Shown piece by piece: positions 1-64,000 of a stretch of 64,000 nt of DNA. A program made the translations under genes and the position numbers. The notes under the pieces are model-generated. The model did not search any database, was not told the DNA's origin, and saw nothing but the letters and a program-made list of their open reading frames with translations. This DNA is from a virus, in the IMG/VR virus record IMGVR_UViG_3300048837_000485, positions 1 to 64,000 of that record. One strand, given 5' to 3'. Position 1 is the stretch's first letter. Each line of letters opens with the position of its first letter.

Positions 1-282
1 ATATTATTAAGCGATGACGATTTGTTTGATGGGTGGTTATTAATTAAAGATAGAGATAAGAAATCTGATAATGTTGAAAAGTCTATTAAAAATCCAAAGA
101 TAGCAAACTCCCAAGAGATCTTTCTTTCTGCTTCAACTCCGCAGGAGGCTAGAGAAATAGCGGGACTTAATAACGGACGAGCAAAACAGATAATTCAACA
201 GAGGTTTAAAAAAATACAGGAAGAAGGATCAGTACCACTTCATAAATTTAAGGACGTACAAGATAGAAAGTACGGGAGATAG
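1..282 (+). CDS. Partial protein, 3' end only, tail-module hypothetical
   Basis: The reading frame is open from the first base of the window, so the gene starts upstream. A TTG at 22 could be read as a start but has no clear reason to be one. The visible part begins with an acidic stretch (SDDDLFDGW) followed by a lysine-rich, helical-looking region. It sits 11 bases before the next gene in the run leading to the tape measure, where phages usually keep tail-tube and tail-assembly-chaperone genes. I do not recognise the family. A small tail-assembly or structural role is inferred from position only. Confidence 0.6.
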   Translation: MLLSDDDLFDGWLLIKDRDKKSDNVEKSIKNPKIANSQEIFLSASTPQEAREIAGLNNGRAKQIIQQRFKKIQEEGSVPLHKFKDVQDRKYGR

Positions 283-293
283 GAACTTGGAAT

Positions 294-566
294 ATGAAAG
301 ATAAAAAATATTTAGATATGTCTAATAAGAGACTTCAGGAATTTTGTAGGAAAAAGATTACTACAACAATGATTGGCTCATTAGATATAGTAGAGAAAAA
401 TTTAGGTTCATTATTAGATGATATCGATATTAGAGAAAAATTTGATCTTATTCGTCAGCAAATTTTAGATAATGGTAATAAGCAAATTAGATCTTTAGAT
501 AAAGAATTTACTAATTATGAAATAGAGTTGTTACGTTATCATGTTACATTAATCACAAGAAATTAG
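294..566 (+). CDS. Hypothetical 90-aa protein upstream of the tape measure
   Basis: A short, charged, probably all-helical protein with no recognised motif. The ATG is preceded by a purine-rich stretch (GGGAGATAGGAA). It ends 10 bases before the next ATG, so the two genes are probably co-translated. In many long-tailed phages two small genes just before the tape measure act as assembly chaperones, but I see no overlap or slippery site that would support the usual frameshift product here. Function unknown. Confidence 0.6.
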   Translation: MKDKKYLDMSNKRLQEFCRKKITTTMIGSLDIVEKNLGSLLDDIDIREKFDLIRQQILDNGNKQIRSLDKEFTNYEIELLRYHVTLITRN

Positions 567-576
567 GAGAAGTAGG

Positions 577-1347
577 ATGGAAATTTTAGTAGAAGGTAAA
601 AAGTATATTGTAAAGAAGCCCAATTACAAAGATTTAACCAATGCACAGATTCATGCTGGTCAGGTTTTTAATCAGGCACGAGAGGGTCACTGTATTCTTA
701 GAGATAATTTACAAGAATATAGCCGAGAGCAGGGTTTGTGGAATGATGATAAAGAAGCTGAGCTACTTTCAATAACTCTTGGTATCAATCATATCATTAC
801 CGAACTAAAAAAAGGCAAGACTGGTGAATATAAAACCATGTCACAGGCTCGTAGAGCAGCATTAGAAGTTCGCTCTTTAAGAATTGACCAACTGAGACTT
901 ATTCATGAACAAAAAAAATTAGATGCTTTTACAGCAGAAGCACAGGCTGAAAATGCACGGTTTGATTATCTAGTATCGGCATGTATTCTTAATGAAGATA
1001 ATTCCAAAGCCTTTTCTAGTTTAGATGATTACATGGAAAAGTCTGGAGAAGAGTGGGCACGAAGATGTGCTGAAGAATTGACTTATTTTCTTTATCCAAA
1101 TGTTGATCGTAATTGGGAAGATAAATTTCCCGAGAACAGATTCCTAAAGAAGAATAAGTTTGTTGACGAAAAGGGCAGACTCGTTAATAAAGACGGAAAA
1201 CTTGTTGATGAGAATTTTCGACTTATTAATGATCAAGGACAATGGATTAATGAGGATGGTAAAGTAGTTAATTCTAAGGGTGAGAAAATTGATGAAGATG
1301 GTGATGTAATATCTAGCTATGAAGAGTTTGATGACGATATTAGTTAA
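577..1347 (+). CDS. Putative tail-assembly chaperone with C-terminal heptapeptide repeats
   Basis: A 256-residue protein directly upstream of the tape measure, with SD AGGAG before the ATG. Residues 1-190 resemble the tail-assembly chaperone-like proteins that precede tape measures in environmental phages (segments such as PNYKDLTNAQ and REQGLWNDDKEAE). That resemblance is from memory, not from a search. Residues about 196-244 form seven consecutive 7-residue repeats of pattern [VI][DN]xxGxx, followed by an acidic tail. The position supports a role in coating or folding the tape measure before tail polymerisation. The repeat tail is not a standard part of such chaperones. Confidence 0.5.
   Translation: MEILVEGKKYIVKKPNYKDLTNAQIHAGQVFNQAREGHCILRDNLQEYSREQGLWNDDKEAELLSITLGINHIITELKKGKTGEYKTMSQARRAALEVRSLRIDQLRLIHEQKKLDAFTAEAQAENARFDYLVSACILNEDNSKAFSSLDDYMEKSGEEWARRCAEELTYFLYPNVDRNWEDKFPENRFLKKNKFVDEKGRLVNKDGKLVDENFRLINDQGQWINEDGKVVNSKGEKIDEDGDVISSYEEFDDDIS
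1162..1308 (+). repeat. Seven in-frame heptapeptide repeats
   Basis: 49 codons read as seven units: VDEKGRL, VNKDGKL, VDENFRL, INDQGQW, INEDGKV, VNSKGEK, IDEDGDV. Each unit starts with V or I plus D or N and most have G at position 5. The DNA copies have diverged, so the array is selected as protein and is not a fresh duplication. The pattern suggests a short beta-hairpin or solenoid stack. Confidence 0.85.
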
Positions 1348-1370
1348 ATCTTAATAAAAAAGGTTTTATA

Positions 1371-4300
1371 ATGGCAGGTAGACACTTAATAACTTTTATA
1401 ATAACCCCAGAAATGGATCAGGGTAAAGTCAGTGCGTTAGTACGTAGACTTGATCGTGATCTTAAAGATATTGATATTGATATTATCATCAAAGAGGGTC
1501 CCGGTAGCAAAGCTGCCGTTAATAGTGCCAAAAATAATCTAGATTCGGTAAGAAAAAAAGCGTCTGAAACACAGACCCATATGCAAAAGCTTGCAGAGTC
1601 TATGTCTGGATACTTTGTTAGATTCTCTGCCTTCACTGTTGCCGCTTCCACTGTTTTTACTTTGGTTAGATCAATCGAAGAAGCAAAAAGAAAAGCTCTT
1701 GAGTTTGATAGTCAGTTAGTTCGTATTGCACAGGTAACCGACACTAGTAGAAAATCATTAGGATTCCTTAGGGAAGAAATCTTTCGTCTTGGTAAAGAAA
1801 TTGGTGCATCTACTACTGGACTGTTTGAAGCATCTTTAACATTGGCTCAAGCTGGTTATTCTGCAACACAAACTAAAAAAGCATTAGAAGCATTAGCCAA
1901 GGCTGATATTTCTCCAACCTTCAAAGATATGAAAAATACCGTTGAAGGATTGATTGCAATTTTAGCACAGTTCAAACTTAAGACCGATGATGCTGAAGCG
2001 TCTTTAGGTGCTATCAATGCTGTATCTGCTGCATTTGCTGTTGAATCTTCTGACTTAATTGAGGCGGTTCAAAAGGCTGGTGGTGTTTTTGCTATTGCTA
2101 ATAGTAATGTAAAAGATGCAAAACAATCACTTGCTGAGTTCCTTGGTTTATTTACTTCTATTCGTGCTACAACAAGAGAAACTGCTTCAACCGTTGCTGT
2201 TGGTCTTAAAACAATCTTGACCCGTATTCAGAAAAGTTCTACTACTGATACTTTAGAACGATTAGGTATTAAGGGAATACGAGATGCCGTAACTGGAGAA
2301 TTCGTTGGTGCTACAAAAGCTATTGAGATTTTATCAAAAGGTATTGCTAGATTTAGTCCACAATCAAGACAGTTCGCAGAGATTGTTGAATTACTTGGTG
2401 GAGTACGTCAGGTTGGTAAAGTCATTCCTTTGTTACAAAACTTTGACACAGCATCTGCTGCTACTCAAGTTGCGTTAAGAGGACTAGATTCTTTAACTGG
2501 AGATGTGGTAACTGGCCAGGATTCATTAGCTAGACAGTTTGATAAAACAAGGGCTGCTTTTGAAGAATTAATTACAACTTTAACTCAAGACGAGGGACTA
2601 AGATCTTTACTTGGTACCGTTTTGGAGATGACTAAGAGTTTTGCAGAGTTTGCTAATTCTATCGCTCCAGTATTACCATTATTAGCTGGAATTGGTGCTA
2701 TTAGAGCGTTCCCAAGAATTGCAACCTTTGTTGGTGCATCTATTAATAGAATTAAAGGATATGCTGATGGTGGACAACCGCCTAGTAAAGGAATTATACC
2801 AGCTGGTAGTAGTGGAAAGATTCCTGGATATAGTCCGATTGATAACAGGCTGGCTTTTGTTGGTGATGGTGAATATATTGTTAAAGCATCATCTGTACAG
2901 AGGGTTGGTAAGAATAGATTAGATTATATTAATCAGACCGGTAAAGTTCCTGGGTTTAATAAGGGTGGAATGAGGAGTTTTGATGATGGTGGATTATCCG
3001 GAAGCAGTGGACTTAGTCCTGAACAAGCTAAAATACAGACTGCTATTGATGTTTTGGTTGCTAAATTAAATACTCTTTCTGAGAAAATTCAACAGGGGGC
3101 AAATAGACTAGAAGACCTGGGACCTTTTATTGAGTTAAATAAAGAAGCTAACAAAATAAAAGATGAGCTTTCTCTTCTTAGAAAAAAATTAGCATCTACC
3201 AAAGAATCTACAATTACTCCTGAAAAGCAGGCTGAATTACGTGCTGCTAATATAAGACCTAAGCCTAATTTAGTTTCCTTGGGCGTATCTGAAAATTTAA
3301 GAAGAGACAGGGAATCCATTCTACCGCAGTCTGGATTACGTCCTAGTGAAATTATTAATAAGGCTAGATTAGAATCTAGACGAAGAGATTTTGAACAACA
3401 GTTGGCTCCTGGGTTAGCTAAACAAGAAGCTAGAAAAAATAGAATATTACCAACAGCACAACAGGTTAGAGAATCCCAAGTAATTATTACTAATCTAAAA
3501 TCTAAAATTGCAGACAGTCCTTATAATCCTGAATCTACAAAACCAATCAGATTAACAAAAACAAAACAATCTGAATTAAGAGGAAATACTCTAATACCTG
3601 GACCACGGATAAGGAATGCAGATCCTGCTACTATAACAGCTAAAACCTTATCAAGAAATATAGGACTTTATGAACGTACGGCAAATATAGCTAAACAAAT
3701 GGGAGTATCTTATCAGCAATTATTGAACTCTAGAAGAATACCAACCCCAGAATATGTTAGACCTATATCTGATATTGGACGCCCTTCTGAAAAAATTAAA
3801 AAACAATTACAGATAAATAGAGATAAAAACCAGCTTTATCTATCAGAACATGCTGATCCAGTATCAAATACAATAGATAAAAATACCTATAAAACACTAG
3901 ATAGAAACAGAAGAATTGGGTTGGCTCAAACTCAGGGTCGTGCCGGTGATTCTTCAATGTTAACCTCTCAGCTTGGTTCTGGTAATACTGGACAAGTAAT
4001 TGGTAAATTAACTAGTCTTACTGATACTATCCCAAGACAAAGTTCTGCATTAGCTAATGCTTTGCGTGAAAAGTCATTACAGATATATAAAGAAATAAGA
4101 TCTTCTAATGCAGCAGAAATCAATACCCTTGAGAAAAAACTTGCGGCTGCTACATCGCAAAAAACTAGAGAAATACTAAAAGCAGCCCTTCTTGAAAAAT
4201 CATCCATAACATCCCAAGATGTATTACAACAAGCTAGACTAAGGGCAGCTAATGAATTAAGTAAGGAAACATTATCTACTAGAGTACCAAATTCTGGTGG

Positions 4301-7300
4301 ACCACCCAGACCTCCTAATAAATTCATTTCCGGATTAAGAGATAAAGCATCATCAACACTTGGTGGTATTGGTGGAAAAATCTCCAAAAATTTTCAATTC
4401 TCTCCTGGGGCAGTTACACATTCTGCCGCAATTGGTGGATTGATTGCATTAAATACACAAACTGGACGAGATGCTCTATCCGGAACATTTGGAGAAAGAA
4501 GAGGATCTCAAGTTGGTGGTGCCTTAACTGGTGCATTAACTGGCGGATTAGCCGGTGCTAGTTTTGGACCAGCTGGTATAGCAGTAGGTGCTTTTGCTGG
4601 TGCTGTTATTGGTGCAAGTAGTGCTTTAAAGAAATTTGAAGAGGGGATAGTTCAAAATAAAATAGATGACACTTTCTCAAAATTAGATAAAGAATTAGAA
4701 AATAAAGATAAACCAATTAGTTCTGATGTAATAAAAGGAATTATTGAATCAAGTAAATTACAAAAGGAACAATTAGACAGTGCTAATGCACCAGGATTCT
4801 TTTCAAGATTAATTGGTACTAAACAAGATGAATCAGGGGTTACGCTGTCCCTACGAGAGAGGGCTATTAAAAAAGAAACCTTTTTAGGAGTACCATTAGC
4901 TACTGATTTTGGTGCAAACCTATTAGCATCACGAGATAAAAATTCTAACCTAGGTCTTCCCATTGCCAAAGATATTAATGGTAGAAATATAGGAACCGCT
5001 CAGGACTTAGTAGCAAACGAAGCAAGAAAAAATCTAGAACTTCAAACAAGAAACGCTACTGCCGGATCCGGTTCTGCTGCTGAAAAAGTGCTAGCAACAT
5101 TAACTACAACAACAGAAATAACAAAGGAAGAGTTTCGTGGGCTTACTGATGCAGTGGCACAGGCTAGAGATGGTCATCTTAGAAATGCAGATGCTGTAGA
5201 AAAGGAGCAAGCTGCTATTATAGATAATAGACGCAAGAATAAAGAGCGTCTAGATTTTGAAGCCAAGGCAACTAGCACATTCGTAGGCTCTTTAAACAGA
5301 AGTATTGATGCTAATTATAAATATGTACGATCTTTAAGTGAAGTTGGTACTAGACAAATTATCACACGTGGAACTTCTGCACAAGATTCTATACGTAATT
5401 TTTCTGGTCTTAATTTATTAGGTACTAAATCCTTTGGAGAAGCATTAAATCGTGCTCCAGTTGATAACAGTCAAAAACAAATATTTGATCAGTTAAACAG
5501 AAGTGTAAGTTTGATTGAACAGGTATTTAGTACACCAACCGTATTACAACCTGGACAGGATTTACCAACTGAATTAAATAAATTTATTGATGTATTATCT
5601 GGATCTAAGGGATTACAAGATAGTCCCGTATTAGAAGAAATAAAGAGACAGATAACAAACCCTAAAAATGCAGAAATTTTTGGTAATAAGGATCAATTAC
5701 AAAAAACTCTAGATGAGAAAGGTATATCTGGTGTATTTGAATTATTAACTACTGAATATGCTCCTGGTATTAAAAGCCTTATCGATAAAACCAATGCCTA
5801 CAATGCAGAATTAAGTAGACAAGCTACAGAATTAGAAGGTGTATTTGGTCAACTTAACCAAACAATAGCCCAAAGAAGCATAGCTGGTCAAGCTGCCCGT
5901 CAAGTTGGAATAACACAAAGACAATTTAACGGAGTTACTCTTGCTCCTTCTGGATTAGATAATCGTAGAGTAGTGGGTGAAGTAGCAGCATCAACCGGTG
6001 TTTCTGGTGCATCTGGTCTTGTTAAATTATTACAACAGTCTGATGCTTTAGCAGAAACTCAATCTAGATATAGAGTCGTTTCTGAAAATGCAGTAGCTGG
6101 ACTTAGAAAACTAGCAGATGCGGGTAGTAGAACAGCAGATAGTATTGATAGACTCAATGCTCTAGAAAGTAGCCGTGGATCACAACGTGGATTAGTAGAA
6201 AAGTCATTATTTGCATCTCCAAAAGAACGTGCGGAACTCAATGCTAGACAAACTGCCGCTAGAACCTTCGTGGCTCGTGGTGGTAGTGATATTTCTGGTT
6301 TTGGAATTAAGCAACAGCAAGAAATAATTACAGCACTTAGGGAATCGGGTTCTGAATTATTAAAGGGTGGAAAAGGAAAGACTGCCGATCAGATTGCTAA
6401 TGATCTGTTGGATAAGCTTGGTGGATTAGATAAGGATCCAGTTGCTAAAGAAATAGATGGACTTCAAAAAGAAGTTATTAGAGTACAGATAGAAGCTGCT
6501 AATATACAGAAGGTTTTGGCAGATAGACAGCAGGGAATATATGAAGATCATGTAAGACAATTAAGTGATGAGAATAACAGATTCTTGTCTGAGTTGGGAA
6601 GGGTTATTACTACTGGATCACCATCGATTCCTAAGCCTACTCCTGTAGTGTCTCCTAATACTGGATCACCATCGATTCCTAAGCCTGCTCCTGTAGTGTC
6701 TCCTAATACTGGTGGATTCTTTTCTGTTGGTAATCAGTCATTATCTCGGAAACCGCCTGTGGAACCAAGTTTTTCTGATCCTAAAGTACAAGCAGAGTTT
6801 AATAGAGTAGATCGACAATTCGTTACGAATAATCCTGTTCCAGCTTCCAATGTTAATAGACTAGGTGAGTTTAGAGAAAAATTAGATAGAGAGACCGCCG
6901 CAGCTAGGAATACTAAACCTAATAAAGGATTCGTAACCGGTACTGTTGATGCTGTATTTGGTGAAAAACGTGTAGATCGTTTTAGTAATTTTGTTGATAG
7001 AAATGCATCTCCAATTTTGAGAGGTATTGATCCTATTCCAAAAATCCAGGCTGCTACCAAAGGGACCGTATTTGAAACAATACCAGAAAAAGAATTATCT
7101 CCAGACTTAAAGCTTAAAATTGCAGCTGAACAAAAATTGGGATTACCCGATTTTAAAACCAGGGAACTCAGAAGTCCGCCTACTGATAGGGTCGAAAGAC
7201 TTTTAGATTCAAGAGGTGGCCTGTTCAATGTTGGATCTGGCGATGTTAAAAAACCACTAACTTTATATCAAGAAATGGATAAAATTTTAGAACAAAGAAA

Positions 7301-8408
7301 ACGTAATGTTGGATCTGGCGATGTTAAAAAACCACTAACTTTAGATCAAGAAATGGATAAAATTTTAGAACAAAGAAAACGTGATGAAAATAAAAGAGAA
7401 CTTGATAATATCTTAGATCCTAAGAAAAATCCATTAGGGTCCTCTGGACACGTTGGACCACTTAATATACCAAAAGATAATGACATAACCACTTTAACTA
7501 ATCAATCTATTTTGGATGATAAAAATCTAACGACACTTGAAAAAGCGAGAGCGATACAAGATGTTTTTGCCGCACAGAGTAGAGAAAGAGCAATACAAAA
7601 ACCTAATCTTGGGCCTGATGGTAATCATAAGTTTGTGACAAACAACGTTATTCCAGCTCCTAATGTTAATAGGCTTGGTGAGTTTAGAGAAAAATTAGAT
7701 AGAGATACGGCAGCCGCAAGAGCCAGTGTTAAACCTAATAAAGGATTAGTAACGGGTGCTGCCGATGCCGTATTTGGTGAAAAGAATGTAGATCGTTTTA
7801 GTAATTTTGTTGATAGAAAAGTGTCTCCTATATTAAGAGGTATTGATCCTATTCCAAAAATCCAGGCTGCTACCAAGGGGACCGTATTTGAAACAATACC
7901 AGAAAAAGAATTATCTCCAGATTTAAAGCTTAAAATTGCAGCTGAACAAAAATTAGGATTACCCGATTTTAAAACCAGAGAACTAAGAAGTCCTCCTACT
8001 GATAGAGTTGAAAGAGCTTTTGACAGACAAAATTCTGGTGGTGGATTTTTTAACGTTGCTTCTGAACCAGTATCTTTAAGAAATAAATTCAAACCACAAA
8101 ACGATGTTACTAAATTACCAGATATTAAACCGTCTGAATCTAATAATATAGATATGTCAGCTTTTGAAAGATTTAATACTTTATTTGGTTCTCATGTTGA
8201 AAAACTTGCAGCTGCAATTAGCACAATGCCAGCAACTATAGAAATGAACGTAACACAAACCGTCAACGTGATTCATAATGGTGCACAAATTTTTGCTGAA
8301 CTAAGTCCAGCCATGCAGAAAATGGCAACCCTAGCTGTAGAAAATGGTATCAATAAGTTTATTAAAGAAAGCTTGCCCGATGCTAAACAATTTAAGGCGG
8401 TGGGATAA
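1371..8408 (+). CDS. Tail tape-measure protein
   Basis: At 2,345 residues it is by far the longest gene here, which fits a protein that sets tail length and is threaded through the tail tube. Near the N-terminus are long helical segments of the type seen in TP901-like tape measures (residues about 90-430, including the common LARQFDKTRAAFEELI-like stretch). Hydrophobic Gly/Ala-rich segments follow at about 433-455 and 1049-1085, the latter typical of membrane-active tape-measure regions. The C-terminal third holds two short tandem repeats and a long direct duplication, listed separately. The ATG has SD AAAAAGG. By the usual rule of about 1.5 Angstrom per residue the tail would be very long, near 350 nm. 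That length is inference. Confidence 0.9.
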   Translation: MAGRHLITFIITPEMDQGKVSALVRRLDRDLKDIDIDIIIKEGPGSKAAVNSAKNNLDSVRKKASETQTHMQKLAESMSGYFVRFSAFTVAASTVFTLVRSIEEAKRKALEFDSQLVRIAQVTDTSRKSLGFLREEIFRLGKEIGASTTGLFEASLTLAQAGYSATQTKKALEALAKADISPTFKDMKNTVEGLIAILAQFKLKTDDAEASLGAINAVSAAFAVESSDLIEAVQKAGGVFAIANSNVKDAKQSLAEFLGLFTSIRATTRETASTVAVGLKTILTRIQKSSTTDTLERLGIKGIRDAVTGEFVGATKAIEILSKGIARFSPQSRQFAEIVELLGGVRQVGKVIPLLQNFDTASAATQVALRGLDSLTGDVVTGQDSLARQFDKTRAAFEELITTLTQDEGLRSLLGTVLEMTKSFAEFANSIAPVLPLLAGIGAIRAFPRIATFVGASINRIKGYADGGQPPSKGIIPAGSSGKIPGYSPIDNRLAFVGDGEYIVKASSVQRVGKNRLDYINQTGKVPGFNKGGMRSFDDGGLSGSSGLSPEQAKIQTAIDVLVAKLNTLSEKIQQGANRLEDLGPFIELNKEANKIKDELSLLRKKLASTKESTITPEKQAELRAANIRPKPNLVSLGVSENLRRDRESILPQSGLRPSEIINKARLESRRRDFEQQLAPGLAKQEARKNRILPTAQQVRESQVIITNLKSKIADSPYNPESTKPIRLTKTKQSELRGNTLIPGPRIRNADPATITAKTLSRNIGLYERTANIAKQMGVSYQQLLNSRRIPTPEYVRPISDIGRPSEKIKKQLQINRDKNQLYLSEHADPVSNTIDKNTYKTLDRNRRIGLAQTQGRAGDSSMLTSQLGSGNTGQVIGKLTSLTDTIPRQSSALANALREKSLQIYKEIRSSNAAEINTLEKKLAAATSQKTREILKAALLEKSSITSQDVLQQARLRAANELSKETLSTRVPNSGGPPRPPNKFISGLRDKASSTLGGIGGKISKNFQFSPGAVTHSAAIGGLIALNTQTGRDALSGTFGERRGSQVGGALTGALTGGLAGASFGPAGIAVGAFAGAVIGASSALKKFEEGIVQNKIDDTFSKLDKELENKDKPISSDVIKGIIESSKLQKEQLDSANAPGFFSRLIGTKQDESGVTLSLRERAIKKETFLGVPLATDFGANLLASRDKNSNLGLPIAKDINGRNIGTAQDLVANEARKNLELQTRNATAGSGSAAEKVLATLTTTTEITKEEFRGLTDAVAQARDGHLRNADAVEKEQAAIIDNRRKNKERLDFEAKATSTFVGSLNRSIDANYKYVRSLSEVGTRQIITRGTSAQDSIRNFSGLNLLGTKSFGEALNRAPVDNSQKQIFDQLNRSVSLIEQVFSTPTVLQPGQDLPTELNKFIDVLSGSKGLQDSPVLEEIKRQITNPKNAEIFGNKDQLQKTLDEKGISGVFELLTTEYAPGIKSLIDKTNAYNAELSRQATELEGVFGQLNQTIAQRSIAGQAARQVGITQRQFNGVTLAPSGLDNRRVVGEVAASTGVSGASGLVKLLQQSDALAETQSRYRVVSENAVAGLRKLADAGSRTADSIDRLNALESSRGSQRGLVEKSLFASPKERAELNARQTAARTFVARGGSDISGFGIKQQQEIITALRESGSELLKGGKGKTADQIANDLLDKLGGLDKDPVAKEIDGLQKEVIRVQIEAANIQKVLADRQQGIYEDHVRQLSDENNRFLSELGRVITTGSPSIPKPTPVVSPNTGSPSIPKPAPVVSPNTGGFFSVGNQSLSRKPPVEPSFSDPKVQAEFNRVDRQFVTNNPVPASNVNRLGEFREKLDRETAAARNTKPNKGFVTGTVDAVFGEKRVDRFSNFVDRNASPILRGIDPIPKIQAATKGTVFETIPEKELSPDLKLKIAAEQKLGLPDFKTRELRSPPTDRVERLLDSRGGLFNVGSGDVKKPLTLYQEMDKILEQRKRNVGSGDVKKPLTLDQEMDKILEQRKRDENKRELDNILDPKKNPLGSSGHVGPLNIPKDNDITTLTNQSILDDKNLTTLEKARAIQDVFAAQSRERAIQKPNLGPDGNHKFVTNNVIPAPNVNRLGEFREKLDRDTAAARASVKPNKGLVTGAADAVFGEKNVDRFSNFVDRKVSPILRGIDPIPKIQAATKGTVFETIPEKELSPDLKLKIAAEQKLGLPDFKTRELRSPPTDRVERAFDRQNSGGGFFNVASEPVSLRNKFKPQNDVTKLPDIKPSESNNIDMSAFERFNTLFGSHVEKLAAAISTMPATIEMNVTQTVNVIHNGAQIFAELSPAMQKMATLAVENGINKFIKESLPDAKQFKAVG
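6612..6707 (+). repeat. 48-bp tandem duplication in the tape-measure gene
   Basis: Two adjacent 48-bp copies (6612-6659 and 6660-6707) differ at a single base. They encode a Pro/Ser-rich linker twice (TGSPSIPKP[TA]PVVSPN). The near identity indicates a recent in-frame duplication. Confidence 0.95.
6819..7240 (+). repeat. Long direct repeat, copy 1 (tape measure)
   Basis: About 140 residues starting FVTNNPVP are repeated at 7632-8061 with high identity. The central block from the DPIPKIQAATKG segment to the DRVER segment is identical at protein level and nearly identical in DNA. It lengthens the tape measure in frame. Confidence 0.93.
7227..7382 (+). repeat. 78-bp tandem duplication in the tape-measure gene
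   Basis: Two adjacent 78-bp copies (7227-7304 and 7305-7382) differ at one base, giving Tyr versus Asp. Each encodes 26 residues beginning NVGSGDVKKP. This lies between the two copies of the long repeat and is a very recent in-frame duplication. Confidence 0.95.
7632..8061 (+). repeat. Long direct repeat, copy 2 (tape measure)
   Basis: Second copy of the roughly 140-residue block described at 6819. It begins FVTNNVIPAP and ends near GGGFFNVAS. Differences cluster at the two edges, and the core is unchanged. Confidence 0.93.
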
Positions 8409-8447
8409 TATGATATTTAGCAATAAGCAAACTAAGGTAGTAATCTA

Positions 8448-10700
8448 ATGCCAGTACGTAGAGTATACTTAGATAAAACACAAGAGAACTTCTGTTCTAA
8501 TAGTTTAGCTAATATAAACGATTTTCAATATAATCAAACATATAATAATTATGATAGATATAAGGACTCTTTATCACGTGGACTGTTTTTTGATGATTCT
8601 GGGACAAGAATGTATATTGGAATGTATTCTAGTGGAATCATTGATCAATATGATCTATCTATACCTTGGGATATTAATTCTGCCACTTTGAATTATAGTT
8701 TGCCACTATCTGGTCATCATAATGGACACATTTGTAATATTTTGTCTTTTATTATTGTTAATAATGGTTCTGATCTTTATTATGGAGATAATGTATCTGG
8801 TTTACTTGGGATTAACTATATTGTAAAGGGGGTATTTACTTCTCCTTGGGATCTAAGCACATTTACTTATACTGGAGCATCTGCCACATCTTTTACAGAA
8901 TTATATGGTTTTAGTCAAGAGTATCCTTATCAAAACTCGCTTACTAGCTTATTTGCATCTCCTTCTCAATCTACATATAGTGCTAATTATTTATTTTCAC
9001 TAGATGGGGCCGGTCCATCTATTTTGAATGCTTATGGAACGTTTTCTCATAGATTAAATAGTAAGGTATATATATTAACTAATAAAGATGAATTTTTTGA
9101 TAATGAGGTTATTATATATCAATATTATAAAAATATTGTTAATAGTTATTCAGTATTACCAATATCGTCTGGATACTTTACTCCATCAATAAGTAATAGC
9201 GGAAATGTTGGCCATATGGAATCTATGTTTGTAGACCCGTATGGTGAAAATTTATATATACTTAGCACGAGTGGATTAGTTCATCAATATATATCTTCTG
9301 GTTTACATTGGTATGGTAGCTCAGATAGTGGAATTAATATTCAAAATTTGTTTTATTTACCAAAATATGATTCTAACAGTATTTCTGATTATATAGATGA
9401 AGGTACTACAATTAATGATAAATCTAATTTTTTCATTAGTGTGGATTCTGGATTATCCACCTTTTCTTTAAAAACGGAAATACCGTTTGTTAAAAACGTA
9501 TCTGATATTTATTTTGACGTAGGTTATGAATCTATTGTTTCAGGAATGAAAATTAGTGATATATTAGTTACTATGTCTAATGTTAAATCTGCGTATACTC
9601 CAGTTAATTCCGGATATTATTTAAATAATTCTGGTATTAATAATATTAATCTGAATATATTTAATAACTCAGTATTTAATAGTATTGGCAATTCTTCTGG
9701 TTTAACAATAATGTTTGATTTATTTTCACCAGCATCTGGAAATAAAATTACATCATTAAATTTATCTATACTTGGAGATTATTATCCGGCTACCGGTATT
9801 AATGATTTTCCATTGTATATTAATGCAGAACCATCTAGTGGATCTTTAGATTTATTTTTGGGAAATTATCATCTAGAATCAGATATTGATTTATTTATTC
9901 ATGGATATACAAATATAAGCGGAACTATTCCTTTATTTACAAAGGGTTCAATTGAACTAAATGATAATATTCCATTATATATAAGTGGTAATCCTGTTAA
10001 TAATAATATTCCATTATATATTCCTGGTGCCTTTTCTGCTGAACATGTAGATCTTTATATATATGGACATGATACAGAAAAAAGCGGAGTATCGTTATTT
10101 ACATATGGTCATGATTTAGTTTCTGGAGATTTTCCATTATATATTCAAGGAGTTGTTACTCAGACTAATTCGTTAAATTTATATCTAGATGCCGGGGAAC
10201 TTACGCCAGATAGTAGTAATTTTCCATTATTTATGTGGGCAACTAATAATTCTGGATTATATTCCACTTTTCCATTGTCTATTGGTTCAGATACTAGTCC
10301 AGACCCAACCCATAATTTAAATCTATTCTTAGGAAATAATTCTACTGCTGATTTATATGGATCAATGCCACTTTATTTGTATAATGATAATAGTAGCATA
10401 AAAGATCTTGACTTATTCATTGCTAATTACTATACTAATATAAGTGGATCTATTCCTTTATATATATTTACAGAAAATTATGGATCTGGACGTGCTGAAT
10501 TACCATTATTTATTGCTAGAGATTCAGAGTCATTAGCTGGTGTAGTTCCGTTGTTTTTAAGCACAACAGAAACTATTAATGAAGATATTGATTTGTTTAT
10601 TGAGGGTTCCAATAGTGGAATTAATGATTCGGTTAATTTATATATTTCTGGAATAGATCCAATAGATTTAACAATGAAATTATTTACAAAAGGTATTTAA
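8448..10700 (+). CDS. Tail/virion protein: beta-propeller-like head plus long beta repeat tail
   Basis: A 750-residue protein. The N-terminal half contains segments such as LFFDDSGTRMYIG followed by YDLSIPWD, the signature of propeller-blade repeats common in phage structural proteins (known family behaviour recalled, not searched). Residues about 452-750 hold some 21 short units of 13-16 residues built around PLYI/DLFI followed by a Gly-rich turn, which suggests a beta-solenoid. It follows the tape measure by 39 bases, and its ATG overlaps the stop of a 12-codon mini-ORF at 8410-8448 (TAATG). Likely a tail, baseplate or fibre component. The exact place in the virion is not visible. Confidence 0.7.
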   Translation: MPVRRVYLDKTQENFCSNSLANINDFQYNQTYNNYDRYKDSLSRGLFFDDSGTRMYIGMYSSGIIDQYDLSIPWDINSATLNYSLPLSGHHNGHICNILSFIIVNNGSDLYYGDNVSGLLGINYIVKGVFTSPWDLSTFTYTGASATSFTELYGFSQEYPYQNSLTSLFASPSQSTYSANYLFSLDGAGPSILNAYGTFSHRLNSKVYILTNKDEFFDNEVIIYQYYKNIVNSYSVLPISSGYFTPSISNSGNVGHMESMFVDPYGENLYILSTSGLVHQYISSGLHWYGSSDSGINIQNLFYLPKYDSNSISDYIDEGTTINDKSNFFISVDSGLSTFSLKTEIPFVKNVSDIYFDVGYESIVSGMKISDILVTMSNVKSAYTPVNSGYYLNNSGINNINLNIFNNSVFNSIGNSSGLTIMFDLFSPASGNKITSLNLSILGDYYPATGINDFPLYINAEPSSGSLDLFLGNYHLESDIDLFIHGYTNISGTIPLFTKGSIELNDNIPLYISGNPVNNNIPLYIPGAFSAEHVDLYIYGHDTEKSGVSLFTYGHDLVSGDFPLYIQGVVTQTNSLNLYLDAGELTPDSSNFPLFMWATNNSGLYSTFPLSIGSDTSPDPTHNLNLFLGNNSTADLYGSMPLYLYNDNSSIKDLDLFIANYYTNISGSIPLYIFTENYGSGRAELPLFIARDSESLAGVVPLFLSTTETINEDIDLFIEGSNSGINDSVNLYISGIDPIDLTMKLFTKGI
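9801..10700 (+). repeat. About 21 PLYI/DLFI beta-strand repeats
   Basis: In-frame repeats of 13-16 codons alternate between a Pro-Leu-Tyr/Phe-Ile form and an Asp-Leu-Phe/Tyr-Ile form, each followed by Gly, Asn or Ser turns. The DNA copies are strongly diverged, so this is an old, protein-level repeat array running to the C-terminus. Confidence 0.85.
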
Positions 10701-10743
10701 ATGGGATATAAGGTAGTCGATGCAATAGAAAGGGGTATCGTTC

Positions 10744-12219
10744 ATGGCGTGGATCTACTATAATAGTTCCTTAATACGACCGGTTCCATCAGTAACCATT
10801 AGTCAAAACAAGATTAAAAATGGTGCAGGTGAAACCATTGGTAACACTTATTCTATAACTGTCAATATTATATTGATGAGTTTTAAAGGGTCACCGAGGT
10901 CCGATGGAACCTTTTGGACAATAAGTAATGATCCGCCAGATGAAGATATTGATGTAGATGATAAGATAGCTGCAATATCTAGAAAACAAGAAGCAATTAG
11001 AGATTTATTTGCTACTGAGGGACAATTATTTGAGATTCAAAGCCGAGGAGGGGGACAGCCTATAAAATTTAACCCCAGAATTCTAAGCATTTCTTTTAAC
11101 GAAGGACTATGGGTAGAAACGTGTAGCTGTACCATTCAAATGGAAGCAGATAAATTATACCTAGGAGACGGAGACGAGTTCGATAACTACCTTAATAATA
11201 GTGAAGAATCTTGGCAGTTGGATACCGACGAAACTCCAGAAAATATAAATTCACCAAGAACGTATAGATTAAGCCACACTGTTTCGGCAACTGGACGTAG
11301 GCATTATGATGACTCTGGAGCCTTAACAAAAGAAGCATGGCAAGCCGCAAGGGATGATGTTGTTTCTAAATTAGGTTTTGATTCCAGTATTTTACTATCG
11401 TCAGGAGTTAGTAATCTTCCATCTTATTATGGTGGGTTTAATCATGTAAGAAATGAAAATATAGATAAAAGTAATGGATCATATTCTGTTACTGAAACAT
11501 GGTTAATTGCTAGTGGTACAGCACTTGAAGATTTTACTGTTAATACTAGTCGTGGAAACGATGGGTTAATTAATGTTACTGTAAATGGAAATATTACTGG
11601 TCTAGAACAAAGAGATGCTAACTTGGGCCTTAGCGTTAGTAAATGGGACAACGCACTTAGCAAGTTTAACACTATTCAACCATTAATCAAAAACAGGGCT
11701 GAGACTTATTCTTCTGCTTCACTTCATGCGACCCCTACATCATATTCGACTGCTAGAAATCCAGCGGCTGGTACTATTTCGTATGATTATGGATATAACT
11801 CTAGGTTTAGAAATTTAGTTACTGGAACTTTATCTGAAGTTATATCTGTACAAAATAACTTAGAAACTGACCTATTCGCTACGATTGGTATTATAGGAAG
11901 AACACTTGGTAATTTATTACAAGATTTAAATACACGTAGAGAATTACAGAGAACAGTAAATATTGAATTGGTTTTTGATAGTGATTATATTCCATCTGGT
12001 GCCAGTATATCGGAAGTGATTAATAACTATAATCCAAGATTACACTCTCCACAATCAACAGAGATTGCTTCTATATTATCAGCTGCACATCCTGTAACTG
12101 CTGGATTGTTGAATAATAACGGAAATCCGGTAACAAAGAGTTATATTTCAGACCAATCAGAAAACTGGAATTTTAGTTCTCGTTCGTACTCCAGGAATAT
12201 CACTTATGTTTATGAATAA
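10744..12219 (+). CDS. Putative baseplate/tail structural protein (491 aa)
   Basis: It lies in the tail operon with SD GAAAGGGG before the ATG. The sequence is rich in beta strands and polar residues, with no enzyme motif. Its placement after the tape measure and before a second, larger structural gene fits a distal-tail or baseplate component. The segment around residues 165-260, with threonine/serine-rich strands, looks like a duplicated beta domain. I do not recognise a named family, so the structural role is inferred from context and composition. Confidence 0.6.
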   Translation: MAWIYYNSSLIRPVPSVTISQNKIKNGAGETIGNTYSITVNIILMSFKGSPRSDGTFWTISNDPPDEDIDVDDKIAAISRKQEAIRDLFATEGQLFEIQSRGGGQPIKFNPRILSISFNEGLWVETCSCTIQMEADKLYLGDGDEFDNYLNNSEESWQLDTDETPENINSPRTYRLSHTVSATGRRHYDDSGALTKEAWQAARDDVVSKLGFDSSILLSSGVSNLPSYYGGFNHVRNENIDKSNGSYSVTETWLIASGTALEDFTVNTSRGNDGLINVTVNGNITGLEQRDANLGLSVSKWDNALSKFNTIQPLIKNRAETYSSASLHATPTSYSTARNPAAGTISYDYGYNSRFRNLVTGTLSEVISVQNNLETDLFATIGIIGRTLGNLLQDLNTRRELQRTVNIELVFDSDYIPSGASISEVINNYNPRLHSPQSTEIASILSAAHPVTAGLLNNNGNPVTKSYISDQSENWNFSSRSYSRNITYVYE

Positions 12220-12234
12220 TTTAGGATTAAAATA

Positions 12235-15200
12235 ATGCCATTAGAGCAGCTCACATACCTAGGTGCATCAATAACAGCAGTCAATTCAAATATTGGATGG
12301 GGAACTTCTCCGTCTACAATACAGGTTGACGTAGTTGAAGATCCTGCTAATGGTGATAACTTTTTTAATCCTGGAGTTGGGGTTGTTACCTATTTTGAAT
12401 ATGGTGCTATTCAAATGGGTGGTATTATAACTTCTATTCAAACCAATAATAACAATGGTGGTAATCCAACTTACTCCGTTACTATTGAAGATCCTAGATC
12501 TATTCTTGAAGGTGTTCAATTAATTATTAATGGGTATACTGGTTTTACATATGGTGTACCAAACCTATACAATATTTATGGCTATCTAGAAAGTCTTGGT
12601 TTCGGTCGTGCTGGCGTAAATAATTCTGGTATTCAATGGAAAAATATTCGAGATGGATTTTTGTTTTTACAAAATACTACACCTATTAAATTTGGAACTA
12701 CTAATAATTTATATTTAGATTTATCACAGCTACCAGTATTACCAGATTATTATCGCATTAGTGGTGATGTAATTACTTTGATGGATTTTATTGTAGAAAT
12801 TTGTGACGCTTCTTCTCATGATTTCTTTTTCAATTTAGAACAAGTTAGTAATAATCATGTTATTAAATTATATACGATAAACAGATCAGCCCAGCCTACC
12901 CTTGGAAATATTAGTGCGTTTATAGCATTACAAGATGAAGTAGTATCAAGTAATACTGGAATTGAATTAAGAAATGAAGTAAGCTCTAAATTTTTAATTG
13001 GTGGAAACAAAGCCCAAATATATTTTCAATGGCCAAATCTTGGTGATGCTAGTACTTATACTGATGATACTATCTGGCCATATTGGGGAGTTGAAAACAG
13101 TGGGGATGTTATCATTGGTGAAAATGGGCCAATGTTTAACAATCATAAGTTTACTCTTGGTAGTAAAGGTGTAGATGTTATTGGAGTTGGTGATACATAT
13201 GATACCGATATTTTTGAAATGAGGGCGGCTATATCTAGCCAAGAATCTTGGGAGTTATTATTATCATCTTATAATGAAGATATAAATAGTCCCCATTATC
13301 ATAAGGCTACTAGAATAGGAATGATTCATGACGTTAAAGACTTAAGTTCTTTTTTAGCTGGAAAAACGATAGAGAAGATAGAAGGCTTAATACCTTTAGA
13401 TTTTACACATCTTACTGGTAAAGTTATGACATCGGCAACAGATTCTTCTGTAGAAAGTATCCACGAAGAAAATCAGGCCGCACTTTATTCCTACGTTAAT
13501 AACTTTGCTAATGAATACTATGGTAAGAAATACCAAGTCAGAATCCCGTTTGTTGCTGCAAAATTAGATGATGATACTGGAGAAATAGTTACTAGTTTGG
13601 AACCAACCGATGGTGGATATTTAGATTCTATATATTGGAGCGGTGCCGTTGGTAATAATCTTTTGCCAAATAATCCTTACGAAGTATCTTTAGAAGATGG
13701 AAGAATTCACGCTTATGCTAAATTTGATAAGTTTGTTGATTATCCGCATCCAGACTCAGGAAGGGTTACATTAGATCTTTCAGACTTAAGTGCTGACGAT
13801 TATGTTGTAAGACTAGATACTAATTCTGTTTTTGTTAAATGCACAGTTCAGCCGCAATTACAGTTTTTAGATAAGCAACTTGCATATTCACCAAGAGCGG
13901 TTATTGAATTACCGGGAAGAGTAACAAAAAAAGATAAAACAAAAGATACTGCTAGATTTGACGGAATGTTTACAAGTAGATTTGAAGAAGTATTAAAAGG
14001 CGAAAAGGGGTTTAGTGATGCTGATGCTACAGAAGTAACTAAAAAAGTTATGGCTAGATTTGGTGCGGAAGCACTAAAGGCCGGATTAGCAGGAATGGCA
14101 ATTATGCCAGATATGGTTGCTATACCATTAAAAAGTAATATAGATTTCTATGGCCCTTGGTATTCAATTGGAGTTAATGGTAAAACAGATTTTGAAAGAG
14201 ATGAGTCATTAGTACCTTGGAATTACGGTGGATTTGATTTAATGAATCTCACCGCAAATGCTAGAGTTTCTTCTGCTTTAAGTCAGATGCAAGTTGGAGA
14301 AGGTGGATCATTTACTATTCCAGGTGTTCCTATAATAAACATGGGGGCACAACTCGTTGCTGGTGGTCCTAATATTACAGATATAAGTGTTAATATATCA
14401 ACAGGTGGTATTACAACAACTTATAAGATGCAAACATGGACTCCTAGATTAGGAAAAATACCAAAGCAATTTTCAGAAAGATTACAAAAGCTTAAACTTA
14501 ATAGTGCAAAAATGGATAAGAATTTTAAAGCTACTAAAAGTGCAGATTCTTATGCAACTAGAGAACATCATTTTAATCTAAAAAGAACAAAAAGAGAATT
14601 CTTTAAAGGTAGACCAAGAAGAAAATCTAATTCTAGCACTCATCAATATCTAACTGGTGAAGTAATTTTTGATGGTAGTGGCTTTACTAGAACTAACGTA
14701 GTAACTTCTCCTGTATATCAAATATCTTCTAGTTTAGGTAGTGGATATGAAGAAAAAGCAGTAGTTAGTTTAGATTCTATCTTTACTCCTTTTACTATGA
14801 ATCCGGATTCAGTAAGCGGCCTTCCTCATATTGAATTATATGAAGGATCAGAGGTTATTAATGGTAGTAGTTTAAATCCATTTTATAATAATAATTTTGG
14901 GATGGTTACTAGGGATTATCCTGATAGTGATGTAGATTTGACTGATGGTAGTGGTGATTATAAAGGTATTGGATTAAGGGGTCCATTATGGGTTACTGGT
15001 CCAGGATATGATACAAATGGAGAACCCGTTCCTGGTGATGGTAGTGGAAACTTTATCGAAGACTATCAAAGAAAGATTGATCTACATAAAACTGGGCCAG
15101 TCTATTTACCCTGGGATGATGATAGAAAAATGTGGATCGGTGGCGGTTCTAGTATCCAATTAGGTATTATGAATCAAAATCTTTTATATAGAAATTCTGG

Positions 15201-15378
15201 ACTAATGAGTGTTTGGTCATATAATCCAGCGTCTGGAACAGAAATAGAGTCGTCTAGAGATATAATGGTTCATGATTGGTTTTTACCAACCGGTGGTGTT
15301 ATATGGTCCGGTAGAAGAGTTGGTGTTACACAGATATCTGGACGGAATTATGTTATTGCAGCAGAGCCTAATTGTTAG
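12235..15378 (+). CDS. Putative baseplate hub-like tail protein (1047 aa)
   Basis: A large beta-rich protein. The N-terminal 100 residues contain strand patterns such as YFEYGAIQMGGIITSIQ and YSVTIEDPRSILEG, which look like the nested barrel domains of phage hub proteins. This is resemblance, not proof. Residues about 560-660 contain a charged helical insert, and the region near 740-800 is Lys/Arg-rich. It starts 15 bases after the preceding tail gene. A hub or tail-tip adaptor is the best guess. A tail-associated receptor-binding protein is the main alternative. Confidence 0.55.
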   Translation: MPLEQLTYLGASITAVNSNIGWGTSPSTIQVDVVEDPANGDNFFNPGVGVVTYFEYGAIQMGGIITSIQTNNNNGGNPTYSVTIEDPRSILEGVQLIINGYTGFTYGVPNLYNIYGYLESLGFGRAGVNNSGIQWKNIRDGFLFLQNTTPIKFGTTNNLYLDLSQLPVLPDYYRISGDVITLMDFIVEICDASSHDFFFNLEQVSNNHVIKLYTINRSAQPTLGNISAFIALQDEVVSSNTGIELRNEVSSKFLIGGNKAQIYFQWPNLGDASTYTDDTIWPYWGVENSGDVIIGENGPMFNNHKFTLGSKGVDVIGVGDTYDTDIFEMRAAISSQESWELLLSSYNEDINSPHYHKATRIGMIHDVKDLSSFLAGKTIEKIEGLIPLDFTHLTGKVMTSATDSSVESIHEENQAALYSYVNNFANEYYGKKYQVRIPFVAAKLDDDTGEIVTSLEPTDGGYLDSIYWSGAVGNNLLPNNPYEVSLEDGRIHAYAKFDKFVDYPHPDSGRVTLDLSDLSADDYVVRLDTNSVFVKCTVQPQLQFLDKQLAYSPRAVIELPGRVTKKDKTKDTARFDGMFTSRFEEVLKGEKGFSDADATEVTKKVMARFGAEALKAGLAGMAIMPDMVAIPLKSNIDFYGPWYSIGVNGKTDFERDESLVPWNYGGFDLMNLTANARVSSALSQMQVGEGGSFTIPGVPIINMGAQLVAGGPNITDISVNISTGGITTTYKMQTWTPRLGKIPKQFSERLQKLKLNSAKMDKNFKATKSADSYATREHHFNLKRTKREFFKGRPRRKSNSSTHQYLTGEVIFDGSGFTRTNVVTSPVYQISSSLGSGYEEKAVVSLDSIFTPFTMNPDSVSGLPHIELYEGSEVINGSSLNPFYNNNFGMVTRDYPDSDVDLTDGSGDYKGIGLRGPLWVTGPGYDTNGEPVPGDGSGNFIEDYQRKIDLHKTGPVYLPWDDDRKMWIGGGSSIQLGIMNQNLLYRNSGLMSVWSYNPASGTEIESSRDIMVHDWFLPTGGVIWSGRRVGVTQISGRNYVIAAEPNC

Positions 15379-15445
15379 ACCGCAGACAGATAATGGAATT
15401 TTTATATGTGTGTTTTATACAGAATGAGGAAATAAGTAGAAGAAT

Positions 15446-17893
15446 ATGTTTAGATTTAACAACTGGACACCAAATACTTGTAATGATCTACCAGATTGTG
15501 GTCAGGGGTGTCACGATTTAAATGTATGTAGTGATAATTCTACTTATGTAGATAAGTCTGGAATTACTAGATATATTTTTGCTACATATGATTCTGATTG
15601 GAATTTAACATGTATGAGCAGAATATCTTGCGATCAGGAAGTGTATGATAAACCTCCAAAGTACCATAGACATTATGCTCCATGTTGCTGGACCGTTTCT
15701 GTAGTTGGTGGATCTGGTATTGGAACATGTGGACAATCTTGTGAAAAAAATTATTCTTATACTACTAGACCATCCTATCTAGTTGATGTTAGTGATGATA
15801 ATACTTATGCAGATGTATATATTAAGCATAATTTTTACGGATATGGAACTGGACGGTGCAATACACCTCTTGATTTAGATTATGATTTCTATTCTGATTC
15901 TGGTATCATAGGAAGGATTACTGATTTAGACTGTGGATTAAGCGGGAGTGGATTATCTTGTGTATTAAATAATTTTATACCAAAGTCTTCTGTTCCATTA
16001 TTATGTAATTATGACGATATCCAAGTTATTTACTCTGGATCATATACAAGAGAAGAATGTGCTACAGATTTATTTTTAAATATCTCTACTGATTTAGATT
16101 GGACGCCATGTTTAGATATTAGTACAATAATAGAAAGTGGATATCCAGGATGCTATACACAAAACGGGGATTTCATACAACTTGGAGATCCTTACGGTAA
16201 TAGTTATACAGTTAGTTTATATGAAGCTATTAATTTTACATTAGATAATTTTATAGTATCTGGCGTTACTGGATTAGATGATAATATCCCACTTGCTTCA
16301 GCCTTAAAATCAACATGTAATGAATGTAACTCTTTGAATAGAACTTGGTATGCCGGAGAATGGGATAATAAAATTCCATATAATCCAAAAGCGATATGCT
16401 GTAACTGTCCCGAAACAGATATGTGTCTGAATAGATGGTCTATAGATTTAGCTCAACCATCAGCTATTATTACACTTAGCTCATATGCACATGGGGCAAC
16501 TGCCAAGTGGTTATGTAGTTTTCCAGACTCTGGGTGTGTTATTAATTCTAGCGGAGGAATGTGGAATTTTGAATATTTATGGCAAGCTGAACCTACTTCT
16601 GGAGATCTTCCTATTGATTCTGGCTTCTGGAATAGGTGTGACTTTACAGACTCTAATATAGAATTAAATTATACTGGAAACTTTACTCCTACTCCAGGTA
16701 ATAGTGGAACCGATTGTAAAGAACAAATTATTGAGCAACCTAATGGTTATTGTCATATATGTGCAGACAGAAATGGTCCAGACGAGTTTTTAGTTACTGT
16801 CGATCTAAATTTTAAAAAGAGACCAGTTTATGCTGGTGTAAATGTATATCCCGGACCAAGGGTTTCTTGTGATCCACCAATATACACTAGTAAAACATGT
16901 GAAAATCCAGTTGAAGAATGGTGCGAGGGAGTTTCTTATATTGGTGATATGTATAATGGATGCATAGACAACCCTTTTAAATTATATAATTTTAATTTTA
17001 TACAAGATTCTAGCTTTGATGATTGTTTTTGTGTTACACCAGCTGGTAGATTACACTGTTATCCTTATTTTGATACAACAACATTAATTAATTATACAGA
17101 TAACGTATGTTGTAAACCATTTTGTGTAGCTGAGGTTATTTCTATAAACGACTGTCAGTGTGGACCTGAAATAATTAACGGCAGTTGGATTGTTCAAAAA
17201 TCACGCGGATCTTGCACTAATGATACTACTATTAGGGAGGAGGGAGGACAGTGTCCGTGTACACCATGCTCTAGTGGAATACGTCCAATAAATTCATGTA
17301 CGTGGTCTGTTCCTGTAGATAACGATTGTTTATTTTCTCCCGCTAGAACATTTTCTTATCCTTACAGTGGACAGTGTCCATGTGGTCTTGGATCATGTGA
17401 TGCAGCTGGAAATTGTGAATATAGTCAAATGTCTAATGAGTGTACAGGGTGTGATGGATTTAACTATACGTATTGTTCAGGCGATTCGATACCTAGGTTG
17501 TATGAACAAGGAACCAGAGAAAATTTCTATCCACCTTGGTTTATGGGCTCAGATTGTAAGTGTTGTTATAATGGTCCACAAGTTGTTTTATCAACAGAGA
17601 CGGTTTCTGGAATATTAAAATTAAGATTATCCGTTATTATTCCTGGTTTAGAGTTGGTAGAATCTTGCGGAGCTAGTGCTTCTGTTTTATTAGATGCTGG
17701 TACTGATATTATTAATGGGTATGATTGTAATGGGGACCCCCTTTTTGAAACATTAGTAGACTGTAGTAAACCAATAAATCACACATTTACAATACCATCT
17801 ATAGCAATATATTCTGAAGACCCCTATAATTCTGGAGTTTTTTATACCACATCATGTTATGACGGAGGAACTGTTACAGTAGAATCATTATGA
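15446..17893 (+). CDS. Cysteine-rich tail protein (815 aa)
   Basis: Contains roughly 60 cysteines, many in CxC, CC and CxxC pairs (for example APCCW, CNECN, QCPCTPC, SDCKCC), spread along the whole length with no signal peptide. It follows the hub-like gene in the late operon and overlaps the next gene by 4 bases (ATGA). Such composition suggests metal-bound or disulfide-stabilised extracellular structure, for example a tail-tip adhesin. I cannot name the family. Whether the cysteines bind zinc in the reducing cytoplasm or form disulfides after lysis is open. Confidence 0.65.
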   Translation: MFRFNNWTPNTCNDLPDCGQGCHDLNVCSDNSTYVDKSGITRYIFATYDSDWNLTCMSRISCDQEVYDKPPKYHRHYAPCCWTVSVVGGSGIGTCGQSCEKNYSYTTRPSYLVDVSDDNTYADVYIKHNFYGYGTGRCNTPLDLDYDFYSDSGIIGRITDLDCGLSGSGLSCVLNNFIPKSSVPLLCNYDDIQVIYSGSYTREECATDLFLNISTDLDWTPCLDISTIIESGYPGCYTQNGDFIQLGDPYGNSYTVSLYEAINFTLDNFIVSGVTGLDDNIPLASALKSTCNECNSLNRTWYAGEWDNKIPYNPKAICCNCPETDMCLNRWSIDLAQPSAIITLSSYAHGATAKWLCSFPDSGCVINSSGGMWNFEYLWQAEPTSGDLPIDSGFWNRCDFTDSNIELNYTGNFTPTPGNSGTDCKEQIIEQPNGYCHICADRNGPDEFLVTVDLNFKKRPVYAGVNVYPGPRVSCDPPIYTSKTCENPVEEWCEGVSYIGDMYNGCIDNPFKLYNFNFIQDSSFDDCFCVTPAGRLHCYPYFDTTTLINYTDNVCCKPFCVAEVISINDCQCGPEIINGSWIVQKSRGSCTNDTTIREEGGQCPCTPCSSGIRPINSCTWSVPVDNDCLFSPARTFSYPYSGQCPCGLGSCDAAGNCEYSQMSNECTGCDGFNYTYCSGDSIPRLYEQGTRENFYPPWFMGSDCKCCYNGPQVVLSTETVSGILKLRLSVIIPGLELVESCGASASVLLDAGTDIINGYDCNGDPLFETLVDCSKPINHTFTIPSIAIYSEDPYNSGVFYTTSCYDGGTVTVESL

Positions 17894-18297
17894 AATGTAT
17901 TTTCAAAAAAATAGATAATACCTCAAAACCGTGGGAATGTATTAATTGTAAATATAGATGCAAAGTGAATGCTAAAAGATCTTGTCCAATAGAACAGGAG
18001 ACTATAGTAACAAAAACAATGGGACCATCCTTCCTACAAAAAGCCATTAACTTCTCATCAGCAGTGGTACATGACGTTGCAACTGGAATGCAAAGATGCA
18101 CTGAAGAAGAAATGGATGAACGTATTGAGATTTGCAAAGGAAGTGAAGATAAGGGTATTCCCAAGTGTGAATTCTATATTGACAGGGGCGATGGAAGTGG
18201 GGACTGTAGTGCGTGTGGCTGTAGATTATCGTCAAAGCGTATTTATTTAAATAAGATAGCCTGGAAAAATGAGACTTGCCCTAAAAATAAGTGGTGA
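17890..18297 (+). CDS. Small cysteine-rich protein (135 aa)
   Basis: The ATG overlaps the stop of the cysteine-rich tail gene by 4 bases, so the two are translationally coupled. It has two cysteine clusters. Near the N-terminus is CINCKYRCK with further Cys nearby. Near the C-terminus are CKGSE, CEFYIDRGDG and CSACGCR. The spacing suggests one or two zinc sites. No enzymatic motif is visible. It is probably a partner, chaperone or tail-associated factor for the larger Cys-rich protein, by coupling only. Confidence 0.6.
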   Translation: MKCIFKKIDNTSKPWECINCKYRCKVNAKRSCPIEQETIVTKTMGPSFLQKAINFSSAVVHDVATGMQRCTEEEMDERIEICKGSEDKGIPKCEFYIDRGDGSGDCSACGCRLSSKRIYLNKIAWKNETCPKNKW

Positions 18298-18302
18298 AAT
18301 AA

Positions 18303-19292
18303 ATGTTTATAATAGATAAAAATAATACATATAAACTTGACGTTTCTGGTATATATTATATACTTAATACTATCAAAGATAAGTGGTATATAGGATCTAG
18401 TTTTAATATTAATCAAAGATTATCCAAACATTTTAGTGTATTAAAGGGTAATCGTCACAAAAATCCAGATTTACAAAAAGATTTTATATCTGATTATCAA
18501 AATATGGTATGCGGAGTACTATATACATGTGACACCAAAGATTTATTACATTATGAATATGAGTTTATAAATAAGTATGATAATTTATATAATATAATTA
18601 ACAAGTATAGGGAAATTGATATTAACGATATTGATCAAAAATATTTATACTCTAAATGCACAAAAGACGGTATTTTCGGATGCTGGAACCTAATTTCTAG
18701 AAGTAAAAAGGGTTATGGACAATGTAGTATCAATAATAAAAAATATTTGGCACATAGACTATCGTATTTTCTGAATCATCCATATGATAACCAACAACAA
18801 TTAATTTGTCATTCTTGCAATAATAAAAGATGTATTAATCCAAACCATTTATATGCTGGATCTTTTCAAGAAAATGCAAAAGATAATTCAGAAACCAATT
18901 TAAATTTTATTTACCATAACTTGATTAGAAATATTACCTATAGTAATAATATGATTACCAGAAGGGAAATTTTATATTTAGTTAATGATTATTATGATAC
19001 ATCTATGAGTTACGATTCATTTGATAATATAATTAACAATAAAGTGTCTCCTAATGAGGACTGGAAGTGTCCATATATTTTGAGAGATACAGAAAAACTA
19101 AGTAATATAAATTGGGATATTGTACATTATATTAGATGTCAAACTGGAAAAATTAATGAAATTTTACAAAACGTTATGAAAAAATATAATATTACAACTA
19201 CCGAGAGTACTATACGTAGAATTATTAAGAATAAAAGGTGGTACGATCCTAATTATATAATTCAACGGCAAATGGCCAAACTTATTAGATAA
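18303..19292 (+). CDS. Homing endonuclease with GIY-YIG and HNH domains
   Basis: Residues about 15-40 carry the GIY-YIG signature (GIYYILN ... WYIGSS, followed by the conserved Arg of NQRL). Residues about 115-200 carry an HNH module of the type found in phage homing enzymes: GCWNL, AHRLSYFLNHP, then ICHSCNNKRCINPNHLYAGS with the Cys pair, His and Asn. The C-terminal third is probably DNA-binding. A fusion of two nuclease folds in one polypeptide is unusual. The gene lies in the late operon 5 bases after the Cys-rich gene, consistent with invasion between structural genes. Confidence 0.85.
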   Translation: MFIIDKNNTYKLDVSGIYYILNTIKDKWYIGSSFNINQRLSKHFSVLKGNRHKNPDLQKDFISDYQNMVCGVLYTCDTKDLLHYEYEFINKYDNLYNIINKYREIDINDIDQKYLYSKCTKDGIFGCWNLISRSKKGYGQCSINNKKYLAHRLSYFLNHPYDNQQQLICHSCNNKRCINPNHLYAGSFQENAKDNSETNLNFIYHNLIRNITYSNNMITRREILYLVNDYYDTSMSYDSFDNIINNKVSPNEDWKCPYILRDTEKLSNINWDIVHYIRCQTGKINEILQNVMKKYNITTTESTIRRIIKNKRWYDPNYIIQRQMAKLIR

Positions 19293-19572
19293 ACCAGAAG
19301 AAAAACAGGCAGAAGAATAGTACATAGATAGTGACAACGTTCCTCTAACTGAGGACAAACAATAAAAATGATTATTTGGCTAGAAAAACGTTTATGACGT
19401 TCCTAATACTGAGAAAAACAATTACGGCCTCTACTGGGGGGGGGTATAGTAATAAAACACCTTATTGGCCCCCAAAGAAAAATGGCCAGATTTAACCGAG
19501 AACACCAAAGATAAAATCAATTAACTGTATAATCTTATAGTATTTGGATATTTTTTATTTGAGGAATTTAAT
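19293..19572 (+). other. 280-base noncoding stretch with a G9 run and two similar blocks
   Basis: This gap is long for this compact genome. It holds two similar blocks around 19338-19364 and 19396-19422 (acgttcct, then actgag, then aaacaat), the first with a small CCTC/GAGG hairpin. A run of nine G at about 19436-19444 is followed by a CCCCC run near 19471-19475 that could pair with it. A promoter-like TATAAT lies at 19528. No ORF of note. It may be a regulatory leader of the downstream membrane-protein gene. Confidence 0.5.
19525..19533 (+). promoter_or_regulatory. Putative promoter -10 (CTGTATAAT)
   Basis: A perfect TATAAT preceded by CTG, about 40 bases upstream of the ATG at 19573. The same CTGTATAAT recurs before the gene at 20362. 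No convincing -35 at 16-18 bases, so it is either phage-specific or activator-dependent. Confidence 0.35.
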
Positions 19573-20265
19573 ATGGCAACACGAAAAACAACTGGAAATA
19601 TTATGGCAGAAAAATATGAGTTCCAATATGACGAAAGATTAAGTACTTTAGAAGCGGATGTAAAACATGTAAACCAATCCGTTGACTCCCTGGCTAGATC
19701 AGTGGGTAATTTAGTTACCGAAATAAGATCAGAATTAAAAGAAATTAGGGAGGGAGGTAAAATTACATGGCCTTTGATTATGTCAGCTATTGGTACTATT
19801 GTTTCAGTAACAGCAATTCTTGGAGCTTTGTTTTGGCAAAGTATGCAACCTATGTATCTTATTATGGAACATGCGGAAGTCAATAGTGCCTTAGCAAGAG
19901 AAGTTATAAAAAAAGAAGCTGATTTAGAAAAAGAAATAGTAAGAACTAAATTTGATCTAAACCAAAGACAAATTGATTCTGACATACTTTATTTACAAAG
20001 TCATTTAGAGAAGCTTGTGAATGAATATGATTCTCATAAAATTAAAAACATAGAAAAAGATACTTCTCAGGATGAGAGAATAGCTTTTATACAAAAAGAA
20101 CTAGATGAACATTTAAATACCGGAGGACATTCTTCGGTTATATTAGAAATATCTGAATTAAGGTCAAAAATAGCATCAATTGAAGCTAATAGATTTACTT
20201 CTGAGAAAGGTTCAGAGATTGAGGGAAAGGTTGAAATATTGATGAATGATAGGAAAATTGAATAA
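19573..20265 (+). CDS. Membrane coiled-coil protein, holin-like
   Basis: 230 residues. Residues 15-60 are a heptad-rich coiled coil (DERLSTLEADVKHVNQSVDS). One strongly hydrophobic segment at about 65-88 (ITWPLIMSAIGTIVSV) follows, then a long charged helical tail. This coiled-coil-then-TM plan resembles XhlA-type holins, but the extra 140-residue C-terminal tail is longer than usual. SD GAGGAA before the ATG; a second in-frame ATG lies at 19603. It stands near the end of the late region, where lysis genes are common. A membrane-anchored structural or exclusion protein is the alternative. Confidence 0.5.
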   Translation: MATRKTTGNIMAEKYEFQYDERLSTLEADVKHVNQSVDSLARSVGNLVTEIRSELKEIREGGKITWPLIMSAIGTIVSVTAILGALFWQSMQPMYLIMEHAEVNSALAREVIKKEADLEKEIVRTKFDLNQRQIDSDILYLQSHLEKLVNEYDSHKIKNIEKDTSQDERIAFIQKELDEHLNTGGHSSVILEISELRSKIASIEANRFTSEKGSEIEGKVEILMNDRKIE

Positions 20266-20267
20266 AT

Positions 20268-20276
20268 CTGTATAAT
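20268..20276 (+). promoter_or_regulatory. Putative promoter -10 (CTGTATAAT)
   Basis: Same nonamer as at 19525, overlapping the few bases after the preceding stop and about 86 bases upstream of the ATG at 20362. It suggests a separate transcript for the small virion-type gene. Confidence 0.35.
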
Positions 20277-20284
20277 ATATTGAG

Positions 20285-20317
20285 ATGATGAGTGTAGGTT
20301 GTCTAGAGTGTCATCAT
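20285..20317 (+). other. Inverted repeat in the 5' leader of the 20362 gene
   Basis: A perfect 7-bp arm ATGATGA at 20285-20291 pairs with TCATCAT at 20311-20317 across a 19-base loop. It lies just after the putative -10, so it would be near the 5' end of the mRNA. It could stabilise an abundant late mRNA. Confidence 0.35.
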
Positions 20318-20361
20318 GCGGTTTCACATATAATTTAAAATGAAAAATAAGGTAATTTAAT

Positions 20362-20982
20362 ATGGCATCAATCAGTTTTTATTCGGGAGAAGATTTTGCA
20401 ATATCCAACCTGTCTTCGTCAGGTTTAGGATTTTTTGGGGCTGGGGGGTTTGGGAAGTCTGTAGAAGTTGGGGCATTTAATGACAGTACTTTTATTACAG
20501 ATGGTAATGGTACAATACAAGGACCACAGTGCGACAACATTAAAAGAGTACATCCGAACTCTGGCGTTGTAAATGGTGCAGGCCCTTATGATTTAACACA
20601 TATTCCGAATTATCTAGCAACATTAAATATTAGATTTGAACACTCTTCCGCTGTAAAAACACAAAACGGAGAGGTTAGAATTTATGATAGATCAAATATA
20701 AATAATGCTGCAAGCGGAGTTTCTACTTATGCGGCAGAAATAATTCATGGAAATACCTCAATAGCCGCAGGAGGAAGCGGAGATATTACTTGGGTGGGTC
20801 CATTATTTGGATCTGGTTCTATATTAGATTTGGTTGATAGTCCTGGAACAAGCGGAGATAGTCCAAATGGGTCTAGCACTACAGACACTCGTCATGATCA
20901 TTATATAGCCATTTCTGCAAGCCCTGATAGTGTTGGGAGCAAAAATCTTTACTCTTTGTACGCGAGTTTTGAATACATTTGA
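20362..20982 (+). CDS. Putative virion structural protein (206 aa)
   Basis: Compact, Gly/Ser/Asn-rich, beta-type protein with no charged helices. Motifs such as GAGGFGKSV, AVKTQNGEVRIYD and AISASPDS match a type of small conserved virion protein I associate with environmental phages. This is recollection without a search. It is the last plus-strand gene, with its own promoter-like element and a strong terminator just after it, as expected for a highly expressed late gene. SD is weak (AAGGTAATTTAAT). A decoration or tail-fibre accessory role is possible. Confidence 0.6.
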   Translation: MASISFYSGEDFAISNLSSSGLGFFGAGGFGKSVEVGAFNDSTFITDGNGTIQGPQCDNIKRVHPNSGVVNGAGPYDLTHIPNYLATLNIRFEHSSAVKTQNGEVRIYDRSNINNAASGVSTYAAEIIHGNTSIAAGGSGDITWVGPLFGSGSILDLVDSPGTSGDSPNGSSTTDTRHDHYIAISASPDSVGSKNLYSLYASFEYI

Positions 20983-21006
20983 GTCCTTTTGTACCAACAG
21001 TTTACA

Positions 21007-22977
21007 TCAACTAGACCCATTTAAAATATGGGTCTTTTTCTTTATATACTTGACTTGTCCACAGTCCCAAATTTTATATAATCCATTATCATATCCAGTA
21101 TTTCCTGGAAATTTCATTCGGTGGAATGTTTTATCATCCTTTACCCATTTAAAACTGATAAAATTACTTGCAAAACTAAATCCTAAATTTTCTAGATATT
21201 CTCCAGATCCGTACCTTTGATCTATAAAAGTTTGAATATCTTTATTATAAATATTATCTATATGTTTGATTAATCTAGAGAATCCACCAATTACGGTTGT
21301 ATTTAATATATGACAAAATCTTGATATATCTATAAATTCTTTTTTATTAGTAATTTGAATACATGTAACTAGTTTGTTATTATATTCTAACCCAAAGATT
21401 TTACCCTTACCGTTTTCCATTAGATGATTATTTTTTAAAAACTCTTTGCCAATCTGGTATTTTACTTCTACTATCTTACACTTTCTAGCAAAAATCCTAT
21501 TACTTTTATGTATCTTATTTAAAATAATAGACTCTACTATATCTAATTTTTTTGTTATCTCGTCCTCTCTAAAGAATACAGAATCATATCCTAGTTTATT
21601 ATAATTATTTTTTTTGTTTTTATGATATTGATTATTTTTATTAATTGCGTCTGAGTGCCAATATAGACCATCACTTTCTATTACCAATTTATAATCTTCT
21701 AAAATAAAGTCGGTATAGTTTACTCCTAGTTTTTTATTATTACTAAATTGTATATTGTGTTTTTCTAATATCGACTGTATTAGTATTTCTATACTACTTC
21801 TGTTTGGCTCCATAGATATAGCAAATTCAAACCCATATTGCGATACGTGTTTATTAAACCAGGAAATATTCCTACCTAATTCTATTGCTATTTGTGATCC
21901 AGTTTTTCCATTATAAACATTAGCTTGTCCACGATCTATTGTTAGTTGTCTAAACTTTTCCCTGTTTTCATCTAATTGTTGTGGATAGTCTACACCATAT
22001 TTTTCTATATTATTATTTTTTGTTATTTCTTTTACAATGTCGGATTTAGATGCATGTGTTACTCCGTATTTTTCTAAACTAGTGGCGACTATTTTTTTCT
22101 TAATTTCTTCTGATTGTTGAGGATACTCAGTTCCGTATTTTTTTACATTCGTAGCCTTACGTTTTTTTTGTACTTCAGTAGTTTGTGTAAAACAATAATT
22201 ATTATCCTTATTAATCTGATGTGCTATCTTTAGATTTTCTGATCCTATATTTCCAGACTGTATAAAATAACAATTATCTGGAAAAAAACCAATATTGTCT
22301 ATTTTTCTAGTTAATGAATAGCCCTCTTTCCATATTAATATAGCCCAATCATAAAAATTTTTGAAATTATTCCAAGATTTATATATTTCTAATCCTAAAT
22401 AATCATTACTATTTTTATTATAACATCTTGTTTTCATAGATTTCCATGAATTATATAATGGGTGACCGGTTAAACCATGCTCCTTGTCTTTATTAAGGCT
22501 CTTCATTCTATTAGATGCTAATTCTCTATTATAACATCCGCAACTTTTAGTAGTTCCACTTTTTAGGGAGTGGTGTGGTATATTTTTTATTATTCCACAT
22601 TTACATTTACACTTATACTGAGTTTTACCGTCTTCCAAGAAACCATTTTCAATTATGGTAAAATAATTGAACTCGTCTCCAATATTAAATAATTGAAATT
22701 TTTTAATTTTTAATTGTCGTGCTCTAATTAATATAGAATTTTTTGTGCGATTTAGTTTTTCTGCTAATATGTCCGTATCAAAATGAATATAATTTTCTAT
22801 TAAAAATTTATCATCTTCTTTAGTCCATCGTTCTGGTGATTTATTATAACCCAATCTATGTGCTTTTTTAGATACAGATATTTGTGTTTTATTTAATACT
22901 TTTGATATTTCGTCATACGAAGATAACTCTACATTATCTATTAAATATTGCGTCTCTTCTTTGGTCCATCTGTTCAT
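21007..22977 (-). CDS. Large multidomain EDxHD-type homing endonuclease
   Basis: 656 residues from the ATG at 22977, which has SD GGAG six bases upstream; a GTG at 22989 is less likely. Order of parts: two Myb/SANT-like helix units (RWTKEETQYLI and RWTKEDDKFLI); a Cys4-type zinc unit (CKCKCG ... KSCGC); an HNH-like or DNA-contact region with TRCYNKNS; three repeats of the KYGxxYPQQS type; then a Vsr-like EDxHD nuclease core (VIESDGLYWHSD with nearby FREDE); and a C-terminal domain ending with FIDQRYGSGEYLENLGF. This architecture is known from phage homing endonucleases. It is convergent to the late operon and overlaps its terminator. Confidence 0.88.
   Translation of the reverse strand: MNRWTKEETQYLIDNVELSSYDEISKVLNKTQISVSKKAHRLGYNKSPERWTKEDDKFLIENYIHFDTDILAEKLNRTKNSILIRARQLKIKKFQLFNIGDEFNYFTIIENGFLEDGKTQYKCKCKCGIIKNIPHHSLKSGTTKSCGCYNRELASNRMKSLNKDKEHGLTGHPLYNSWKSMKTRCYNKNSNDYLGLEIYKSWNNFKNFYDWAILIWKEGYSLTRKIDNIGFFPDNCYFIQSGNIGSENLKIAHQINKDNNYCFTQTTEVQKKRKATNVKKYGTEYPQQSEEIKKKIVATSLEKYGVTHASKSDIVKEITKNNNIEKYGVDYPQQLDENREKFRQLTIDRGQANVYNGKTGSQIAIELGRNISWFNKHVSQYGFEFAISMEPNRSSIEILIQSILEKHNIQFSNNKKLGVNYTDFILEDYKLVIESDGLYWHSDAINKNNQYHKNKKNNYNKLGYDSVFFREDEITKKLDIVESIILNKIHKSNRIFARKCKIVEVKYQIGKEFLKNNHLMENGKGKIFGLEYNNKLVTCIQITNKKEFIDISRFCHILNTTVIGGFSRLIKHIDNIYNKDIQTFIDQRYGSGEYLENLGFSFASNFISFKWVKDDKTFHRMKFPGNTGYDNGLYKIWDCGQVKYIKKKTHILNGSS
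21013..21040 (+). terminator. Rho-independent terminator ending the late operon
   Basis: A 7-bp GC-containing stem AGACCCA / TGGGTCT (21013-21019 and 21029-21035) with a 9-base AT loop is followed directly by a T run. It stops plus-strand transcription from the late genes. It is also part of the coding sequence of the convergent endonuclease gene, whose last codons cross the hairpin. Confidence 0.9.
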
Positions 22978-23027
22978 CTGTATCTCCACATAACAATCAT
23001 GTTGTATATAAAAAGTATTACTACTAT

Positions 23028-23035
23028 ATTATACA
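23028..23035 (-). promoter_or_regulatory. Putative minus-strand promoter -10 (TGTATAAT)
   Basis: TGTATAAT on the minus strand about 50 bases upstream of the endonuclease ATG at 22977. The same octamer precedes two other endonuclease genes in this window. -35 not clear. Chance occurrence in AT-rich DNA is possible. Confidence 0.35.
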
Positions 23036-23052
23036 TATTTTTAAAAAAACAC

Positions 23053-23256
23053 CTAAATACACCTACCCTCTTTTCCACAATCCTTATATTTAAGCCCACT
23101 TCCACATGGGCATTTTTTATTTCTAGGCATAACCTGACCACCACGAATGCTTCTACCGTTCGTTGTGTGAACTGGAATACAATACTGCCGCTCTTGCTCT
23201 TTATCCCCAATCATATTTAAAATATCGTTAATTTCATTAGTTGAGTCTTGATTCAT
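23053..23256 (-). CDS. Small SEC-C motif protein (67 aa)
   Basis: The C-terminal half, PRNKKCPCGSGLKYKDCG, is a clear SEC-C zinc motif (CxCGSGxKYKxC) like that at the end of SecA. The first 40 residues are acidic and unremarkable. SEC-C motifs bind zinc and mediate protein or ribosome contacts, and the phage role is unknown. It stops 3 bases before, and is followed on the minus strand by, the endonuclease promoter region. It is probably co-transcribed with the upstream exported proteins. Confidence 0.75.
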   Translation of the reverse strand: MNQDSTNEINDILNMIGDKEQERQYCIPVHTTNGRSIRGGQVMPRNKKCPCGSGLKYKDCGKEGRCI

Positions 23257-23259
23257 TTT

Positions 23260-23565
23260 TTAATTCCTGTATTCATATTGTTGTTCTAAAATACTATTTT
23301 CTTTTAGTTCTAAATAATCTTTTGTATATTCTTCATTATAAATATCTGTTGGTAGTTTTATACCATTTGTGATCATAGCATTATTCACAGCACGACGAAT
23401 AATCTCTGGATCTATTGATATAGACATAGGTGATAATGCAGCTGGCATTAGAGTTGTAACTGAAGATATTGCAGCGGTACCGGTTCTGGTAATAGAATAT
23501 GGTACAATTGAGGATGGTGTAAAAAACAACCCAACCAATCCTTTTAATAATCCCCTACGTTCCAT
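23260..23565 (-). CDS. Small exported or membrane-associated protein with an RR-LLKG start
   Basis: 101 residues. The N-terminus MERRGLLKGLVGLFF has twin arginines followed by a short hydrophobic stretch, resembling a Tat or Sec signal. A second hydrophobic Thr/Ala-rich region covers about 25-50. The rest is acidic and helical. Its ATG overlaps the TAA of the preceding exported-protein gene (TAATG), so the two are coupled. I do not recognise the family. Candidate roles are envelope modification or lysis accessory, by export signal alone. Confidence 0.5.
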   Translation of the reverse strand: MERRGLLKGLVGLFFTPSSIVPYSITRTGTAAISSVTTLMPAALSPMSISIDPEIIRRAVNNAMITNGIKLPTDIYNEEYTKDYLELKENSILEQQYEYRN

Positions 23566-24071
23566 TATTTTCTCTCCTCGTAAAACTGATGTGCCTCCAG
23601 GCCCTCCAAAAATCGTCTGTAACGTATTCTTTCGTTTCCTGATAGGAGTGACCGATACTCAAACAAACGGCTTCTAAGGGGCAATATTGAGCGTCTAACG
23701 GTAATTCCATCCCAGAATCCCATCTCTCCAGACATGGCCCTATTAATATCTAGTACTTCTGGGGAGTCTGACATGAGAAAAAACTCTGGCCAGTTAATTA
23801 TTCCGCCATTATATTCTTCTTGTGTAAGAACTGGTGGTAATCTAGAATCGTTGCATTTCTTTAGGGTCTCTGCTGATGGTGCTGGCTCATGTATTTGATT
23901 GGATTTGTTTAACTGTTTTAACTTAAAATAGTAATCTGCTTCATTATACATTCTCCCGTATAAATAATCCTTACTTTTGACTATATCCTGTTCTTGTGTT
24001 TGAACAAGTATATTTTGTCCGTAGGAAAATTGAGGCAGAAGAATTAGTAATAGGTATAGTGCGTACTTCAT
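23565..24071 (-). CDS. Secreted protein with Sec signal peptide (168 aa)
   Basis: MKYALYLLLILLPQFSYGQN is a textbook signal peptide: a basic start, a Leu-rich core and a small-residue cleavage site near Tyr-Gly-Gln. There is no lipobox cysteine. The mature part is about 148 residues, mostly helical, with an Arg-rich end (NERIRYRRFLEGLEAHQFY). It is coupled to the next small exported gene. It may act in the periplasm of a Gram-negative host, for instance as a spanin-like or superinfection factor, but nothing in the sequence fixes this. Confidence 0.6.
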   Translation of the reverse strand: MKYALYLLLILLPQFSYGQNILVQTQEQDIVKSKDYLYGRMYNEADYYFKLKQLNKSNQIHEPAPSAETLKKCNDSRLPPVLTQEEYNGGIINWPEFFLMSDSPEVLDINRAMSGEMGFWDGITVRRSILPLRSRLFEYRSLLSGNERIRYRRFLEGLEAHQFYEERK

Positions 24072-24074
24072 TTT

Positions 24075-24440
24075 TTATATCTCTGGATATATTCCATTCT
24101 CTACGTGTATTGCACGATCATCTATATAATAATGTGCGGCTGGCTTACCCTGTCCTGTCCATACTTCATCATATGGTATTTCGTTCTTAACTAACCACTC
24201 TTCTACTAACTTTCTAAGATACATACTATAATCCTCAAATGGTACATATCCAGGTATATCTTTTACATTCATAGACAGGTTCGTCCGAACTGTAAAAATA
24301 ATAATTTTATACTTATTAGAAAGGTTAGTCATAAACTCTTTTGCGGCCGGAAAGGGTTTTCCAATATTATTAATACCCTTCCATCCATTATATTCAGCCA
24401 ACGTTCCATCTAAATCAACACAAATTGTTTTCTTATTCAT
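24075..24440 (-). CDS. HAD-family phosphatase
   Basis: The first HAD motif is intact (ICVDLDGTLAEY, with both catalytic Asp). Motif II is IIIFTVRTN, and a late acidic motif is YYIDDRA. At 121 residues it is the compact cap-less phage form, related to the 3'-phosphatase half of polynucleotide kinases and small nucleotidases. It overlaps the upstream gene by 4 bases (ATGA). Substrate unknown. It may pair functionally with the separate P-loop kinase at 30420, but the two genes are 6 kb apart. Confidence 0.8.
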   Translation of the reverse strand: MNKKTICVDLDGTLAEYNGWKGINNIGKPFPAAKEFMTNLSNKYKIIIFTVRTNLSMNVKDIPGYVPFEDYSMYLRKLVEEWLVKNEIPYDEVWTGQGKPAAHYYIDDRAIHVENGIYPEI

Positions 24441-24787
24441 TTTAAAAAATCCAGATATATGCCCTGTGGTACAACTACACCAACTCTATACGGAGTTTTT
24501 TCAGTAGTTAAATAACCATCCTTAGCATATATTTCATCGTTTAGTTTATAATTCAGCCAATCCCAATGTTCAATAATACCCTGTTGTAAAACAGTAAACT
24601 TTCCACCTTTAACGTGTTCATTAAATTGCGGCTTAGTTTCGTCTTGTTCTACTACATTATACATAGACATACCAGACGGCTTACCTTTTTTACATTTACT
24701 GGCTTGTATTCCATATTTAGTTTTGGTAAGTTTTACTAGATCATATACTTTAAATAATTCTTTGGCAAAAACATTTGTTGTTATCAT
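24437..24787 (-). CDS. Hypothetical protein (116 aa)
   Basis: Mixed alpha/beta protein of unknown family with a basic central stretch (YGIQASKCKKGKPSG). It is coupled on both sides: its ATG overlaps the TGA of the 52-residue gene upstream, and its TGA overlaps the ATG of the HAD phosphatase gene. The stable three-gene coupling argues that it is real. No membrane segment, no enzyme motif. Confidence 0.6.
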   Translation of the reverse strand: MITTNVFAKELFKVYDLVKLTKTKYGIQASKCKKGKPSGMSMYNVVEQDETKPQFNEHVKGGKFTVLQQGIIEHWDWLNYKLNDEIYAKDGYLTTEKTPYRVGVVVPQGIYLDFLK

Positions 24788-24942
24788 ACTTTAGTTCTTT
24801 CTATTATAGAATCACAAAACTGTTTTCTATCAAAATTAGAAAAATCTTTAGCCCATTCTTGTTTATCTAACCAGGATAATGCATCTATTAAGACTATATG
24901 GTATTTTTTATCGTATTTAGAAATTAATTCTGAATTACTCAT
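24784..24942 (-). CDS. Small hypothetical protein (52 aa)
   Basis: An open frame starting MSNSELISKYDKKYH and ending CDSIIERTKV. It is supported by ATGA overlaps at both ends with its neighbours, which is the usual spacing in this operon. Charged and probably helical. No recognised motif. It fills what would otherwise be a gap. Confidence 0.65.
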   Translation of the reverse strand: MSNSELISKYDKKYHIVLIDALSWLDKQEWAKDFSNFDRKQFCDSIIERTKV

Positions 24943-25286
24943 ATTATCAAATTTATCCCTTCATGCTTAAAGATACAATAGCCACAACTCTTACAACTTC
25001 CATCTATAACTGAGCTAACCCTTATCTCTTTCATATTACCACATCTACAAAGAAATAGGCCGAAAGTTTTATTCTCCCGGCCACATTTCTTTTTAAATGG
25101 TACATCTATTAATGTTAGTCTATTATTAGAATATGGAGGCTGAATACCAAACTGTTTAGCTCTTAATCTTTTCTTTTTAGACTTGACGGCATCAACAGTT
25201 TTAGATAATATCTCAGCCAGTTCTTCATTACTAAGATGTAAGTTATCTACTATGTATAATTCTTCTGCTTTAGTCCACGGTTTCAT
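24939..25286 (-). CDS. Myb-like plus zinc-binding protein, truncated homing-endonuclease relative
   Basis: Residues 1-50 are a Myb/SANT-like unit (PWTKAEELYIVDN ... LSNEELAEIL), the same type found at the N-termini of the large endonucleases at 21007 and 53478. Residues 75-105 carry a Cys4 cluster (FLCRCG ... CKSCGYC). The nuclease domain that normally follows is absent, and the protein stops at 115 residues. The end is coupled (ATGA) to the next gene, so it is not obviously decaying. It may be a retained DNA-binding regulator or a relic. Confidence 0.65.
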   Translation of the reverse strand: MKPWTKAEELYIVDNLHLSNEELAEILSKTVDAVKSKKKRLRAKQFGIQPPYSNNRLTLIDVPFKKKCGRENKTFGLFLCRCGNMKEIRVSSVIDGSCKSCGYCIFKHEGINLII

Positions 25287-25476
25287 CTTCGTCTTCTAAC
25301 GGCTCAAATATTGGCTTTAATAGAATAAAAGTTTGATCATTCTTTTTAACCCAGCCTAATTCAGTAAGTTTAGCTTGGTCAATTGGTGAAATACCACCCC
25401 TGGTTTTAACTTGTGTATAGGTATCGGTTGAGCTAAATTCTAATGTATAGTGTTGTAGTAAGTCTGGTAGGTTCAT
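25270..25476 (-). CDS. Hypothetical protein (68 aa)
   Basis: Short acidic protein with no recognised motif. Its 3' end overlaps the start of the Myb-like gene by 17 bases. The C-terminus is a run of acidic residues (EPLEDEDETVD) that encodes the ribosome-binding region of the next gene. Confidence 0.5.
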   Translation of the reverse strand: MNLPDLLQHYTLEFSSTDTYTQVKTRGGISPIDQAKLTELGWVKKNDQTFILLKPIFEPLEDEDETVD

Positions 25477-25524
25477 TATTTATCCTTAACAAGATATATT
25501 ATGTTCGTATACTGCAATTATTTT

Positions 25525-25755
25525 TTAACCACGCTCTTTAGACATTTCTTGTAATTTATCAAATTTAAGATCTTGATAACCAAAAATTTCTAACGGAATA
25601 GGAATATCATAATCCTGCATAATTTGATATTTTTCTATATTAAAACAAATATCTAAATGTCTTTTAATTTCTGATAATTGTTCTTCATTGATGATTTTAG
25701 GATTTTCTAATTCTAAATATCCTCGTAACCAATATCCAAAATCACGAAACGTCAT
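25525..25755 (-). CDS. Hypothetical protein (76 aa)
   Basis: Starts MTFRDFGYWLRGYLEL and continues as an amphipathic helical protein. This N-terminal pattern is common among small phage proteins of unknown function that I recall. Its ATG overlaps the stop of the preceding gene (1 base), so the two are coupled. No motif gives a function. Confidence 0.6.
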   Translation of the reverse strand: MTFRDFGYWLRGYLELENPKIINEEQLSEIKRHLDICFNIEKYQIMQDYDIPIPLEIFGYQDLKFDKLQEMSKERG

Positions 25756-26144
25756 TATGCACTTTCTTTTTCTTTCTTAATGTATTTCGACCATCCATTT
25801 AAACCAGCAAGTGAGCTTTCTGGGACTTGCCACTTAGGAAACAACCCATCACTTCCGTCATCTAAGATACCAAATGCTTTTTTATATCCAGCCATTGGAC
25901 CAGATTTAACAATCTTTTCAAAATAGTCAGCAGTCTTTGTCTTACCCTTTTCATCTTGATATTCTGCCGACCGAACTTTAAATTGAATGTCATTTGATGT
26001 TACATATTTACCATCAATTCTAGCAGCAGCATCATCTTCAAAAACTTCTTGAAATCGAGCCAGTTCTCTCCAGATTTCTTTTTGTGTGCTACCTTCTAGA
26101 GTTACTGTCATACGACCATCTTTTGTTGTATAATTTAGCTTCAT
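25755..26144 (-). CDS. Hypothetical protein (129 aa)
   Basis: N-terminal beta hairpin (MKLNYTTKDGRMTVTLEG), then a charged alpha/beta middle and a C-terminus rich in Lys/Glu. It looks like a small soluble phage protein that I associate with early regions, but I cannot name it. It is followed by a coupled gene and lies between other early-type genes, so a nucleic-acid or regulatory role is possible but unproved. Confidence 0.6.
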   Translation of the reverse strand: MKLNYTTKDGRMTVTLEGSTQKEIWRELARFQEVFEDDAAARIDGKYVTSNDIQFKVRSAEYQDEKGKTKTADYFEKIVKSGPMAGYKKAFGILDDGSDGLFPKWQVPESSLAGLNGWSKYIKKEKESA

Positions 26145-26146
26145 AC

Positions 26147-26323
26147 TTATTCCTTTTCTTCTGCTTGATTTTTCTTATCTTGTTCTGTACGGTTAACATA
26201 TTGAATAACTACCTGTAAAGCCTGCTCTGTTAAAACAGCATCTTTAACTGGTAAAAAGTTCAATTGGGGATTGTGTACTACTTGGTCTAAAATTTGTAAT
26301 GCTTGTTCGATTGTTAGATTCAT
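26147..26323 (-). CDS. Small helical protein (58 aa)
   Basis: Open frame beginning MNLTIEQALQILDQVV and ending KNQAEEKE. ATG at 26323 overlaps the TGA of the preceding gene (ATGA), and the stop lies 3 bases before the next ATG. Amphipathic helices with a Leu/Ile/Val face suggest a small oligomer. No family recognised. Confidence 0.65.
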   Translation of the reverse strand: MNLTIEQALQILDQVVHNPQLNFLPVKDAVLTEQALQVVIQYVNRTEQDKKNQAEEKE

Positions 26324-27150
26324 TTTTTAAGTTCCTCTGGAAGTTCTTTCCTTTGTTGTTGATACATATTTATTTCTTTAATTAAACTCGCCGCTTCATC
26401 ACTACTAAGTTCTTCAATTTTCTTATTATCAATAGTAGCAACGAATTTTACATAATCCATTCCCAATCTATCACAGTTGTTAATTAAAAAAGAGCTTTGC
26501 GTGGATGAAATACTGTTATTATTTGGTTCGATTTTTTCCTCCTGAGTAATATGCTCATTCTTAGTTTCTTCAGCAGCCGGTGTTTTAATCCTTAAGGCTT
26601 TACGTAACGCCCGTACTTCTGCTCTAGTTTCTGCCATAGCTTCTAAATATTCAGAATATGGTGCATCTGTGTTACTTTCTGTTGCAGAAGCAATTCCACT
26701 AAACCTTCGGGTCCTTGAGAAATCCCCAATACCACTCTTACCTTCAAAGTCTCTATTCCATAAGATTTCTACTATATAATTACATACTGTATTTCCAGTT
26801 CCTACAGATGTAACAATAGGTCCTAACAATACTTCTGTAACTCTTCTGAGTCCATGTACATTAGGATTACCCTTATCTAATTCTTTAGGTAGAAAATGTT
26901 TCATAACATAATCATCCCAGTCTTCTGATAAATAGGATACGTCTGGAATACCGTCTACCCCTTTTTCTTCTGCTTGATCCGTTTGTGTTTCTAGTTTTTC
27001 AAAATCAAATTCTTCTAGATTTTCACTCAATTTATTTTTAGCCTTTTCTAGTAAACTCATTAAGTTAGATTTTCCCTTTGTAGTATTAATAACATCTTCA
27101 CTAATACCTAAGGTTAGTAACTCTTCTCGAATTTCACCAACTGAAATCAT
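26320..27150 (-). CDS. Conserved-type phage protein, possible annealing/recombination factor
   Basis: 276 residues. Residues 95-190 include a beta-strand region with SVGTGNTVCNYIVEILW, then FSGIASATESNTD and AETRAEVRALRKALRI. The last two segments recall single-strand annealing proteins of the Rad52/Erf type and related phage proteins, but this is weak pattern memory. The C-terminal 50 residues have the LINNCDRLGMDYVKFV ... SLIKEINMYQQ layout seen at the ends of such proteins. N-terminus charged and helical. SD AAGAGG lies directly after a relic of another gene (27162-27222). Function tentative. Confidence 0.45.
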   Translation of the reverse strand: MISVGEIREELLTLGISEDVINTTKGKSNLMSLLEKAKNKLSENLEEFDFEKLETQTDQAEEKGVDGIPDVSYLSEDWDDYVMKHFLPKELDKGNPNVHGLRRVTEVLLGPIVTSVGTGNTVCNYIVEILWNRDFEGKSGIGDFSRTRRFSGIASATESNTDAPYSEYLEAMAETRAEVRALRKALRIKTPAAEETKNEHITQEEKIEPNNNSISSTQSSFLINNCDRLGMDYVKFVATIDNKKIEELSSDEAASLIKEINMYQQQRKELPEELKK

Positions 27151-27161
27151 ATTTTTACCTC

Positions 27162-27222
27162 TTATATCTTTACTTTGTAAAACCCATTGTCTTTATCAGG
27201 AAAATTCTTTTCTACTGAATGA
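27162..27222 (-). pseudogene. Echo of the 3' end of the endonuclease gene at 27252
   Basis: These 61 bases match 27252-27312 with a constant offset of 90 bases and about 80-85% identity. The relic still reads HSVEKNFPDKDNGFYKVKI plus stop, against QSVEKNFPDKDNRFYEVKI in the intact gene. An in-frame stop precedes it. It lies directly before the SD of the next gene. Confidence 0.85.
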
Positions 27223-27251
27223 TAACATAATCTGGACAGATCCGGCCAAGA

Positions 27252-28025
27252 TTATATTTTAACCTCATAAAATCTATTATCTTTATCTGGAAAATTCTTT
27301 TCTACTGATTGAACTATCTCGATAATTTTATTCATGGCCATAGTCTTATTATACAAGGAAAGTTTATTATCATTAAACTTAAATCTAATGATTACATATC
27401 CTTTAGATAATAAAAGTCCATTTTTATCAGCATCTAGCTTCTGTCTCTTTTTAAACGCTTCATCGCCCCAGATTGGTAATTGATGAGATGGTCCATCTAC
27501 CTCTATAACAATATTTAGAGATGGAATAAATATATCAACTTCTAAATTTAGATTTGCTAACATCTTTTTCTTATGATGAATAGCACTATAGCCAGCCTTT
27601 GTTAAGCCCTGAACAACAAAAAATTCCATTTTAGATCCATACTCAGCAGCCTGTCTAATTGCTTTAATTCCAGACTTATGAAATTGATCTCTCTCTTCTT
27701 CAGATTTTTCATCCCATCTTTTTTTAGATAGTTCTGAGAAGAATTGCTTATCTTCATCGGTCATATCATCCCAGTATTTTTGCAAAGTTCTAGAGATTTT
27801 TAATTTGGTTTTCTCTTGACGAACCATACCTTCTGTTGGATGCTTTGCTTTTCCAGATGCTAGTGCTGCTTTTTGTACTTGTGATTTAGTTCTAATTTCA
27901 ATATTATTAGATTTTAGTATTTTATAAATCAAAGATGGATATAAATTAGTATCTACCTTTTTAATAACATCTCTAATACTTAAGCCGCTTTTATATAGTT
28001 CACATATTTGTTTTTCGTTACTCAT
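27252..28025 (-). CDS. Vsr/DUF559-like homing endonuclease
   Basis: 257 residues. The N-terminal 50 residues look like a small helix-turn-helix (ICELYKSGLSIRDVIKKV). A middle part has NUMOD-like repeats (KISRTLQKYWDDMTDEDKQFF, SELSKKRWDEKSEEE). The C-terminal nuclease core has a conserved Glu in SKMEFFVVQGL, DIFIPSLNIVIEVDGPSHQ with the E-D-H residues, and KGYVIIRF. This fits the EDxHD/Vsr-like group. It stands between sugar genes and the early small genes. A degraded copy of its own 3' end lies just downstream. Confidence 0.75.
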   Translation of the reverse strand: MSNEKQICELYKSGLSIRDVIKKVDTNLYPSLIYKILKSNNIEIRTKSQVQKAALASGKAKHPTEGMVRQEKTKLKISRTLQKYWDDMTDEDKQFFSELSKKRWDEKSEEERDQFHKSGIKAIRQAAEYGSKMEFFVVQGLTKAGYSAIHHKKKMLANLNLEVDIFIPSLNIVIEVDGPSHQLPIWGDEAFKKRQKLDADKNGLLLSKGYVIIRFKFNDNKLSLYNKTMAMNKIIEIVQSVEKNFPDKDNRFYEVKI

Positions 28026-28049
28026 AAATCTCTTTCATAGTACTCTATC

Positions 28050-28505
28050 TTATTTTTCATAGATTTCTTTTAGATTGAATCTCTTAACTACTCTAGGAAC
28101 TATACCGCAGTAATTATTAATTTCTTTAGCATAGTCATCTGATACGGTTACTAGTTCTATATCTTTATTTTGATACACACTAATATTATCTAAATAATTC
28201 TTTTCATTTTTTAACCATTCTAATTCCCAGATATAAAATATCTTTCTTTCGGGCTTCATTGTTTTAATAGAAATTTTAGTATTAGATAATGTTGTTGATA
28301 TTAATGTACCATCATATGAAAATACTTCAGATGCGTTAAATAGTCCAAATATTGGTTTAATAATAGGAGGGGTAAATTCTTCAAAGAATATAGAAACATC
28401 GTAATTATGATTATCAAAAACTAAATAATTACCCTCTTTAATTGCTTCATATGCTAACTGAGTATCAAAAGTATGTGGAAGTAATATTCCGATTTTTTTT
28501 ACCAT
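28050..28505 (-). CDS. Hypothetical protein of the glycan cluster (151 aa)
   Basis: Alpha/beta protein starting with a Rossmann-like strand (KKIGILLPHTFDTQLAYEAI). It contains an aromatic segment (RKIFYIWELEWLKN) and ends with LVTVSDDYAKEI, like the first half of a GT-B glycosyltransferase. It is shorter than any complete glycosyltransferase, so it may be a truncated or accessory version. It overlaps the SDR gene upstream by 7 bases, tying it to the sugar operon. Confidence 0.5.
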   Translation of the reverse strand: MVKKIGILLPHTFDTQLAYEAIKEGNYLVFDNHNYDVSIFFEEFTPPIIKPIFGLFNASEVFSYDGTLISTTLSNTKISIKTMKPERKIFYIWELEWLKNEKNYLDNISVYQNKDIELVTVSDDYAKEINNYCGIVPRVVKRFNLKEIYEK

Positions 28506-29449
28506 TTGATAACCTCATCTAGATTATCTTTGTTTTCTTTATACCATTGTATAGTTTCCATTAATCCAGTTTTAATTGGCGTAATATTAAAATTAAGATA
28601 TTGTTTCATCTTGTCTGAATTAAGTTTCTTTCTCATCTGTCCAGATGGTTTATTTTCCCACTGAACTTTTCCAGTATATCCAACTAATTCACAAATTAAA
28701 TCTGTTAAATCTTTAATAGATATTTCTATATCACTTGTAATATTTATAGGATCGACTTCTTCGTATTTTTCTAGTACTTGAACTATACCTTCAGCAGCGT
28801 CTTGAACATATATTAACTCTCTTAGATTACTACCATCTCCAAAGTTTTGAACAAATGGTATATTATTAATTTTTGCTTCGTAAATTTTCTTAATTAATGC
28901 ACCAACAACTTTAGCTTTATATTTATCAAATCTATCGTGTGGCCCGTAACAATTTTGTAGGATACATGCGACACCATTGAAATTAAATTGTTGTCTTAAG
29001 AATCTAGAATAACAATCTAAGGTTCTTTTGGCATAACCATGAGAGGCAATACTATCATTACATTTGCCGTTGTATAAGTCAGATTCTTTTAATTCTTGAT
29101 TATCAAGATCAGCAATAGCACATGAGCTTAAAACACTTACCGTTTTTTTAACTCCATAATCTTTAGCACATGTTAATGTATTTATATTTATTAAAGAAGT
29201 TTTACGAAAAGTATCTGCTGGATATTTTGTGTTCCACCAAGCACTTCCGGAATTTGTTGCTAAATGTATAAATAAATCTGGCTTATGTTTTGAAAAAAAT
29301 CTTTGTGCGTAAATAATATCTGTTAAATCATAGTCTGAATGATTACATGGTATAACCATTACACCACGCTGCTTCAGAATACTTGTTACAGCACGCCCAA
29401 TCATACTATTCTGACCAGATATACCAACTGTTTGTCCATATATATTCAT
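28499..29449 (-). CDS. SDR-family sugar-nucleotide enzyme, GDP-fucose-synthase-like
   Basis: The N-terminal NAD(P) motif is G-x2-G-x4-G (GISGQNSMIG). The body follows GDP-L-fucose synthase: LSSC with the conserved Cys, NCYGPHDRF, and FGDGSNLRELIYVQDAA. However, the catalytic YxxxK reads HGYAK, with His in the Tyr position, and the His expected before the ALIKKI helix is Lys. I checked the codons (CAT for His). So the fold and binding site are kept but two of the catalytic residues are changed. It may bind a sugar nucleotide without the normal chemistry or use another route. Confidence 0.75.
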   Translation of the reverse strand: MNIYGQTVGISGQNSMIGRAVTSILKQRGVMVIPCNHSDYDLTDIIYAQRFFSKHKPDLFIHLATNSGSAWWNTKYPADTFRKTSLININTLTCAKDYGVKKTVSVLSSCAIADLDNQELKESDLYNGKCNDSIASHGYAKRTLDCYSRFLRQQFNFNGVACILQNCYGPHDRFDKYKAKVVGALIKKIYEAKINNIPFVQNFGDGSNLRELIYVQDAAEGIVQVLEKYEEVDPINITSDIEISIKDLTDLICELVGYTGKVQWENKPSGQMRKKLNSDKMKQYLNFNITPIKTGLMETIQWYKENKDNLDEVIKW

Positions 29450-29450
29450 A

Positions 29451-30362
29451 TTAAAACTTTATATTATCTACAGTAGCAGAATTGATTAATTTACTAATTC
29501 CAGTTTCCATACTTACCTGTGCAGTCCATCCTGTTTTATACATTTTTTCAAATGATATTTCATAATTTCTTTGATCCGGATCAACATATCCAGCATCAGC
29601 ATAAACAACGTGACAACCAGTTTTCTTTTTTAGATATTCCGCCAAATCTCTCTTACTCCAGTTTCCTTCTGGATGACCAACATTAAAAACTTCACCTTCA
29701 TGTTCTAGTAGACTCAATAGATTCATCATATGAATATCTGCTAATACTATATCAGTCACATAAATAAAACTTCGTTTAAAATCGGCTTGAAAAACCGTAA
29801 TAGTTCCATCATTAATAGCACGGTCTACGAAATCATTAATTAATAGTTTTACACGATGATTTCCAGATAATCCAAAAGCTGTACTTAGTCTTAATGCAAT
29901 ACCACCACTACCTGTTACTATTTTTTCTGCTTCTAATTTTGTAACTCCATAATGTGAGATAGGAATAGCATTGGTTGTCTCCGTACATATTTCTTCTATT
30001 TTTCCATAAACAGAACCCGTAGAATGATATATTACTGGAATATTTAAACCAACTACATTTTTAGTTCCTTCTATATTTATGTATGTAGCCTTACTAGGAA
30101 ATTGTTTACAAATTGGTTCACCAACTAATGCAGCTAGGTGAAAAATAATGTCACATTTTCCTAGAGCTGACTGTAGTTTTGGCTTATCTAAAATATCCCC
30201 ATATGTAAATTTAAAATTATCATACGCACATAACCATTTTAAAGTATCAGTTTTTGGTCGAAAAAAATCATCTATTCCATATACTTGATGTCCACCGTTT
30301 AAAAGTTGTTGAGCTAATGGTATTCCTAAGAACCCGTTAACTCCAGTTATACCTACCTTCAT
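29451..30362 (-). CDS. NAD-dependent sugar-nucleotide epimerase/dehydratase
   Basis: Extended SDR family: GITGVNGFLG at the N-terminus, DIIFHLAA, STGSVYG, and the catalytic YGVTK motif all intact. 303 residues is the normal length. It ends 2 bases before the fucose-synthase-like gene begins, so the two are coupled and probably act in one pathway making a modified NDP-sugar. The exact substrate cannot be read from the sequence. Confidence 0.85.
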   Translation of the reverse strand: MKVGITGVNGFLGIPLAQQLLNGGHQVYGIDDFFRPKTDTLKWLCAYDNFKFTYGDILDKPKLQSALGKCDIIFHLAALVGEPICKQFPSKATYINIEGTKNVVGLNIPVIYHSTGSVYGKIEEICTETTNAIPISHYGVTKLEAEKIVTGSGGIALRLSTAFGLSGNHRVKLLINDFVDRAINDGTITVFQADFKRSFIYVTDIVLADIHMMNLLSLLEHEGEVFNVGHPEGNWSKRDLAEYLKKKTGCHVVYADAGYVDPDQRNYEISFEKMYKTGWTAQVSMETGISKLINSATVDNIKF

Positions 30363-30419
30363 AAATTTTCCTTTCTATATAGTATAGATCAAAAACCCAA
30401 TCCTGTCCAGTCAGAAATC

Positions 30420-30878
30420 CTAAATATATGTAATACGATCATGTCCCTCCATAGGGTCGACGTAGTCAAACTCATCTTCTGTTCTCTTGGCTACCTTAAT
30501 CCAGTCTTCAAGTGACCAGCCACGGGAATCTTTTTCAAAACGCCTCTTTGCCAGTGTCATGTGATCGACCCTTGGAAATACTACATATGTACATTCAGTC
30601 TTATATTTTTTACACCATTCTACATATCGTAATCTAGTTTTTCTTTTGTGACATCTTCTATCTATAACAACATCTATTTTATTTTCTAAACAATATTTTA
30701 TAATTTCATTTTCAATATGTTTATATAAAGGTTTTAATTTCTTTTGGTATAGAGTATTTTCTATATGTAAAGAATTAACTATAGAATCATCAGATACAAT
30801 AATAGCACCATTTTGTGCCATTTGTTTTGAATAGGTACTTTTTCCGCAAGCTATGTTGCCCACTAGAACATAAATCAT
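30420..30878 (-). CDS. P-loop kinase, polynucleotide-kinase-like
   Basis: Walker A GNIACGKST near the N-terminus, DVVIDRRCHKRKTR as the second conserved acidic/basic region, and a lid-like Arg-rich part (AKRRFEKDSRGW). At 152 residues it matches the AAA_33/PNK 5'-kinase domain alone. It may phosphorylate nucleic-acid ends or a small substrate. Its SD (GGAAAA) lies inside a relic of the upstream sulfotransferase gene. Confidence 0.75.
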   Translation of the reverse strand: MIYVLVGNIACGKSTYSKQMAQNGAIIVSDDSIVNSLHIENTLYQKKLKPLYKHIENEIIKYCLENKIDVVIDRRCHKRKTRLRYVEWCKKYKTECTYVVFPRVDHMTLAKRRFEKDSRGWSLEDWIKVAKRTEDEFDYVDPMEGHDRITYI

Positions 30879-30880
30879 AT

Positions 30881-30933
30881 AATTTTCCAGTCTATTAATT
30901 TTTTATACTACCAGGATAATAACAATGTAATCG
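30881..30933 (-). pseudogene. Echo of the 3' end of the sulfotransferase gene
   Basis: 53 bases resemble 30957-31011, the last codons of the sulfotransferase gene. The shared core is attaattttttata (plus strand), followed by ctaccaggataat here versus ccaccaaggataat in the gene. A one-base indel breaks the frame. The relic's last bases supply the Shine-Dalgarno of the P-loop kinase gene. Confidence 0.8.
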
Positions 30934-30951
30934 TTTAAATCTTTTTAAGAA

Positions 30952-31761
30952 TTATATTAATTTCCAATCCATTAATTTTTTATACCACCAAGGATAATAC
31001 TGAATGTATTGTTCAAGATGAGGTTTACCGAATATTTTTCTATTTAAATTTACTATTTCCGGTGTAATTAAATTATGCAACTCTTTAGACTGATCATCTC
31101 TCAGTTGTTCATATCTATTACCTACTAACATTTTCTCTGCTTCACCATCTTTTTCTAATCTATCAAAAGAGCTACCAGATCCCATATGTGGAACCCTGTC
31201 AAAACCAAGATCGGTAAAATTTAACTTTAATTTATTACAGATTTTTTCTCTATATTTAACTGAAGAATACCATTGGTTGTATAATATTACAGTTTTATCC
31301 TTAATTATTTTGGTATTACCTAATATTTCATTAGCTTGAGATATCCATGCACTTCTTAATTTTAATAAATTAGAAACACGGTCTTTATTTCTTTCTTGAT
31401 GTTTGATAAGGCTGGCAAAGTTATTATAAAAATCTCTAAATACAATAATATTATCTGCATAGATAGGTGCTTTATGAAATCCTCTAATATAACAAAAATC
31501 TAATGCTTGGTTATCAATAAGAATGTTTTTAAAAGAATAGTCGGATAGCATTTTTCTTAAATTAGAATCTATAACGAATAGATCATTATATGGACATATG
31601 TAGATAGAATTTTGTGTGTAAGTGTATGAGTAGTTATATGGTTCAGATCTTACTATTTTTGCACACGGATCACCAAGATATTCGGGATCGGAAGTTTGTG
31701 CGAGCCAAAATGCTATTGCGGAGTGGCCAGACCGTGGTATGGAAATGACATTTATTTTCAT
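30952..31761 (-). CDS. Sulfotransferase-family protein
   Basis: The N-terminal VISIPRSGHSAIAFWL is the 5'-phosphosulfate-binding loop of P-loop sulfotransferases, and NIIVFRDFYNNFASL matches the second PAPS-contact region. 269 residues, typical length. It would transfer sulfate from PAPS to a sugar hydroxyl. It overlaps the GT17-like gene upstream by 4 bases (ATGA), so sulfation is probably part of the glycan pathway. PAPS must come from the host. Confidence 0.75.
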   Translation of the reverse strand: MKINVISIPRSGHSAIAFWLAQTSDPEYLGDPCAKIVRSEPYNYSYTYTQNSIYICPYNDLFVIDSNLRKMLSDYSFKNILIDNQALDFCYIRGFHKAPIYADNIIVFRDFYNNFASLIKHQERNKDRVSNLLKLRSAWISQANEILGNTKIIKDKTVILYNQWYSSVKYREKICNKLKLNFTDLGFDRVPHMGSGSSFDRLEKDGEAEKMLVGNRYEQLRDDQSKELHNLITPEIVNLNRKIFGKPHLEQYIQYYPWWYKKLMDWKLI

Positions 31762-32642
31762 CCGGTATAATCCAATTTCCAGTTTTTACGATTTTCTTTA
31801 TAGTTAGGATCTACTACATTTGTCTTTAATTCGGCTAAATGTTCTCGTACATACTGTGGTGAATTTTCTTCTGTTAAAATCATAGTTTCAAATAGATCAT
31901 TGCCATTCCAGTCAATCTTTTCTCCACGAGATTTTGCTCTTGGCCAGCAATTTAACTTTAATGCACCTTCAACACACTCAGGAGTAAAGCCAGTATGGCT
32001 ATAATTTGTCTTTTTTTTATTGATTCCATCTTGTGAAAAGCAATAGCTGTACTCGTAAATAATTGAGTCATTATAACTACCGAATGTTCTACTCTCGTCG
32101 TGATAGTGCCTAGTTTGTGGTAATGCACTAGGATTTCCTAATACTATCTTAAGTGGTATAATAGGAACCCTGATATCTTTTAGAAAGCATTCATTATCAA
32201 AGTCGAACCATGCCCTGCGACGACGGCAAAAAGTTACTCTGTCTTGTAATACACCCTGAAAAAATCTATCATATCGGCCCCTATTAGAAAAGTCTACCAT
32301 CTCGTCCACATCCGAAACTAATATGAGTGTATCATCTGGACATTGTTCTAGTAATTCGTAGCCCAGGGTACGCTGCCACCCTTCTCTCATAAAATTCTGA
32401 TGTTCTTCTGACCCTACTAGCGGGTTAACATCTGCGGAAACTACTTGAATCTTATGAAGATATGGCTTAAATCTTTCCTGCTTTAAAACTTCCTGGGCGT
32501 ATACCCCTTTGTATTCACCCTTTAGATTATATGTATTTTCTTGTAAAATCCAAAGGTCTACACCTTCATCTTCTAGTGTACACTTCAAATGTAACAGGGT
32601 ATCCTCGTGACACCCATCGAAAAGAAAAGTTGAAACTAACAT
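31758..32642 (-). CDS. Glycosyltransferase family 17-like
   Basis: Matches the GT17 plan: an N-terminal DGCHEDTLLHLKCTLEDEGVD segment, and DTLILVSDVDEMVDF with the DxD-like acidic site. Then come a long loop with RRRRAWFDFDN and KTNYSHTGFTPECV. 294 residues, normal length. GT17 members transfer GlcNAc in eukaryotes and unknown sugars in phages and bacteria. It lies in the middle of the glycan operon. Confidence 0.8.
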   Translation of the reverse strand: MLVSTFLFDGCHEDTLLHLKCTLEDEGVDLWILQENTYNLKGEYKGVYAQEVLKQERFKPYLHKIQVVSADVNPLVGSEEHQNFMREGWQRTLGYELLEQCPDDTLILVSDVDEMVDFSNRGRYDRFFQGVLQDRVTFCRRRRAWFDFDNECFLKDIRVPIIPLKIVLGNPSALPQTRHYHDESRTFGSYNDSIIYEYSYCFSQDGINKKKTNYSHTGFTPECVEGALKLNCWPRAKSRGEKIDWNGNDLFETMILTEENSPQYVREHLAELKTNVVDPNYKENRKNWKLDYTG

Positions 32643-32652
32643 ATTATCCTTC

Positions 32653-33299
32653 CTATATTCCTACATCCCGCACTAACCAGGATGCTATTGTATTTTCATT
32701 ACGTGATGTCTTAATTCCCTCAAATTGTTTAAACTCTTCATTAACTATTCTTTGTATGTGTGGTGCAGTGTGATCATGACCACCAATCCATCCATTTGGT
32801 TTTATCTTTTTCTTAGAGATTTCTACGTCTTTCTTAAAAACTTCTTCTGAATGGCCGCCATCAATAAATATAAAGTCTAAAGAATGATCTGGGAATAGTT
32901 GCATTTTTTCATACGAATCACCAGGAACCATTGTAATATCAGACTGACCAAATACCACAGTATTTAATATTTCTTTCGTATCATTACATTTATCATAACT
33001 TAAGTGCAACTTTTCTATATTTTCAATAAACGTATCATATAAACTTTTTGGTAACTCCTTAATACGTCTCTGAGCTTCAGAGCAATTCAAATCCCTAACC
33101 ATGTATCTATACAAAATAATCTTATATCTTTACCTGATTCTTTAATCTTTAGAGCTAAGTAAGCAGCCGATGCACCTTGCCAACATCCAATTTCTACAAA
33201 TTGAGCATCGTCAAAATGATCTACAGCCATATCATAGACTTGTTCAAAGTCGAACCAACTGTTTTTGTCTAACTGGAAAACTTCATTATACTGTTTCAT
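32653..33299 (-). pseudogene. Class I SAM methyltransferase (Methyltransf_24 type), frameshifted
   Basis: Two overlapping frames together make one methyltransferase. The first starts at ATG 33299 (SD AGGAGA) and reads FVEIGCWQGASAAYLA ... FCIDTWLG, then stops. The second contains DLNCSEAQ, DHSLDFIFIDGGHSEE and GWIGGHDHT. Adding one G to the GGG at 33093-33095 joins CIDTWLG to DLNCSEAQ exactly as the family requires. It is therefore a gene with a one-base loss, a phase-variable tract or a read error. Expected substrate is a sugar or glycan hydroxyl. Confidence 0.8.
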
Positions 33300-33972
33300 C
33301 TTTTCTCCTATAAATTGTATCTCCATGCCATTCTTTATCTCCCCAGTCTTTTCTAATTGCTATTTTTTCAAATCCATAATTAGAAAGAAAATCTGTAATA
33401 TCATTCTCTAATTTTTGCCCATCATAGCACTCAAAATTAGAAACCTCACAGATGATCCACTTTAAAGAAGATTGGTTTAATATGCTTTTACCGCCCAAAA
33501 AACAATCATATTCTGCCCCTTGTAAATCTAAAATCCATAAGTCATAATTAGGCAAGCCTATATCTTCAATATAGTCATCTAAAGTTATAGTTTTTAGTTT
33601 TACGGTATCTCCGGTTCTTTTACAATCAGGTATATACTTATTAAAATCTTTTTCTTTATATAAAGAACCAGCTCCGTCATACTTATCTCTATAAAAATGA
33701 AATTCTTTTTCTATATTAGATTCTGACCATAGACAACCGAAATGTGCTTTGTATATATTTTCTTTTCCTCTTATTCTATCTTTAAGAGAAGCAAATACTG
33801 TTGGATTACATTCAAATAAATCTACCACGTTTGGCTCAAGTCTATCAAAAATATCTTTTTCTATAAAATCATGACTACCTGTAAATAATATGTTTTTATT
33901 TTTAATTGGTATATTTAACGAATTTATCATCTGATATAGTGAATGATTCTCTGGTCTACATTGTAATAACAT
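33286..33972 (-). CDS. FkbM-family methyltransferase
   Basis: 228 residues. FkbM-type features: FECNPTVFASLKDRI, then TVKLKTITLDDYI, and the hallmark LWILDLQGAEYDCFLGG (DxxGxE). It ends with the start of the frameshifted methyltransferase overlapping by 14 bases. FkbM enzymes O-methylate sugars or secondary metabolites. In this cluster a sugar target is likely. Confidence 0.85.
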   Translation of the reverse strand: MLLQCRPENHSLYQMINSLNIPIKNKNILFTGSHDFIEKDIFDRLEPNVVDLFECNPTVFASLKDRIRGKENIYKAHFGCLWSESNIEKEFHFYRDKYDGAGSLYKEKDFNKYIPDCKRTGDTVKLKTITLDDYIEDIGLPNYDLWILDLQGAEYDCFLGGKSILNQSSLKWIICEVSNFECYDGQKLENDITDFLSNYGFEKIAIRKDWGDKEWHGDTIYRRKDETV

Positions 33973-34653
33973 CTATCGGCTCCATCTTGATGGTTTTGGT
34001 AAAATTTGTTCTTCAATATTAGAATAATAATTATCCTTTTGACTTACTATACAAGGATAAATTCCATAACAATTAAATCTATCGTGTAAAAATCTTCCGG
34101 ATAAATCATCATATGGGCCAATTGGATCAAATTCTAACAAAGCTTTAACAACATAATCTTTAATTAAGATCGAATGAAATCCTCCGGCTCCACTGAGCCT
34201 CATAACATTTTCATGCTGAGTAGGACTCCATGATCCTGGATTTGGATAACTTCCTAAATATAACATGTCCCAACCAATAGTTTCTAGATAAGGACTAACC
34301 TTTTCTAAAATATCCTTGGCATCTTCTTCTATAAACGAATCATCTTCAAGCAGAAGAAGAGTAGATAGTCCAGACTGGATAAAACTTTGGAAAATCTTCC
34401 TGTGACTTAACCACGCATTATATGTATTAGCTTTCCACCACGTAGGATAATCAGTGGAGTTAGAATATACGGGCGGGAGTTTATCTATATCTATATGATT
34501 ATACAAACTTTTTGAAAGCTTCTTACCTTTTCCAACAATAAATGGCTCAATAGAAATACCAAATTGAAACCATTCTTTTTTAATCCTTTGTACTTCTTCA
34601 ATACGCTCATCTAATGTAAGACACTGTCCTACGTAAATATTATCTAATATCAT
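33973..34653 (-). CDS. Glycosyltransferase family 25-like
   Basis: Short GT25/LPS glycosyltransferase-type protein. It has an N-terminal VGQCLTLDERIEEVQRIKKEW segment, AWLSHRKIFQSFIQSG, and the acidic site LLLLEDDSFIEED. A later MRLSGAGGFHSILIKDYVV segment fits the acceptor side. 226 residues. It abuts the FkbM gene with no gap and overlaps the upstream SDR gene by 14 bases. Confidence 0.8.
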   Translation of the reverse strand: MILDNIYVGQCLTLDERIEEVQRIKKEWFQFGISIEPFIVGKGKKLSKSLYNHIDIDKLPPVYSNSTDYPTWWKANTYNAWLSHRKIFQSFIQSGLSTLLLLEDDSFIEEDAKDILEKVSPYLETIGWDMLYLGSYPNPGSWSPTQHENVMRLSGAGGFHSILIKDYVVKALLEFDPIGPYDDLSGRFLHDRFNCYGIYPCIVSQKDNYYSNIEEQILPKPSRWSR

Positions 34654-35521
34654 TTAAAGCTTCCTTAATTGAATCTTCACTATTAAGAAATCCAGTCCGA
34701 CTCAACTTCAAACAAAACGAATTGTCCGCATGAAGATGTTTATTATCACCCTTCCAATTGGCCTCATCACCCATCCATCTAATTTTCTTATTTATTCCAG
34801 TATAAGACATTATAATATTAGCAACATCCTCAACAGAAATAGGATCGTTATTACAAATATTTAAAACTTTATTATGTTTGATCATCTTGTTTAATGGAAT
34901 CTCGACCATCTTATTTACAACATCTTTTACATAAGTATATGGCTTAATAGATCCCGGTTTATCACCAAGTAACTCAATATAATCATTATCAGTCTTTAGT
35001 TTTTCTAAGATGATTTTAATTAATCCGTGGGTTAAGTGTGGGCCCACCATCGCTCCTAATCTACAAATAGTATAATCAATATCATTTAGAACAGAATAAG
35101 CTTTGATTAGTTCTTCACACGCTACCTTTGTTGCGGCATAGACAGATGTAGAATCACGATGATCTTCTTGTTCGTTTTGTTGAGTTGATTTATCACCATA
35201 AACTACTATTGAAGACGCAAATACCATTTTTGATCCAGGTTGCATATATCTTAAAATGTTGTGCGTACCCTTAATGTTAACATCTAAAATACGATTTTGG
35301 TCTTTGTCTGATGGCTTGGAGTTTGGGATGGCGGCTAGATGATATACAACATCTGGCTTAAAAGACATCATTAATTCTACGTTTTTTTCATTAGTAATAT
35401 CATTATAAAAATACTGATTATCCCTTGGATTGAATAGAATTATATCATCATATTTTTTACTTAGATAACCGTGTAAATTTCTACCAAGAAACCCATTTCC
35501 TCCAGTGATTAAAATTCTCAT
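34640..35521 (-). CDS. NAD-dependent epimerase/dehydratase
   Basis: Extended SDR: LITGGNGFLGRN, VVYHLAAIPN, FASSIVVYG, and the catalytic YAATK, all intact over 293 residues. It overlaps the CgeB-like gene upstream by 4 bases. Third SDR enzyme of the cluster. Substrate unknown, probably another NDP-sugar step. Confidence 0.85.
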   Translation of the reverse strand: MRILITGGNGFLGRNLHGYLSKKYDDIILFNPRDNQYFYNDITNEKNVELMMSFKPDVVYHLAAIPNSKPSDKDQNRILDVNIKGTHNILRYMQPGSKMVFASSIVVYGDKSTQQNEQEDHRDSTSVYAATKVACEELIKAYSVLNDIDYTICRLGAMVGPHLTHGLIKIILEKLKTDNDYIELLGDKPGSIKPYTYVKDVVNKMVEIPLNKMIKHNKVLNICNNDPISVEDVANIIMSYTGINKKIRWMGDEANWKGDNKHLHADNSFCLKLSRTGFLNSEDSIKEALNDIR

Positions 35522-36552
35522 AAGTTCTTTTTCTCTGTTACTATTTGTTTACCATTAATTAATGATTTAGTATCTAAATTTAGTTTATTAAAAATATCTA
35601 CTAGTCTCTCAAAGGCTGTGTGTTTTTCTAAAACACGTTTGTAAAGTATATCTATGTTATTTTTCTCTGCTTGATTATTTAAATAGTATTGAATAAGCTT
35701 TTCATATTCTTCTGGATTTTTAGCAGTGATACATTCTGGAAAATCTATTTTTAATCCTTCAACATAATCAGAAACAAAAAAGCATTTATTTATCATTAAG
35801 TTATATGGACGTGTTACTATATCATAGCCAAGTTTTGTAGAATGAGGCTCATGTACCGATAAACATACTTTAGTAGATTTTAAAATATGTTTAGCCTGTT
35901 CGTCTGGTAAAAACCCACAATATTTTGCCGTAGCCCAATGCTGATTACCAAAGATTCTAATTTTATAATTACGATCTGGTTCACAAAGTGGCATGATATA
36001 TTTATCTAAATTTTGTGCTTTGTATCCCCAATATCCACCGATAAATGAAAGATCACATTCTAGTTCTTTTTGATATTCTCCATTTGTATATTCAAATAGA
36101 TCGGCAAAGTTTTTAAATGAATATAGGTCAAATCCATCCGTCAACCAATTTTCATGTGTTTCTTTAATCCAATTTTCGTGGTGATGAGAATGAACTACTA
36201 ACTTATTTGGTAATGTTTGAATATGCTTCATAAATTGAATTTCTTTTTTTGAAGCCGTTAGTACTGGATATACCGTCTTATCTAATTCGTCATTAAACTT
36301 TGACCAGTCTGAAACCCTTAAAACCAAACTCATATCCGGACGTTCTTCTATACACTTAACAAACGCTGGGGTTAGGTTGTATCCTTGTCCAAAAAATAAA
36401 TCAGGATTAGCTTCATCAAATGCATCATATACTGGCTTTTGCCAAGTGTTCCATAAAATAGTTTCGTGGCCAGATACAGCAAGTGCTTTAGAAAATGCTG
36501 ATCTAATGAAACTATGGGCATTTTTATTATCGTTAGCTATTAATATACGCAT
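35518..36552 (-). CDS. Glycosyltransferase, CgeB/GT-B-like
   Basis: GT-B fold pattern: N-terminal RILIANDNKNAHSFIRSAF and a central CDLSFIGGYWGYKAQNL. The C-terminal nucleotide-sugar part has KVCLSVHEPHSTKLGYD and RPYNLMINKCFFVSD, close to CgeB-type glycosyltransferases. 344 residues. ATGA coupling to the following SDR gene. Donor and acceptor not visible. Confidence 0.75.
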   Translation of the reverse strand: MRILIANDNKNAHSFIRSAFSKALAVSGHETILWNTWQKPVYDAFDEANPDLFFGQGYNLTPAFVKCIEERPDMSLVLRVSDWSKFNDELDKTVYPVLTASKKEIQFMKHIQTLPNKLVVHSHHHENWIKETHENWLTDGFDLYSFKNFADLFEYTNGEYQKELECDLSFIGGYWGYKAQNLDKYIMPLCEPDRNYKIRIFGNQHWATAKYCGFLPDEQAKHILKSTKVCLSVHEPHSTKLGYDIVTRPYNLMINKCFFVSDYVEGLKIDFPECITAKNPEEYEKLIQYYLNNQAEKNNIDILYKRVLEKHTAFERLVDIFNKLNLDTKSLINGKQIVTEKKNL

Positions 36553-37252
36553 CTTCTTTTAACTTTCTAAAATGATCCTGGGTTTGTATTTTCTTAATTA
36601 ACATACCATTTGGTTCTATACCGTTAAAAATACAACCATCATTAATTATTTGGTTTATAATTTCAAATAAAAATAGTTTATTATTGGTTTTATTACAAAG
36701 TTTATTTAACAAGTAAAGAGATCTATTCTCAAAGAAGGAAATGTGGCACCATTTTTTCTCATCTAAAACTAAATCTATACGCTCTACTTTTTTATTAATG
36801 ACAGTTATTCCTAGTTCACTGTCTCTAAGCTGCATTTTAGAATCAAATACTAATGTAGGACTAGTTGTTAAATTAGATACTGCATATTTATTAAAGATAA
36901 GGTCTGATGATATAGTAATAACATGTTTACTGTTAGTGTTATTTAGTGCCAATCTTACATCTTCAACTTCATTTGTTTCATTATAAAACTGATTCTCAAC
37001 TACACGAATATTATCAGATTTAAATTTTAAAACCTTTTCAATTTGATATCCGCCAGTAATAATAATATCTGACTTAGGATAGATTTGTCTTATTGATTTA
37101 ATTTGGGTTTCTAGCATAGGTTTCCCAAATTTATCTTTATATAAACACTTAGGCCCGAAAGATTTCATTGATTCATTAAATCTACTTCCGTAGATAATAA
37201 TACAGACTTCTTTAGGATCTTGTTTATTTCTTCGTTTTATTTGTTCTATCAT
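36533..37252 (-). CDS. Nucleotidyltransferase-like GT-A protein
   Basis: Begins VCIIIYGSRFNESMKSFGPK, a variant of the sugar-nucleotidyltransferase G-x-G-x-R ... PK signature, followed by GKPMLETQIKSI and DIIITGGYQ. The usual metal-binding Asp region reads VITISSDLIFN. So it resembles MobA/RfbA-like enzymes that activate sugars, but with a loosened first motif. Overlaps its neighbours by 20-29 bases on both sides, within the sugar operon. Could be inactive or have altered specificity. Confidence 0.55.
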   Translation of the reverse strand: MIEQIKRRNKQDPKEVCIIIYGSRFNESMKSFGPKCLYKDKFGKPMLETQIKSIRQIYPKSDIIITGGYQIEKVLKFKSDNIRVVENQFYNETNEVEDVRLALNNTNSKHVITISSDLIFNKYAVSNLTTSPTLVFDSKMQLRDSELGITVINKKVERIDLVLDEKKWCHISFFENRSLYLLNKLCNKTNNKLFLFEIINQIINDGCIFNGIEPNGMLIKKIQTQDHFRKLKEDAYINS

Positions 37253-37994
37253 GTAATTTTTGAGATACCCTTTGCCAACATTGGTTCCATATTTCTTTTT
37301 TTACAGAATTTGTAGAATTATTTTGATGAACCCTAACTAAAGAAAGAGACTCTGGAACGTGTGATATATAGCATATTTCTGATAACCTAAGCCACAAGTC
37401 AAAATCTTCTGCACACCTAAGAGTTGAATCATACCATCCGGTATCTTCTTTAACCCTATTTAAAAAGTTTTTACTAATTAATGATCCACTATGAACAATA
37501 CATTCTTGTGTTAATCTTGATCTAGAAAACCTTTCTTTATATTCTCTTCTAATTAAATCTTTATCAACATCTAAAATATCGTAGTCCGCATAAACTACTC
37601 CAACGTTAGGATCTTCTAAATCTTTCAAACATCTTTCGAGTTTATTAGGATAGTTTTCATCATCAGCATCGAGTATGGCATACACGTCTGTATTTTTGAT
37701 TGTCGCAGCAATACCGATGTTTCTTGCATAGCTTGGACCATGATTTTTTGATAAGGAAATAAGTAAATCTGTTCCGTCTGTATATTTGATATATTCATTT
37801 TCTTCTATTTTTGAAGGTAAGTTTAACGTATTAAGTATAATTTCTACAGAATTATCTGTTGAACCATCATCTATAATACAAATTTTATTTTTAACAGTTT
37901 GGTTTTTTGCACTTTGAATTGCATTCTGTATCCACTGTGAGTTATTGTAACAACAGATTATAAATGTTACTTGCTTATCCATTCTCTTATCCAA
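37224..37994 (-). CDS. Family 2 glycosyltransferase
   Basis: Classic GT2: TFIICCYNNSQWIQNAIQS, CIIDDGSTDNS, ARNIGI, and AILDADDENYP with the DxD. A late RCAEDFDLWLRLS carries the catalytic ED motif. 256 residues, complete. All key residues are present, so it should be an active inverting transferase. Confidence 0.9.
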   Translation of the reverse strand: MDKRMDKQVTFIICCYNNSQWIQNAIQSAKNQTVKNKICIIDDGSTDNSVEIILNTLNLPSKIEENEYIKYTDGTDLLISLSKNHGPSYARNIGIAATIKNTDVYAILDADDENYPNKLERCLKDLEDPNVGVVYADYDILDVDKDLIRREYKERFSRSRLTQECIVHSGSLISKNFLNRVKEDTGWYDSTLRCAEDFDLWLRLSEICYISHVPESLSLVRVHQNNSTNSVKKEIWNQCWQRVSQKLHDRTNKTKK

Positions 37995-38689
37995 TCTGGC
38001 CTTTTATTTTCTTTGGCTATGTTTTCAATTTTGTCTATAATACTTGAGTCGGTATTACCATATACGGCTTTATGCATTAACCTATTTACAGTTAAGAAGT
38101 TCATTTTATCAGTAGGTCTTACCATTAAAACCCTTTGTAGGTCATCATTAATAATTTTATCCAAGTCATCTATTAATTGATTTTCCATTAAAGGAATTCT
38201 ATTTTGTTCAATAATCATATAATATTCACCCTTACAGTAATTAACTATATGATCTATTTTTCCTGCTTCATCTGTTTGGTCAAAGACTATACACACATTA
38301 AAAGGACAGTCGCAAAACTTAGAAAACACTTCTTGCACTTTCCAGTATTCTGAATTCTGATCAACAATTAATTTAACACAGTGTGGACCTAATGAACTAA
38401 CACCAGATGCACATAATGCTAAGTCTGTACGATCTAATGAAGTTATTGGAATTATAATATCTACCTTAATCCGTACCTCCATCCTAACTTCTTCTTTTGG
38501 ACTAATATACCTATCTAAATATTTTGTATGTCTACACATATTACAAAGACGATCAATCATAAAATGAGTACCACACTCAGAAGATTTAACCGCTTTTCCA
38601 AATTTTTCTAATCTACCAATTTGACATCCTTTTTGGATACCGTTGGAATATATAGCAAACAAACAGTCTTTACAGGAAGTCTTAGTCAC
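37967..38689 (-). CDS. GT2-like protein with N-terminal cysteine cluster
   Basis: Residues 5-55 contain CKDC, GCQIGR, ECG and CNMC, likely a zinc site. Residues 75-240 look like a degenerate GT-A fold (VDIIIPITSLDRTDLAL, GEYYMIIEQNR) lacking the DxD. It overlaps the GT2 gene by 28 bases. Perhaps a regulatory or scaffold partner of the GT2 enzyme; activity is doubtful. Confidence 0.5.
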   Translation of the reverse strand: MTKTSCKDCLFAIYSNGIQKGCQIGRLEKFGKAVKSSECGTHFMIDRLCNMCRHTKYLDRYISPKEEVRMEVRIKVDIIIPITSLDRTDLALCASGVSSLGPHCVKLIVDQNSEYWKVQEVFSKFCDCPFNVCIVFDQTDEAGKIDHIVNYCKGEYYMIIEQNRIPLMENQLIDDLDKIINDDLQRVLMVRPTDKMNFLTVNRLMHKAVYGNTDSSIIDKIENIAKENKRPDWIREWISK

Positions 38690-38714
38690 GATAAACCTCT
38701 AATCCACTCATAAG

Positions 38715-39158
38715 TTATGCTCTGTAAGCCTCAACAATAAATTTAGTTTCTTCTAATCTTTGTTTTGTAATTTTAAGTCCCAATTGTGACAAAATTGAAG
38801 TTATATGAATAATTGTGGTACAGCTTCTTTTAAAGCCCCATCCTGAAGGATTCCCGTCTCCATATAGAATAGTATTAATTTTTTGTACTGGGGTTGCTTG
38901 TGTTAAACATTGTTTTGATACTTCAAAAACATCTGTACCACCAAGAATAATTCTGCCACCATGTCTAAGTTTAGAAACATACCCGGAAACAACTTCTTGA
39001 ATTTTATCGTATAAAATATAATCGATAATATCTTCAGCAATAATTTCTGTGCACTCGGCCTGTTCTACAGGAAGATCTAGAACGTTAGATCCAGTTAATG
39101 GTGATATATTTTTATATCCTGAAAGTTCGTATGGTTGGATTGTTATATTAAGTTTCAT
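38715..39158 (-). CDS. Degenerate SAM-methyltransferase-like protein
   Basis: The middle reads ECTEIIAEDIIDYI ... KLRHGGRIILGGTD, which resembles the post-motif region of class I methyltransferases, but the N-terminal glycine-rich SAM loop is missing. 147 residues. It shares its first six residues (MKLNIT) and about 18 bases with the next upstream gene at 39148, a small 5' duplication. Confidence 0.45.
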   Translation of the reverse strand: MKLNITIQPYELSGYKNISPLTGSNVLDLPVEQAECTEIIAEDIIDYILYDKIQEVVSGYVSKLRHGGRIILGGTDVFEVSKQCLTQATPVQKINTILYGDGNPSGWGFKRSCTTIIHITSILSQLGLKITKQRLEETKFIVEAYRA

Positions 39159-39474
39159 TTTTTGGTTCCATTACTATAAATCTTGATAATGAAGTTCTAA
39201 AACTAGATTCTTCATCTGGCTGAAATTCAAATCCAATATATCCTTGAAAATTATTATCACACCCAATTAATCCATTTAATATACCAAGTAAACCAACGGT
39301 ATATCCGTCATTTTGTCTCATAACTTGAACAGTTGGATGGTCTGACAACTTTTCATTACATGGAACCCTGTTTGCTATTAAACATGCTATAGCGTTTTTA
39401 TCATATTCTAATAATTCATTCATAAAATTAACAATATATTCTGCAAATTCTTTTTCTGTTATATTAAGTTTCAT
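39148..39474 (-). CDS. Hypothetical protein of the glycan cluster (108 aa)
   Basis: Small soluble protein starting MKLNITEKEFAEYIV. The middle holds GLLGILNGLIGCDNNFQGYIGFEF, a beta-rich segment. No family recognised. It overlaps the start of the methyltransferase-like gene by 11 bases and shares the MKLNIT start with it. Confidence 0.55.
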   Translation of the reverse strand: MKLNITEKEFAEYIVNFMNELLEYDKNAIACLIANRVPCNEKLSDHPTVQVMRQNDGYTVGLLGILNGLIGCDNNFQGYIGFEFQPDEESSFRTSLSRFIVMEPKNET

Positions 39475-39483
39475 TATCTTATC

Positions 39484-40482
39484 CTAGTGTGAAAGTACAT
39501 AATTAATCACGCAGTGCCATTGTTTTACCCATCTATTTATATTACACCGCTCTATAATTGTTTTTCGAGCATTAGCACTTAGTTTTTCAGCTAAATCATT
39601 ATCATTCATAATCAATCTTATGGCTTCTAATATACCCTTTTCATCATTAGCTAATAATCCATTTTCCCCGTCTTTAATATAACTCGGTATTGCACAAGTA
39701 GCTACAGAAACCGGAATACATCCACATGACATTGCCTCAAGCATTGATGTTGGAATTGGACTAAGTGGTGCAGTATTTAAAAAGATCTTAGCGGCCCTAT
39801 ATTCTTCAATAAGCTCATTAACTGATTCTGCTGATTTGGATAACCCAGGAGTATCGCCTACGAATCTTGTAGGAATCTTACTAGCAATTTTTTGACATAG
39901 TTTCCAATTTAAAACATAATCACGACCAATTAAATCATTAGCAACTACTAAACATTTATTTTCTCGTTTTGTTGATCCCGGAGTAAAAAGATTAGAGTCA
40001 ACAGTATGTTCAATCACAAATACATCATCACCAACAAATCCCCAATTTTCTTTACTCCATTCTGAAATAAATACATTGGCAGTACCACGCATATTTCTTA
40101 ATTGACTCACTTGTTGCTCATTCCACATTGGTGGTGGCATAACGCAAGTATGCTCAACAGAAATCATTGGCAATTGGAATTGCTCAGCTAGATGTGCTAG
40201 TGTTTGGAATTGCCCAAATTTAGACTGAGATAATACAAAATCAAAATCTAACCACAAAGGAAACTCAGGTTGTCCTACACGATTATACAGTAAATGATAA
40301 TTAGTAGGAATTGGTGCGAATTTAGTATTCCACTGTTTATGATGTTTATTTTGAGAGATAGCCCAAAAGTCAACTCCGTTTAAATGTTGAAAATGACTTT
40401 CTGTCCTCTCATGTGTGCAAACACTTAATCCATGCAAATGAGACCTGTCTAATGACTTCATTATTGATCTAGTTTGTGACAA
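39484..40482 (-). CDS. GT-B glycosyltransferase (GT1/GT4 type)
   Basis: The C-terminal half is clear: a donor-site region with APLSPIPTSMLEAMSCGCIPVS and a later DGENGLLA. 332 residues if it starts at the TTG at 40482, which has SD AAGGA about 8 bases upstream. An ATG at 40461 lacks an SD. The TTG start gives SQTRSI, echoing the MSQTRLI start of the next upstream gene. Complete, probably active. Confidence 0.85.
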   Translation of the reverse strand: MSQTRSIMKSLDRSHLHGLSVCTHERTESHFQHLNGVDFWAISQNKHHKQWNTKFAPIPTNYHLLYNRVGQPEFPLWLDFDFVLSQSKFGQFQTLAHLAEQFQLPMISVEHTCVMPPPMWNEQQVSQLRNMRGTANVFISEWSKENWGFVGDDVFVIEHTVDSNLFTPGSTKRENKCLVVANDLIGRDYVLNWKLCQKIASKIPTRFVGDTPGLSKSAESVNELIEEYRAAKIFLNTAPLSPIPTSMLEAMSCGCIPVSVATCAIPSYIKDGENGLLANDEKGILEAIRLIMNDNDLAEKLSANARKTIIERCNINRWVKQWHCVINYVLSH

Positions 40483-40675
40483 CTTCTTTTTCCTTTATAT
40501 AATCAAAATCAGGCCATAGGTCGCCAGTATATTCTCTACCTTCTCTATTAAACCATTCCTTGGTTAGATTTATAATTGCATCTGATATAGTTGGACCATA
40601 ATGTTTGTAACTTGTAAAAAACGCTAAACAGTCAGCAGCCTCATTTGAAACTGTTATTAATCTAGTTTGACTCAT
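40469..40675 (-). CDS. Hypothetical protein (68 aa)
   Basis: Small protein starting MSQTRLITVSNEA, no motif. Its ATG overlaps the stop of the glycosyltransferase upstream by 4 bases, and its end overlaps the next glycosyltransferase. The first codons resemble the beginning of that next gene. Function unknown. Confidence 0.5.
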   Translation of the reverse strand: MSQTRLITVSNEAADCLAFFTSYKHYGPTISDAIINLTKEWFNREGREYTGDLWPDFDYIKEKEVVTN

Positions 40676-41757
40676 ACCAAAAGCTCCACCATTCTTTCTC
40701 CGATATTATCATACGAATAATTCTTAGCTATATTCAAACCATCATCTCTTTTATTCTTATGGTTCTCATATACAAGTCTCATATTCTTTTGTAATTCCAG
40801 TATATCAATACTATTCCAAGTTTCACGACTAGACTGAATATCTTTAAAAGTATCCATTGTAGCATAACACTGTTCTTCCTTAGAAGAAACAAGATATCCA
40901 TTAGAATATTCATTTAAATAATCCACAGGTCCACCGAAATCTGTAGAAATTACTGAATTACCAACTGCCATAGCATCAAAGGCACCATAGCACCAAGCTT
41001 CTCCAAAAGAAGAATTAATATAACAATGACAAGCTTGATGCAAAGACATAATCCGTTGTCTAGTTAAATGTTCAGTAATAATAATTTCTGGTTTATAATA
41101 CTCAATACTTGGATATATTTTCAACCCTTCTTTAATTTTATTTAAAGAAAATATTACTTCTTTTCTAGTATCTTCTGAAGAAGTATTAAACTTACTAGTT
41201 TTAACAATTAAATTAACTGGCTCGTTAGATGAGAATTCATTATGAAATGCACGTATTAAAGATGGTAGATTTTTTCTACGGATGAATTCACCAATAGTAT
41301 AGAAGTTAAAAGTTTCAGGCAGAGAAAAAGAGGGGTATAGCTCGTAGTATTCGTTAATATCACAAGCGTGTGGAACTAAAAACTTAGGCCGCGTAATATC
41401 TTTCTCTTTTAATGCTTGCTCATAAGGAACCCATATCTCATCCATAAGATTCAGGTTAGAACACCATCCTGAATATTTTATATTCCTAGATTCTAAGATG
41501 GAAATAGCTATATTTTTATAATTGCCATTATAGTCCATCCAGTGTGGTAATAGATGCTGGATGATATGTGTAATTCCGTCGCTATCATTATCTAGACATT
41601 CTTGGATATCATCAGGTGGTAATTCGTTTTTAGAGAGAAATATAGATCGGGCGACAACTTCTGTTTTTGTTTTTAACGAACGAATATAATCCCTGGCACA
41701 TCTTGACCATCCAGAATCACCCTCATTCAAATGTCCTAAATATAATACTTTAGACAT
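40672..41757 (-). CDS. GT-B glycosyltransferase (GT4-like)
   Basis: 361 residues. N-terminal MSKVLYLGHLNEGDSGWSRC is the acceptor-domain start. The linker reads NFYTIGEFIRRKNLPSLIRAF, and the donor site is SFGEAWCYGAFDAMAVGNSVIST with the E-x7-E spacing. Complete. SD AGGAG is duplicated 58 bases upstream together with the first codons of this gene (see repeat at 41736). Confidence 0.88.
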   Translation of the reverse strand: MSKVLYLGHLNEGDSGWSRCARDYIRSLKTKTEVVARSIFLSKNELPPDDIQECLDNDSDGITHIIQHLLPHWMDYNGNYKNIAISILESRNIKYSGWCSNLNLMDEIWVPYEQALKEKDITRPKFLVPHACDINEYYELYPSFSLPETFNFYTIGEFIRRKNLPSLIRAFHNEFSSNEPVNLIVKTSKFNTSSEDTRKEVIFSLNKIKEGLKIYPSIEYYKPEIIITEHLTRQRIMSLHQACHCYINSSFGEAWCYGAFDAMAVGNSVISTDFGGPVDYLNEYSNGYLVSSKEEQCYATMDTFKDIQSSRETWNSIDILELQKNMRLVYENHKNKRDDGLNIAKNYSYDNIGERMVELLV

Positions 41758-41840
41758 TGTGGCTCCTAACTTGTGCCCAATCGTGTAAACGATCTAAATA
41801 TAATACTTTAGACATTTTTGCTCCTAATCTGTTCCCAATA
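41736..41840 (-). repeat. Duplicated gene junction (58-base period)
   Basis: The junction between the two glycosyltransferase genes occurs twice, 58 bases apart. Each copy has the end of the upstream gene (W-x-Q-x-RS-x-NV stop), an SD AGGAGC and the start MSKVLYL. The upstream copy opens a 21-codon mini-ORF (41750-41815) that ends at the real start. About 40 of 47 aligned bases match. Confidence 0.85.
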
Positions 41841-43409
41841 ATTATACTTATTTGCTATATTCAAAATATATTTATAACATTCCTCTCTATTAAAAGGCAT
41901 CATTTGAGCCCTTCCAGCTATAGATGTATCGTCTCCAAAATTAGATAATGGATTATGAGTAGTTACACCATAGTTCAATTGTCGTATAAGTTTCAATTCT
42001 AAATAAGTGTTTGAATATTTAGGAATTAAATGATGAATTAATGTTTTTACAAAAGTAGTATTAGAACATTTTTCTGGGGCTTTAATATTTGTATTAATAT
42101 ATTTAATAGGATCTTTCCATTTATTTTGAATAACTATTTTATCAAAAACATCGGCCCATACTTTTATTGTTTTATCCCATCCATAATTTTTAATATAGCC
42201 ATCATGTGCCCTCTTTCCTTCTGCTTTCATCAGCACACTTGGTTTATTAAAAAACTCCATTAACTTATCAACAAAGAATTCATTATCGGGCATCCCCCAA
42301 TCTCTTCCGGTTTCTAATTCGTAGTATTCATAGATAACCTTTAATGGTTCACCATTTAGTTTTCTAACCACATCCTTCATTGCTGAAAAATCTACTTCCA
42401 TAACCGGAACACCACAGGCTGCGGCTTCTACTCCAGGAACACCAAATCCTTCCAGGTAGGAATAAAGAACGAATAGATCCATTAAGTTATAAACTACCGC
42501 AAAGTCTTTTGTTGTGAGTCCATTTTTAACAGAACACATATGTGCTTTTGGTTGTTTACACCTATGGCAAAAATTAGAAATATCCGAAAAGAATGATGGA
42601 AAAAAGAACCCACAGTTTTCACATCTATAACTAAATAGTGTTTTAGAGCTAAGTCCATATTTATTTAAAAGTTTAGGTATATCCCATCCTGAATCTGGAT
42701 ATGAAGTATGACAATAAAGTAAAATGTCGTTGCGTTCAGTTCGATCAAGGAATAATCTAAACGATTTAAATAAATCTGGAAAAGCTTTTCTTTTTTGGTT
42801 TCTCATAACGGTACCGATAATATATTTATCTTGTAATCCGTATGTTTTCTTAATATGTTCTTTGTTTAATGGCTTAAGATCAGAAGATACTGCTGGTGGT
42901 GCCTCCGATAAAACATCTAGTCTTTGAAAAGTTTCATTAATTAAAGTATCTTTAGACCAGTCATTATATGCTAATACTGTGTCACACCTAGAATAAACAT
43001 CCAACCATTCTTCGTGTTGATTTGGTGCATCAGCAGTTACCATCCAAATCCAGTGAAATTTATCTCTAAATGGAGATTCGTCTACAAAATTATCTTGCCA
43101 AAAGTCTGAGGTAGAAATCACTACAGTAGGTTGAAAATCCAAACATATTTTTTCAAATATTAATTCTCCAAACATATATTTCTGATTTGATCTAAATTGC
43201 TCTAAAGCCTTAGTATCCTTTTTACTTGGTACTACCGGATAAACTTTCCACGGTTTGTTGTAAACCCTTTGGTCTTCAGGACTTACATACCGTGCCATCT
43301 CTGCAACTTCATATTTCTTACTTAATTCCATAAGTAACTCACGACAGTACGCAGCATATCCTGTAGATAGATCAGAAAACTCGGAGATAACTAATATTTT
43401 ATGATTCAT
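41808..43409 (-). CDS. GT-B glycosyltransferase with inserted zinc-ribbon (533 aa)
   Basis: GT4-like plan: ILVISEFSDLSTGYAAYCREL at the start, IIGTVMRNQKRKAFPDLFKSF at the linker, and LYSYLEGFGVPGVEAAACGVPV at the donor site. Between linker and donor site lies an insertion with two Cys pairs (RCENCGFFFP and FCHRCKQPK), probably a zinc ribbon. The C-terminal 100 residues extend beyond the usual GT4 end. It overlaps SSB by 11 bases, linking the glycan operon to replication genes. Confidence 0.85.
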   Translation of the reverse strand: MNHKILVISEFSDLSTGYAAYCRELLMELSKKYEVAEMARYVSPEDQRVYNKPWKVYPVVPSKKDTKALEQFRSNQKYMFGELIFEKICLDFQPTVVISTSDFWQDNFVDESPFRDKFHWIWMVTADAPNQHEEWLDVYSRCDTVLAYNDWSKDTLINETFQRLDVLSEAPPAVSSDLKPLNKEHIKKTYGLQDKYIIGTVMRNQKRKAFPDLFKSFRLFLDRTERNDILLYCHTSYPDSGWDIPKLLNKYGLSSKTLFSYRCENCGFFFPSFFSDISNFCHRCKQPKAHMCSVKNGLTTKDFAVVYNLMDLFVLYSYLEGFGVPGVEAAACGVPVMEVDFSAMKDVVRKLNGEPLKVIYEYYELETGRDWGMPDNEFFVDKLMEFFNKPSVLMKAEGKRAHDGYIKNYGWDKTIKVWADVFDKIVIQNKWKDPIKYINTNIKAPEKCSNTTFVKTLIHHLIPKYSNTYLELKLIRQLNYGVTTHNPLSNFGDDTSIAGRAQMMPFNREECYKYILNIANKYNYWEQIRSKNV

Positions 43410-43725
43410 TTTTAGCTTGCTTCTTGAAAAGTCTAAACTTTGTTACTCGAAAATTTACTAATTTATAAAAATTATCATCAGTCTTTAAGGTGCGTTCTCT
43501 GGGAGTCGCTTCTACATATATAGTATCACCAACTGATGCATTTTCATATAAATATTTAGCAGCAGTATCCCATAATTCAAAATCAAAAAAGTGGGTATCT
43601 TCTACCTTTTGTCCATTAACAATACGTTCTTCTATAGTTGCAAGTCTAAAGTTACAAACAACAGAATCATTTACATTTACTAGTTTGGGTTGTTTAGCAA
43701 GGAATCCTATACCAAAAGTCTGCAC
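43399..43725 (-). CDS. ssb: Single-stranded DNA-binding protein
   Basis: OB-fold SSB of 108 residues: FGIGFLAKQPKLVNVNDSVVCNFRLAT, then THFFDFELWDTAAKYLYENASVGDTIYVE, matching bacterial-type SSB strand order including the WDTAAKYL helix. It lacks the usual acidic C-terminal tail and ends basic (FKKQAKNES). Likely coats ssDNA at the phage fork. It sits immediately downstream of the polymerase pieces. Confidence 0.85.
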   Translation of the reverse strand: MQTFGIGFLAKQPKLVNVNDSVVCNFRLATIEERIVNGQKVEDTHFFDFELWDTAAKYLYENASVGDTIYVEATPRERTLKTDDNFYKLVNFRVTKFRLFKKQAKNES

Positions 43726-43744
43726 TACTTATTCTCCTAATTAT

Positions 43745-44185
43745 TTATTTATTTCTCTTTTTAAATATCTTCATAAACTTCTCAATACTAATTTTATTTT
43801 TCATATTATCTAAATTCTGAGATTTTATAAAATTAGATAAATCTAAAGTTAATTCACTTTCTTTTTCTTTATTTAATGGTTCCGACAAAAAAGAATATAT
43901 TGTTGTAGATTTTCCATTTTTATCATTAGCTATAATATATTTTGTTGGAATAGATCTTTCTAAAGATAATAGACAAATGTAACAAACAATAAACGGCCTT
44001 ACTTCATAATCTAAAACCCGAAAAGTATTTGTTTTCTTTTTATTTGAAATAACTAATTCGTTTTTGTAATAGAAAAACGTTATTTCCTCTTCAAACATGT
44101 CTAAATCTAGGTTTGCAGGTAAAAACACAGACAAAGCGTTTTCGGAAACGGGCTTTACATATACAATATAGTTATTTTCGATCAA
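43745..44185 (-). CDS. Hypothetical protein (146 aa)
   Basis: Beta-rich N-terminus (YIVYVKPVSENALSVFLPANLD) and a helical, Lys-rich C-terminus. Located between the last polymerase piece and SSB, 15 bases after the former. Possibly a small replication accessory, but no motif is visible. Confidence 0.55.
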   Translation of the reverse strand: MIENNYIVYVKPVSENALSVFLPANLDLDMFEEEITFFYYKNELVISNKKKTNTFRVLDYEVRPFIVCYICLLSLERSIPTKYIIANDKNGKSTTIYSFLSEPLNKEKESELTLDLSNFIKSQNLDNMKNKISIEKFMKIFKKRNK

Positions 44186-44199
44186 TAAGTCAAGTTCAT

Positions 44200-45273
44200 T
44201 TATTTGATTTTTGATATTACAAACCCTCCTTTTTTACCAGGATAACCCATAACGAATATTACGGCCCCTGGGTATAGCTTGTGTCTATTCTCTGTCCACA
44301 CTTCTGAAAATACCATACATTTGATTTCTCCGGTATTGTCAGACGCATTAAAAGACCCCATCATTTCACCCTTACTTTTTCCCTGCTTGATTTTATATTC
44401 TTTTGGTTCGGTAATTTCTAATATTAATGTACACTCATTCTGCTTACCATCGTTAATTTCTTTACATGTTGCATTTGCAATCTCGTCAGAAATATCTGTT
44501 TTGTGAAAGTCAAGACAAATACCAAGCATTTCATTTTCAACATCGTATCTCCAGGCCGGATCATCAATTAAAGAATATGGCGGATGATCTAAAGCCTTAA
44601 TTAAATCTTGAATAATAACCCGCCTGTTAATATTAACCTTATCAAGTATAAATTTAAACTTTTCCTGTAAAGTACCTTTGCATTCTAACGTTAAATTGAT
44701 TTCTCTAGAGGATAGCTTATTATAAATGGTATACTGATGCAGCATATCCTTTCTACTAATTCCATATTCATCAAAAAAACCAACAGATGTTAGATTGATC
44801 ATTGTTTGTTTTTGTAAGTTAGCTTCTAATATATCTATCCATGATGGATTTTTAGAAAGAGTTTTCATAAGAGATTTAATATGAAGTTTACCAATTTGCT
44901 TTACATGTTGTAATCCAAATAAAATCTCTCCGTTCTTATGATAAAAATCTACAATACCATCTTCTTTAATGTCGGACAGGTGTGTCATGCGTACATTTAT
45001 GTCATGTCTTTGAGCATCCGTAACTAATTCTTTAATTTCAATTTTTGGCTTTGGTTTATCTTTAGCATTGTTTAAATATTCAGTATAGAATTCTAGAGGG
45101 TAATGAGTTTTTAGATACGCAGTCCAGTAGGAGATGTAGCTATAACTAACTCCATGTGAATTTGATGTGATTATGTTATTAGCATAAAATAAATGATGAT
45201 CATTATCAACCTCTATATCTAGAGTTCTAATTTTTCCTATTGGTTTTATGGATTTAATTTTAGTAAATTGCAT
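44200..45273 (-). CDS. dnaE: DNA polymerase III alpha, C-terminal piece with C-intein
   Basis: The first 38 residues are a split-intein C-half: TLDIEVDNDHHLFYANN followed by IITSN, then Ser+1. The extein begins SHGVSYSYISYWTAYLKTHY, the conserved continuation of the DnaE fingers (FNKSHSAAYA-like in E. coli). It carries on through helix-hairpin regions to an OB-type domain (TLILEITEPKEYKIKQGKSKG ... GAVIFVMG). Splicing with the piece at 46190 would restore FNQ-SHG exactly. It overlaps the endonuclease gene by 28 bases. Confidence 0.9.
   Translation of the reverse strand: MQFTKIKSIKPIGKIRTLDIEVDNDHHLFYANNIITSNSHGVSYSYISYWTAYLKTHYPLEFYTEYLNNAKDKPKPKIEIKELVTDAQRHDINVRMTHLSDIKEDGIVDFYHKNGEILFGLQHVKQIGKLHIKSLMKTLSKNPSWIDILEANLQKQTMINLTSVGFFDEYGISRKDMLHQYTIYNKLSSREINLTLECKGTLQEKFKFILDKVNINRRVIIQDLIKALDHPPYSLIDDPAWRYDVENEMLGICLDFHKTDISDEIANATCKEINDGKQNECTLILEITEPKEYKIKQGKSKGEMMGSFNASDNTGEIKCMVFSEVWTENRHKLYPGAVIFVMGYPGKKGGFVISKIK
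45160..45273 (-). other. C-terminal half of a split intein (38 aa)
   Basis: Contains intein blocks F and G: a beta strand with D-x-E-V-x-N-D-H-H, then the terminal Asn preceded by Ser, followed by Ser as the first extein residue. The length of 38 residues is normal for a C-intein. The N-half lies at 46193-46489 with a separate endonuclease gene between. Confidence 0.9.
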
Positions 45274-46157
45274 AATTCTTTCTCAATTTGTTTTATATTA
45301 TTAATAATATCATCTTCCCAAAATCTTGTTAATGATAAATTATTATTTTTAAAATAATTATTCTTTTTTAAATCTCTGTAAAAGTTAACCTTTTGTGTTT
45401 TTGTCTTAGGACCATTTGGATAAAACTTTATATTCGAGTGAAAATAATCACCATCAACTTCTATATATATATTATATTTTGGTAAATAAAAGTCCACTGA
45501 CCAAAATTCTACTATTTTTTCTCTTTCAAAAAGAATATTTAATTTTCGTAATAATTTACTAAACTCTTTTACGGGTTTCGTTTCGTTTTGATTAAATTTA
45601 CCATCTTTAATCATCTTCAATGTATTTTGTCTAAATTTTTCTTTATTTTCTGCCGTGTGCTTATGTCCAGTATGTCCATGAACAGTTCTTTTTAATGCAG
45701 ATTCTTTTTGTTTTTGTCTAACCTTTAAGGGGGTTGTTCTACCCTTTGTTTTAATACTAGTTTGTAATACAGATGGGTGTGTAAATTTTGTTTCATCTTT
45801 ATTCCAAGGTATTTTTTTATACATTGGATTACCAGCACCTTTTCTAGTAATTTTTGCATCCTGACTCCATTTTTGTTGTCCAGGATTTCTACCGCATGCA
45901 TACTTTTTATATCTAAATTTTGATCCTTGTATTATTATACTTAAGTATTTATTACAAATTTTACATGGGCACTTCTTTCTTTTTAACTTACATGTATTAA
46001 AAAAATATTCATTATATGTTAAACCATGATCTATTTTTAGATGCTTTAAGAATACCTGTGTAAGATACACCCCACCGCCTCCATATATTGGAGCCAGTAA
46101 CTTGATTGTTTTTTTGCATATTTTACATATATGCCATTCTTTATTATTTATATTCAT
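45246..46157 (-). CDS. Freestanding EDxHD homing endonuclease inside the split intein
   Basis: 303 residues. The N-terminal zinc-like part has CKICKKTIK and CPCKICNKYL. A middle NUMOD3-like region has GHTGHKHTAENKEKF. The nuclease core has WSVDFYLPKYNIYIEVDGDYFHSN (E-D-H pattern) and later SLTRFWEDD. This type is known from fractured genes of environmental phages where a freestanding endonuclease sits between split-intein halves. It has SD AGGAG and a TGTATAAT promoter-like element overlapping the end of the preceding polymerase piece. Confidence 0.87.
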   Translation of the reverse strand: MNINNKEWHICKICKKTIKLLAPIYGGGGVYLTQVFLKHLKIDHGLTYNEYFFNTCKLKRKKCPCKICNKYLSIIIQGSKFRYKKYACGRNPGQQKWSQDAKITRKGAGNPMYKKIPWNKDETKFTHPSVLQTSIKTKGRTTPLKVRQKQKESALKRTVHGHTGHKHTAENKEKFRQNTLKMIKDGKFNQNETKPVKEFSKLLRKLNILFEREKIVEFWSVDFYLPKYNIYIEVDGDYFHSNIKFYPNGPKTKTQKVNFYRDLKKNNYFKNNNLSLTRFWEDDIINNIKQIEKELCNLLKLNP

Positions 46158-46188
46158 ATGATTGACTCCTATTAATGTCTCTCATAGT

Positions 46189-46196
46189 ATTATACA
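46189..46196 (-). promoter_or_regulatory. Putative promoter -10 (TGTATAAT) for the internal endonuclease
   Basis: The octamer overlaps the final Val codon and stop of the N-intein gene and lies about 30 bases upstream of the endonuclease ATG at 46157. It could give the endonuclease its own transcript. Confidence 0.35.
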
Positions 46197-47056
46197 TTAT
46201 TTTCATCCAAAAGGGTCATTTCATGATTATTTTTAATAATATCAGACAATCGTCTTATAATTTTATCTGAACATAAAAATTTATGATTAAGAGTACATAA
46301 AATACTATCTCCAGATTCTAATATTACTTCATATACTTCTTGTTTTCCTTGTTCTATTTTATTTAGAACCGTAGAAAATACATTTGTTTTATAGTCACTA
46401 GATGGTGTTAAAATTTCATCCCCAATATTTACTTCATCTAGTGTTAGATAACCGTGTCTAGATTCTACTACTGTATCAGGACTTAAGCACTGATTAAATG
46501 AGTATCTTTGACTGTTTTTAATATTCTCAAATACTTCTTTAGATAATTGCTCATCTAGTTTACCAATTGTTTTACAGCCATCAAGAAATGTTTTTTCTAA
46601 TGATGCCATAATTTTTGAATCTTTGGTACCAATAGCTTTACGTAAAATATCAGCTTGAATTAAATCAAAGCCTGCTAAAATTTGTGCAAGACGCATAGCC
46701 TGTTCTTGATAAACAATAATCCCCTGAGTTGGCCCAAGAATAACTTCTAAATCTGGATGTTGAAATTTAATTATATCTATTTTGTTTTTACGATCACAGT
46801 AAACTTGTGTTAAAGATTTAACCTTTCCGTTTTCATCAGTTAATTTACTTTCGAGGGTTCCTGGTCGTATCACAGAGATTAAGTCAGATAACTCTTCAAT
46901 AGATCTAGGCTTTAATTCTTTAGACCAGTGTTTACCTAGGTATTCTAGTTGAAAAATCCCCTTAACGTCTCCACGACAAATCGTATCCCACGTCAACTCA
47001 TCATTCGTTGGTAAATTATATATTAGATCATTGATTGTGTTTTGTAACATATTCAC
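46190..47056 (-). CDS. dnaE: DNA polymerase III alpha, middle piece with N-intein
   Basis: Residues 1-189 match the alpha-subunit fingers: GDVKGIFQLEYLGKHWSKEL, LSDLISVIRPGTLES, GIIVYQEQAMRLAQILAGFD, ADILRKAIGTKDSKIM, and RYSFNQ. Residues 190-288 are an N-intein: CLSPDTVVESRHGYL (block A) and GDSILCTLNHKFL (block B with Thr and His). The start is GTG 47056 or ATG 47050, overlapping the HNH gene by 22-29 bases. It continues the piece at 50729-52432 and joins the piece at 44200 by protein splicing. Confidence 0.9.
   Translation of the reverse strand: MNMLQNTINDLIYNLPTNDELTWDTICRGDVKGIFQLEYLGKHWSKELKPRSIEELSDLISVIRPGTLESKLTDENGKVKSLTQVYCDRKNKIDIIKFQHPDLEVILGPTQGIIVYQEQAMRLAQILAGFDLIQADILRKAIGTKDSKIMASLEKTFLDGCKTIGKLDEQLSKEVFENIKNSQRYSFNQCLSPDTVVESRHGYLTLDEVNIGDEILTPSSDYKTNVFSTVLNKIEQGKQEVYEVILESGDSILCTLNHKFLCSDKIIRRLSDIIKNNHEMTLLDENNV
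46193..46489 (-). other. N-terminal half of a split intein (99 aa)
   Basis: Begins with Cys1 right after FNQ and has blocks A and B. No endonuclease domain is fused; that function is encoded separately at 45246. The size of about 99 residues is usual for a split N-intein. Confidence 0.9.
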
Positions 47057-47867
47057 ACATTCTTATAAAATACTCTTCTTTTAAATTTTGTTTCATCTTA
47101 TTTATATCTTTATGTACCCATTGTACATTTTCTTTAGTATAACCTTTTGATGAGTCTATCCTATCAAGGGACGCATTTCTTTTTTTACCGGGTCCTAAAT
47201 ATAGACTTATTCCACTTAATTTACATTTTCTATCTTGATCTAAAAAAACTTGCCAAATATATTCAATACTTATTGAAAATTCTATTTTATTATCTAATGC
47301 TCTTTGTTTTATTCCATTAAAATGACCACCACTTATTTCCTCATAACCTTTCCACATATAATGTTTAGAACCGCTTCTATAACATCCGCAAGAATTGGTT
47401 TCTCCAGACATTAAATTAGAAGATATAATATCTATGGTTTTACCACAATCACACAAGCATGTCCAAACTGAATTGTGTTTATTTTTTTTATTAGATAATT
47501 TTTGTACTGTTAGGTGTCCAATCTTTTTGCCTATTAAGTTAGTTGGAGTATTTCCTAATTTAGTGTTAATATTATATTTTTTAAGAAGTTTATATATTGC
47601 TTTATTACTAAAACCGTATTCTTTTGCTATTATATTACAACTTTTTAAGTTTATAAAATACTCTTTGTATAAAATATTTTTTGGAATAGCCTCTATTACT
47701 TTTTCTATTTTAATATGTTTTGTCGGCCCCTTTTGTAAATCATATTTTTTAATATATAAAGATATACTTCTTTTTTTTAGGTTTAGTATTTTAGATATTT
47801 TAAGTATAGTATATTTTTTATTATAGTATAAATCATACAACTCTTCTTTAGATATCATTTTATTCAT
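47028..47867 (-). CDS. HNH homing endonuclease
   Basis: 279 residues. The N-terminus holds two helix-turn-helix-like units (LYDLYYNKKYTILKISKIL; KEYGFSNKAIYKLLKKYNI). Then come a zinc/AP2-like unit (WTCLCDCGKTIDI ... TNSCGCYR) and an HNH-type core (CKLSGISLYLG ... NASLDRIDSSKGYTKENVQW). It is the immediate upstream neighbour of the middle polymerase piece, overlapping its start. This suggests a link to the inteinless break in DnaE. Confidence 0.85.
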   Translation of the reverse strand: MNKMISKEELYDLYYNKKYTILKISKILNLKKRSISLYIKKYDLQKGPTKHIKIEKVIEAIPKNILYKEYFINLKSCNIIAKEYGFSNKAIYKLLKKYNINTKLGNTPTNLIGKKIGHLTVQKLSNKKNKHNSVWTCLCDCGKTIDIISSNLMSGETNSCGCYRSGSKHYMWKGYEEISGGHFNGIKQRALDNKIEFSISIEYIWQVFLDQDRKCKLSGISLYLGPGKKRNASLDRIDSSKGYTKENVQWVHKDINKMKQNLKEEYFIRMCEYVTKHNQ

Positions 47868-48675
47868 AATTATACTTACTCATGATTCTAGTAATAACCT
47901 TGTTCTCTTCTTCAAAACACGTATTATTAAATTTTGATCTCATTTGTTTATGAACATGACGAGTTAATTTCATAAATTTAATTAATAACATTGCCCCTTG
48001 TAGAACATCCACAATTCCACTATGAGCCCCTTCTTTATTAATACCAAACTTTTCTCTCATATTATCCATACTATAACTTTTTACAGTATAATCGGACTCA
48101 AACCAATGAAATAACATACGGAGAAGGTCAAAATTATCTCTAGGATGAAAAAGTTTTGACTGTCCTTTTTTATCATCCCAAGGTCCAAGTTTATATGGTT
48201 CTTTAGTAGGATAAGTATTAGTTACCATTTTTCCTAATTCATTCTTTTCTTCTATAGAATAGGTTGGATTTAACCTACAATTACCACCAATAATTCTATC
48301 AGTAATTATATCATCAAATCTATTATTATTAAAACCAGCACAAATTGGGGCGTCCCATAATCTACCAGTCTTGTTAAATTGATTAACAAAGGTACAAAAT
48401 TGAGCCCATACTACTTTTAAGTCAGGTGCTTTTTCTAATCTTTCAATAGACATTCCTGTGATTTCTAATGCCTTATCTTCAATTTCACCTAGACCATTCT
48501 TTAACTGCTTGTCTTTATCAAAGATGGGTCTTATATCTGAATTAAAAATACCGGTTTCGATAATTTCCAACTTCTTAGGATCTATTGCAACAGCTGCAAG
48601 CTGTGTTGGTTGAGTATTGTTTTTATCCTTGCCGGTTGTTTCGTAATCCATGAAGATAATTGTATTAGAGTTCAT
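47860..48675 (-). CDS. DEDDh 3'-5' exonuclease (DnaQ/ExoI-like)
   Basis: Exo I motif FMDYETTGKD (D-x-E), then GFNNNRFDDIITDR as Exo II, and GAHSGIVDVLQGA as Exo III with the H-x4-D spacing. 271 residues. The polymerase PHP domain here has lost its metal-binding residues, so this separate enzyme is the likely proofreader. It overlaps the HNH gene by 8 bases. Confidence 0.85.
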   Translation of the reverse strand: MNSNTIIFMDYETTGKDKNNTQPTQLAAVAIDPKKLEIIETGIFNSDIRPIFDKDKQLKNGLGEIEDKALEITGMSIERLEKAPDLKVVWAQFCTFVNQFNKTGRLWDAPICAGFNNNRFDDIITDRIIGGNCRLNPTYSIEEKNELGKMVTNTYPTKEPYKLGPWDDKKGQSKLFHPRDNFDLLRMLFHWFESDYTVKSYSMDNMREKFGINKEGAHSGIVDVLQGAMLLIKFMKLTRHVHKQMRSKFNNTCFEEENKVITRIMSKYNYE

Positions 48676-48931
48676 TAGTTATACTTTCTGTTATAGTCCA
48701 ATATTTATTTAATTCATCAATTGAATTATGCCATGAGGTAGCTCTTATTTCAGAAATAGCTTGATTATCTTTTTTAATAAAATATACCTGACCCAATGAA
48801 TATTTTTCATCCTTAGTTAGGATAAGATGTAATTTATGTTTAAAATAAACAATACTTACTATCCTACAATAATATGATAACATCATAAACATATCTCTAA
48901 CCAAAATACTATCATTAATTTTAAAACTCAT
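48665..48931 (-). CDS. Hypothetical protein (88 aa)
   Basis: Mixed hydrophobic strands and helices (MLSYYCRIVSIVYFKHKLHLIL), no recognised motif. Overlaps neighbours by about 11 bases on each side, in the replication run between the DnaE pieces. Confidence 0.55.
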   Translation of the reverse strand: MSFKINDSILVRDMFMMLSYYCRIVSIVYFKHKLHLILTKDEKYSLGQVYFIKKDNQAISEIRATSWHNSIDELNKYWTITESITNEL

Positions 48932-49493
48932 TTATTTTCTTTCCTCTCCAGAAATTATAAAAATCACATTCTGGAATAGTTACTGCTAGTTTATTTCCCA
49001 TGTACCATACCTTTTCATGAGGATACTTATCTAGTATATCTTTCATTGTTGAAGTTTTGATAATAGTATATCTGATATTTTTAATATTTTGATTTATTAA
49101 TTCTATATGCTGATTAAGCTTATAATTCATTGGTTTTTTTAAAGATACTCTTCCGATATTATAAAACAATAGAATATCAGAACCATCTTTGATATAATTC
49201 TGTAATGAGTTAACTTTAAAAGTAACCTTCCCCTTAGTTGGACCCCATTTTACATCTAACTTTTGAATTATTTTTTTCTTATTTTTAAACAGATAAATCT
49301 TGTAGTCAGCCTTAGATGTAGCATATTTTGTTACTTTTCCAGTATTATCTGTACCATAATCTTCATATTCAATTTTATCATATTTATTACAAATCTGTTT
49401 AAGATATACTTTAATCCAAAATTTTTCTAATTTAGTACTAAATAATATATCTTTCTTAAAAGTATCGGCATCCCTGTAGTCTACTCTTTTCAT
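48921..49493 (-). CDS. Possible PD-(D/E)XK nuclease-like protein (190 aa)
   Basis: A pattern compatible with a restriction-type nuclease core is visible: EYEDYG, then KADYKIYLF and KLDVKWGPTKG (D ... DxK), followed by a helix and SDILLFYNIG. Lys-rich, alpha/beta. This is motif reading only. A DNA-binding or structural protein is equally possible. Coupled to its neighbours by overlap. Confidence 0.4.
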   Translation of the reverse strand: MKRVDYRDADTFKKDILFSTKLEKFWIKVYLKQICNKYDKIEYEDYGTDNTGKVTKYATSKADYKIYLFKNKKKIIQKLDVKWGPTKGKVTFKVNSLQNYIKDGSDILLFYNIGRVSLKKPMNYKLNQHIELINQNIKNIRYTIIKTSTMKDILDKYPHEKVWYMGNKLAVTIPECDFYNFWRGKKINEF

Positions 49494-49792
49494 TAATGAT
49501 TACCTTTATACTGTTCAGATCTTAATATGCGATCTATTTCAGCAGCAATTAGTGCTCCGCTTTTTGTTAAATTTTCTATAGTATATTTTTTAGGCTTAAA
49601 CCATGACTTATTCCAGGTAACTGGCCACCAATTTTGATATTGATCCCATCTCCATATATAATTAAATAAAATATATGATACGGCTGCACTACAAAGTTCG
49701 CCTTTTGTATATGAATCGTCTAAAGATGGTAAAAATCCCTCTTCTTTTATTTGACGCTCTCGTTCTTTTGCTATTAACTCAATTCCATTCAT
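49493..49792 (-). CDS. Conserved phage protein of unknown function (99 aa)
   Basis: Pattern IAKERERQIKEEGF ... LCSAAVSYIL ... WWPVTWNKSWFKPK ... LTKSGALIAAEIDRIL is a widespread small phage family I recognise by its ERxRQ and AAxxY and ALIxAEIDR motifs. It is sometimes compared with MazG-like folds, but function is not established. Confidence 0.7.
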   Translation of the reverse strand: MNGIELIAKERERQIKEEGFLPSLDDSYTKGELCSAAVSYILFNYIWRWDQYQNWWPVTWNKSWFKPKKYTIENLTKSGALIAAEIDRILRSEQYKGNH

Positions 49793-50264
49793 TAAAGACT
49801 TTCTTGAATTTTTCTAATATAGTTTTATTTCTGTTCATCACAAAATTAGCCGAATAAGTTGGTATAAATTTTGTATCAAATGATGTAAATTCTTCACCTA
49901 TAATTTCTTGTATCTTTACTTTTCTATTTATAGGAATTAGATGATAACAAACTTCAATACCAAGACCAAATACTATTTTAGATTTCTTTATATCTTGTGA
50001 TAACCAATTATCAATACAAACTTTTTTATTTTCAGTCTTTGCTACACCGTTACATCTAGTTAAAAATGTGTATCTAAAAGGAACATTAATAATCTTTTTT
50101 AAGAAATCATATTCGGCACTACAAGGACTATTGATAAGAACCTCATCTTCTGATGGATTTGTTGCAACTAAAAGTATATCACCAGATCCGTATGTTTTAA
50201 ATGGAGTACATCCTGCTAATAAGTTTTCTGATAATGGACATAGTGTACAATTTTTTAATTCCAT
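49779..50264 (-). CDS. Uracil-DNA glycosylase family 4-like protein
   Basis: N-terminal NCTLCPLSEN supplies two cysteines. GDILLVATNPSEDEVLINSP sits where the active-site loop lies in family 4/5 UDGs. FLTRCNGVAKTENKKVCIDNWL supplies two more cysteines for an Fe-S cluster. 161 residues is slightly short. The catalytic loop is altered (NPSEDE), so activity on uracil is uncertain. Placed among replication genes. Confidence 0.65.
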   Translation of the reverse strand: MELKNCTLCPLSENLLAGCTPFKTYGSGDILLVATNPSEDEVLINSPCSAEYDFLKKIINVPFRYTFLTRCNGVAKTENKKVCIDNWLSQDIKKSKIVFGLGIEVCYHLIPINRKVKIQEIIGEEFTSFDTKFIPTYSANFVMNRNKTILEKFKKVFNEWN

Positions 50265-50461
50265 TAATACTCTTCTATATTTTCTAAATCTTCGTCATTA
50301 ATGCACCAAAGTATATCCTCAAGAAAATATTTACGATCTGATGCCGACATAGAATCCCAATCTTCATTATTATGAATATGAAAATATATATTATTGTCTT
50401 TTATAAAATTTAATACTTCTTCTTTGGATGAGGTGATAGTTGGTAAATTATTATGATTCAT
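50264..50461 (-). CDS. Hypothetical acidic protein (65 aa)
   Basis: Small, acidic (pattern NNEDWDSMSASDRKYFLED), no motif. ATG overlaps the end of the next upstream gene by 11 bases, and its stop abuts the glycosylase-like start. Confidence 0.5.
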   Translation of the reverse strand: MNHNNLPTITSSKEEVLNFIKDNNIYFHIHNNEDWDSMSASDRKYFLEDILWCINDEDLENIEEY

Positions 50462-50684
50462 TTTTATCTAATACCTTTTTCAATTCAATAAACTTATCAA
50501 TAGCATCATTCATGTTTCTATAAATTTTACTAAATGGCTGTACTTTATTATCATAAAAAACCTGATATCCTCTACGTACAATAACACCATGTAAGTTTAC
50601 GTATGTTAGAAATAATTTATTTTTATGAGAAATGTCTAATTTATTTTTTAATAATGTTTCGATTTCTGTTTTCATATTTTCCAA
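50451..50684 (-). CDS. Hypothetical protein (77 aa)
   Basis: Small basic alpha/beta protein with a GVIVRRGYQVFYDNKV hairpin. No recognised family. It begins 45 bases after the DnaE N-terminal piece ends. Confidence 0.5.
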   Translation of the reverse strand: MENMKTEIETLLKNKLDISHKNKLFLTYVNLHGVIVRRGYQVFYDNKVQPFSKIYRNMNDAIDKFIELKKVLDKNES

Positions 50685-50728
50685 TCTTGTTATTCTATAC
50701 TATAGTAAAGGCCATATTTTATATTTGT

Positions 50729-52432
50729 CTATATATCTGATTTTACTGTTTTTCCTTGGATTATAGTGAATATATGCTCTACTTTTGCCAGTGCGTTAAC
50801 AGAAAGTGCGTCGAACTTCGTAAGTCCAGCCTTCTTAAGAGAATCCATATCCATTCCTGCAACTTTAAAATCACTACTTTTATCATGTAACATTGGACAA
50901 ACATCTTCTAAATTTATTGGAGATATAACTAAACCAGCAGCATGCTTGCCTTGATTCTTAAAAGTGCCTTCTAAACGAATGGCCTGTTCAAAATATCCAG
51001 CATAATCCCCAGTATATTTACCATCTTTATATTCACAATAATCTCTTAGTACATCTGGTTTATTTTCAAGAGTCCATTGTAATATAGAATATTTACCACC
51101 ATTTTCTTCCATTTCTACCAACTGTGGTTCTATATCGGCCTCTTGAGGAAGTAATTTTGTAATCCTATTAATCTGTTCAAAGCTACCAACTTCATGTGCT
51201 GAAAATATTTCTTTAACGATTGAAGACCCCATCATTCTTCCGAATGTTGCAACCTGTGCTACTCTCTTTTCTCCATATTTATTTCTAATATATTCAATAA
51301 CTGATTCACGACCATCAGGAGGAAAGTCCGTGTCAATATCTGGATATTCAATTTTACCCTCTGAAAATCGGCCAGAGTTTAAAAATCTAGAAAATAATAA
51401 ATTATAAGGAATCGGATCTAACTCCGTGATTCCTAATAAATAACATACTAAACTGCCCGAGCTTGACCCCCGACCAAGCCCGACTAACATTCTTTCTTTT
51501 GCCCATCTAATATAATCAGAAACAATTAAGAAGTAACCAGTAAGATCATATTTTTGAATAACTCCTAATTCTTCTTTTACACGTTCTCCATATAATTCTT
51601 CATTCCAAGATTCTTTCTTTCTGTTAGCATATCCTTCTCTGCATAATTTTAATAGATAATCTTTTTCAGATAATCCTTCTGTCCATTCATACTTTGGTAG
51701 ACTTGGTTTATTTAGAATATCATATTCTTCAATATTATCTACCCAAGAAACATTATCTAGCGGAACATGTTGTGATGATAATGCTGGAATAAATTCAGGA
51801 TTAAGATCAAGGTTCTTATTAAGGTTTTTTAAAGAGCAACGAAAAGCCGAACATAATAATATCTTATAATCTTCTAAATCTGATTTATCGAGAATATGAC
51901 AATCGTTAATTTTATCAAGTTGTATTTTATATTTTTCACACAGTTTTATAATTTCACTGTTATTCAAACACTTTGGAGTTAGAATACCATAAAGATTCTT
52001 AAATTTGTTGATATATTTTTTAAATTCTACTTCTGTAGTAACTGAATATAATCCACCAACTAAACAGATTAAGTTATCAGTATCGGTTATATCTTCTAAA
52101 TTTAGAACTGGTCTGTGTTTATAGTTATCATTACTCTTAGAAACCAAGTGAAGTAACTGTGTATAACCCGTCTTATTTTTAGCTATTAAATGTATAGCTT
52201 TATTATTTGAATCTAAAAACTTACATCCTATAATTGGTTTGATATCGTTATCTTTACAAGCTTTAGCAAACTCAATTGCACCCGATAATGAATTATAGTC
52301 ACTTAAAATTAATTGTTTATCTGGACTTTTTTTACAAAAATCTTTTGGATGATATAATGCCGAAAGTAAGGCATTTTCCTGTTTAAGATTTAAGGGAGAT
52401 AGTCCATAGGTTGTGTGTACAAGGGTTGTCAT
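50729..52432 (-). CDS. dnaE: DNA polymerase III alpha, N-terminal piece (PHP and palm)
   Basis: 567 residues from ATG 52432, with SD AAGGA nine bases upstream inside the end of the endonuclease gene. The PHP region is recognisable (LSDYNSLSGAIEFAKACKDNDIKPIIGCKF), but the metal-binding HLH and TDH motifs read VHT and SDY, so it is probably inactive. The palm has VGLGRGSSSGSLVCYLLGIT and the catalytic PDIDTDF. The third catalytic Asp lies in GLTKFDALSVNALAK near the end. The chain then stops about 20 residues later. The continuation is encoded at 46190-47056. Confidence 0.92.
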   Translation of the reverse strand: MTTLVHTTYGLSPLNLKQENALLSALYHPKDFCKKSPDKQLILSDYNSLSGAIEFAKACKDNDIKPIIGCKFLDSNNKAIHLIAKNKTGYTQLLHLVSKSNDNYKHRPVLNLEDITDTDNLICLVGGLYSVTTEVEFKKYINKFKNLYGILTPKCLNNSEIIKLCEKYKIQLDKINDCHILDKSDLEDYKILLCSAFRCSLKNLNKNLDLNPEFIPALSSQHVPLDNVSWVDNIEEYDILNKPSLPKYEWTEGLSEKDYLLKLCREGYANRKKESWNEELYGERVKEELGVIQKYDLTGYFLIVSDYIRWAKERMLVGLGRGSSSGSLVCYLLGITELDPIPYNLLFSRFLNSGRFSEGKIEYPDIDTDFPPDGRESVIEYIRNKYGEKRVAQVATFGRMMGSSIVKEIFSAHEVGSFEQINRITKLLPQEADIEPQLVEMEENGGKYSILQWTLENKPDVLRDYCEYKDGKYTGDYAGYFEQAIRLEGTFKNQGKHAAGLVISPINLEDVCPMLHDKSSDFKVAGMDMDSLKKAGLTKFDALSVNALAKVEHIFTIIQGKTVKSDI

Positions 52433-53478
52433 TAATACCAATCCTTACAAGTAATTACTTCATAGTTTGATCCATTTAGTAATTTTTCAATTCTTTTATT
52501 AATAGTAGATATTTTTGGTAATCTATATTTAGACCTTATTACTAATACTTTCCAACCAAGTTTTTGCAATTTTTTTACTCTTTTTAAGTCTTTTGATTTA
52601 GTGTTTTTATGCCATTTTTTGCTATCATATTCTATGGCAATTTTTAACTTTGGAATAGCTATATCAATATACATTCTGGGATTATTTATTTTATAGTTAT
52701 GATCTTTTTCGGTGGTATGATATCCAGCATCTATTAATCTTTGATGTAGGTCTAGAGCCATAAAGGATGTTTTAATACCATTTCTAAACTCATAACAGTT
52801 ACCACAGGTTTTAACAGATTCTGATTTAATCAAATTAGAAGATAATTCTTTAGTTTTTCCACACTCACATTTACATAACCATAAAGCTTGTTTATTTTTT
52901 ATTTTTAAATATTTAATAACTTGTAACTTACCGGTCTTTTGTTTAAAACCGTTTAAATCTAATCTAAATCTTAGCGACGTTTGTTGAGATTGATAGCATC
53001 CACATGATTTAGTATCGCCTTTAAAGATAGATTGTAATAAGGTATAAAATATTTTACCACAATGACATTGTACTTTATGTTTAATAAAGTTAGCACATTA
53101 ATATTTTTCTAATAACTTCAACCCAAGTACTCTTAATCTTTCTTTTGCTAGTTCATCAGTAATTAGAGTTTTAGATTGTAAATTTAATCGTACTGCCTTT
53201 TTATTTATACCTTTTTTAGTTCTTTTTAAAATTTTGGCACATTCAACACCACCTAAAAGTGTATAATTTTTGATCAGAAAATCCGTTTCTTCTTGCGTCC
53301 AAGATTTATTCTCAGAGGTAATTTTTATAGCAATAGCGTGTGATTTTACAGATGTATACGTACGGTTTAGTACATTAGAACATCCCCTGGGTCCTAATAG
53401 TTTATAATTTTTCCTAAGAAATTCTTCCTCTTTTTCGGTCCAAAGTTGTCTTTTCCAGCCGGTTTTTCGTTTATTCAT
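52432..53478 (-). pseudogene. Myb/zinc/EDxHD homing endonuclease interrupted by an in-frame stop
   Basis: A single frame of 349 codons with one TAA at 53098-53100 (codon 127). Before it are two Myb-like units (LWTEKEEEFLRKNY and SWTQEETDFLIKNY). After it, still in frame, come two Cys4 zinc units (QCHCGK ... KSCGC; LCKCECGK ... KTCGNC) and a Vsr-like EDxHD core (LKIAIEYDSKKWHK). The order matches the intact 656-residue enzyme at 21007. So it is one gene broken by a nonsense change, or two pieces made separately. Its last codons hold the SD of the polymerase gene. Confidence 0.85.
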
Positions 53479-53494
53479 AATAATCTCCTATTAG

Positions 53495-53502
53495 ATTATA
53501 CA
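53495..53502 (-). promoter_or_regulatory. Putative promoter -10 (TGTATAAT) for the interrupted endonuclease
   Basis: CTGTATAAT about 17-24 bases upstream of the ATG at 53478, followed by SD TAGGAG. Same element as before two other endonuclease genes. Confidence 0.35.
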
Positions 53503-53523
53503 GAAAATCCGACTTTTTATTCA

Positions 53524-54648
53524 TTATGTTGCTCCTGGTGGACTATAAAATGATAAATCGTGGCCCGGTTTAGTATAAGTCTCAGTCACATAATCAATTC
53601 CATTCTTCTTGATTTCCTTATGAATAAAGTCACATATTCTTTGACCATTCATTTTTTCTTTATAATAAGTACAGACTCTGTTGCACATAAAGTGTTTATG
53701 CTTATGATCAAGCAGCTTTGGTAATTTCATACTCTTAATATCTTTAAAAATCTTTTCAAACATTTCAAAAGCCTGATCAATTTGTTTTTGTCCAAAGCAT
53801 AATGTATAAGGTCCACCATCCCGAATAAAAAATATAGTCATTTGAATATTTTTGTCTGGATACAGTTGACTAGCAACATAATAATATAATAATAATTGCG
53901 GATCACTATGTAGACTATCATAGGTTTTTGGTAATCCAGTTCCAAAGTCTAGTTTCTGACCACTCTTCCAATCTACTATCTCGTAGGTATCATTATCAAC
54001 TTGAGTAGTTAAATCAATTGTGCCTTTTAATCGTAACTGTCCTTTGATATGCTGGTCACCAATAAAATATTCATACCCAGCCCAATCTTCTTTTAATTCT
54101 ATATCAAAATGATTTTCAGTACAAACTATTGTGCGTTTTCTAGGATCAAACATTCCATTATTATAATCCAAAGCCATCCAAACCCAGTTCTTTACATGAC
54201 GCTCATCAATAGGTTCCCATTTATTATGATCGTGTTTCCTATAGTGTTCAATACATATATTACTTATTTTTTCAACTAAAGCAATACCATACCTAATATG
54301 ATTATATTTTATTGATGCATCTGTTTTGTATACACTTTTATTAATACGGCTGGTATTAATTTTATCTACTTCAATAGGTGATAATGTAGACTCTAATAAA
54401 AACTCATCTTTCTTTACTTCTAATGAAAAACCAATTTCGTCATCTATATAAGTTATTGTTTCTTTTTTAGATAAATCAAACTGTTTTTTAATTCTGGCCA
54501 AAACTTCTAAGATTTTATGAGTAGTAGTTCCTAATGTTGCCCTTTTTCCAACTTTAGAATCAAACCCAAGTTGATAATTAATATATGCTTGATGCTCACA
54601 TACTTTTAAATTACCAAGTAAACTTGATCGAAAATATGTTAATTTCAT
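53524..54648 (-). CDS. RecB/Cas4-like PD-(D/E)XK nuclease with Fe-S cysteines
   Basis: 374 residues. ATLGTTTHKILE is the RecB-like His helix. RLKGTIDLTTQVDNDTYEIVDWKSG carries D ... D-x-K. DPQLLLYYYVASQLYP is the Q/Y helix. Cysteines at residue 17 (KVCEHQ) and near the C-terminus (FMCNRVCTYY, RICDF) form the four-Cys cluster typical of Cas4/AddB-type nucleases. Probably a DNA-end-processing exonuclease acting in phage recombination or host DNA breakdown. Confidence 0.85.
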   Translation of the reverse strand: MKLTYFRSSLLGNLKVCEHQAYINYQLGFDSKVGKRATLGTTTHKILEVLARIKKQFDLSKKETITYIDDEIGFSLEVKKDEFLLESTLSPIEVDKINTSRINKSVYKTDASIKYNHIRYGIALVEKISNICIEHYRKHDHNKWEPIDERHVKNWVWMALDYNNGMFDPRKRTIVCTENHFDIELKEDWAGYEYFIGDQHIKGQLRLKGTIDLTTQVDNDTYEIVDWKSGQKLDFGTGLPKTYDSLHSDPQLLLYYYVASQLYPDKNIQMTIFFIRDGGPYTLCFGQKQIDQAFEMFEKIFKDIKSMKLPKLLDHKHKHFMCNRVCTYYKEKMNGQRICDFIHKEIKKNGIDYVTETYTKPGHDLSFYSPPGAT

Positions 54649-54675
54649 AATTTTTTATTATTCTTTTCTAGAACA

Positions 54676-55503
54676 TTAATCAAGCAAATCATCCCAACCG
54701 AAACATTTTAATGCATTATTAAGTTCTGCATGCTTTTCTTCTAAAGTCATTTTTGACTTATGTGGCATGATGTAATCATAGGATCTCTTTGGAATATTAT
54801 CCAAAGCCCGTTCTGATTCATGCTGACCTCTTTCGTTATTAACAAAGATAATTTTTTTACAATCAAGCCAATCTGGTAATCCAAATAATAGTTCATTTGG
54901 AAACCTGCAATCATCAATTACAGCTAAGTCTGAACCGTCGTTTAAAACTTGATTATAACAAGCATGTACCCAACAGTCAGAAAACATTTTTCTGCAAATA
55001 TTAGTTCCGAAGTATTGTAAAACCTCTCTTACTGTCATTGGTCCTGGCTTATGATAAAATAGTTCATAATTTTTAGCAGGATCATCATCTTCTAGTGTTG
55101 CACTAAATTTATTAACCTTGTCGCACAACACTTCGTTAGTACAAACCCCTGGCATATCTTTCCAATCGAGGTGGGTTAATTGTTCTTTATCTTCTTTATT
55201 ACCATACACAAGATTAGAATCTAAACCTAATACTTGAATACAGAACTCTTTCAATTTATCTGCAAATGAATAATGTTTAATATGTGGCCAAACGTGCTGT
55301 CTAGCTACTTGTAAATATTCTTTATCTTTACGACGAAGATTACACTCTCCAGTTTCTCTGTTAGTAGTAATGATTAATTTTCCTGCTTCATCTATAATAA
55401 ATGAATCAGCACGCCCGTGTTTTTTTAATACTAGTCCACCTAAATAGTTAGATGCACTACTTTTTCCTGACTGCATTGGTCCTGCTAAGATTAGTAGTCT
55501 CAT
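54676..55503 (-). CDS. Deoxynucleoside monophosphate kinase
   Basis: Walker A LAGPMQSGKSSASNYL at the N-terminus. MTVREVLQYFGTNICRKMFSDCWVHAC and AVIDDCRFPNEL are characteristic of phage T4 gp1-like dNMP kinases. 275 residues. Phosphorylates dNMPs to support phage DNA synthesis. Located between the nuclease and primase. Its SD (AAAAGG) lies directly after a relic of the primase 3' end. Confidence 0.85.
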   Translation of the reverse strand: MRLLILAGPMQSGKSSASNYLGGLVLKKHGRADSFIIDEAGKLIITTNRETGECNLRRKDKEYLQVARQHVWPHIKHYSFADKLKEFCIQVLGLDSNLVYGNKEDKEQLTHLDWKDMPGVCTNEVLCDKVNKFSATLEDDDPAKNYELFYHKPGPMTVREVLQYFGTNICRKMFSDCWVHACYNQVLNDGSDLAVIDDCRFPNELLFGLPDWLDCKKIIFVNNERGQHESERALDNIPKRSYDYIMPHKSKMTLEEKHAELNNALKCFGWDDLLD

Positions 55504-55514
55504 TGTTTTCCTTT

Positions 55515-55567
55515 TTAATTACAAATACCAAAAAGACGTTTTACCTCTTCCTGGTTCATTTCTGTTA
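55515..55567 (-). pseudogene. Echo of the 3' end of the primase gene
   Basis: Still reads LTEMNQEEVKRLFGICN plus stop, against LTEMNQEEVKRLFGVCS in the primase. It lies on the far side of the 89-residue ORF that follows the primase, and it immediately precedes the SD of the dNMP kinase. Confidence 0.9.
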
Positions 55568-55572
55568 GTACT

Positions 55573-55842
55573 CTACAAAGTACTTCTTAGTGATTCTTGT
55601 ATAATAGTAATAGAATATTTTAGTTTAGATAAGGTTGTATATTTATAAAATATATCTTGTAGTATAATTGTGTAATTACTAAAATTTTTATTAAATTTTA
55701 TCTTGGCTATTAAATTTTTATTATCGACTTTATATAAATCTCCGCCATTATAATGTACTTCATATGTATACTTACTATCATTGTCAACATAACCAATAGA
55801 TTTAAAAATTAAGTACCCAATACACAAATGATATATAATCAT
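55573..55842 (-). CDS. Small membrane-associated protein inserted after primase (89 aa)
   Basis: Starts at ATG 55842, overlapping the primase TAA (TAATG). An alternative TTG at 55851 is less likely. N-terminal hydrophobic helix MIIYHLCIGYLIFKSIGY, then a beta-rich soluble part with KYTYEVHYNGGDLYKVD. No family recognised. It is bounded by the primase end on one side and a copy of the primase end on the other, so it looks inserted. Confidence 0.55.
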   Translation of the reverse strand: MIIYHLCIGYLIFKSIGYVDNDSKYTYEVHYNGGDLYKVDNKNLIAKIKFNKNFSNYTIILQDIFYKYTTLSKLKYSITIIQESLRSTL

Positions 55843-56909
55843 TATGAACAAACTCCAAATAATCTTTTAACTTCTTCCTGGTTCATTTCTGTTAAATCTT
55901 TCTTATGTGGTATTAATATTTTTAACGTATACATTCTACTTAACTTGTTAATGATATTCTGAATGCCAGTCTGACCAGCATCGTCATTATCTAAACATAA
56001 TGTTACAGTAGTTATCGGTAAGGTTTCTAAGATAATTTGTTGTTGATATGATATATTATTTGTTAATAATGCTAATGAGTTTTTAATTCCACACTCGTCA
56101 AGTCTCCATACATCAGATGCGGATTCTACTAAAATACAAGATGATTCTTCTTCTATAAACTTTCTAGAGTGCCATAGATTGTAAAAAGTATTACCCAGGT
56201 GAGAAAAATTAAGCCATTTAGAACTATAAAATTTTTGAATATCAGTAACTGGACAGTAAGTTCCTTTTTGATGATATTTATCACACAAGTTACATTTATC
56301 ATATACAGATCTAGCAATAAAATTTACTACTTTATCATTCTCTAGATTAAATACTGGAATGATAGATCTATTTCTAAATTTTGCTTTCTCGTCCGAACAG
56401 TCGCCAACCTCAAATTTTTCTAATGTACTTTTATTAAAACCTCTATTTTGATAATATTCAGAAGGGGTTTTTAATTTTTTTAATACATGTCTATCAAAAG
56501 TCTTTTCAAAATCTATAATTGGTTTTTGTAAAATTTTAACCTGTCTTATAAATTCCTCATTACTAGCATTAAAAGTTACCTTATCAAACGTAACCAAACT
56601 ACGTACGTATTCATCTGATTTTCTTTTATCCCAATTATTTACTATACAATAATACTCTTTTAATAAAGAATATACTGACTTGCCAATTTGATCTTCACAT
56701 CCATGTGTAAAACATTTCCAATTACCAATAAGTCCTAACCGAGACTCCTCTGTAAAAACACATGCTGATTCTGAGTTGTTTGATCCGTGTATTGGACAAG
56801 AAAAAGAGATTCGGTTATTATAAGTGTAGTGCTCTATATGTTCTTTGTCAAGTATTTCTGGTAGTTTTTTACATAGTTCTTTCAATAATCTCTTAAAATT
56901 TGGGTCCAT
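55842..56909 (-). CDS. dnaG: DnaG-type DNA primase
   Basis: 355 residues. Zinc finger near residues 38-72: SCPIHGSNNSESACVF then WKCFTHGCED (C-H-C-H-C type). Toprim-like core: CILVESASDVWRL and VTLCLDNDDAGQTG. 355 residues is short for DnaG and lacks the helicase-interaction domain. It sits next to the DnaB gene. It would prime phage replication. Its 3' end is duplicated downstream. Confidence 0.87.
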   Translation of the reverse strand: MDPNFKRLLKELCKKLPEILDKEHIEHYTYNNRISFSCPIHGSNNSESACVFTEESRLGLIGNWKCFTHGCEDQIGKSVYSLLKEYYCIVNNWDKRKSDEYVRSLVTFDKVTFNASNEEFIRQVKILQKPIIDFEKTFDRHVLKKLKTPSEYYQNRGFNKSTLEKFEVGDCSDEKAKFRNRSIIPVFNLENDKVVNFIARSVYDKCNLCDKYHQKGTYCPVTDIQKFYSSKWLNFSHLGNTFYNLWHSRKFIEEESSCILVESASDVWRLDECGIKNSLALLTNNISYQQQIILETLPITTVTLCLDNDDAGQTGIQNIINKLSRMYTLKILIPHKKDLTEMNQEEVKRLFGVCS

Positions 56910-56927
56910 TGGATCTCACAAGCTTGA

Positions 56928-57212
56928 TTATTCCAATAATTCTTTTTTCTTGTCTTCTATTAGTCTTTTGTGAAAAGTATCTTCTCCATCATCACCACTA
57001 ACTAACCAATCTATTCTTTGAGCATAGATAGATGCTAGTTTAAGATACTCGACCGCTTTTTTAAATTCTTCTATAGTTTCATCTGAATATAAATATCCGG
57101 TACAACCATATTCATCTTCGGAAACATCTCCATTATTTCTAATAATATGTTCTATTTCGTCATAAATATAATTTATATCATATTGCTTGTAATCAAAATG
57201 ACCACCACTCAT
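56928..57212 (-). CDS. Conserved small phage protein (94 aa)
   Basis: Begins MSGGHFDYKQYDINYIYDEI, a start I recognise from a widespread small phage family of unknown function. Acidic, helical. It lies between DnaB and primase, so a replication-linked role is possible. Confidence 0.65.
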   Translation of the reverse strand: MSGGHFDYKQYDINYIYDEIEHIIRNNGDVSEDEYGCTGYLYSDETIEEFKKAVEYLKLASIYAQRIDWLVSGDDGEDTFHKRLIEDKKKELLE

Positions 57213-57227
57213 ATTATTCCCAATCTA

Positions 57228-59690
57228 TTAAAAATCAACATCCTTTACTTCTGTTTCAAAACCATTCTCTTTAGATCTTCTGTTATTCATCACATCAAAC
57301 CTAGTATTAATTTCTCTCATTCTAAACATGTCCCTATCGGCCTGAACATTAATATAATTACTATCTTCTAACCCTGGTCCGAATCTACACTCTATAGGCT
57401 TAAACTTAATGTTTCCATTCTCTTTGCCGTCCTCCATAATTTCTTCTTCGCTCTTTTTCTTAAATAGAATAGCAGACTGACATAACCACAAAAGACGATC
57501 AGACTGAGAAATAACATCTGACGATTCTTTATTTATACCATCTCTATTAGACTGAGTAAAAGCTAAACACGGAAAATCATATTCTTTACAGAAGTCAACT
57601 AATTTACCAATTTGAAAGCCAATAGCTTGATATTCTTGTAAATCATTTAACTCGTTAGTATCCATGATTTTAAAATAATCATATATTACTAAACAATTTT
57701 TTACCCGTCCGTTTTCATAACCAACTTTTTGTAAAATCCATCTACGAATAATAGATAGGATTTCTTCAAACGGCTTACCTGCCACAACCTTATGCTCAAA
57801 CGGTAACTGCTTAATTCTTTCAATAGTTTTAGATCTTACTAACTTATTTTTTAAGAATGACCCATCTTCTATCTGTCTAATTGGTATTTCATTCATATTA
57901 GCTATGATACGAGGGAATTGTTCTTCCAGAGTCATTTCAGTATCTAAGTATAGAATAGGAATATCTTGAGTTGATAAACTTAGTCCAGTACATATACCGA
58001 TTGTTGATTTGCCACAATTATGAGTAACTATACAATTATCTGTTAAAAATAATCCATCCTCGGCATCGACTTCAATACATTTTGTTGGTAACTTACCAAC
58101 CGGCTCTATTTTAACAATTGTTCTAGTAACCTGTTGAGTCCTGTTTACATATCTATTTCTTTTTCTTGATAGATAGAATGGATTATAATCATTAAATCTA
58201 ATTTCTAAACAATAAGACCAAAATATCTTTTTATTACAAGTAGTAGTTTGATATGTTATACTACCTATACCACCAAGTGATTCTATTAAGAATTTAACAT
58301 CATAAGCTAGTTGTTTTGATACCGTAACATACCTCATTCTACAAGATTTTTTACTGTTATAAAATACTGTTCCATCTGTATCCATTAATCCAGCTAATAA
58401 ATCTTTACGATTTTGTATAGAATTATATAAATAATGCTTAGGAATAAATTTATTATAACAATTAGACTTGTCCATATTTAATAATCTTAATTTAGACAAG
58501 TATCCATTAATTCTATAAGCTATTGCTTTACTATTTGGGTCATCATAGTCTATTTTTACTATATTAGAACCAATTCTGGATTTTATAATATCTATAATTT
58601 CTGGATCTGCACTATGTATTTTTACAGTATGCGATACACTACCGTCTCCCAACCATGCACCAAAAGTATACGGGTCTATTTCTAGTTCTTGATGGTTAAA
58701 ATCAGTAACACCGGTTTTGATATAAAACTTATATTGTATTCTTCCAGAACCTTTTGTTTGATAAAAAAGTTTTTGATTAATTAAATCTAATGTAGATAAT
58801 GTTGATTCTTTATTATTATAAAATCTATTAATAGTCCATAAGTGATCTTCTGAACAAATTATACTATCACCATCTCTAAAAGATACCTTGTAGCAATTTA
58901 ACTTTTCAGTTTTAAGTACACGCTTTACTTTTGTAGTTCCGTTTTTTGGATGACAAATCACATCACCTTTTTTAATATCACATATATTTTTAGGTCCAGA
59001 TGGAGTTATAACATTATGATCAATATGAAGGCATTTTGGTCTTGCAATAAATAATGAAACCCCACCCCTCCGAATTCCTCCACCCATTACTTCATTTAGT
59101 ATTGGAAACGGCAAAGGTATACCAATTGAGTTTCCTTCGTTTGATTCTAAAAAATCCAAATACGCTTCAATGTTATCACCAAGGTTTTTTGGAGAATCTT
59201 CTCTACCCTGATGTAATTTACTAACCAAATCAAATATTGGTTTTTCGCTAATACCAACGATAGCATCGATACTTTCACTACCAGTGATATTAGAAAGATC
59301 TTTTATTGCTTCATAATGTTTTAATCTAGCTTCTCTTGCTATTTCCAATTTAGCTAATTTCTTAGCGTGTTCTCTAGCATTAAGCTTGGATGCTGGTAAA
59401 GAATATAATGCTCTAAGATAATCTAGATCTTCCTTTTCTTTACATACTAAAAAACCGAGGTTCATTTCCTCGGCTTGTGAGATTAAAGTTGGTATATCTA
59501 TCTCTTGTTTCTTTTTTACTAACTCGTCAATACATTTAAAGATTGCTTGATTGTTTTCATTAGTAAACGCCGAACAAGAAATTATATCTGCAATATCATA
59601 AAAAGATTCCGAACCGTTTTGAGCAAGAATACTTAAGACAGCTCGTTCAGTACCATTATCTGATAGAACGTTTTCTTTTTGTTGTGACAT
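57228..59690 (-). CDS. dnaB: Replicative DnaB-type helicase containing an intein
   Basis: 820 residues before splicing, 481 after. N-terminal domain about residues 10-110 (GTERAVLSILAQNG). The RecA core begins VSLFIARPK, is interrupted by the intein, and resumes CGKSTIGICTGLSL to restore Walker A. Later come LVIYDYFKIMD (Walker B), CLAFTQSNRDG (motif with Gln/Asn), and RFGPGLEDSNYINVQ. The intein splits the P-loop, so splicing is needed for ATPase activity. It stands at the head of the primase and kinase genes. Confidence 0.92.
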   Translation of the reverse strand: MSQQKENVLSDNGTERAVLSILAQNGSESFYDIADIISCSAFTNENNQAIFKCIDELVKKKQEIDIPTLISQAEEMNLGFLVCKEKEDLDYLRALYSLPASKLNAREHAKKLAKLEIAREARLKHYEAIKDLSNITGSESIDAIVGISEKPIFDLVSKLHQGREDSPKNLGDNIEAYLDFLESNEGNSIGIPLPFPILNEVMGGGIRRGGVSLFIARPKCLHIDHNVITPSGPKNICDIKKGDVICHPKNGTTKVKRVLKTEKLNCYKVSFRDGDSIICSEDHLWTINRFYNNKESTLSTLDLINQKLFYQTKGSGRIQYKFYIKTGVTDFNHQELEIDPYTFGAWLGDGSVSHTVKIHSADPEIIDIIKSRIGSNIVKIDYDDPNSKAIAYRINGYLSKLRLLNMDKSNCYNKFIPKHYLYNSIQNRKDLLAGLMDTDGTVFYNSKKSCRMRYVTVSKQLAYDVKFLIESLGGIGSITYQTTTCNKKIFWSYCLEIRFNDYNPFYLSRKRNRYVNRTQQVTRTIVKIEPVGKLPTKCIEVDAEDGLFLTDNCIVTHNCGKSTIGICTGLSLSTQDIPILYLDTEMTLEEQFPRIIANMNEIPIRQIEDGSFLKNKLVRSKTIERIKQLPFEHKVVAGKPFEEILSIIRRWILQKVGYENGRVKNCLVIYDYFKIMDTNELNDLQEYQAIGFQIGKLVDFCKEYDFPCLAFTQSNRDGINKESSDVISQSDRLLWLCQSAILFKKKSEEEIMEDGKENGNIKFKPIECRFGPGLEDSNYINVQADRDMFRMREINTRFDVMNNRRSKENGFETEVKDVDF
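58017..59033 (-). mobile_element. Intein in the DnaB Walker A motif, with LAGLIDADG endonuclease
   Basis: 339 residues (220-558 of the precursor). Starts CLHIDHNVITPSG, has block B GDSIICSEDHLW, and two dodecapeptides, FGAWLGDGSVS and LLAGLMDTDGTVF, each with the catalytic Asp. Block F is KCIEVDAEDGLFLTDN, and it ends VTHN before Cys+1. All splice-site residues (Cys1, terminal His-Asn, Cys+1) are present, so it should be active in splicing and probably in homing. Confidence 0.93.
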
Positions 59691-59701
59691 TTTTTTCCTT
59701 G

Positions 59702-60238
59702 TTACGATACTCTAATACAATTATTACAACGCCATTCCTTACGGTATAGTTTTGGATTAATACTAAAAACCTTATGACACTTTAAACACTCAGCCTCAAC
59801 CATTTTAAATTCACCACGAGTTCTTTGTCCAACTGTAAACTTAACCTTTTTAGTAAACTCTTCGGTCTCATGTTTAAAATCACCAGTATCTATAAATTGT
59901 GTATTGATATCACGTATTTGTTCTATTCTACACCTACGTCCTTCATCGCCATCTTGTTTTGGTTGTGGTTTAGATTTAGACATTGGTCTATGTATAAAAG
60001 ATGATTGAACATCTTCTATTGGTTTTTCGACAATCTTCTCTAGTGGTTTTGAAGATGCAGTAATTTCTGATAATCCAAATTTTCCACACTCTGGACATTT
60101 TCTTTTTGGTTTTTCTGATACTAATTCATAAGAACAGTGATTACAATGATATGTTTTTCCTGCTTTAAATAAAGCTATAGCTTCTGGGTTTTGTGTTAAC
60201 TTGGTTAAGATAGCCATTTCTTCTTTTGTGAATACCAT
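59702..60238 (-). CDS. Double zinc-ribbon protein (178 aa)
   Basis: Residues 30-58: YHCNHCSYELVSEKPKRKCPECG, a C2-C2 ribbon. Near the C-terminus: ECLKCHKVFSINPKLYR then WRCNNC, a second ribbon. A Pro/Lys-rich linker and a conserved basic segment (GQRTRGEFK) lie between. Possibly a transcription or replication factor; unknown family. It is just upstream of the DnaB gene. Confidence 0.65.
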   Translation of the reverse strand: MVFTKEEMAILTKLTQNPEAIALFKAGKTYHCNHCSYELVSEKPKRKCPECGKFGLSEITASSKPLEKIVEKPIEDVQSSFIHRPMSKSKPQPKQDGDEGRRCRIEQIRDINTQFIDTGDFKHETEEFTKKVKFTVGQRTRGEFKMVEAECLKCHKVFSINPKLYRKEWRCNNCIRVS

Positions 60239-60268
60239 ATATTCTTTCTTTCTTTAGTTATAAACATA

Positions 60269-60640
60269 TTAGTCTAACCTACTCATCTTATTTTTATTAC
60301 CACTAAAGGGTAATCCAATTTTTTTCTTAGTAATTTCTATAGGTTTGGATTCTATTGCAATTTCTGCTAGGGATTCTATCCTATTAATTTCATCTTTAAT
60401 ATAAGGAATAATTTGTTTACTCCTTAAGGAATAAACCCAGGAAATATCTTTGTGTTTTAAAGCTGATATTATAGATGAATAAGAATATACTTTTAGTAAA
60501 GAATGTGCTGCTACTACTTGTTCTTGATATCTTTTTTTCCAAAGTACAGAATTCCAGTAATTAGGTCCTAATATTTTTCCTTCTTTTTTTGCACGTCTTT
60601 GACAGACGAAATCGGCAAGTAGTTTTGCTTCATCACACAT
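60269..60640 (-). CDS. Hypothetical protein (123 aa)
   Basis: Basic, helical protein (LLADFVCQRRAKKEGK at the N-terminus, KPIEITKKKIGLPFSGNKNK at the C-terminus). The segment YWNSVLWKKRYQEQVV looks like a DNA-contact helix, but no family is recognised. Overlaps its neighbour by 8 bases. Confidence 0.5.
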   Translation of the reverse strand: MCDEAKLLADFVCQRRAKKEGKILGPNYWNSVLWKKRYQEQVVAAHSLLKVYSYSSIISALKHKDISWVYSLRSKQIIPYIKDEINRIESLAEIAIESKPIEITKKKIGLPFSGNKNKMSRLD

Positions 60641-61061
60641 TCTTACCCTTTATCAAAAATTCTTTATCAGTTTCAAATTTTCTATTTCTATATGACTCCG
60701 GTATTAATTCCGGACATTTCCACTCGGTCGATTCTACACTACCATCATCTTTTAAATATCCAGTAATAAAATAGTGTGAATTACGATCAGATCCAAAATG
60801 ACCCTTTAGTTTTCTTACTAAGAAATATCCAGATTCGTTTGGATTAAGGTGTTCATAATGAGATCTAAACTTTAGATACATTTTAGTTATATAAAAATTA
60901 TTTTCATCACAGTATTTTTTTAATCTAACCCACGATGGATCAATTAATCCTGGTCTTTTATCGTCATCCCAAATTTCTTCTCCATTATTAAGAAATACAT
61001 GCCACACTGTGTTCCACATTTCATAATCAGATGTATAATCGTCTGGTTGTTTACAAATCAC
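60633..61061 (-). CDS. Hypothetical protein (about 142 aa)
   Basis: I prefer the GTG at 61061, which has AGGA about 9 bases upstream. A start at 61121 would overlap the preceding gene by 71 bases. Soluble alpha/beta protein with TVWHVFLNNGEEIWDDDKRP and YFITGYLKDDGSVE. No motif recognised. Confidence 0.55.
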   Translation of the reverse strand: MICKQPDDYTSDYEMWNTVWHVFLNNGEEIWDDDKRPGLIDPSWVRLKKYCDENNFYITKMYLKFRSHYEHLNPNESGYFLVRKLKGHFGSDRNSHYFITGYLKDDGSVESTEWKCPELIPESYRNRKFETDKEFLIKGKNV

Positions 61062-61503
61062 TATTGTTTTCCTGTTTATCAAAAAGTATTTCTCTTTCTG
61101 GTATACGACTCGGTTTTTCATGACTTTTAAAAGCTGGTTCCAAAATATTTGTATCTAAATTATACAACATATATTTTAACTCTTTTGCTTCTTTAAATAA
61201 ATTCCATGAGTCATATATAGAATTTACTATTTCAAAACATAGTTTCTCAGTTTCTTCTATTGAGGGTAGATAAGATATTGAATTTTGAAATTTACTTAAA
61301 TCAGTATCTATTGATGAAAGATATTTCTCCTTATCAATTATAGCAAAACTATAAAAACCAACTTTTCCAGAACGGTGTAAATATGTATCATAAAATACAC
61401 CGACGTCTGAAATTTTCTCTTTGTTGTTTTCTAATAAAATTTTAATATACGAGGAAACCAAAACATTCTTCATTAAGTTAAATGTTTTTCTATTAATTGT
61501 CAT
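61051..61503 (-). CDS. Hypothetical protein (150 aa)
   Basis: Starts MTINRKTFNLMKNVLV. Helical and charged, with a beta segment (GKVGFYSFAIIDKEKY). Its ATG overlaps the TGA of the upstream gene (ATGA). No family recognised. Confidence 0.55.
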   Translation of the reverse strand: MTINRKTFNLMKNVLVSSYIKILLENNKEKISDVGVFYDTYLHRSGKVGFYSFAIIDKEKYLSSIDTDLSKFQNSISYLPSIEETEKLCFEIVNSIYDSWNLFKEAKELKYMLYNLDTNILEPAFKSHEKPSRIPEREILFDKQENNSDL

Positions 61504-62036
61504 ATTTTTATACCATTTATGAATATTTTTATACCATTTATGAATCTATACTGTATTGAATGAGTAATCTCAATATATTTATTTTTTGGAAAATATCTTC
61601 CTATAAATTCTAAATATTTATCAGATATTCTATAGTGAACTTGTCTAATATAATAATTATTAATATATACAAATCTATAAAATTTTCTTAATACCTGAAA
61701 ACGTTTTCTCTTATAATCTAAATTAGAAATTTGAAAAGTTTTTCGATTGTAATGAATTTCCTGTATTGTATTTGAATATGTTTTTTCTAATTCTAAAGCC
61801 ATCTCATGCAAATCTTTACTTTCTAATACCTCATAATCTTTAGAACTGGGAATATTATAACTAATTACAGGAATATTATAACCAAACCAATATAAGATTT
61901 TAAAGTTTTTACTCGTCCAATATTCTGTTCGTTTTTTAATTAAAAATCTATCTAACCAAGTTAAGTTTTTAACTACATTATTATTAGAATCTAAATTAAA
62001 CAACACTCCATATCTATTATTTTTCAAATTATTCAC
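61500..62036 (-). CDS. Hypothetical basic aromatic protein (about 178 aa)
   Basis: The start is uncertain: GTG 62036 or TTG 62027 both follow an AGGG-type SD. A start at 62099 would overlap the upstream gene by 71 bases. Tyr/Phe/Arg-rich (RKFYRFVYINNYYIRQVHY), with no recognised motif. The last 14 residues are a tandem copy of FINGIKI from a 21-bp repeat. Confidence 0.5.
   Translation of the reverse strand: MNNLKNNRYGVLFNLDSNNNVVKNLTWLDRFLIKKRTEYWTSKNFKILYWFGYNIPVISYNIPSSKDYEVLESKDLHEMALELEKTYSNTIQEIHYNRKTFQISNLDYKRKRFQVLRKFYRFVYINNYYIRQVHYRISDKYLEFIGRYFPKNKYIEITHSIQYRFINGIKIFINGIKI
61504..61545 (-). repeat. 21-bp exact tandem repeat at a gene 3' end
   Basis: Two identical 21-bp copies (61504-61524 and 61525-61545) duplicate the seven codons FINGIKI at the C-terminus of the preceding gene. 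In frame. Another example of duplication at a gene end. Confidence 0.95.
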
Positions 62037-62355
62037 CCTTTGGCTTAAAAATCGTATCTTTATCAAAATACTTACCAGTATTGGTTCTTCTGGCTTCATC
62101 TACAATTTCTGATCCAGCCTGTGTCATTACCGTAGCTCTTACTTTGCCATTCCTATCTAATCTTTTACCAGCTTTCATAGCTAATTCAAATTGAGTTGGT
62201 TGTGGCTTAATCTTTTCGGCCTCAATTTTTTCTTGCTCAATACGTTCTATTTCAGAAAGCTTAGTCAGTGCTTCTTTTAATTCAGCCTCTTTTTCCCTTA
62301 ATAGGGTTGCTGTTGTTTTTGGTCTACCGTGTGCTAATTTCTTTTTCTTTGCCAT
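62029..62355 (-). CDS. Hypothetical basic coiled-coil protein (108 aa)
   Basis: Starts MAKKKKLAHGRPKTTATLL, a basic N-terminus, followed by a heptad-like Glu/Lys helix (REKEAELKEALTKLSEIERI) and a C-terminal basic part. Could be a small DNA-binding or terminase-small-subunit-like protein, but the evidence is only compositional. Confidence 0.5.
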   Translation of the reverse strand: MAKKKKLAHGRPKTTATLLREKEAELKEALTKLSEIERIEQEKIEAEKIKPQPTQFELAMKAGKRLDRNGKVRATVMTQAGSEIVDEARRTNTGKYFDKDTIFKPKGE

Positions 62356-62391
62356 TTATTTTTACCTTTTCTTTTGTTCTATTTATATAAC

Positions 62392-62618
62392 TAGACCTTA
62401 ACATTTCGTTCAGCTGTACTTAAATACCTACGTCTTCCATGTTTTAAAAAATTCATATTTACTACGTAAATTAGACCTTAACATTTCGTTCAGCTGTACT
62501 TAAATACCTACGTCTTCCATGTTTTAAAAAATTCATATTTACTACGTAAATTAGACCTTCACGTTTCGTTCAGCTGTACTTAAATACCTACGTCTTCCAT
62601 GTTTTAAAAAATTCATAT
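62392..62618 (-). repeat. Three copies of an 80-bp unit, the echoed 3' end of the gene at 62551
   Basis: Copies at 62392-62471 and 62472-62551 are essentially identical over 80 bases. The third (62552-62618, with two mismatches near its start) is the real 3' end of the gene. Each unit encodes KHGRRRYLSTAERNVKV plus stop, beginning at an in-frame ATG. A palindrome ATTTAC-TAC-GTAAAT ends copies 1 and 2 (62457-62471 and 62537-62551). Confidence 0.95.
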
Positions 62619-62838
62619 ATAAATCAAAACACTCTTGATTCACCTGAACTAGTTTCCAAGGGTGTCTCTTATGATATAAGGGTTCTGCATTTTGCACATC
62701 ATATAATGTTTTACCATACGCCTTAACGTAGTATTTATTAATACCATCTTCTTTTTCTATATGCTTTGCAACACATTTTGATTCTTCGGTTTCAAAACCG
62801 TTTTTATTGTAGCATTTAGTTGATAATATTTTTAGCAT
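62551..62838 (-). CDS. Hypothetical protein (95 aa)
   Basis: Small soluble protein with KLVQVNQECFDLYMNFLKHG near the end, a pattern I recall from small phage proteins of unknown function. Its final 20 codons are repeated twice downstream. No enzymatic motif. Confidence 0.6.
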   Translation of the reverse strand: MLKILSTKCYNKNGFETEESKCVAKHIEKEDGINKYYVKAYGKTLYDVQNAEPLYHKRHPWKLVQVNQECFDLYMNFLKHGRRRYLSTAERNVKV

Positions 62839-62877
62839 AATTTACTTTCTTAAATGAAATTTTTTCTTTAATATAAC

Positions 62878-63081
62878 TTACTTTCTTAAGTACGTAATTC
62901 TATCTCTAAGTTTACTTATTAATTCCTCTTGATTAGATCCTTCAATAACAATAACTTCTTTGCTCTTGATTCCATGTGGTTCTAAATTAAGCGGCCTACC
63001 AGAACAATATTTTTCATCAAGTTCATGTACCTCTATAGTTAACATGATAACTGCCTTATGTGGTTTTTCACAGGATTTCAT
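62878..63081 (-). CDS. Hypothetical protein (67 aa)
   Basis: Starts MKSCEKPHKAVIMLTIEV. The first nine codons are identical to those of the adjacent upstream gene at 63406. The remainder is unrelated. Its start overlaps the end of that gene by 14 bases. Function unknown. Confidence 0.5.
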   Translation of the reverse strand: MKSCEKPHKAVIMLTIEVHELDEKYCSGRPLNLEPHGIKSKEVIVIEGSNQEELISKLRDRITYLRK

Positions 63082-63406
63082 TTTTTTCTAGTTCCTTGAT
63101 TCTATCTTTTAGTTTTTGTATCTCTAATTCATTACGATACGAACGGTCCTCTTTATCCAAAACTAAACCCGTTTTGACAGACCAAATTGACCACTTTTCT
63201 ATATCAGACATGCGGCTTATATATTCCTTTGCCCGATCTAATGTCATTAGACTTGCTTTATCGATATCAATATCTGTAAATATTGATGATAAATATAAAT
63301 TATAATTTACAAAATACCTAATTGGGCTTAAATTTTCTGTAGAATCTTTCCAAAGTAAAACATATTTATTTTTAACTTCTTTATGTGGTTTTTCACAGGA
63401 TTTCAT
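63068..63406 (-). CDS. Hypothetical protein (112 aa)
   Basis: Starts MKSCEKPHKEVKNKYVLLW, and the C-terminal 35 residues are a coiled coil (ELEIQKLKDRIKELEKNE). No recognised family. Overlaps the FmdB-like gene by 4 bases. Shares its start with the gene at 62878. Confidence 0.55.
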   Translation of the reverse strand: MKSCEKPHKEVKNKYVLLWKDSTENLSPIRYFVNYNLYLSSIFTDIDIDKASLMTLDRAKEYISRMSDIEKWSIWSVKTGLVLDKEDRSYRNELEIQKLKDRIKELEKNEIL

Positions 63407-63846
63407 ACCGTCCCCTTTTCAATATAAGTTTCCATCTTAGTAGCCTGTTCTTCTTTAGTACCACTAAAAATCTTCTTCTCGTCTTTTTTATCCATTTCAC
63501 CCCAAGGGGTTTCTACATCAATATGCTTTTCTATAAGTTGTTTAGCTTGGTCTGGGTCGATGATGCCACGTTTTATTTGGGGTTCAAACTTTTGAATACC
63601 AAAATTAATTTTATCTTTACGCTTACGGTCTTGAAACTCAACAGAACTTGGATTGCTGTTTCTTTCAGCAAGTACCCCCAAAGATCTACATTCCGTATAT
63701 GTATACAGATTAAGATTTTCATAATTTCTATTTAATTTCAGTTTATGACATTGTGGGCATTTTTTTAAAATTTTATATTTAGATGGAGATTGTTCTATTT
63801 CTAACTCAAAACTACAATTTTCACATATATAATCATATATCGCCAT
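63403..63846 (-). CDS. FmdB-like zinc-ribbon protein
   Basis: Starting at ATG 63846: MAIYDYICENCSFELEIEQS ... KKCPQCHKLKL, the FmdB-type C2-C2 ribbon with the typical Tyr-x-Tyr-x-Cys start. The remaining 100 residues are helical and charged. A TTG at 63858 is a possible but unlikely start. Its SD (AAGGA) lies within the last codons of the endonuclease gene upstream, as for the polymerase gene at 52432. Confidence 0.7.
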   Translation of the reverse strand: MAIYDYICENCSFELEIEQSPSKYKILKKCPQCHKLKLNRNYENLNLYTYTECRSLGVLAERNSNPSSVEFQDRKRKDKINFGIQKFEPQIKRGIIDPDQAKQLIEKHIDVETPWGEMDKKDEKKIFSGTKEEQATKMETYIEKGTV

Positions 63847-63848
63847 TA

Positions 63849-64000
63849 CTAGTACCAATCCTTACATGTTATTACTTCATAATTAGAGTTATTTTTTAAT
63901 TTTTCTATTCGTATATTAATAGTAGACATTTTTGGAAGTAACGCTTTAGATCGTATTCTAAGAATTTTCCACCCCTCTTTTCTTAGTTGTTTACTTCTTT
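63849..64000 (-). CDS. Partial EDxHD-type endonuclease, C-terminal end
   Basis: Only about 50 residues lie in the window: RSKQLRKEGWKILRIRSK, then STINIRIEKLKNNSNYEVITC and KDWY before the stop. This end closely matches the nuclease C-terminus at 52432 (STINKRIEKLLNGSNYEVITC and KDWY), so it is a paralogous homing endonuclease continuing past the window edge. Confidence 0.75.
   Translation of the reverse strand, partial: RSKQLRKEGWKILRIRSKALLPKMSTINIRIEKLKNNSNYEVITCKDWY

What the first reader, a model, noticed from the sequence alone, without database searches (positions are those of the whole stretch)
45160..46489. Phage DnaE carries a split intein with a freestanding endonuclease between the halves
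The N-intein (46193-46489) follows DnaE residues ending FNQ. The C-intein (45160-45273) precedes SHGVSY. Between them is an EDxHD endonuclease gene on the same strand. Joining the exteins gives FNQSHG, the conserved DnaE sequence. This is the fractured-gene arrangement reported for other phage genes. By my alignment, the insertion point here is a few residues downstream of the well-known cyanobacterial split DnaE intein site. If the phage replicase requires trans-splicing, replication depends on it.
Basis: partly seen in the sequence, partly recalled or inferred. Interest (0 to 1): 0.9.

Follow-up and report, generated by a model that had tools for sequence, protein, structure and literature searches.

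The report
Phage replicase cut by split intein
In this uncultured tailed phage the gene for the replicative DNA polymerase is broken by a split intein with a homing-type nuclease gene between the halves, so the protein pieces should be spliced back together after translation; at least twelve other distinct phage loci have the same arrangement at the same place, and some show it decaying or apparently healing.

Summary
On the minus strand a DnaE finger fragment ends RYSFNQ|CLSPD (99-aa N-intein), a 303-aa Vsr/EDxHD-type endonuclease follows, then a 38-aa C-intein (...ITSN) leads into SHGVSY. Joining the exteins restores the DnaE motif, and all splicing residues are present. The intein's best solved relatives are Npu DnaE and gp41-1; the nuclease's is I-Bth0305I. 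The arrangement recurs at the same codon boundary in 12 other distinct phage loci, so it is no assembly error. It is a fractured gene (known kind, Dassa 2009) in DnaE, 4 residues downstream of the cyanobacterial site; contiguous inteins fill the same site in other phages and several bacterial phyla.

Relatives form a series: intact nuclease, LAGLIDADG nuclease instead, dead nuclease remnant, and two contiguous mini-inteins nested among split ones, one carrying a nuclease scar. That suggests fracture can reverse. Splicing and homing are inferred, not shown. Whether Dassa's list already includes DnaE could not be checked.

The parts
50729..52441 (-). DnaE part 1: PHP and palm domains with the PDIDTDF and KFD motifs; ends just after the palm, no intein at its end
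   Evidence: Pfam DNA_pol3_alpha 1.5e-64 and PHP 2.2e-13; NCBIfam PRK05673 5.2e-94; motifs
47860..48675 (-). DnaQ/RNase_T-like exonuclease gene lying between DnaE parts 1 and 2
   Evidence: Pfam RNase_T 6.5e-11; PHROG DNA polymerase exonuclease subunit 4.6e-17; between the parts in 44 of 44 distinct two-gene loci
46490..47056 (-). DnaE part 2, N-extein: finger domain, ending RYSFNQ (GTG at 47056 or ATG at 47050)
   Evidence: Pfam DNA_pol3_finger 3.3e-36; ORF
46193..46489 (-). N-intein, 99 aa: Cys1, block B TLNH; stop codon at 46192-46190
   Evidence: NCBIfam intein_Nterm above cut-off; PDB matches to DnaE inteins; residues
45246..46157 (-). Free-standing endonuclease, 303 aa, Vsr/EDxHD family, C-terminal nuclease core with EVDGDYFH; AGGAG ribosome site at 46166-46170
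   Evidence: 13-member family alignment; profile best hit I-Bth0305I 3r3p 2.2e-6; fold match 3r3p
45160..45273 (-). C-intein, 38 aa, own ATG that overlaps the end of the endonuclease gene; block F HHLFYANN, ends ITSN
   Evidence: NCBIfam intein_Cterm above cut-off; same length and start in 16 of 17 split loci
44200..45159 (-). DnaE part 3, C-extein: begins SHGVSY; HhH and OB-fold regions
   Evidence: NCBIfam PRK05673 positions 752-1043, E 3.9e-26 for the whole ORF; weak Pfam HHH_6 and tRNA_anti-codon matches

Best explanation
A tailed phage encodes its DNA polymerase III alpha subunit (DnaE) in three genes. Parts 2 and 3 end and begin with the halves of a split intein. After translation the halves should associate, fold into one intein and splice out, joining FNQ to SHG and giving a polypeptide of about 510 aa from fingers to OB fold. 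That polypeptide would pair non-covalently with part 1 (PHP and palm) to form the replicase. The endonuclease between the halves is of a homing-endonuclease family and probably cuts uninterrupted dnaE near the FN[KQ]|SH codons, so that repair copies the split-intein cassette into the gene. Shown: the anatomy, its recurrence, intact splicing residues, the nuclease family, and a transfer-like identity pattern in relatives. Inferred: splicing, non-covalent assembly, and the nuclease's target.
For: Exact N- and C-intein halves with all splicing residues; PDB matches of the joined halves to Npu DnaE and gp41-1 inteins; a contiguous relative at the same site folds as a Hint domain, pLDDT 96.8, best matches gp41-1 and NpuDnaE; same three-part order in 12 other distinct loci; splicing residues kept in 17 of 17 split loci, including L240 where the nuclease is dead; empty-site relatives; nuclease profile and fold hit I-Bth0305I; intein DNA 96-100% identical between L236 and L239 while flanking exteins are 69-79%; intein and extein trees disagree; no second copy of the DnaE parts in the record.
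Against: No biochemical or proteomic data. Neither half was folded with its partner. The break between parts 1 and 2 has no identified joining mechanism. Homing is inferred from family and comparative pattern, not from cutting. The record is 66.5 kb with no end repeats, so another polymerase may lie outside it.
Confidence: 0.9

Rival explanations
1. The intein halves are relics: parts 2 and 3 do not splice, and the three fragments either assemble non-covalently or the gene is dead.
For: Part 1 and part 2 are already separate genes with no intein between them across this phage group, so non-covalent assembly of this DnaE is tolerated.
Against: All splicing residues, both half lengths and the C-half start codon are kept in distant relatives with C-extein identity of only 30-36%; L240 keeps intact halves although its nuclease is dead. 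All DnaE parts are open and match DnaE models.
Confidence: 0.06
2. Sequencing or assembly error: really one contiguous intein with a nested endonuclease, or a mis-joined contig.
For: The window is a metagenome-derived viral contig.
Against: The three ORFs are in different frames, with a ribosome site before the nuclease; the same layout occurs in 12 other distinct contigs from many samples.
Confidence: 0.01
3. RNA-level joining: one or both breaks are fractured group I or group II introns rather than protein-level splits.
For: EDxHD-type nucleases are also known from phage introns (PMC3943268; PMC12350094), and an HNH-type gene abuts part 2.
Against: No Rfam match at gathering threshold in the window. 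Relatives have clean, variable gene ends and starts at the palm/finger break. The FNQ|SHG break is fully explained by intein halves.
Confidence: 0.03

Closest known systems
Fractured genes with split inteins and Vsr-like (EDxHD) endonucleases (Dassa et al. 2009, NAR 37:2560; recalled, paper not held)
   Same: Conserved DNA-synthesis gene in phage, broken by a split intein with a free-standing Vsr-like nuclease gene between the halves
   Different: Here the host gene is a DnaE that is already in two genes; whether DnaE is among their eight enzyme types could not be checked
Cyanobacterial split DnaE intein (Npu, Ssp)
   Same: Split intein in DnaE, similar half lengths, penultimate Ser, significant sequence match
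   Different: Cyanobacterial site is Y|CFN with +1 Cys and, from established knowledge, no nuclease gene between the halves; here FNQ|SH with +1 Ser, 4 residues downstream, with a nuclease gene
Split PolB intein of Pseudomonas phage MIJ3 (PMC6892783)
   Same: Phage DNA polymerase gene in two ORFs with a split intein and an endonuclease ORF between
   Different: Family-B polymerase and an HNH nuclease; here DnaE (family C) and EDxHD
I-Bth0305I homing endonuclease
   Same: Closest solved relative of the nuclease by sequence profile and by fold
   Different: I-Bth0305I is annotated as a mobile intron protein; this one sits between intein halves and has a different, longer N-terminal region

Membership tests
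Fractured gene (split intein plus intervening endonuclease gene) | One conserved enzyme coding region broken by N- and C-intein halves in separate ORFs | tested here: met
Fractured gene (split intein plus intervening endonuclease gene) | Free-standing endonuclease gene between the halves | tested here: met
Fractured gene (split intein plus intervening endonuclease gene) | Precise joint restoring the uninterrupted protein of relatives | tested here: met
Fractured gene (split intein plus intervening endonuclease gene) | Halves splice in trans | not testable with these tools
   Residues intact; no experiment
EDxHD / Vsr-like homing endonuclease | Vsr-like catalytic core related to I-Bth0305I | tested here: met
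   3r3p best hit by profile, 2.2e-6, and by fold; conserved E213, D222, E233, D235, H240 and D262
EDxHD / Vsr-like homing endonuclease | Cuts the uninterrupted host gene and drives homing | not testable with these tools
   Comparative pattern only
Cyanobacterial split DnaE intein allele | Insertion between Y and CFN with +1 Cys | tested here: not met
   Window site FNQ|SH with +1 Ser; cyanobacterial exteins AEY and CFN
DnaE (bacterial DNA polymerase III alpha) | PHP, palm with catalytic Asp motifs, fingers, and C-terminal region | tested here: met
   Spread over three ORFs; HhH and OB matches in part 3 are weak in Pfam

The most novel reading that the evidence does not exclude
Gene fracture by split inteins is reversible and cyclic. 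A homing nuclease gene splits a mini-intein; the nuclease then decays (L240), and the halves can re-fuse into a contiguous mini-intein (L236, L223), in L223 leaving a nuclease scar of about 20 residues at the former break. All stages coexist at one site in the DnaE of one phage group, whose alpha subunit is itself a natural two-gene enzyme with an exonuclease gene between the parts.
Probability: 0.55. Interest if true: 0.75.

Novelty: new member of a known kind. Interest (0 to 1): 0.6.

Why it matters
It places a split intein in the replicative polymerase of a phage group, at a DnaE site distinct from the cyanobacterial one, and gives 17 natural split-intein pairs, three of them starting with Ser, that could serve as tools. 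The related loci (contiguous, split with either of two nuclease families, split with a dead nuclease, and probably re-fused) make the origin and fate of split inteins directly testable. The two-gene DnaE with an exonuclease gene between its parts is a replicase layout that I did not find in the cultured phages or papers searched here.

Tried and rejected
Group I/II intron at either break: no Rfam match, and clean, variable gene ends at the palm/finger break in relatives. Hidden intein at the palm/finger break: none seen by eye in 44 distinct two-gene loci. Second copy of DnaE parts in the 66.5-kb record: none. Single-sequence searches with part 1 and with the nuclease found nothing in viral contigs; the nuclease and the exonuclease have no match in cultured phages. 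A direct cyanobacterial comparison through a genome bin named Pleurocapsa failed: the loci reached showed no cyanobacterial-type site, so that site rests on a paper. Dassa 2009 is not held, and the passages read in papers that cite it do not list its host genes.

Full report
WHAT IS THERE. The minus strand carries, in order of transcription: DnaE part 1 (50729-52441; PHP and palm, motifs PDIDTDF and KFD), several small genes, a DnaQ/RNase_T-like exonuclease (47860-48675), a gene that looks HNH-like but has no Pfam match (47028-47867), DnaE part 2 (finger domain) ending RYSFNQ and continuing as a 99-aa N-intein (46193-46489), a 303-aa endonuclease gene (45246-46157), then a 38-aa C-intein (45160-45273) that leads into SHGVSY, DnaE part 3. 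The three ORFs around the intein lie in different frames; the endonuclease has an AGGAG ribosome site. Joined, the exteins give RYSFNQSHGVSY, aligned without gap to uninterrupted YSFNKSHA in relatives. A tape-measure gene shows that this is a tailed phage.

IS IT AN INTEIN. The N half passes the NCBIfam intein_Nterm cut-off and the C half the intein_Cterm cut-off. Joined, they match the Npu DnaE intein (4kl5, E=3.6e-10) and gp41-1 (6qaz, 4.4e-9). A contiguous relative at the same site (L236) is predicted with pLDDT 96.8 and matches gp41-1 and NpuDnaE structures best. The window's own halves were not folded together.

IS THE GENE BETWEEN A HOMING-TYPE NUCLEASE. Thirteen members align over their whole length; the window's is 44-53% identical to the others, and the E-[VI]-D-G-D-Y-x-H core is conserved. 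Their profile finds I-Bth0305I (3r3p) first, E=2.2e-6, then more weakly Vsr. The predicted model (mean pLDDT 77.9) also finds 3r3p first.

RECURRENCE. A DNA-pattern scan and two alignment-driven scans of viral contigs gave 12 further distinct loci with the same three-part order at the same codon boundary: L238, L188, L237, L234, L220, L192, L231 (four near-identical contigs), L219, L222, L224, L239, L241. Three others (L232, L233, L244) are split with a LAGLIDADG-type gene between the halves and an intein starting with Ser. One (L240) is split with only a nuclease remnant. In all 17 split loci, the window included, Cys1 or Ser1, the block-B His, the block-F His, terminal SN and +1 Ser are kept. 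The C half is 38 aa in 16 of 17; L232 lacks an ATG there.

SITE. Bacterial DnaE genes of several phyla and other phages carry contiguous inteins at exactly FN[KQ]|SH. The cyanobacterial split intein has exteins AEY and CFN (PMC8484483), so it lies four residues upstream. The site is therefore occupied elsewhere; I did not find it discussed in the papers searched.

MOBILITY AND FATE. L236 (contiguous) and L239 (split with nuclease) share 96% identity over 273 nt of the N half and 100% over 111 nt of the C half, but only 79% and 69% in 450 nt of extein on either side. This points to recent transfer of the intein. In the intein tree L236 sits in a supported group (97/90) otherwise made of split inteins (L239, L222, L240, L192), so re-fusion is the simpler direction. 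L223, contiguous and grouped with the window and L231 (97/94), carries SQAAQRRIIHGHTGCSHSTE at the former break. This stretch is 65% identical over 20 residues to one nuclease of the family, and the family profile finds L223 at E=2.6e-7 in a small set of contiguous inteins. L240 keeps intact halves, but its nuclease is a C-terminal remnant with a stop inside EVDGDY*HSN. Intein and extein trees disagree: L219, L224, L233 and L244 are one extein clade (100/100) but carry different intein lineages and nuclease types. Well-supported branches force at least three changes between split and contiguous in the intein tree; the direction is a parsimony inference.

THE SECOND BREAK. Parts 1 and 2 are separate genes in 44 distinct loci, and in all 44 the exonuclease lies between them. 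Nine loci have the two fused, one of these with the exonuclease downstream. Ends and starts there vary and show no intein. The likeliest reading is a two-gene polymerase that assembles non-covalently. L192 has parts 1 and 2 fused and is still fractured by the split intein, so the two breaks are independent. No cultured phage record matched this exonuclease.

MECHANISM. Shown: anatomy, intact residues, recurrence, nuclease family, transfer-like identity pattern. Inferred: trans-splicing to a polypeptide of about 510 aa, assembly with part 1, cutting of empty dnaE by the nuclease. These are the functions expected from established intein and homing biology; no experiment was done.

STATUS. It works like, and meets the sequence-level tests of, a fractured gene as described by Dassa et al. 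2009 (recalled; paper not held). A comparable case in a phage PolB is reported (PMC6892783). I therefore call it a new member of a known kind, with a series of related loci that may show reversal of fracture.

Noticed in passing
47860-48675 with 50729-52441; L003-L046, L187-L245: DnaE is in two genes (PHP+palm and fingers onward) with a DnaQ-like exonuclease gene between them in 44 of 44 distinct two-gene loci; nine loci have them fused.
   Followed up: partly
57228-59690: DnaB-like helicase with a contiguous LAGLIDADG intein inserted in the P-loop (K|CGKS).
   Followed up: no
47028-47867: HNH-like gene wedged between the exonuclease and DnaE part 2, overlapping the start of part 2; no Pfam match. 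Related sequence lies near DnaE in some relatives.
   Followed up: no
52432-52833 and G000:C1:63852-64241: Two 66%-identical MTES_1575-type nuclease segments; the first abuts the start of DnaE part 1 and looks like the end of a decayed nuclease gene, as HNH-gene-like pieces lie just upstream.
   Followed up: no
18303-19292, 21007-22989, 27252-28025: Further homing-type nuclease genes: one that looks GIY-YIG (by eye) and two with DUF559/Vsr-like domains.
   Followed up: no
28499-43409: Long run of glycosyltransferase-, sugar epimerase- and methyltransferase-like genes (by eye); two glycosyltransferase-like genes follow DnaE and SSB also in L056, L062 and L068.
   Followed up: no
L188, L226, L240, L242, L243; L043, L046, L058, L062, L235: Further insertions at other DnaE sites in relatives: intein-like ones near residue 325 of part 1, and ones after RPG in the finger domain, some with an HNH-like insert.
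   Followed up: no
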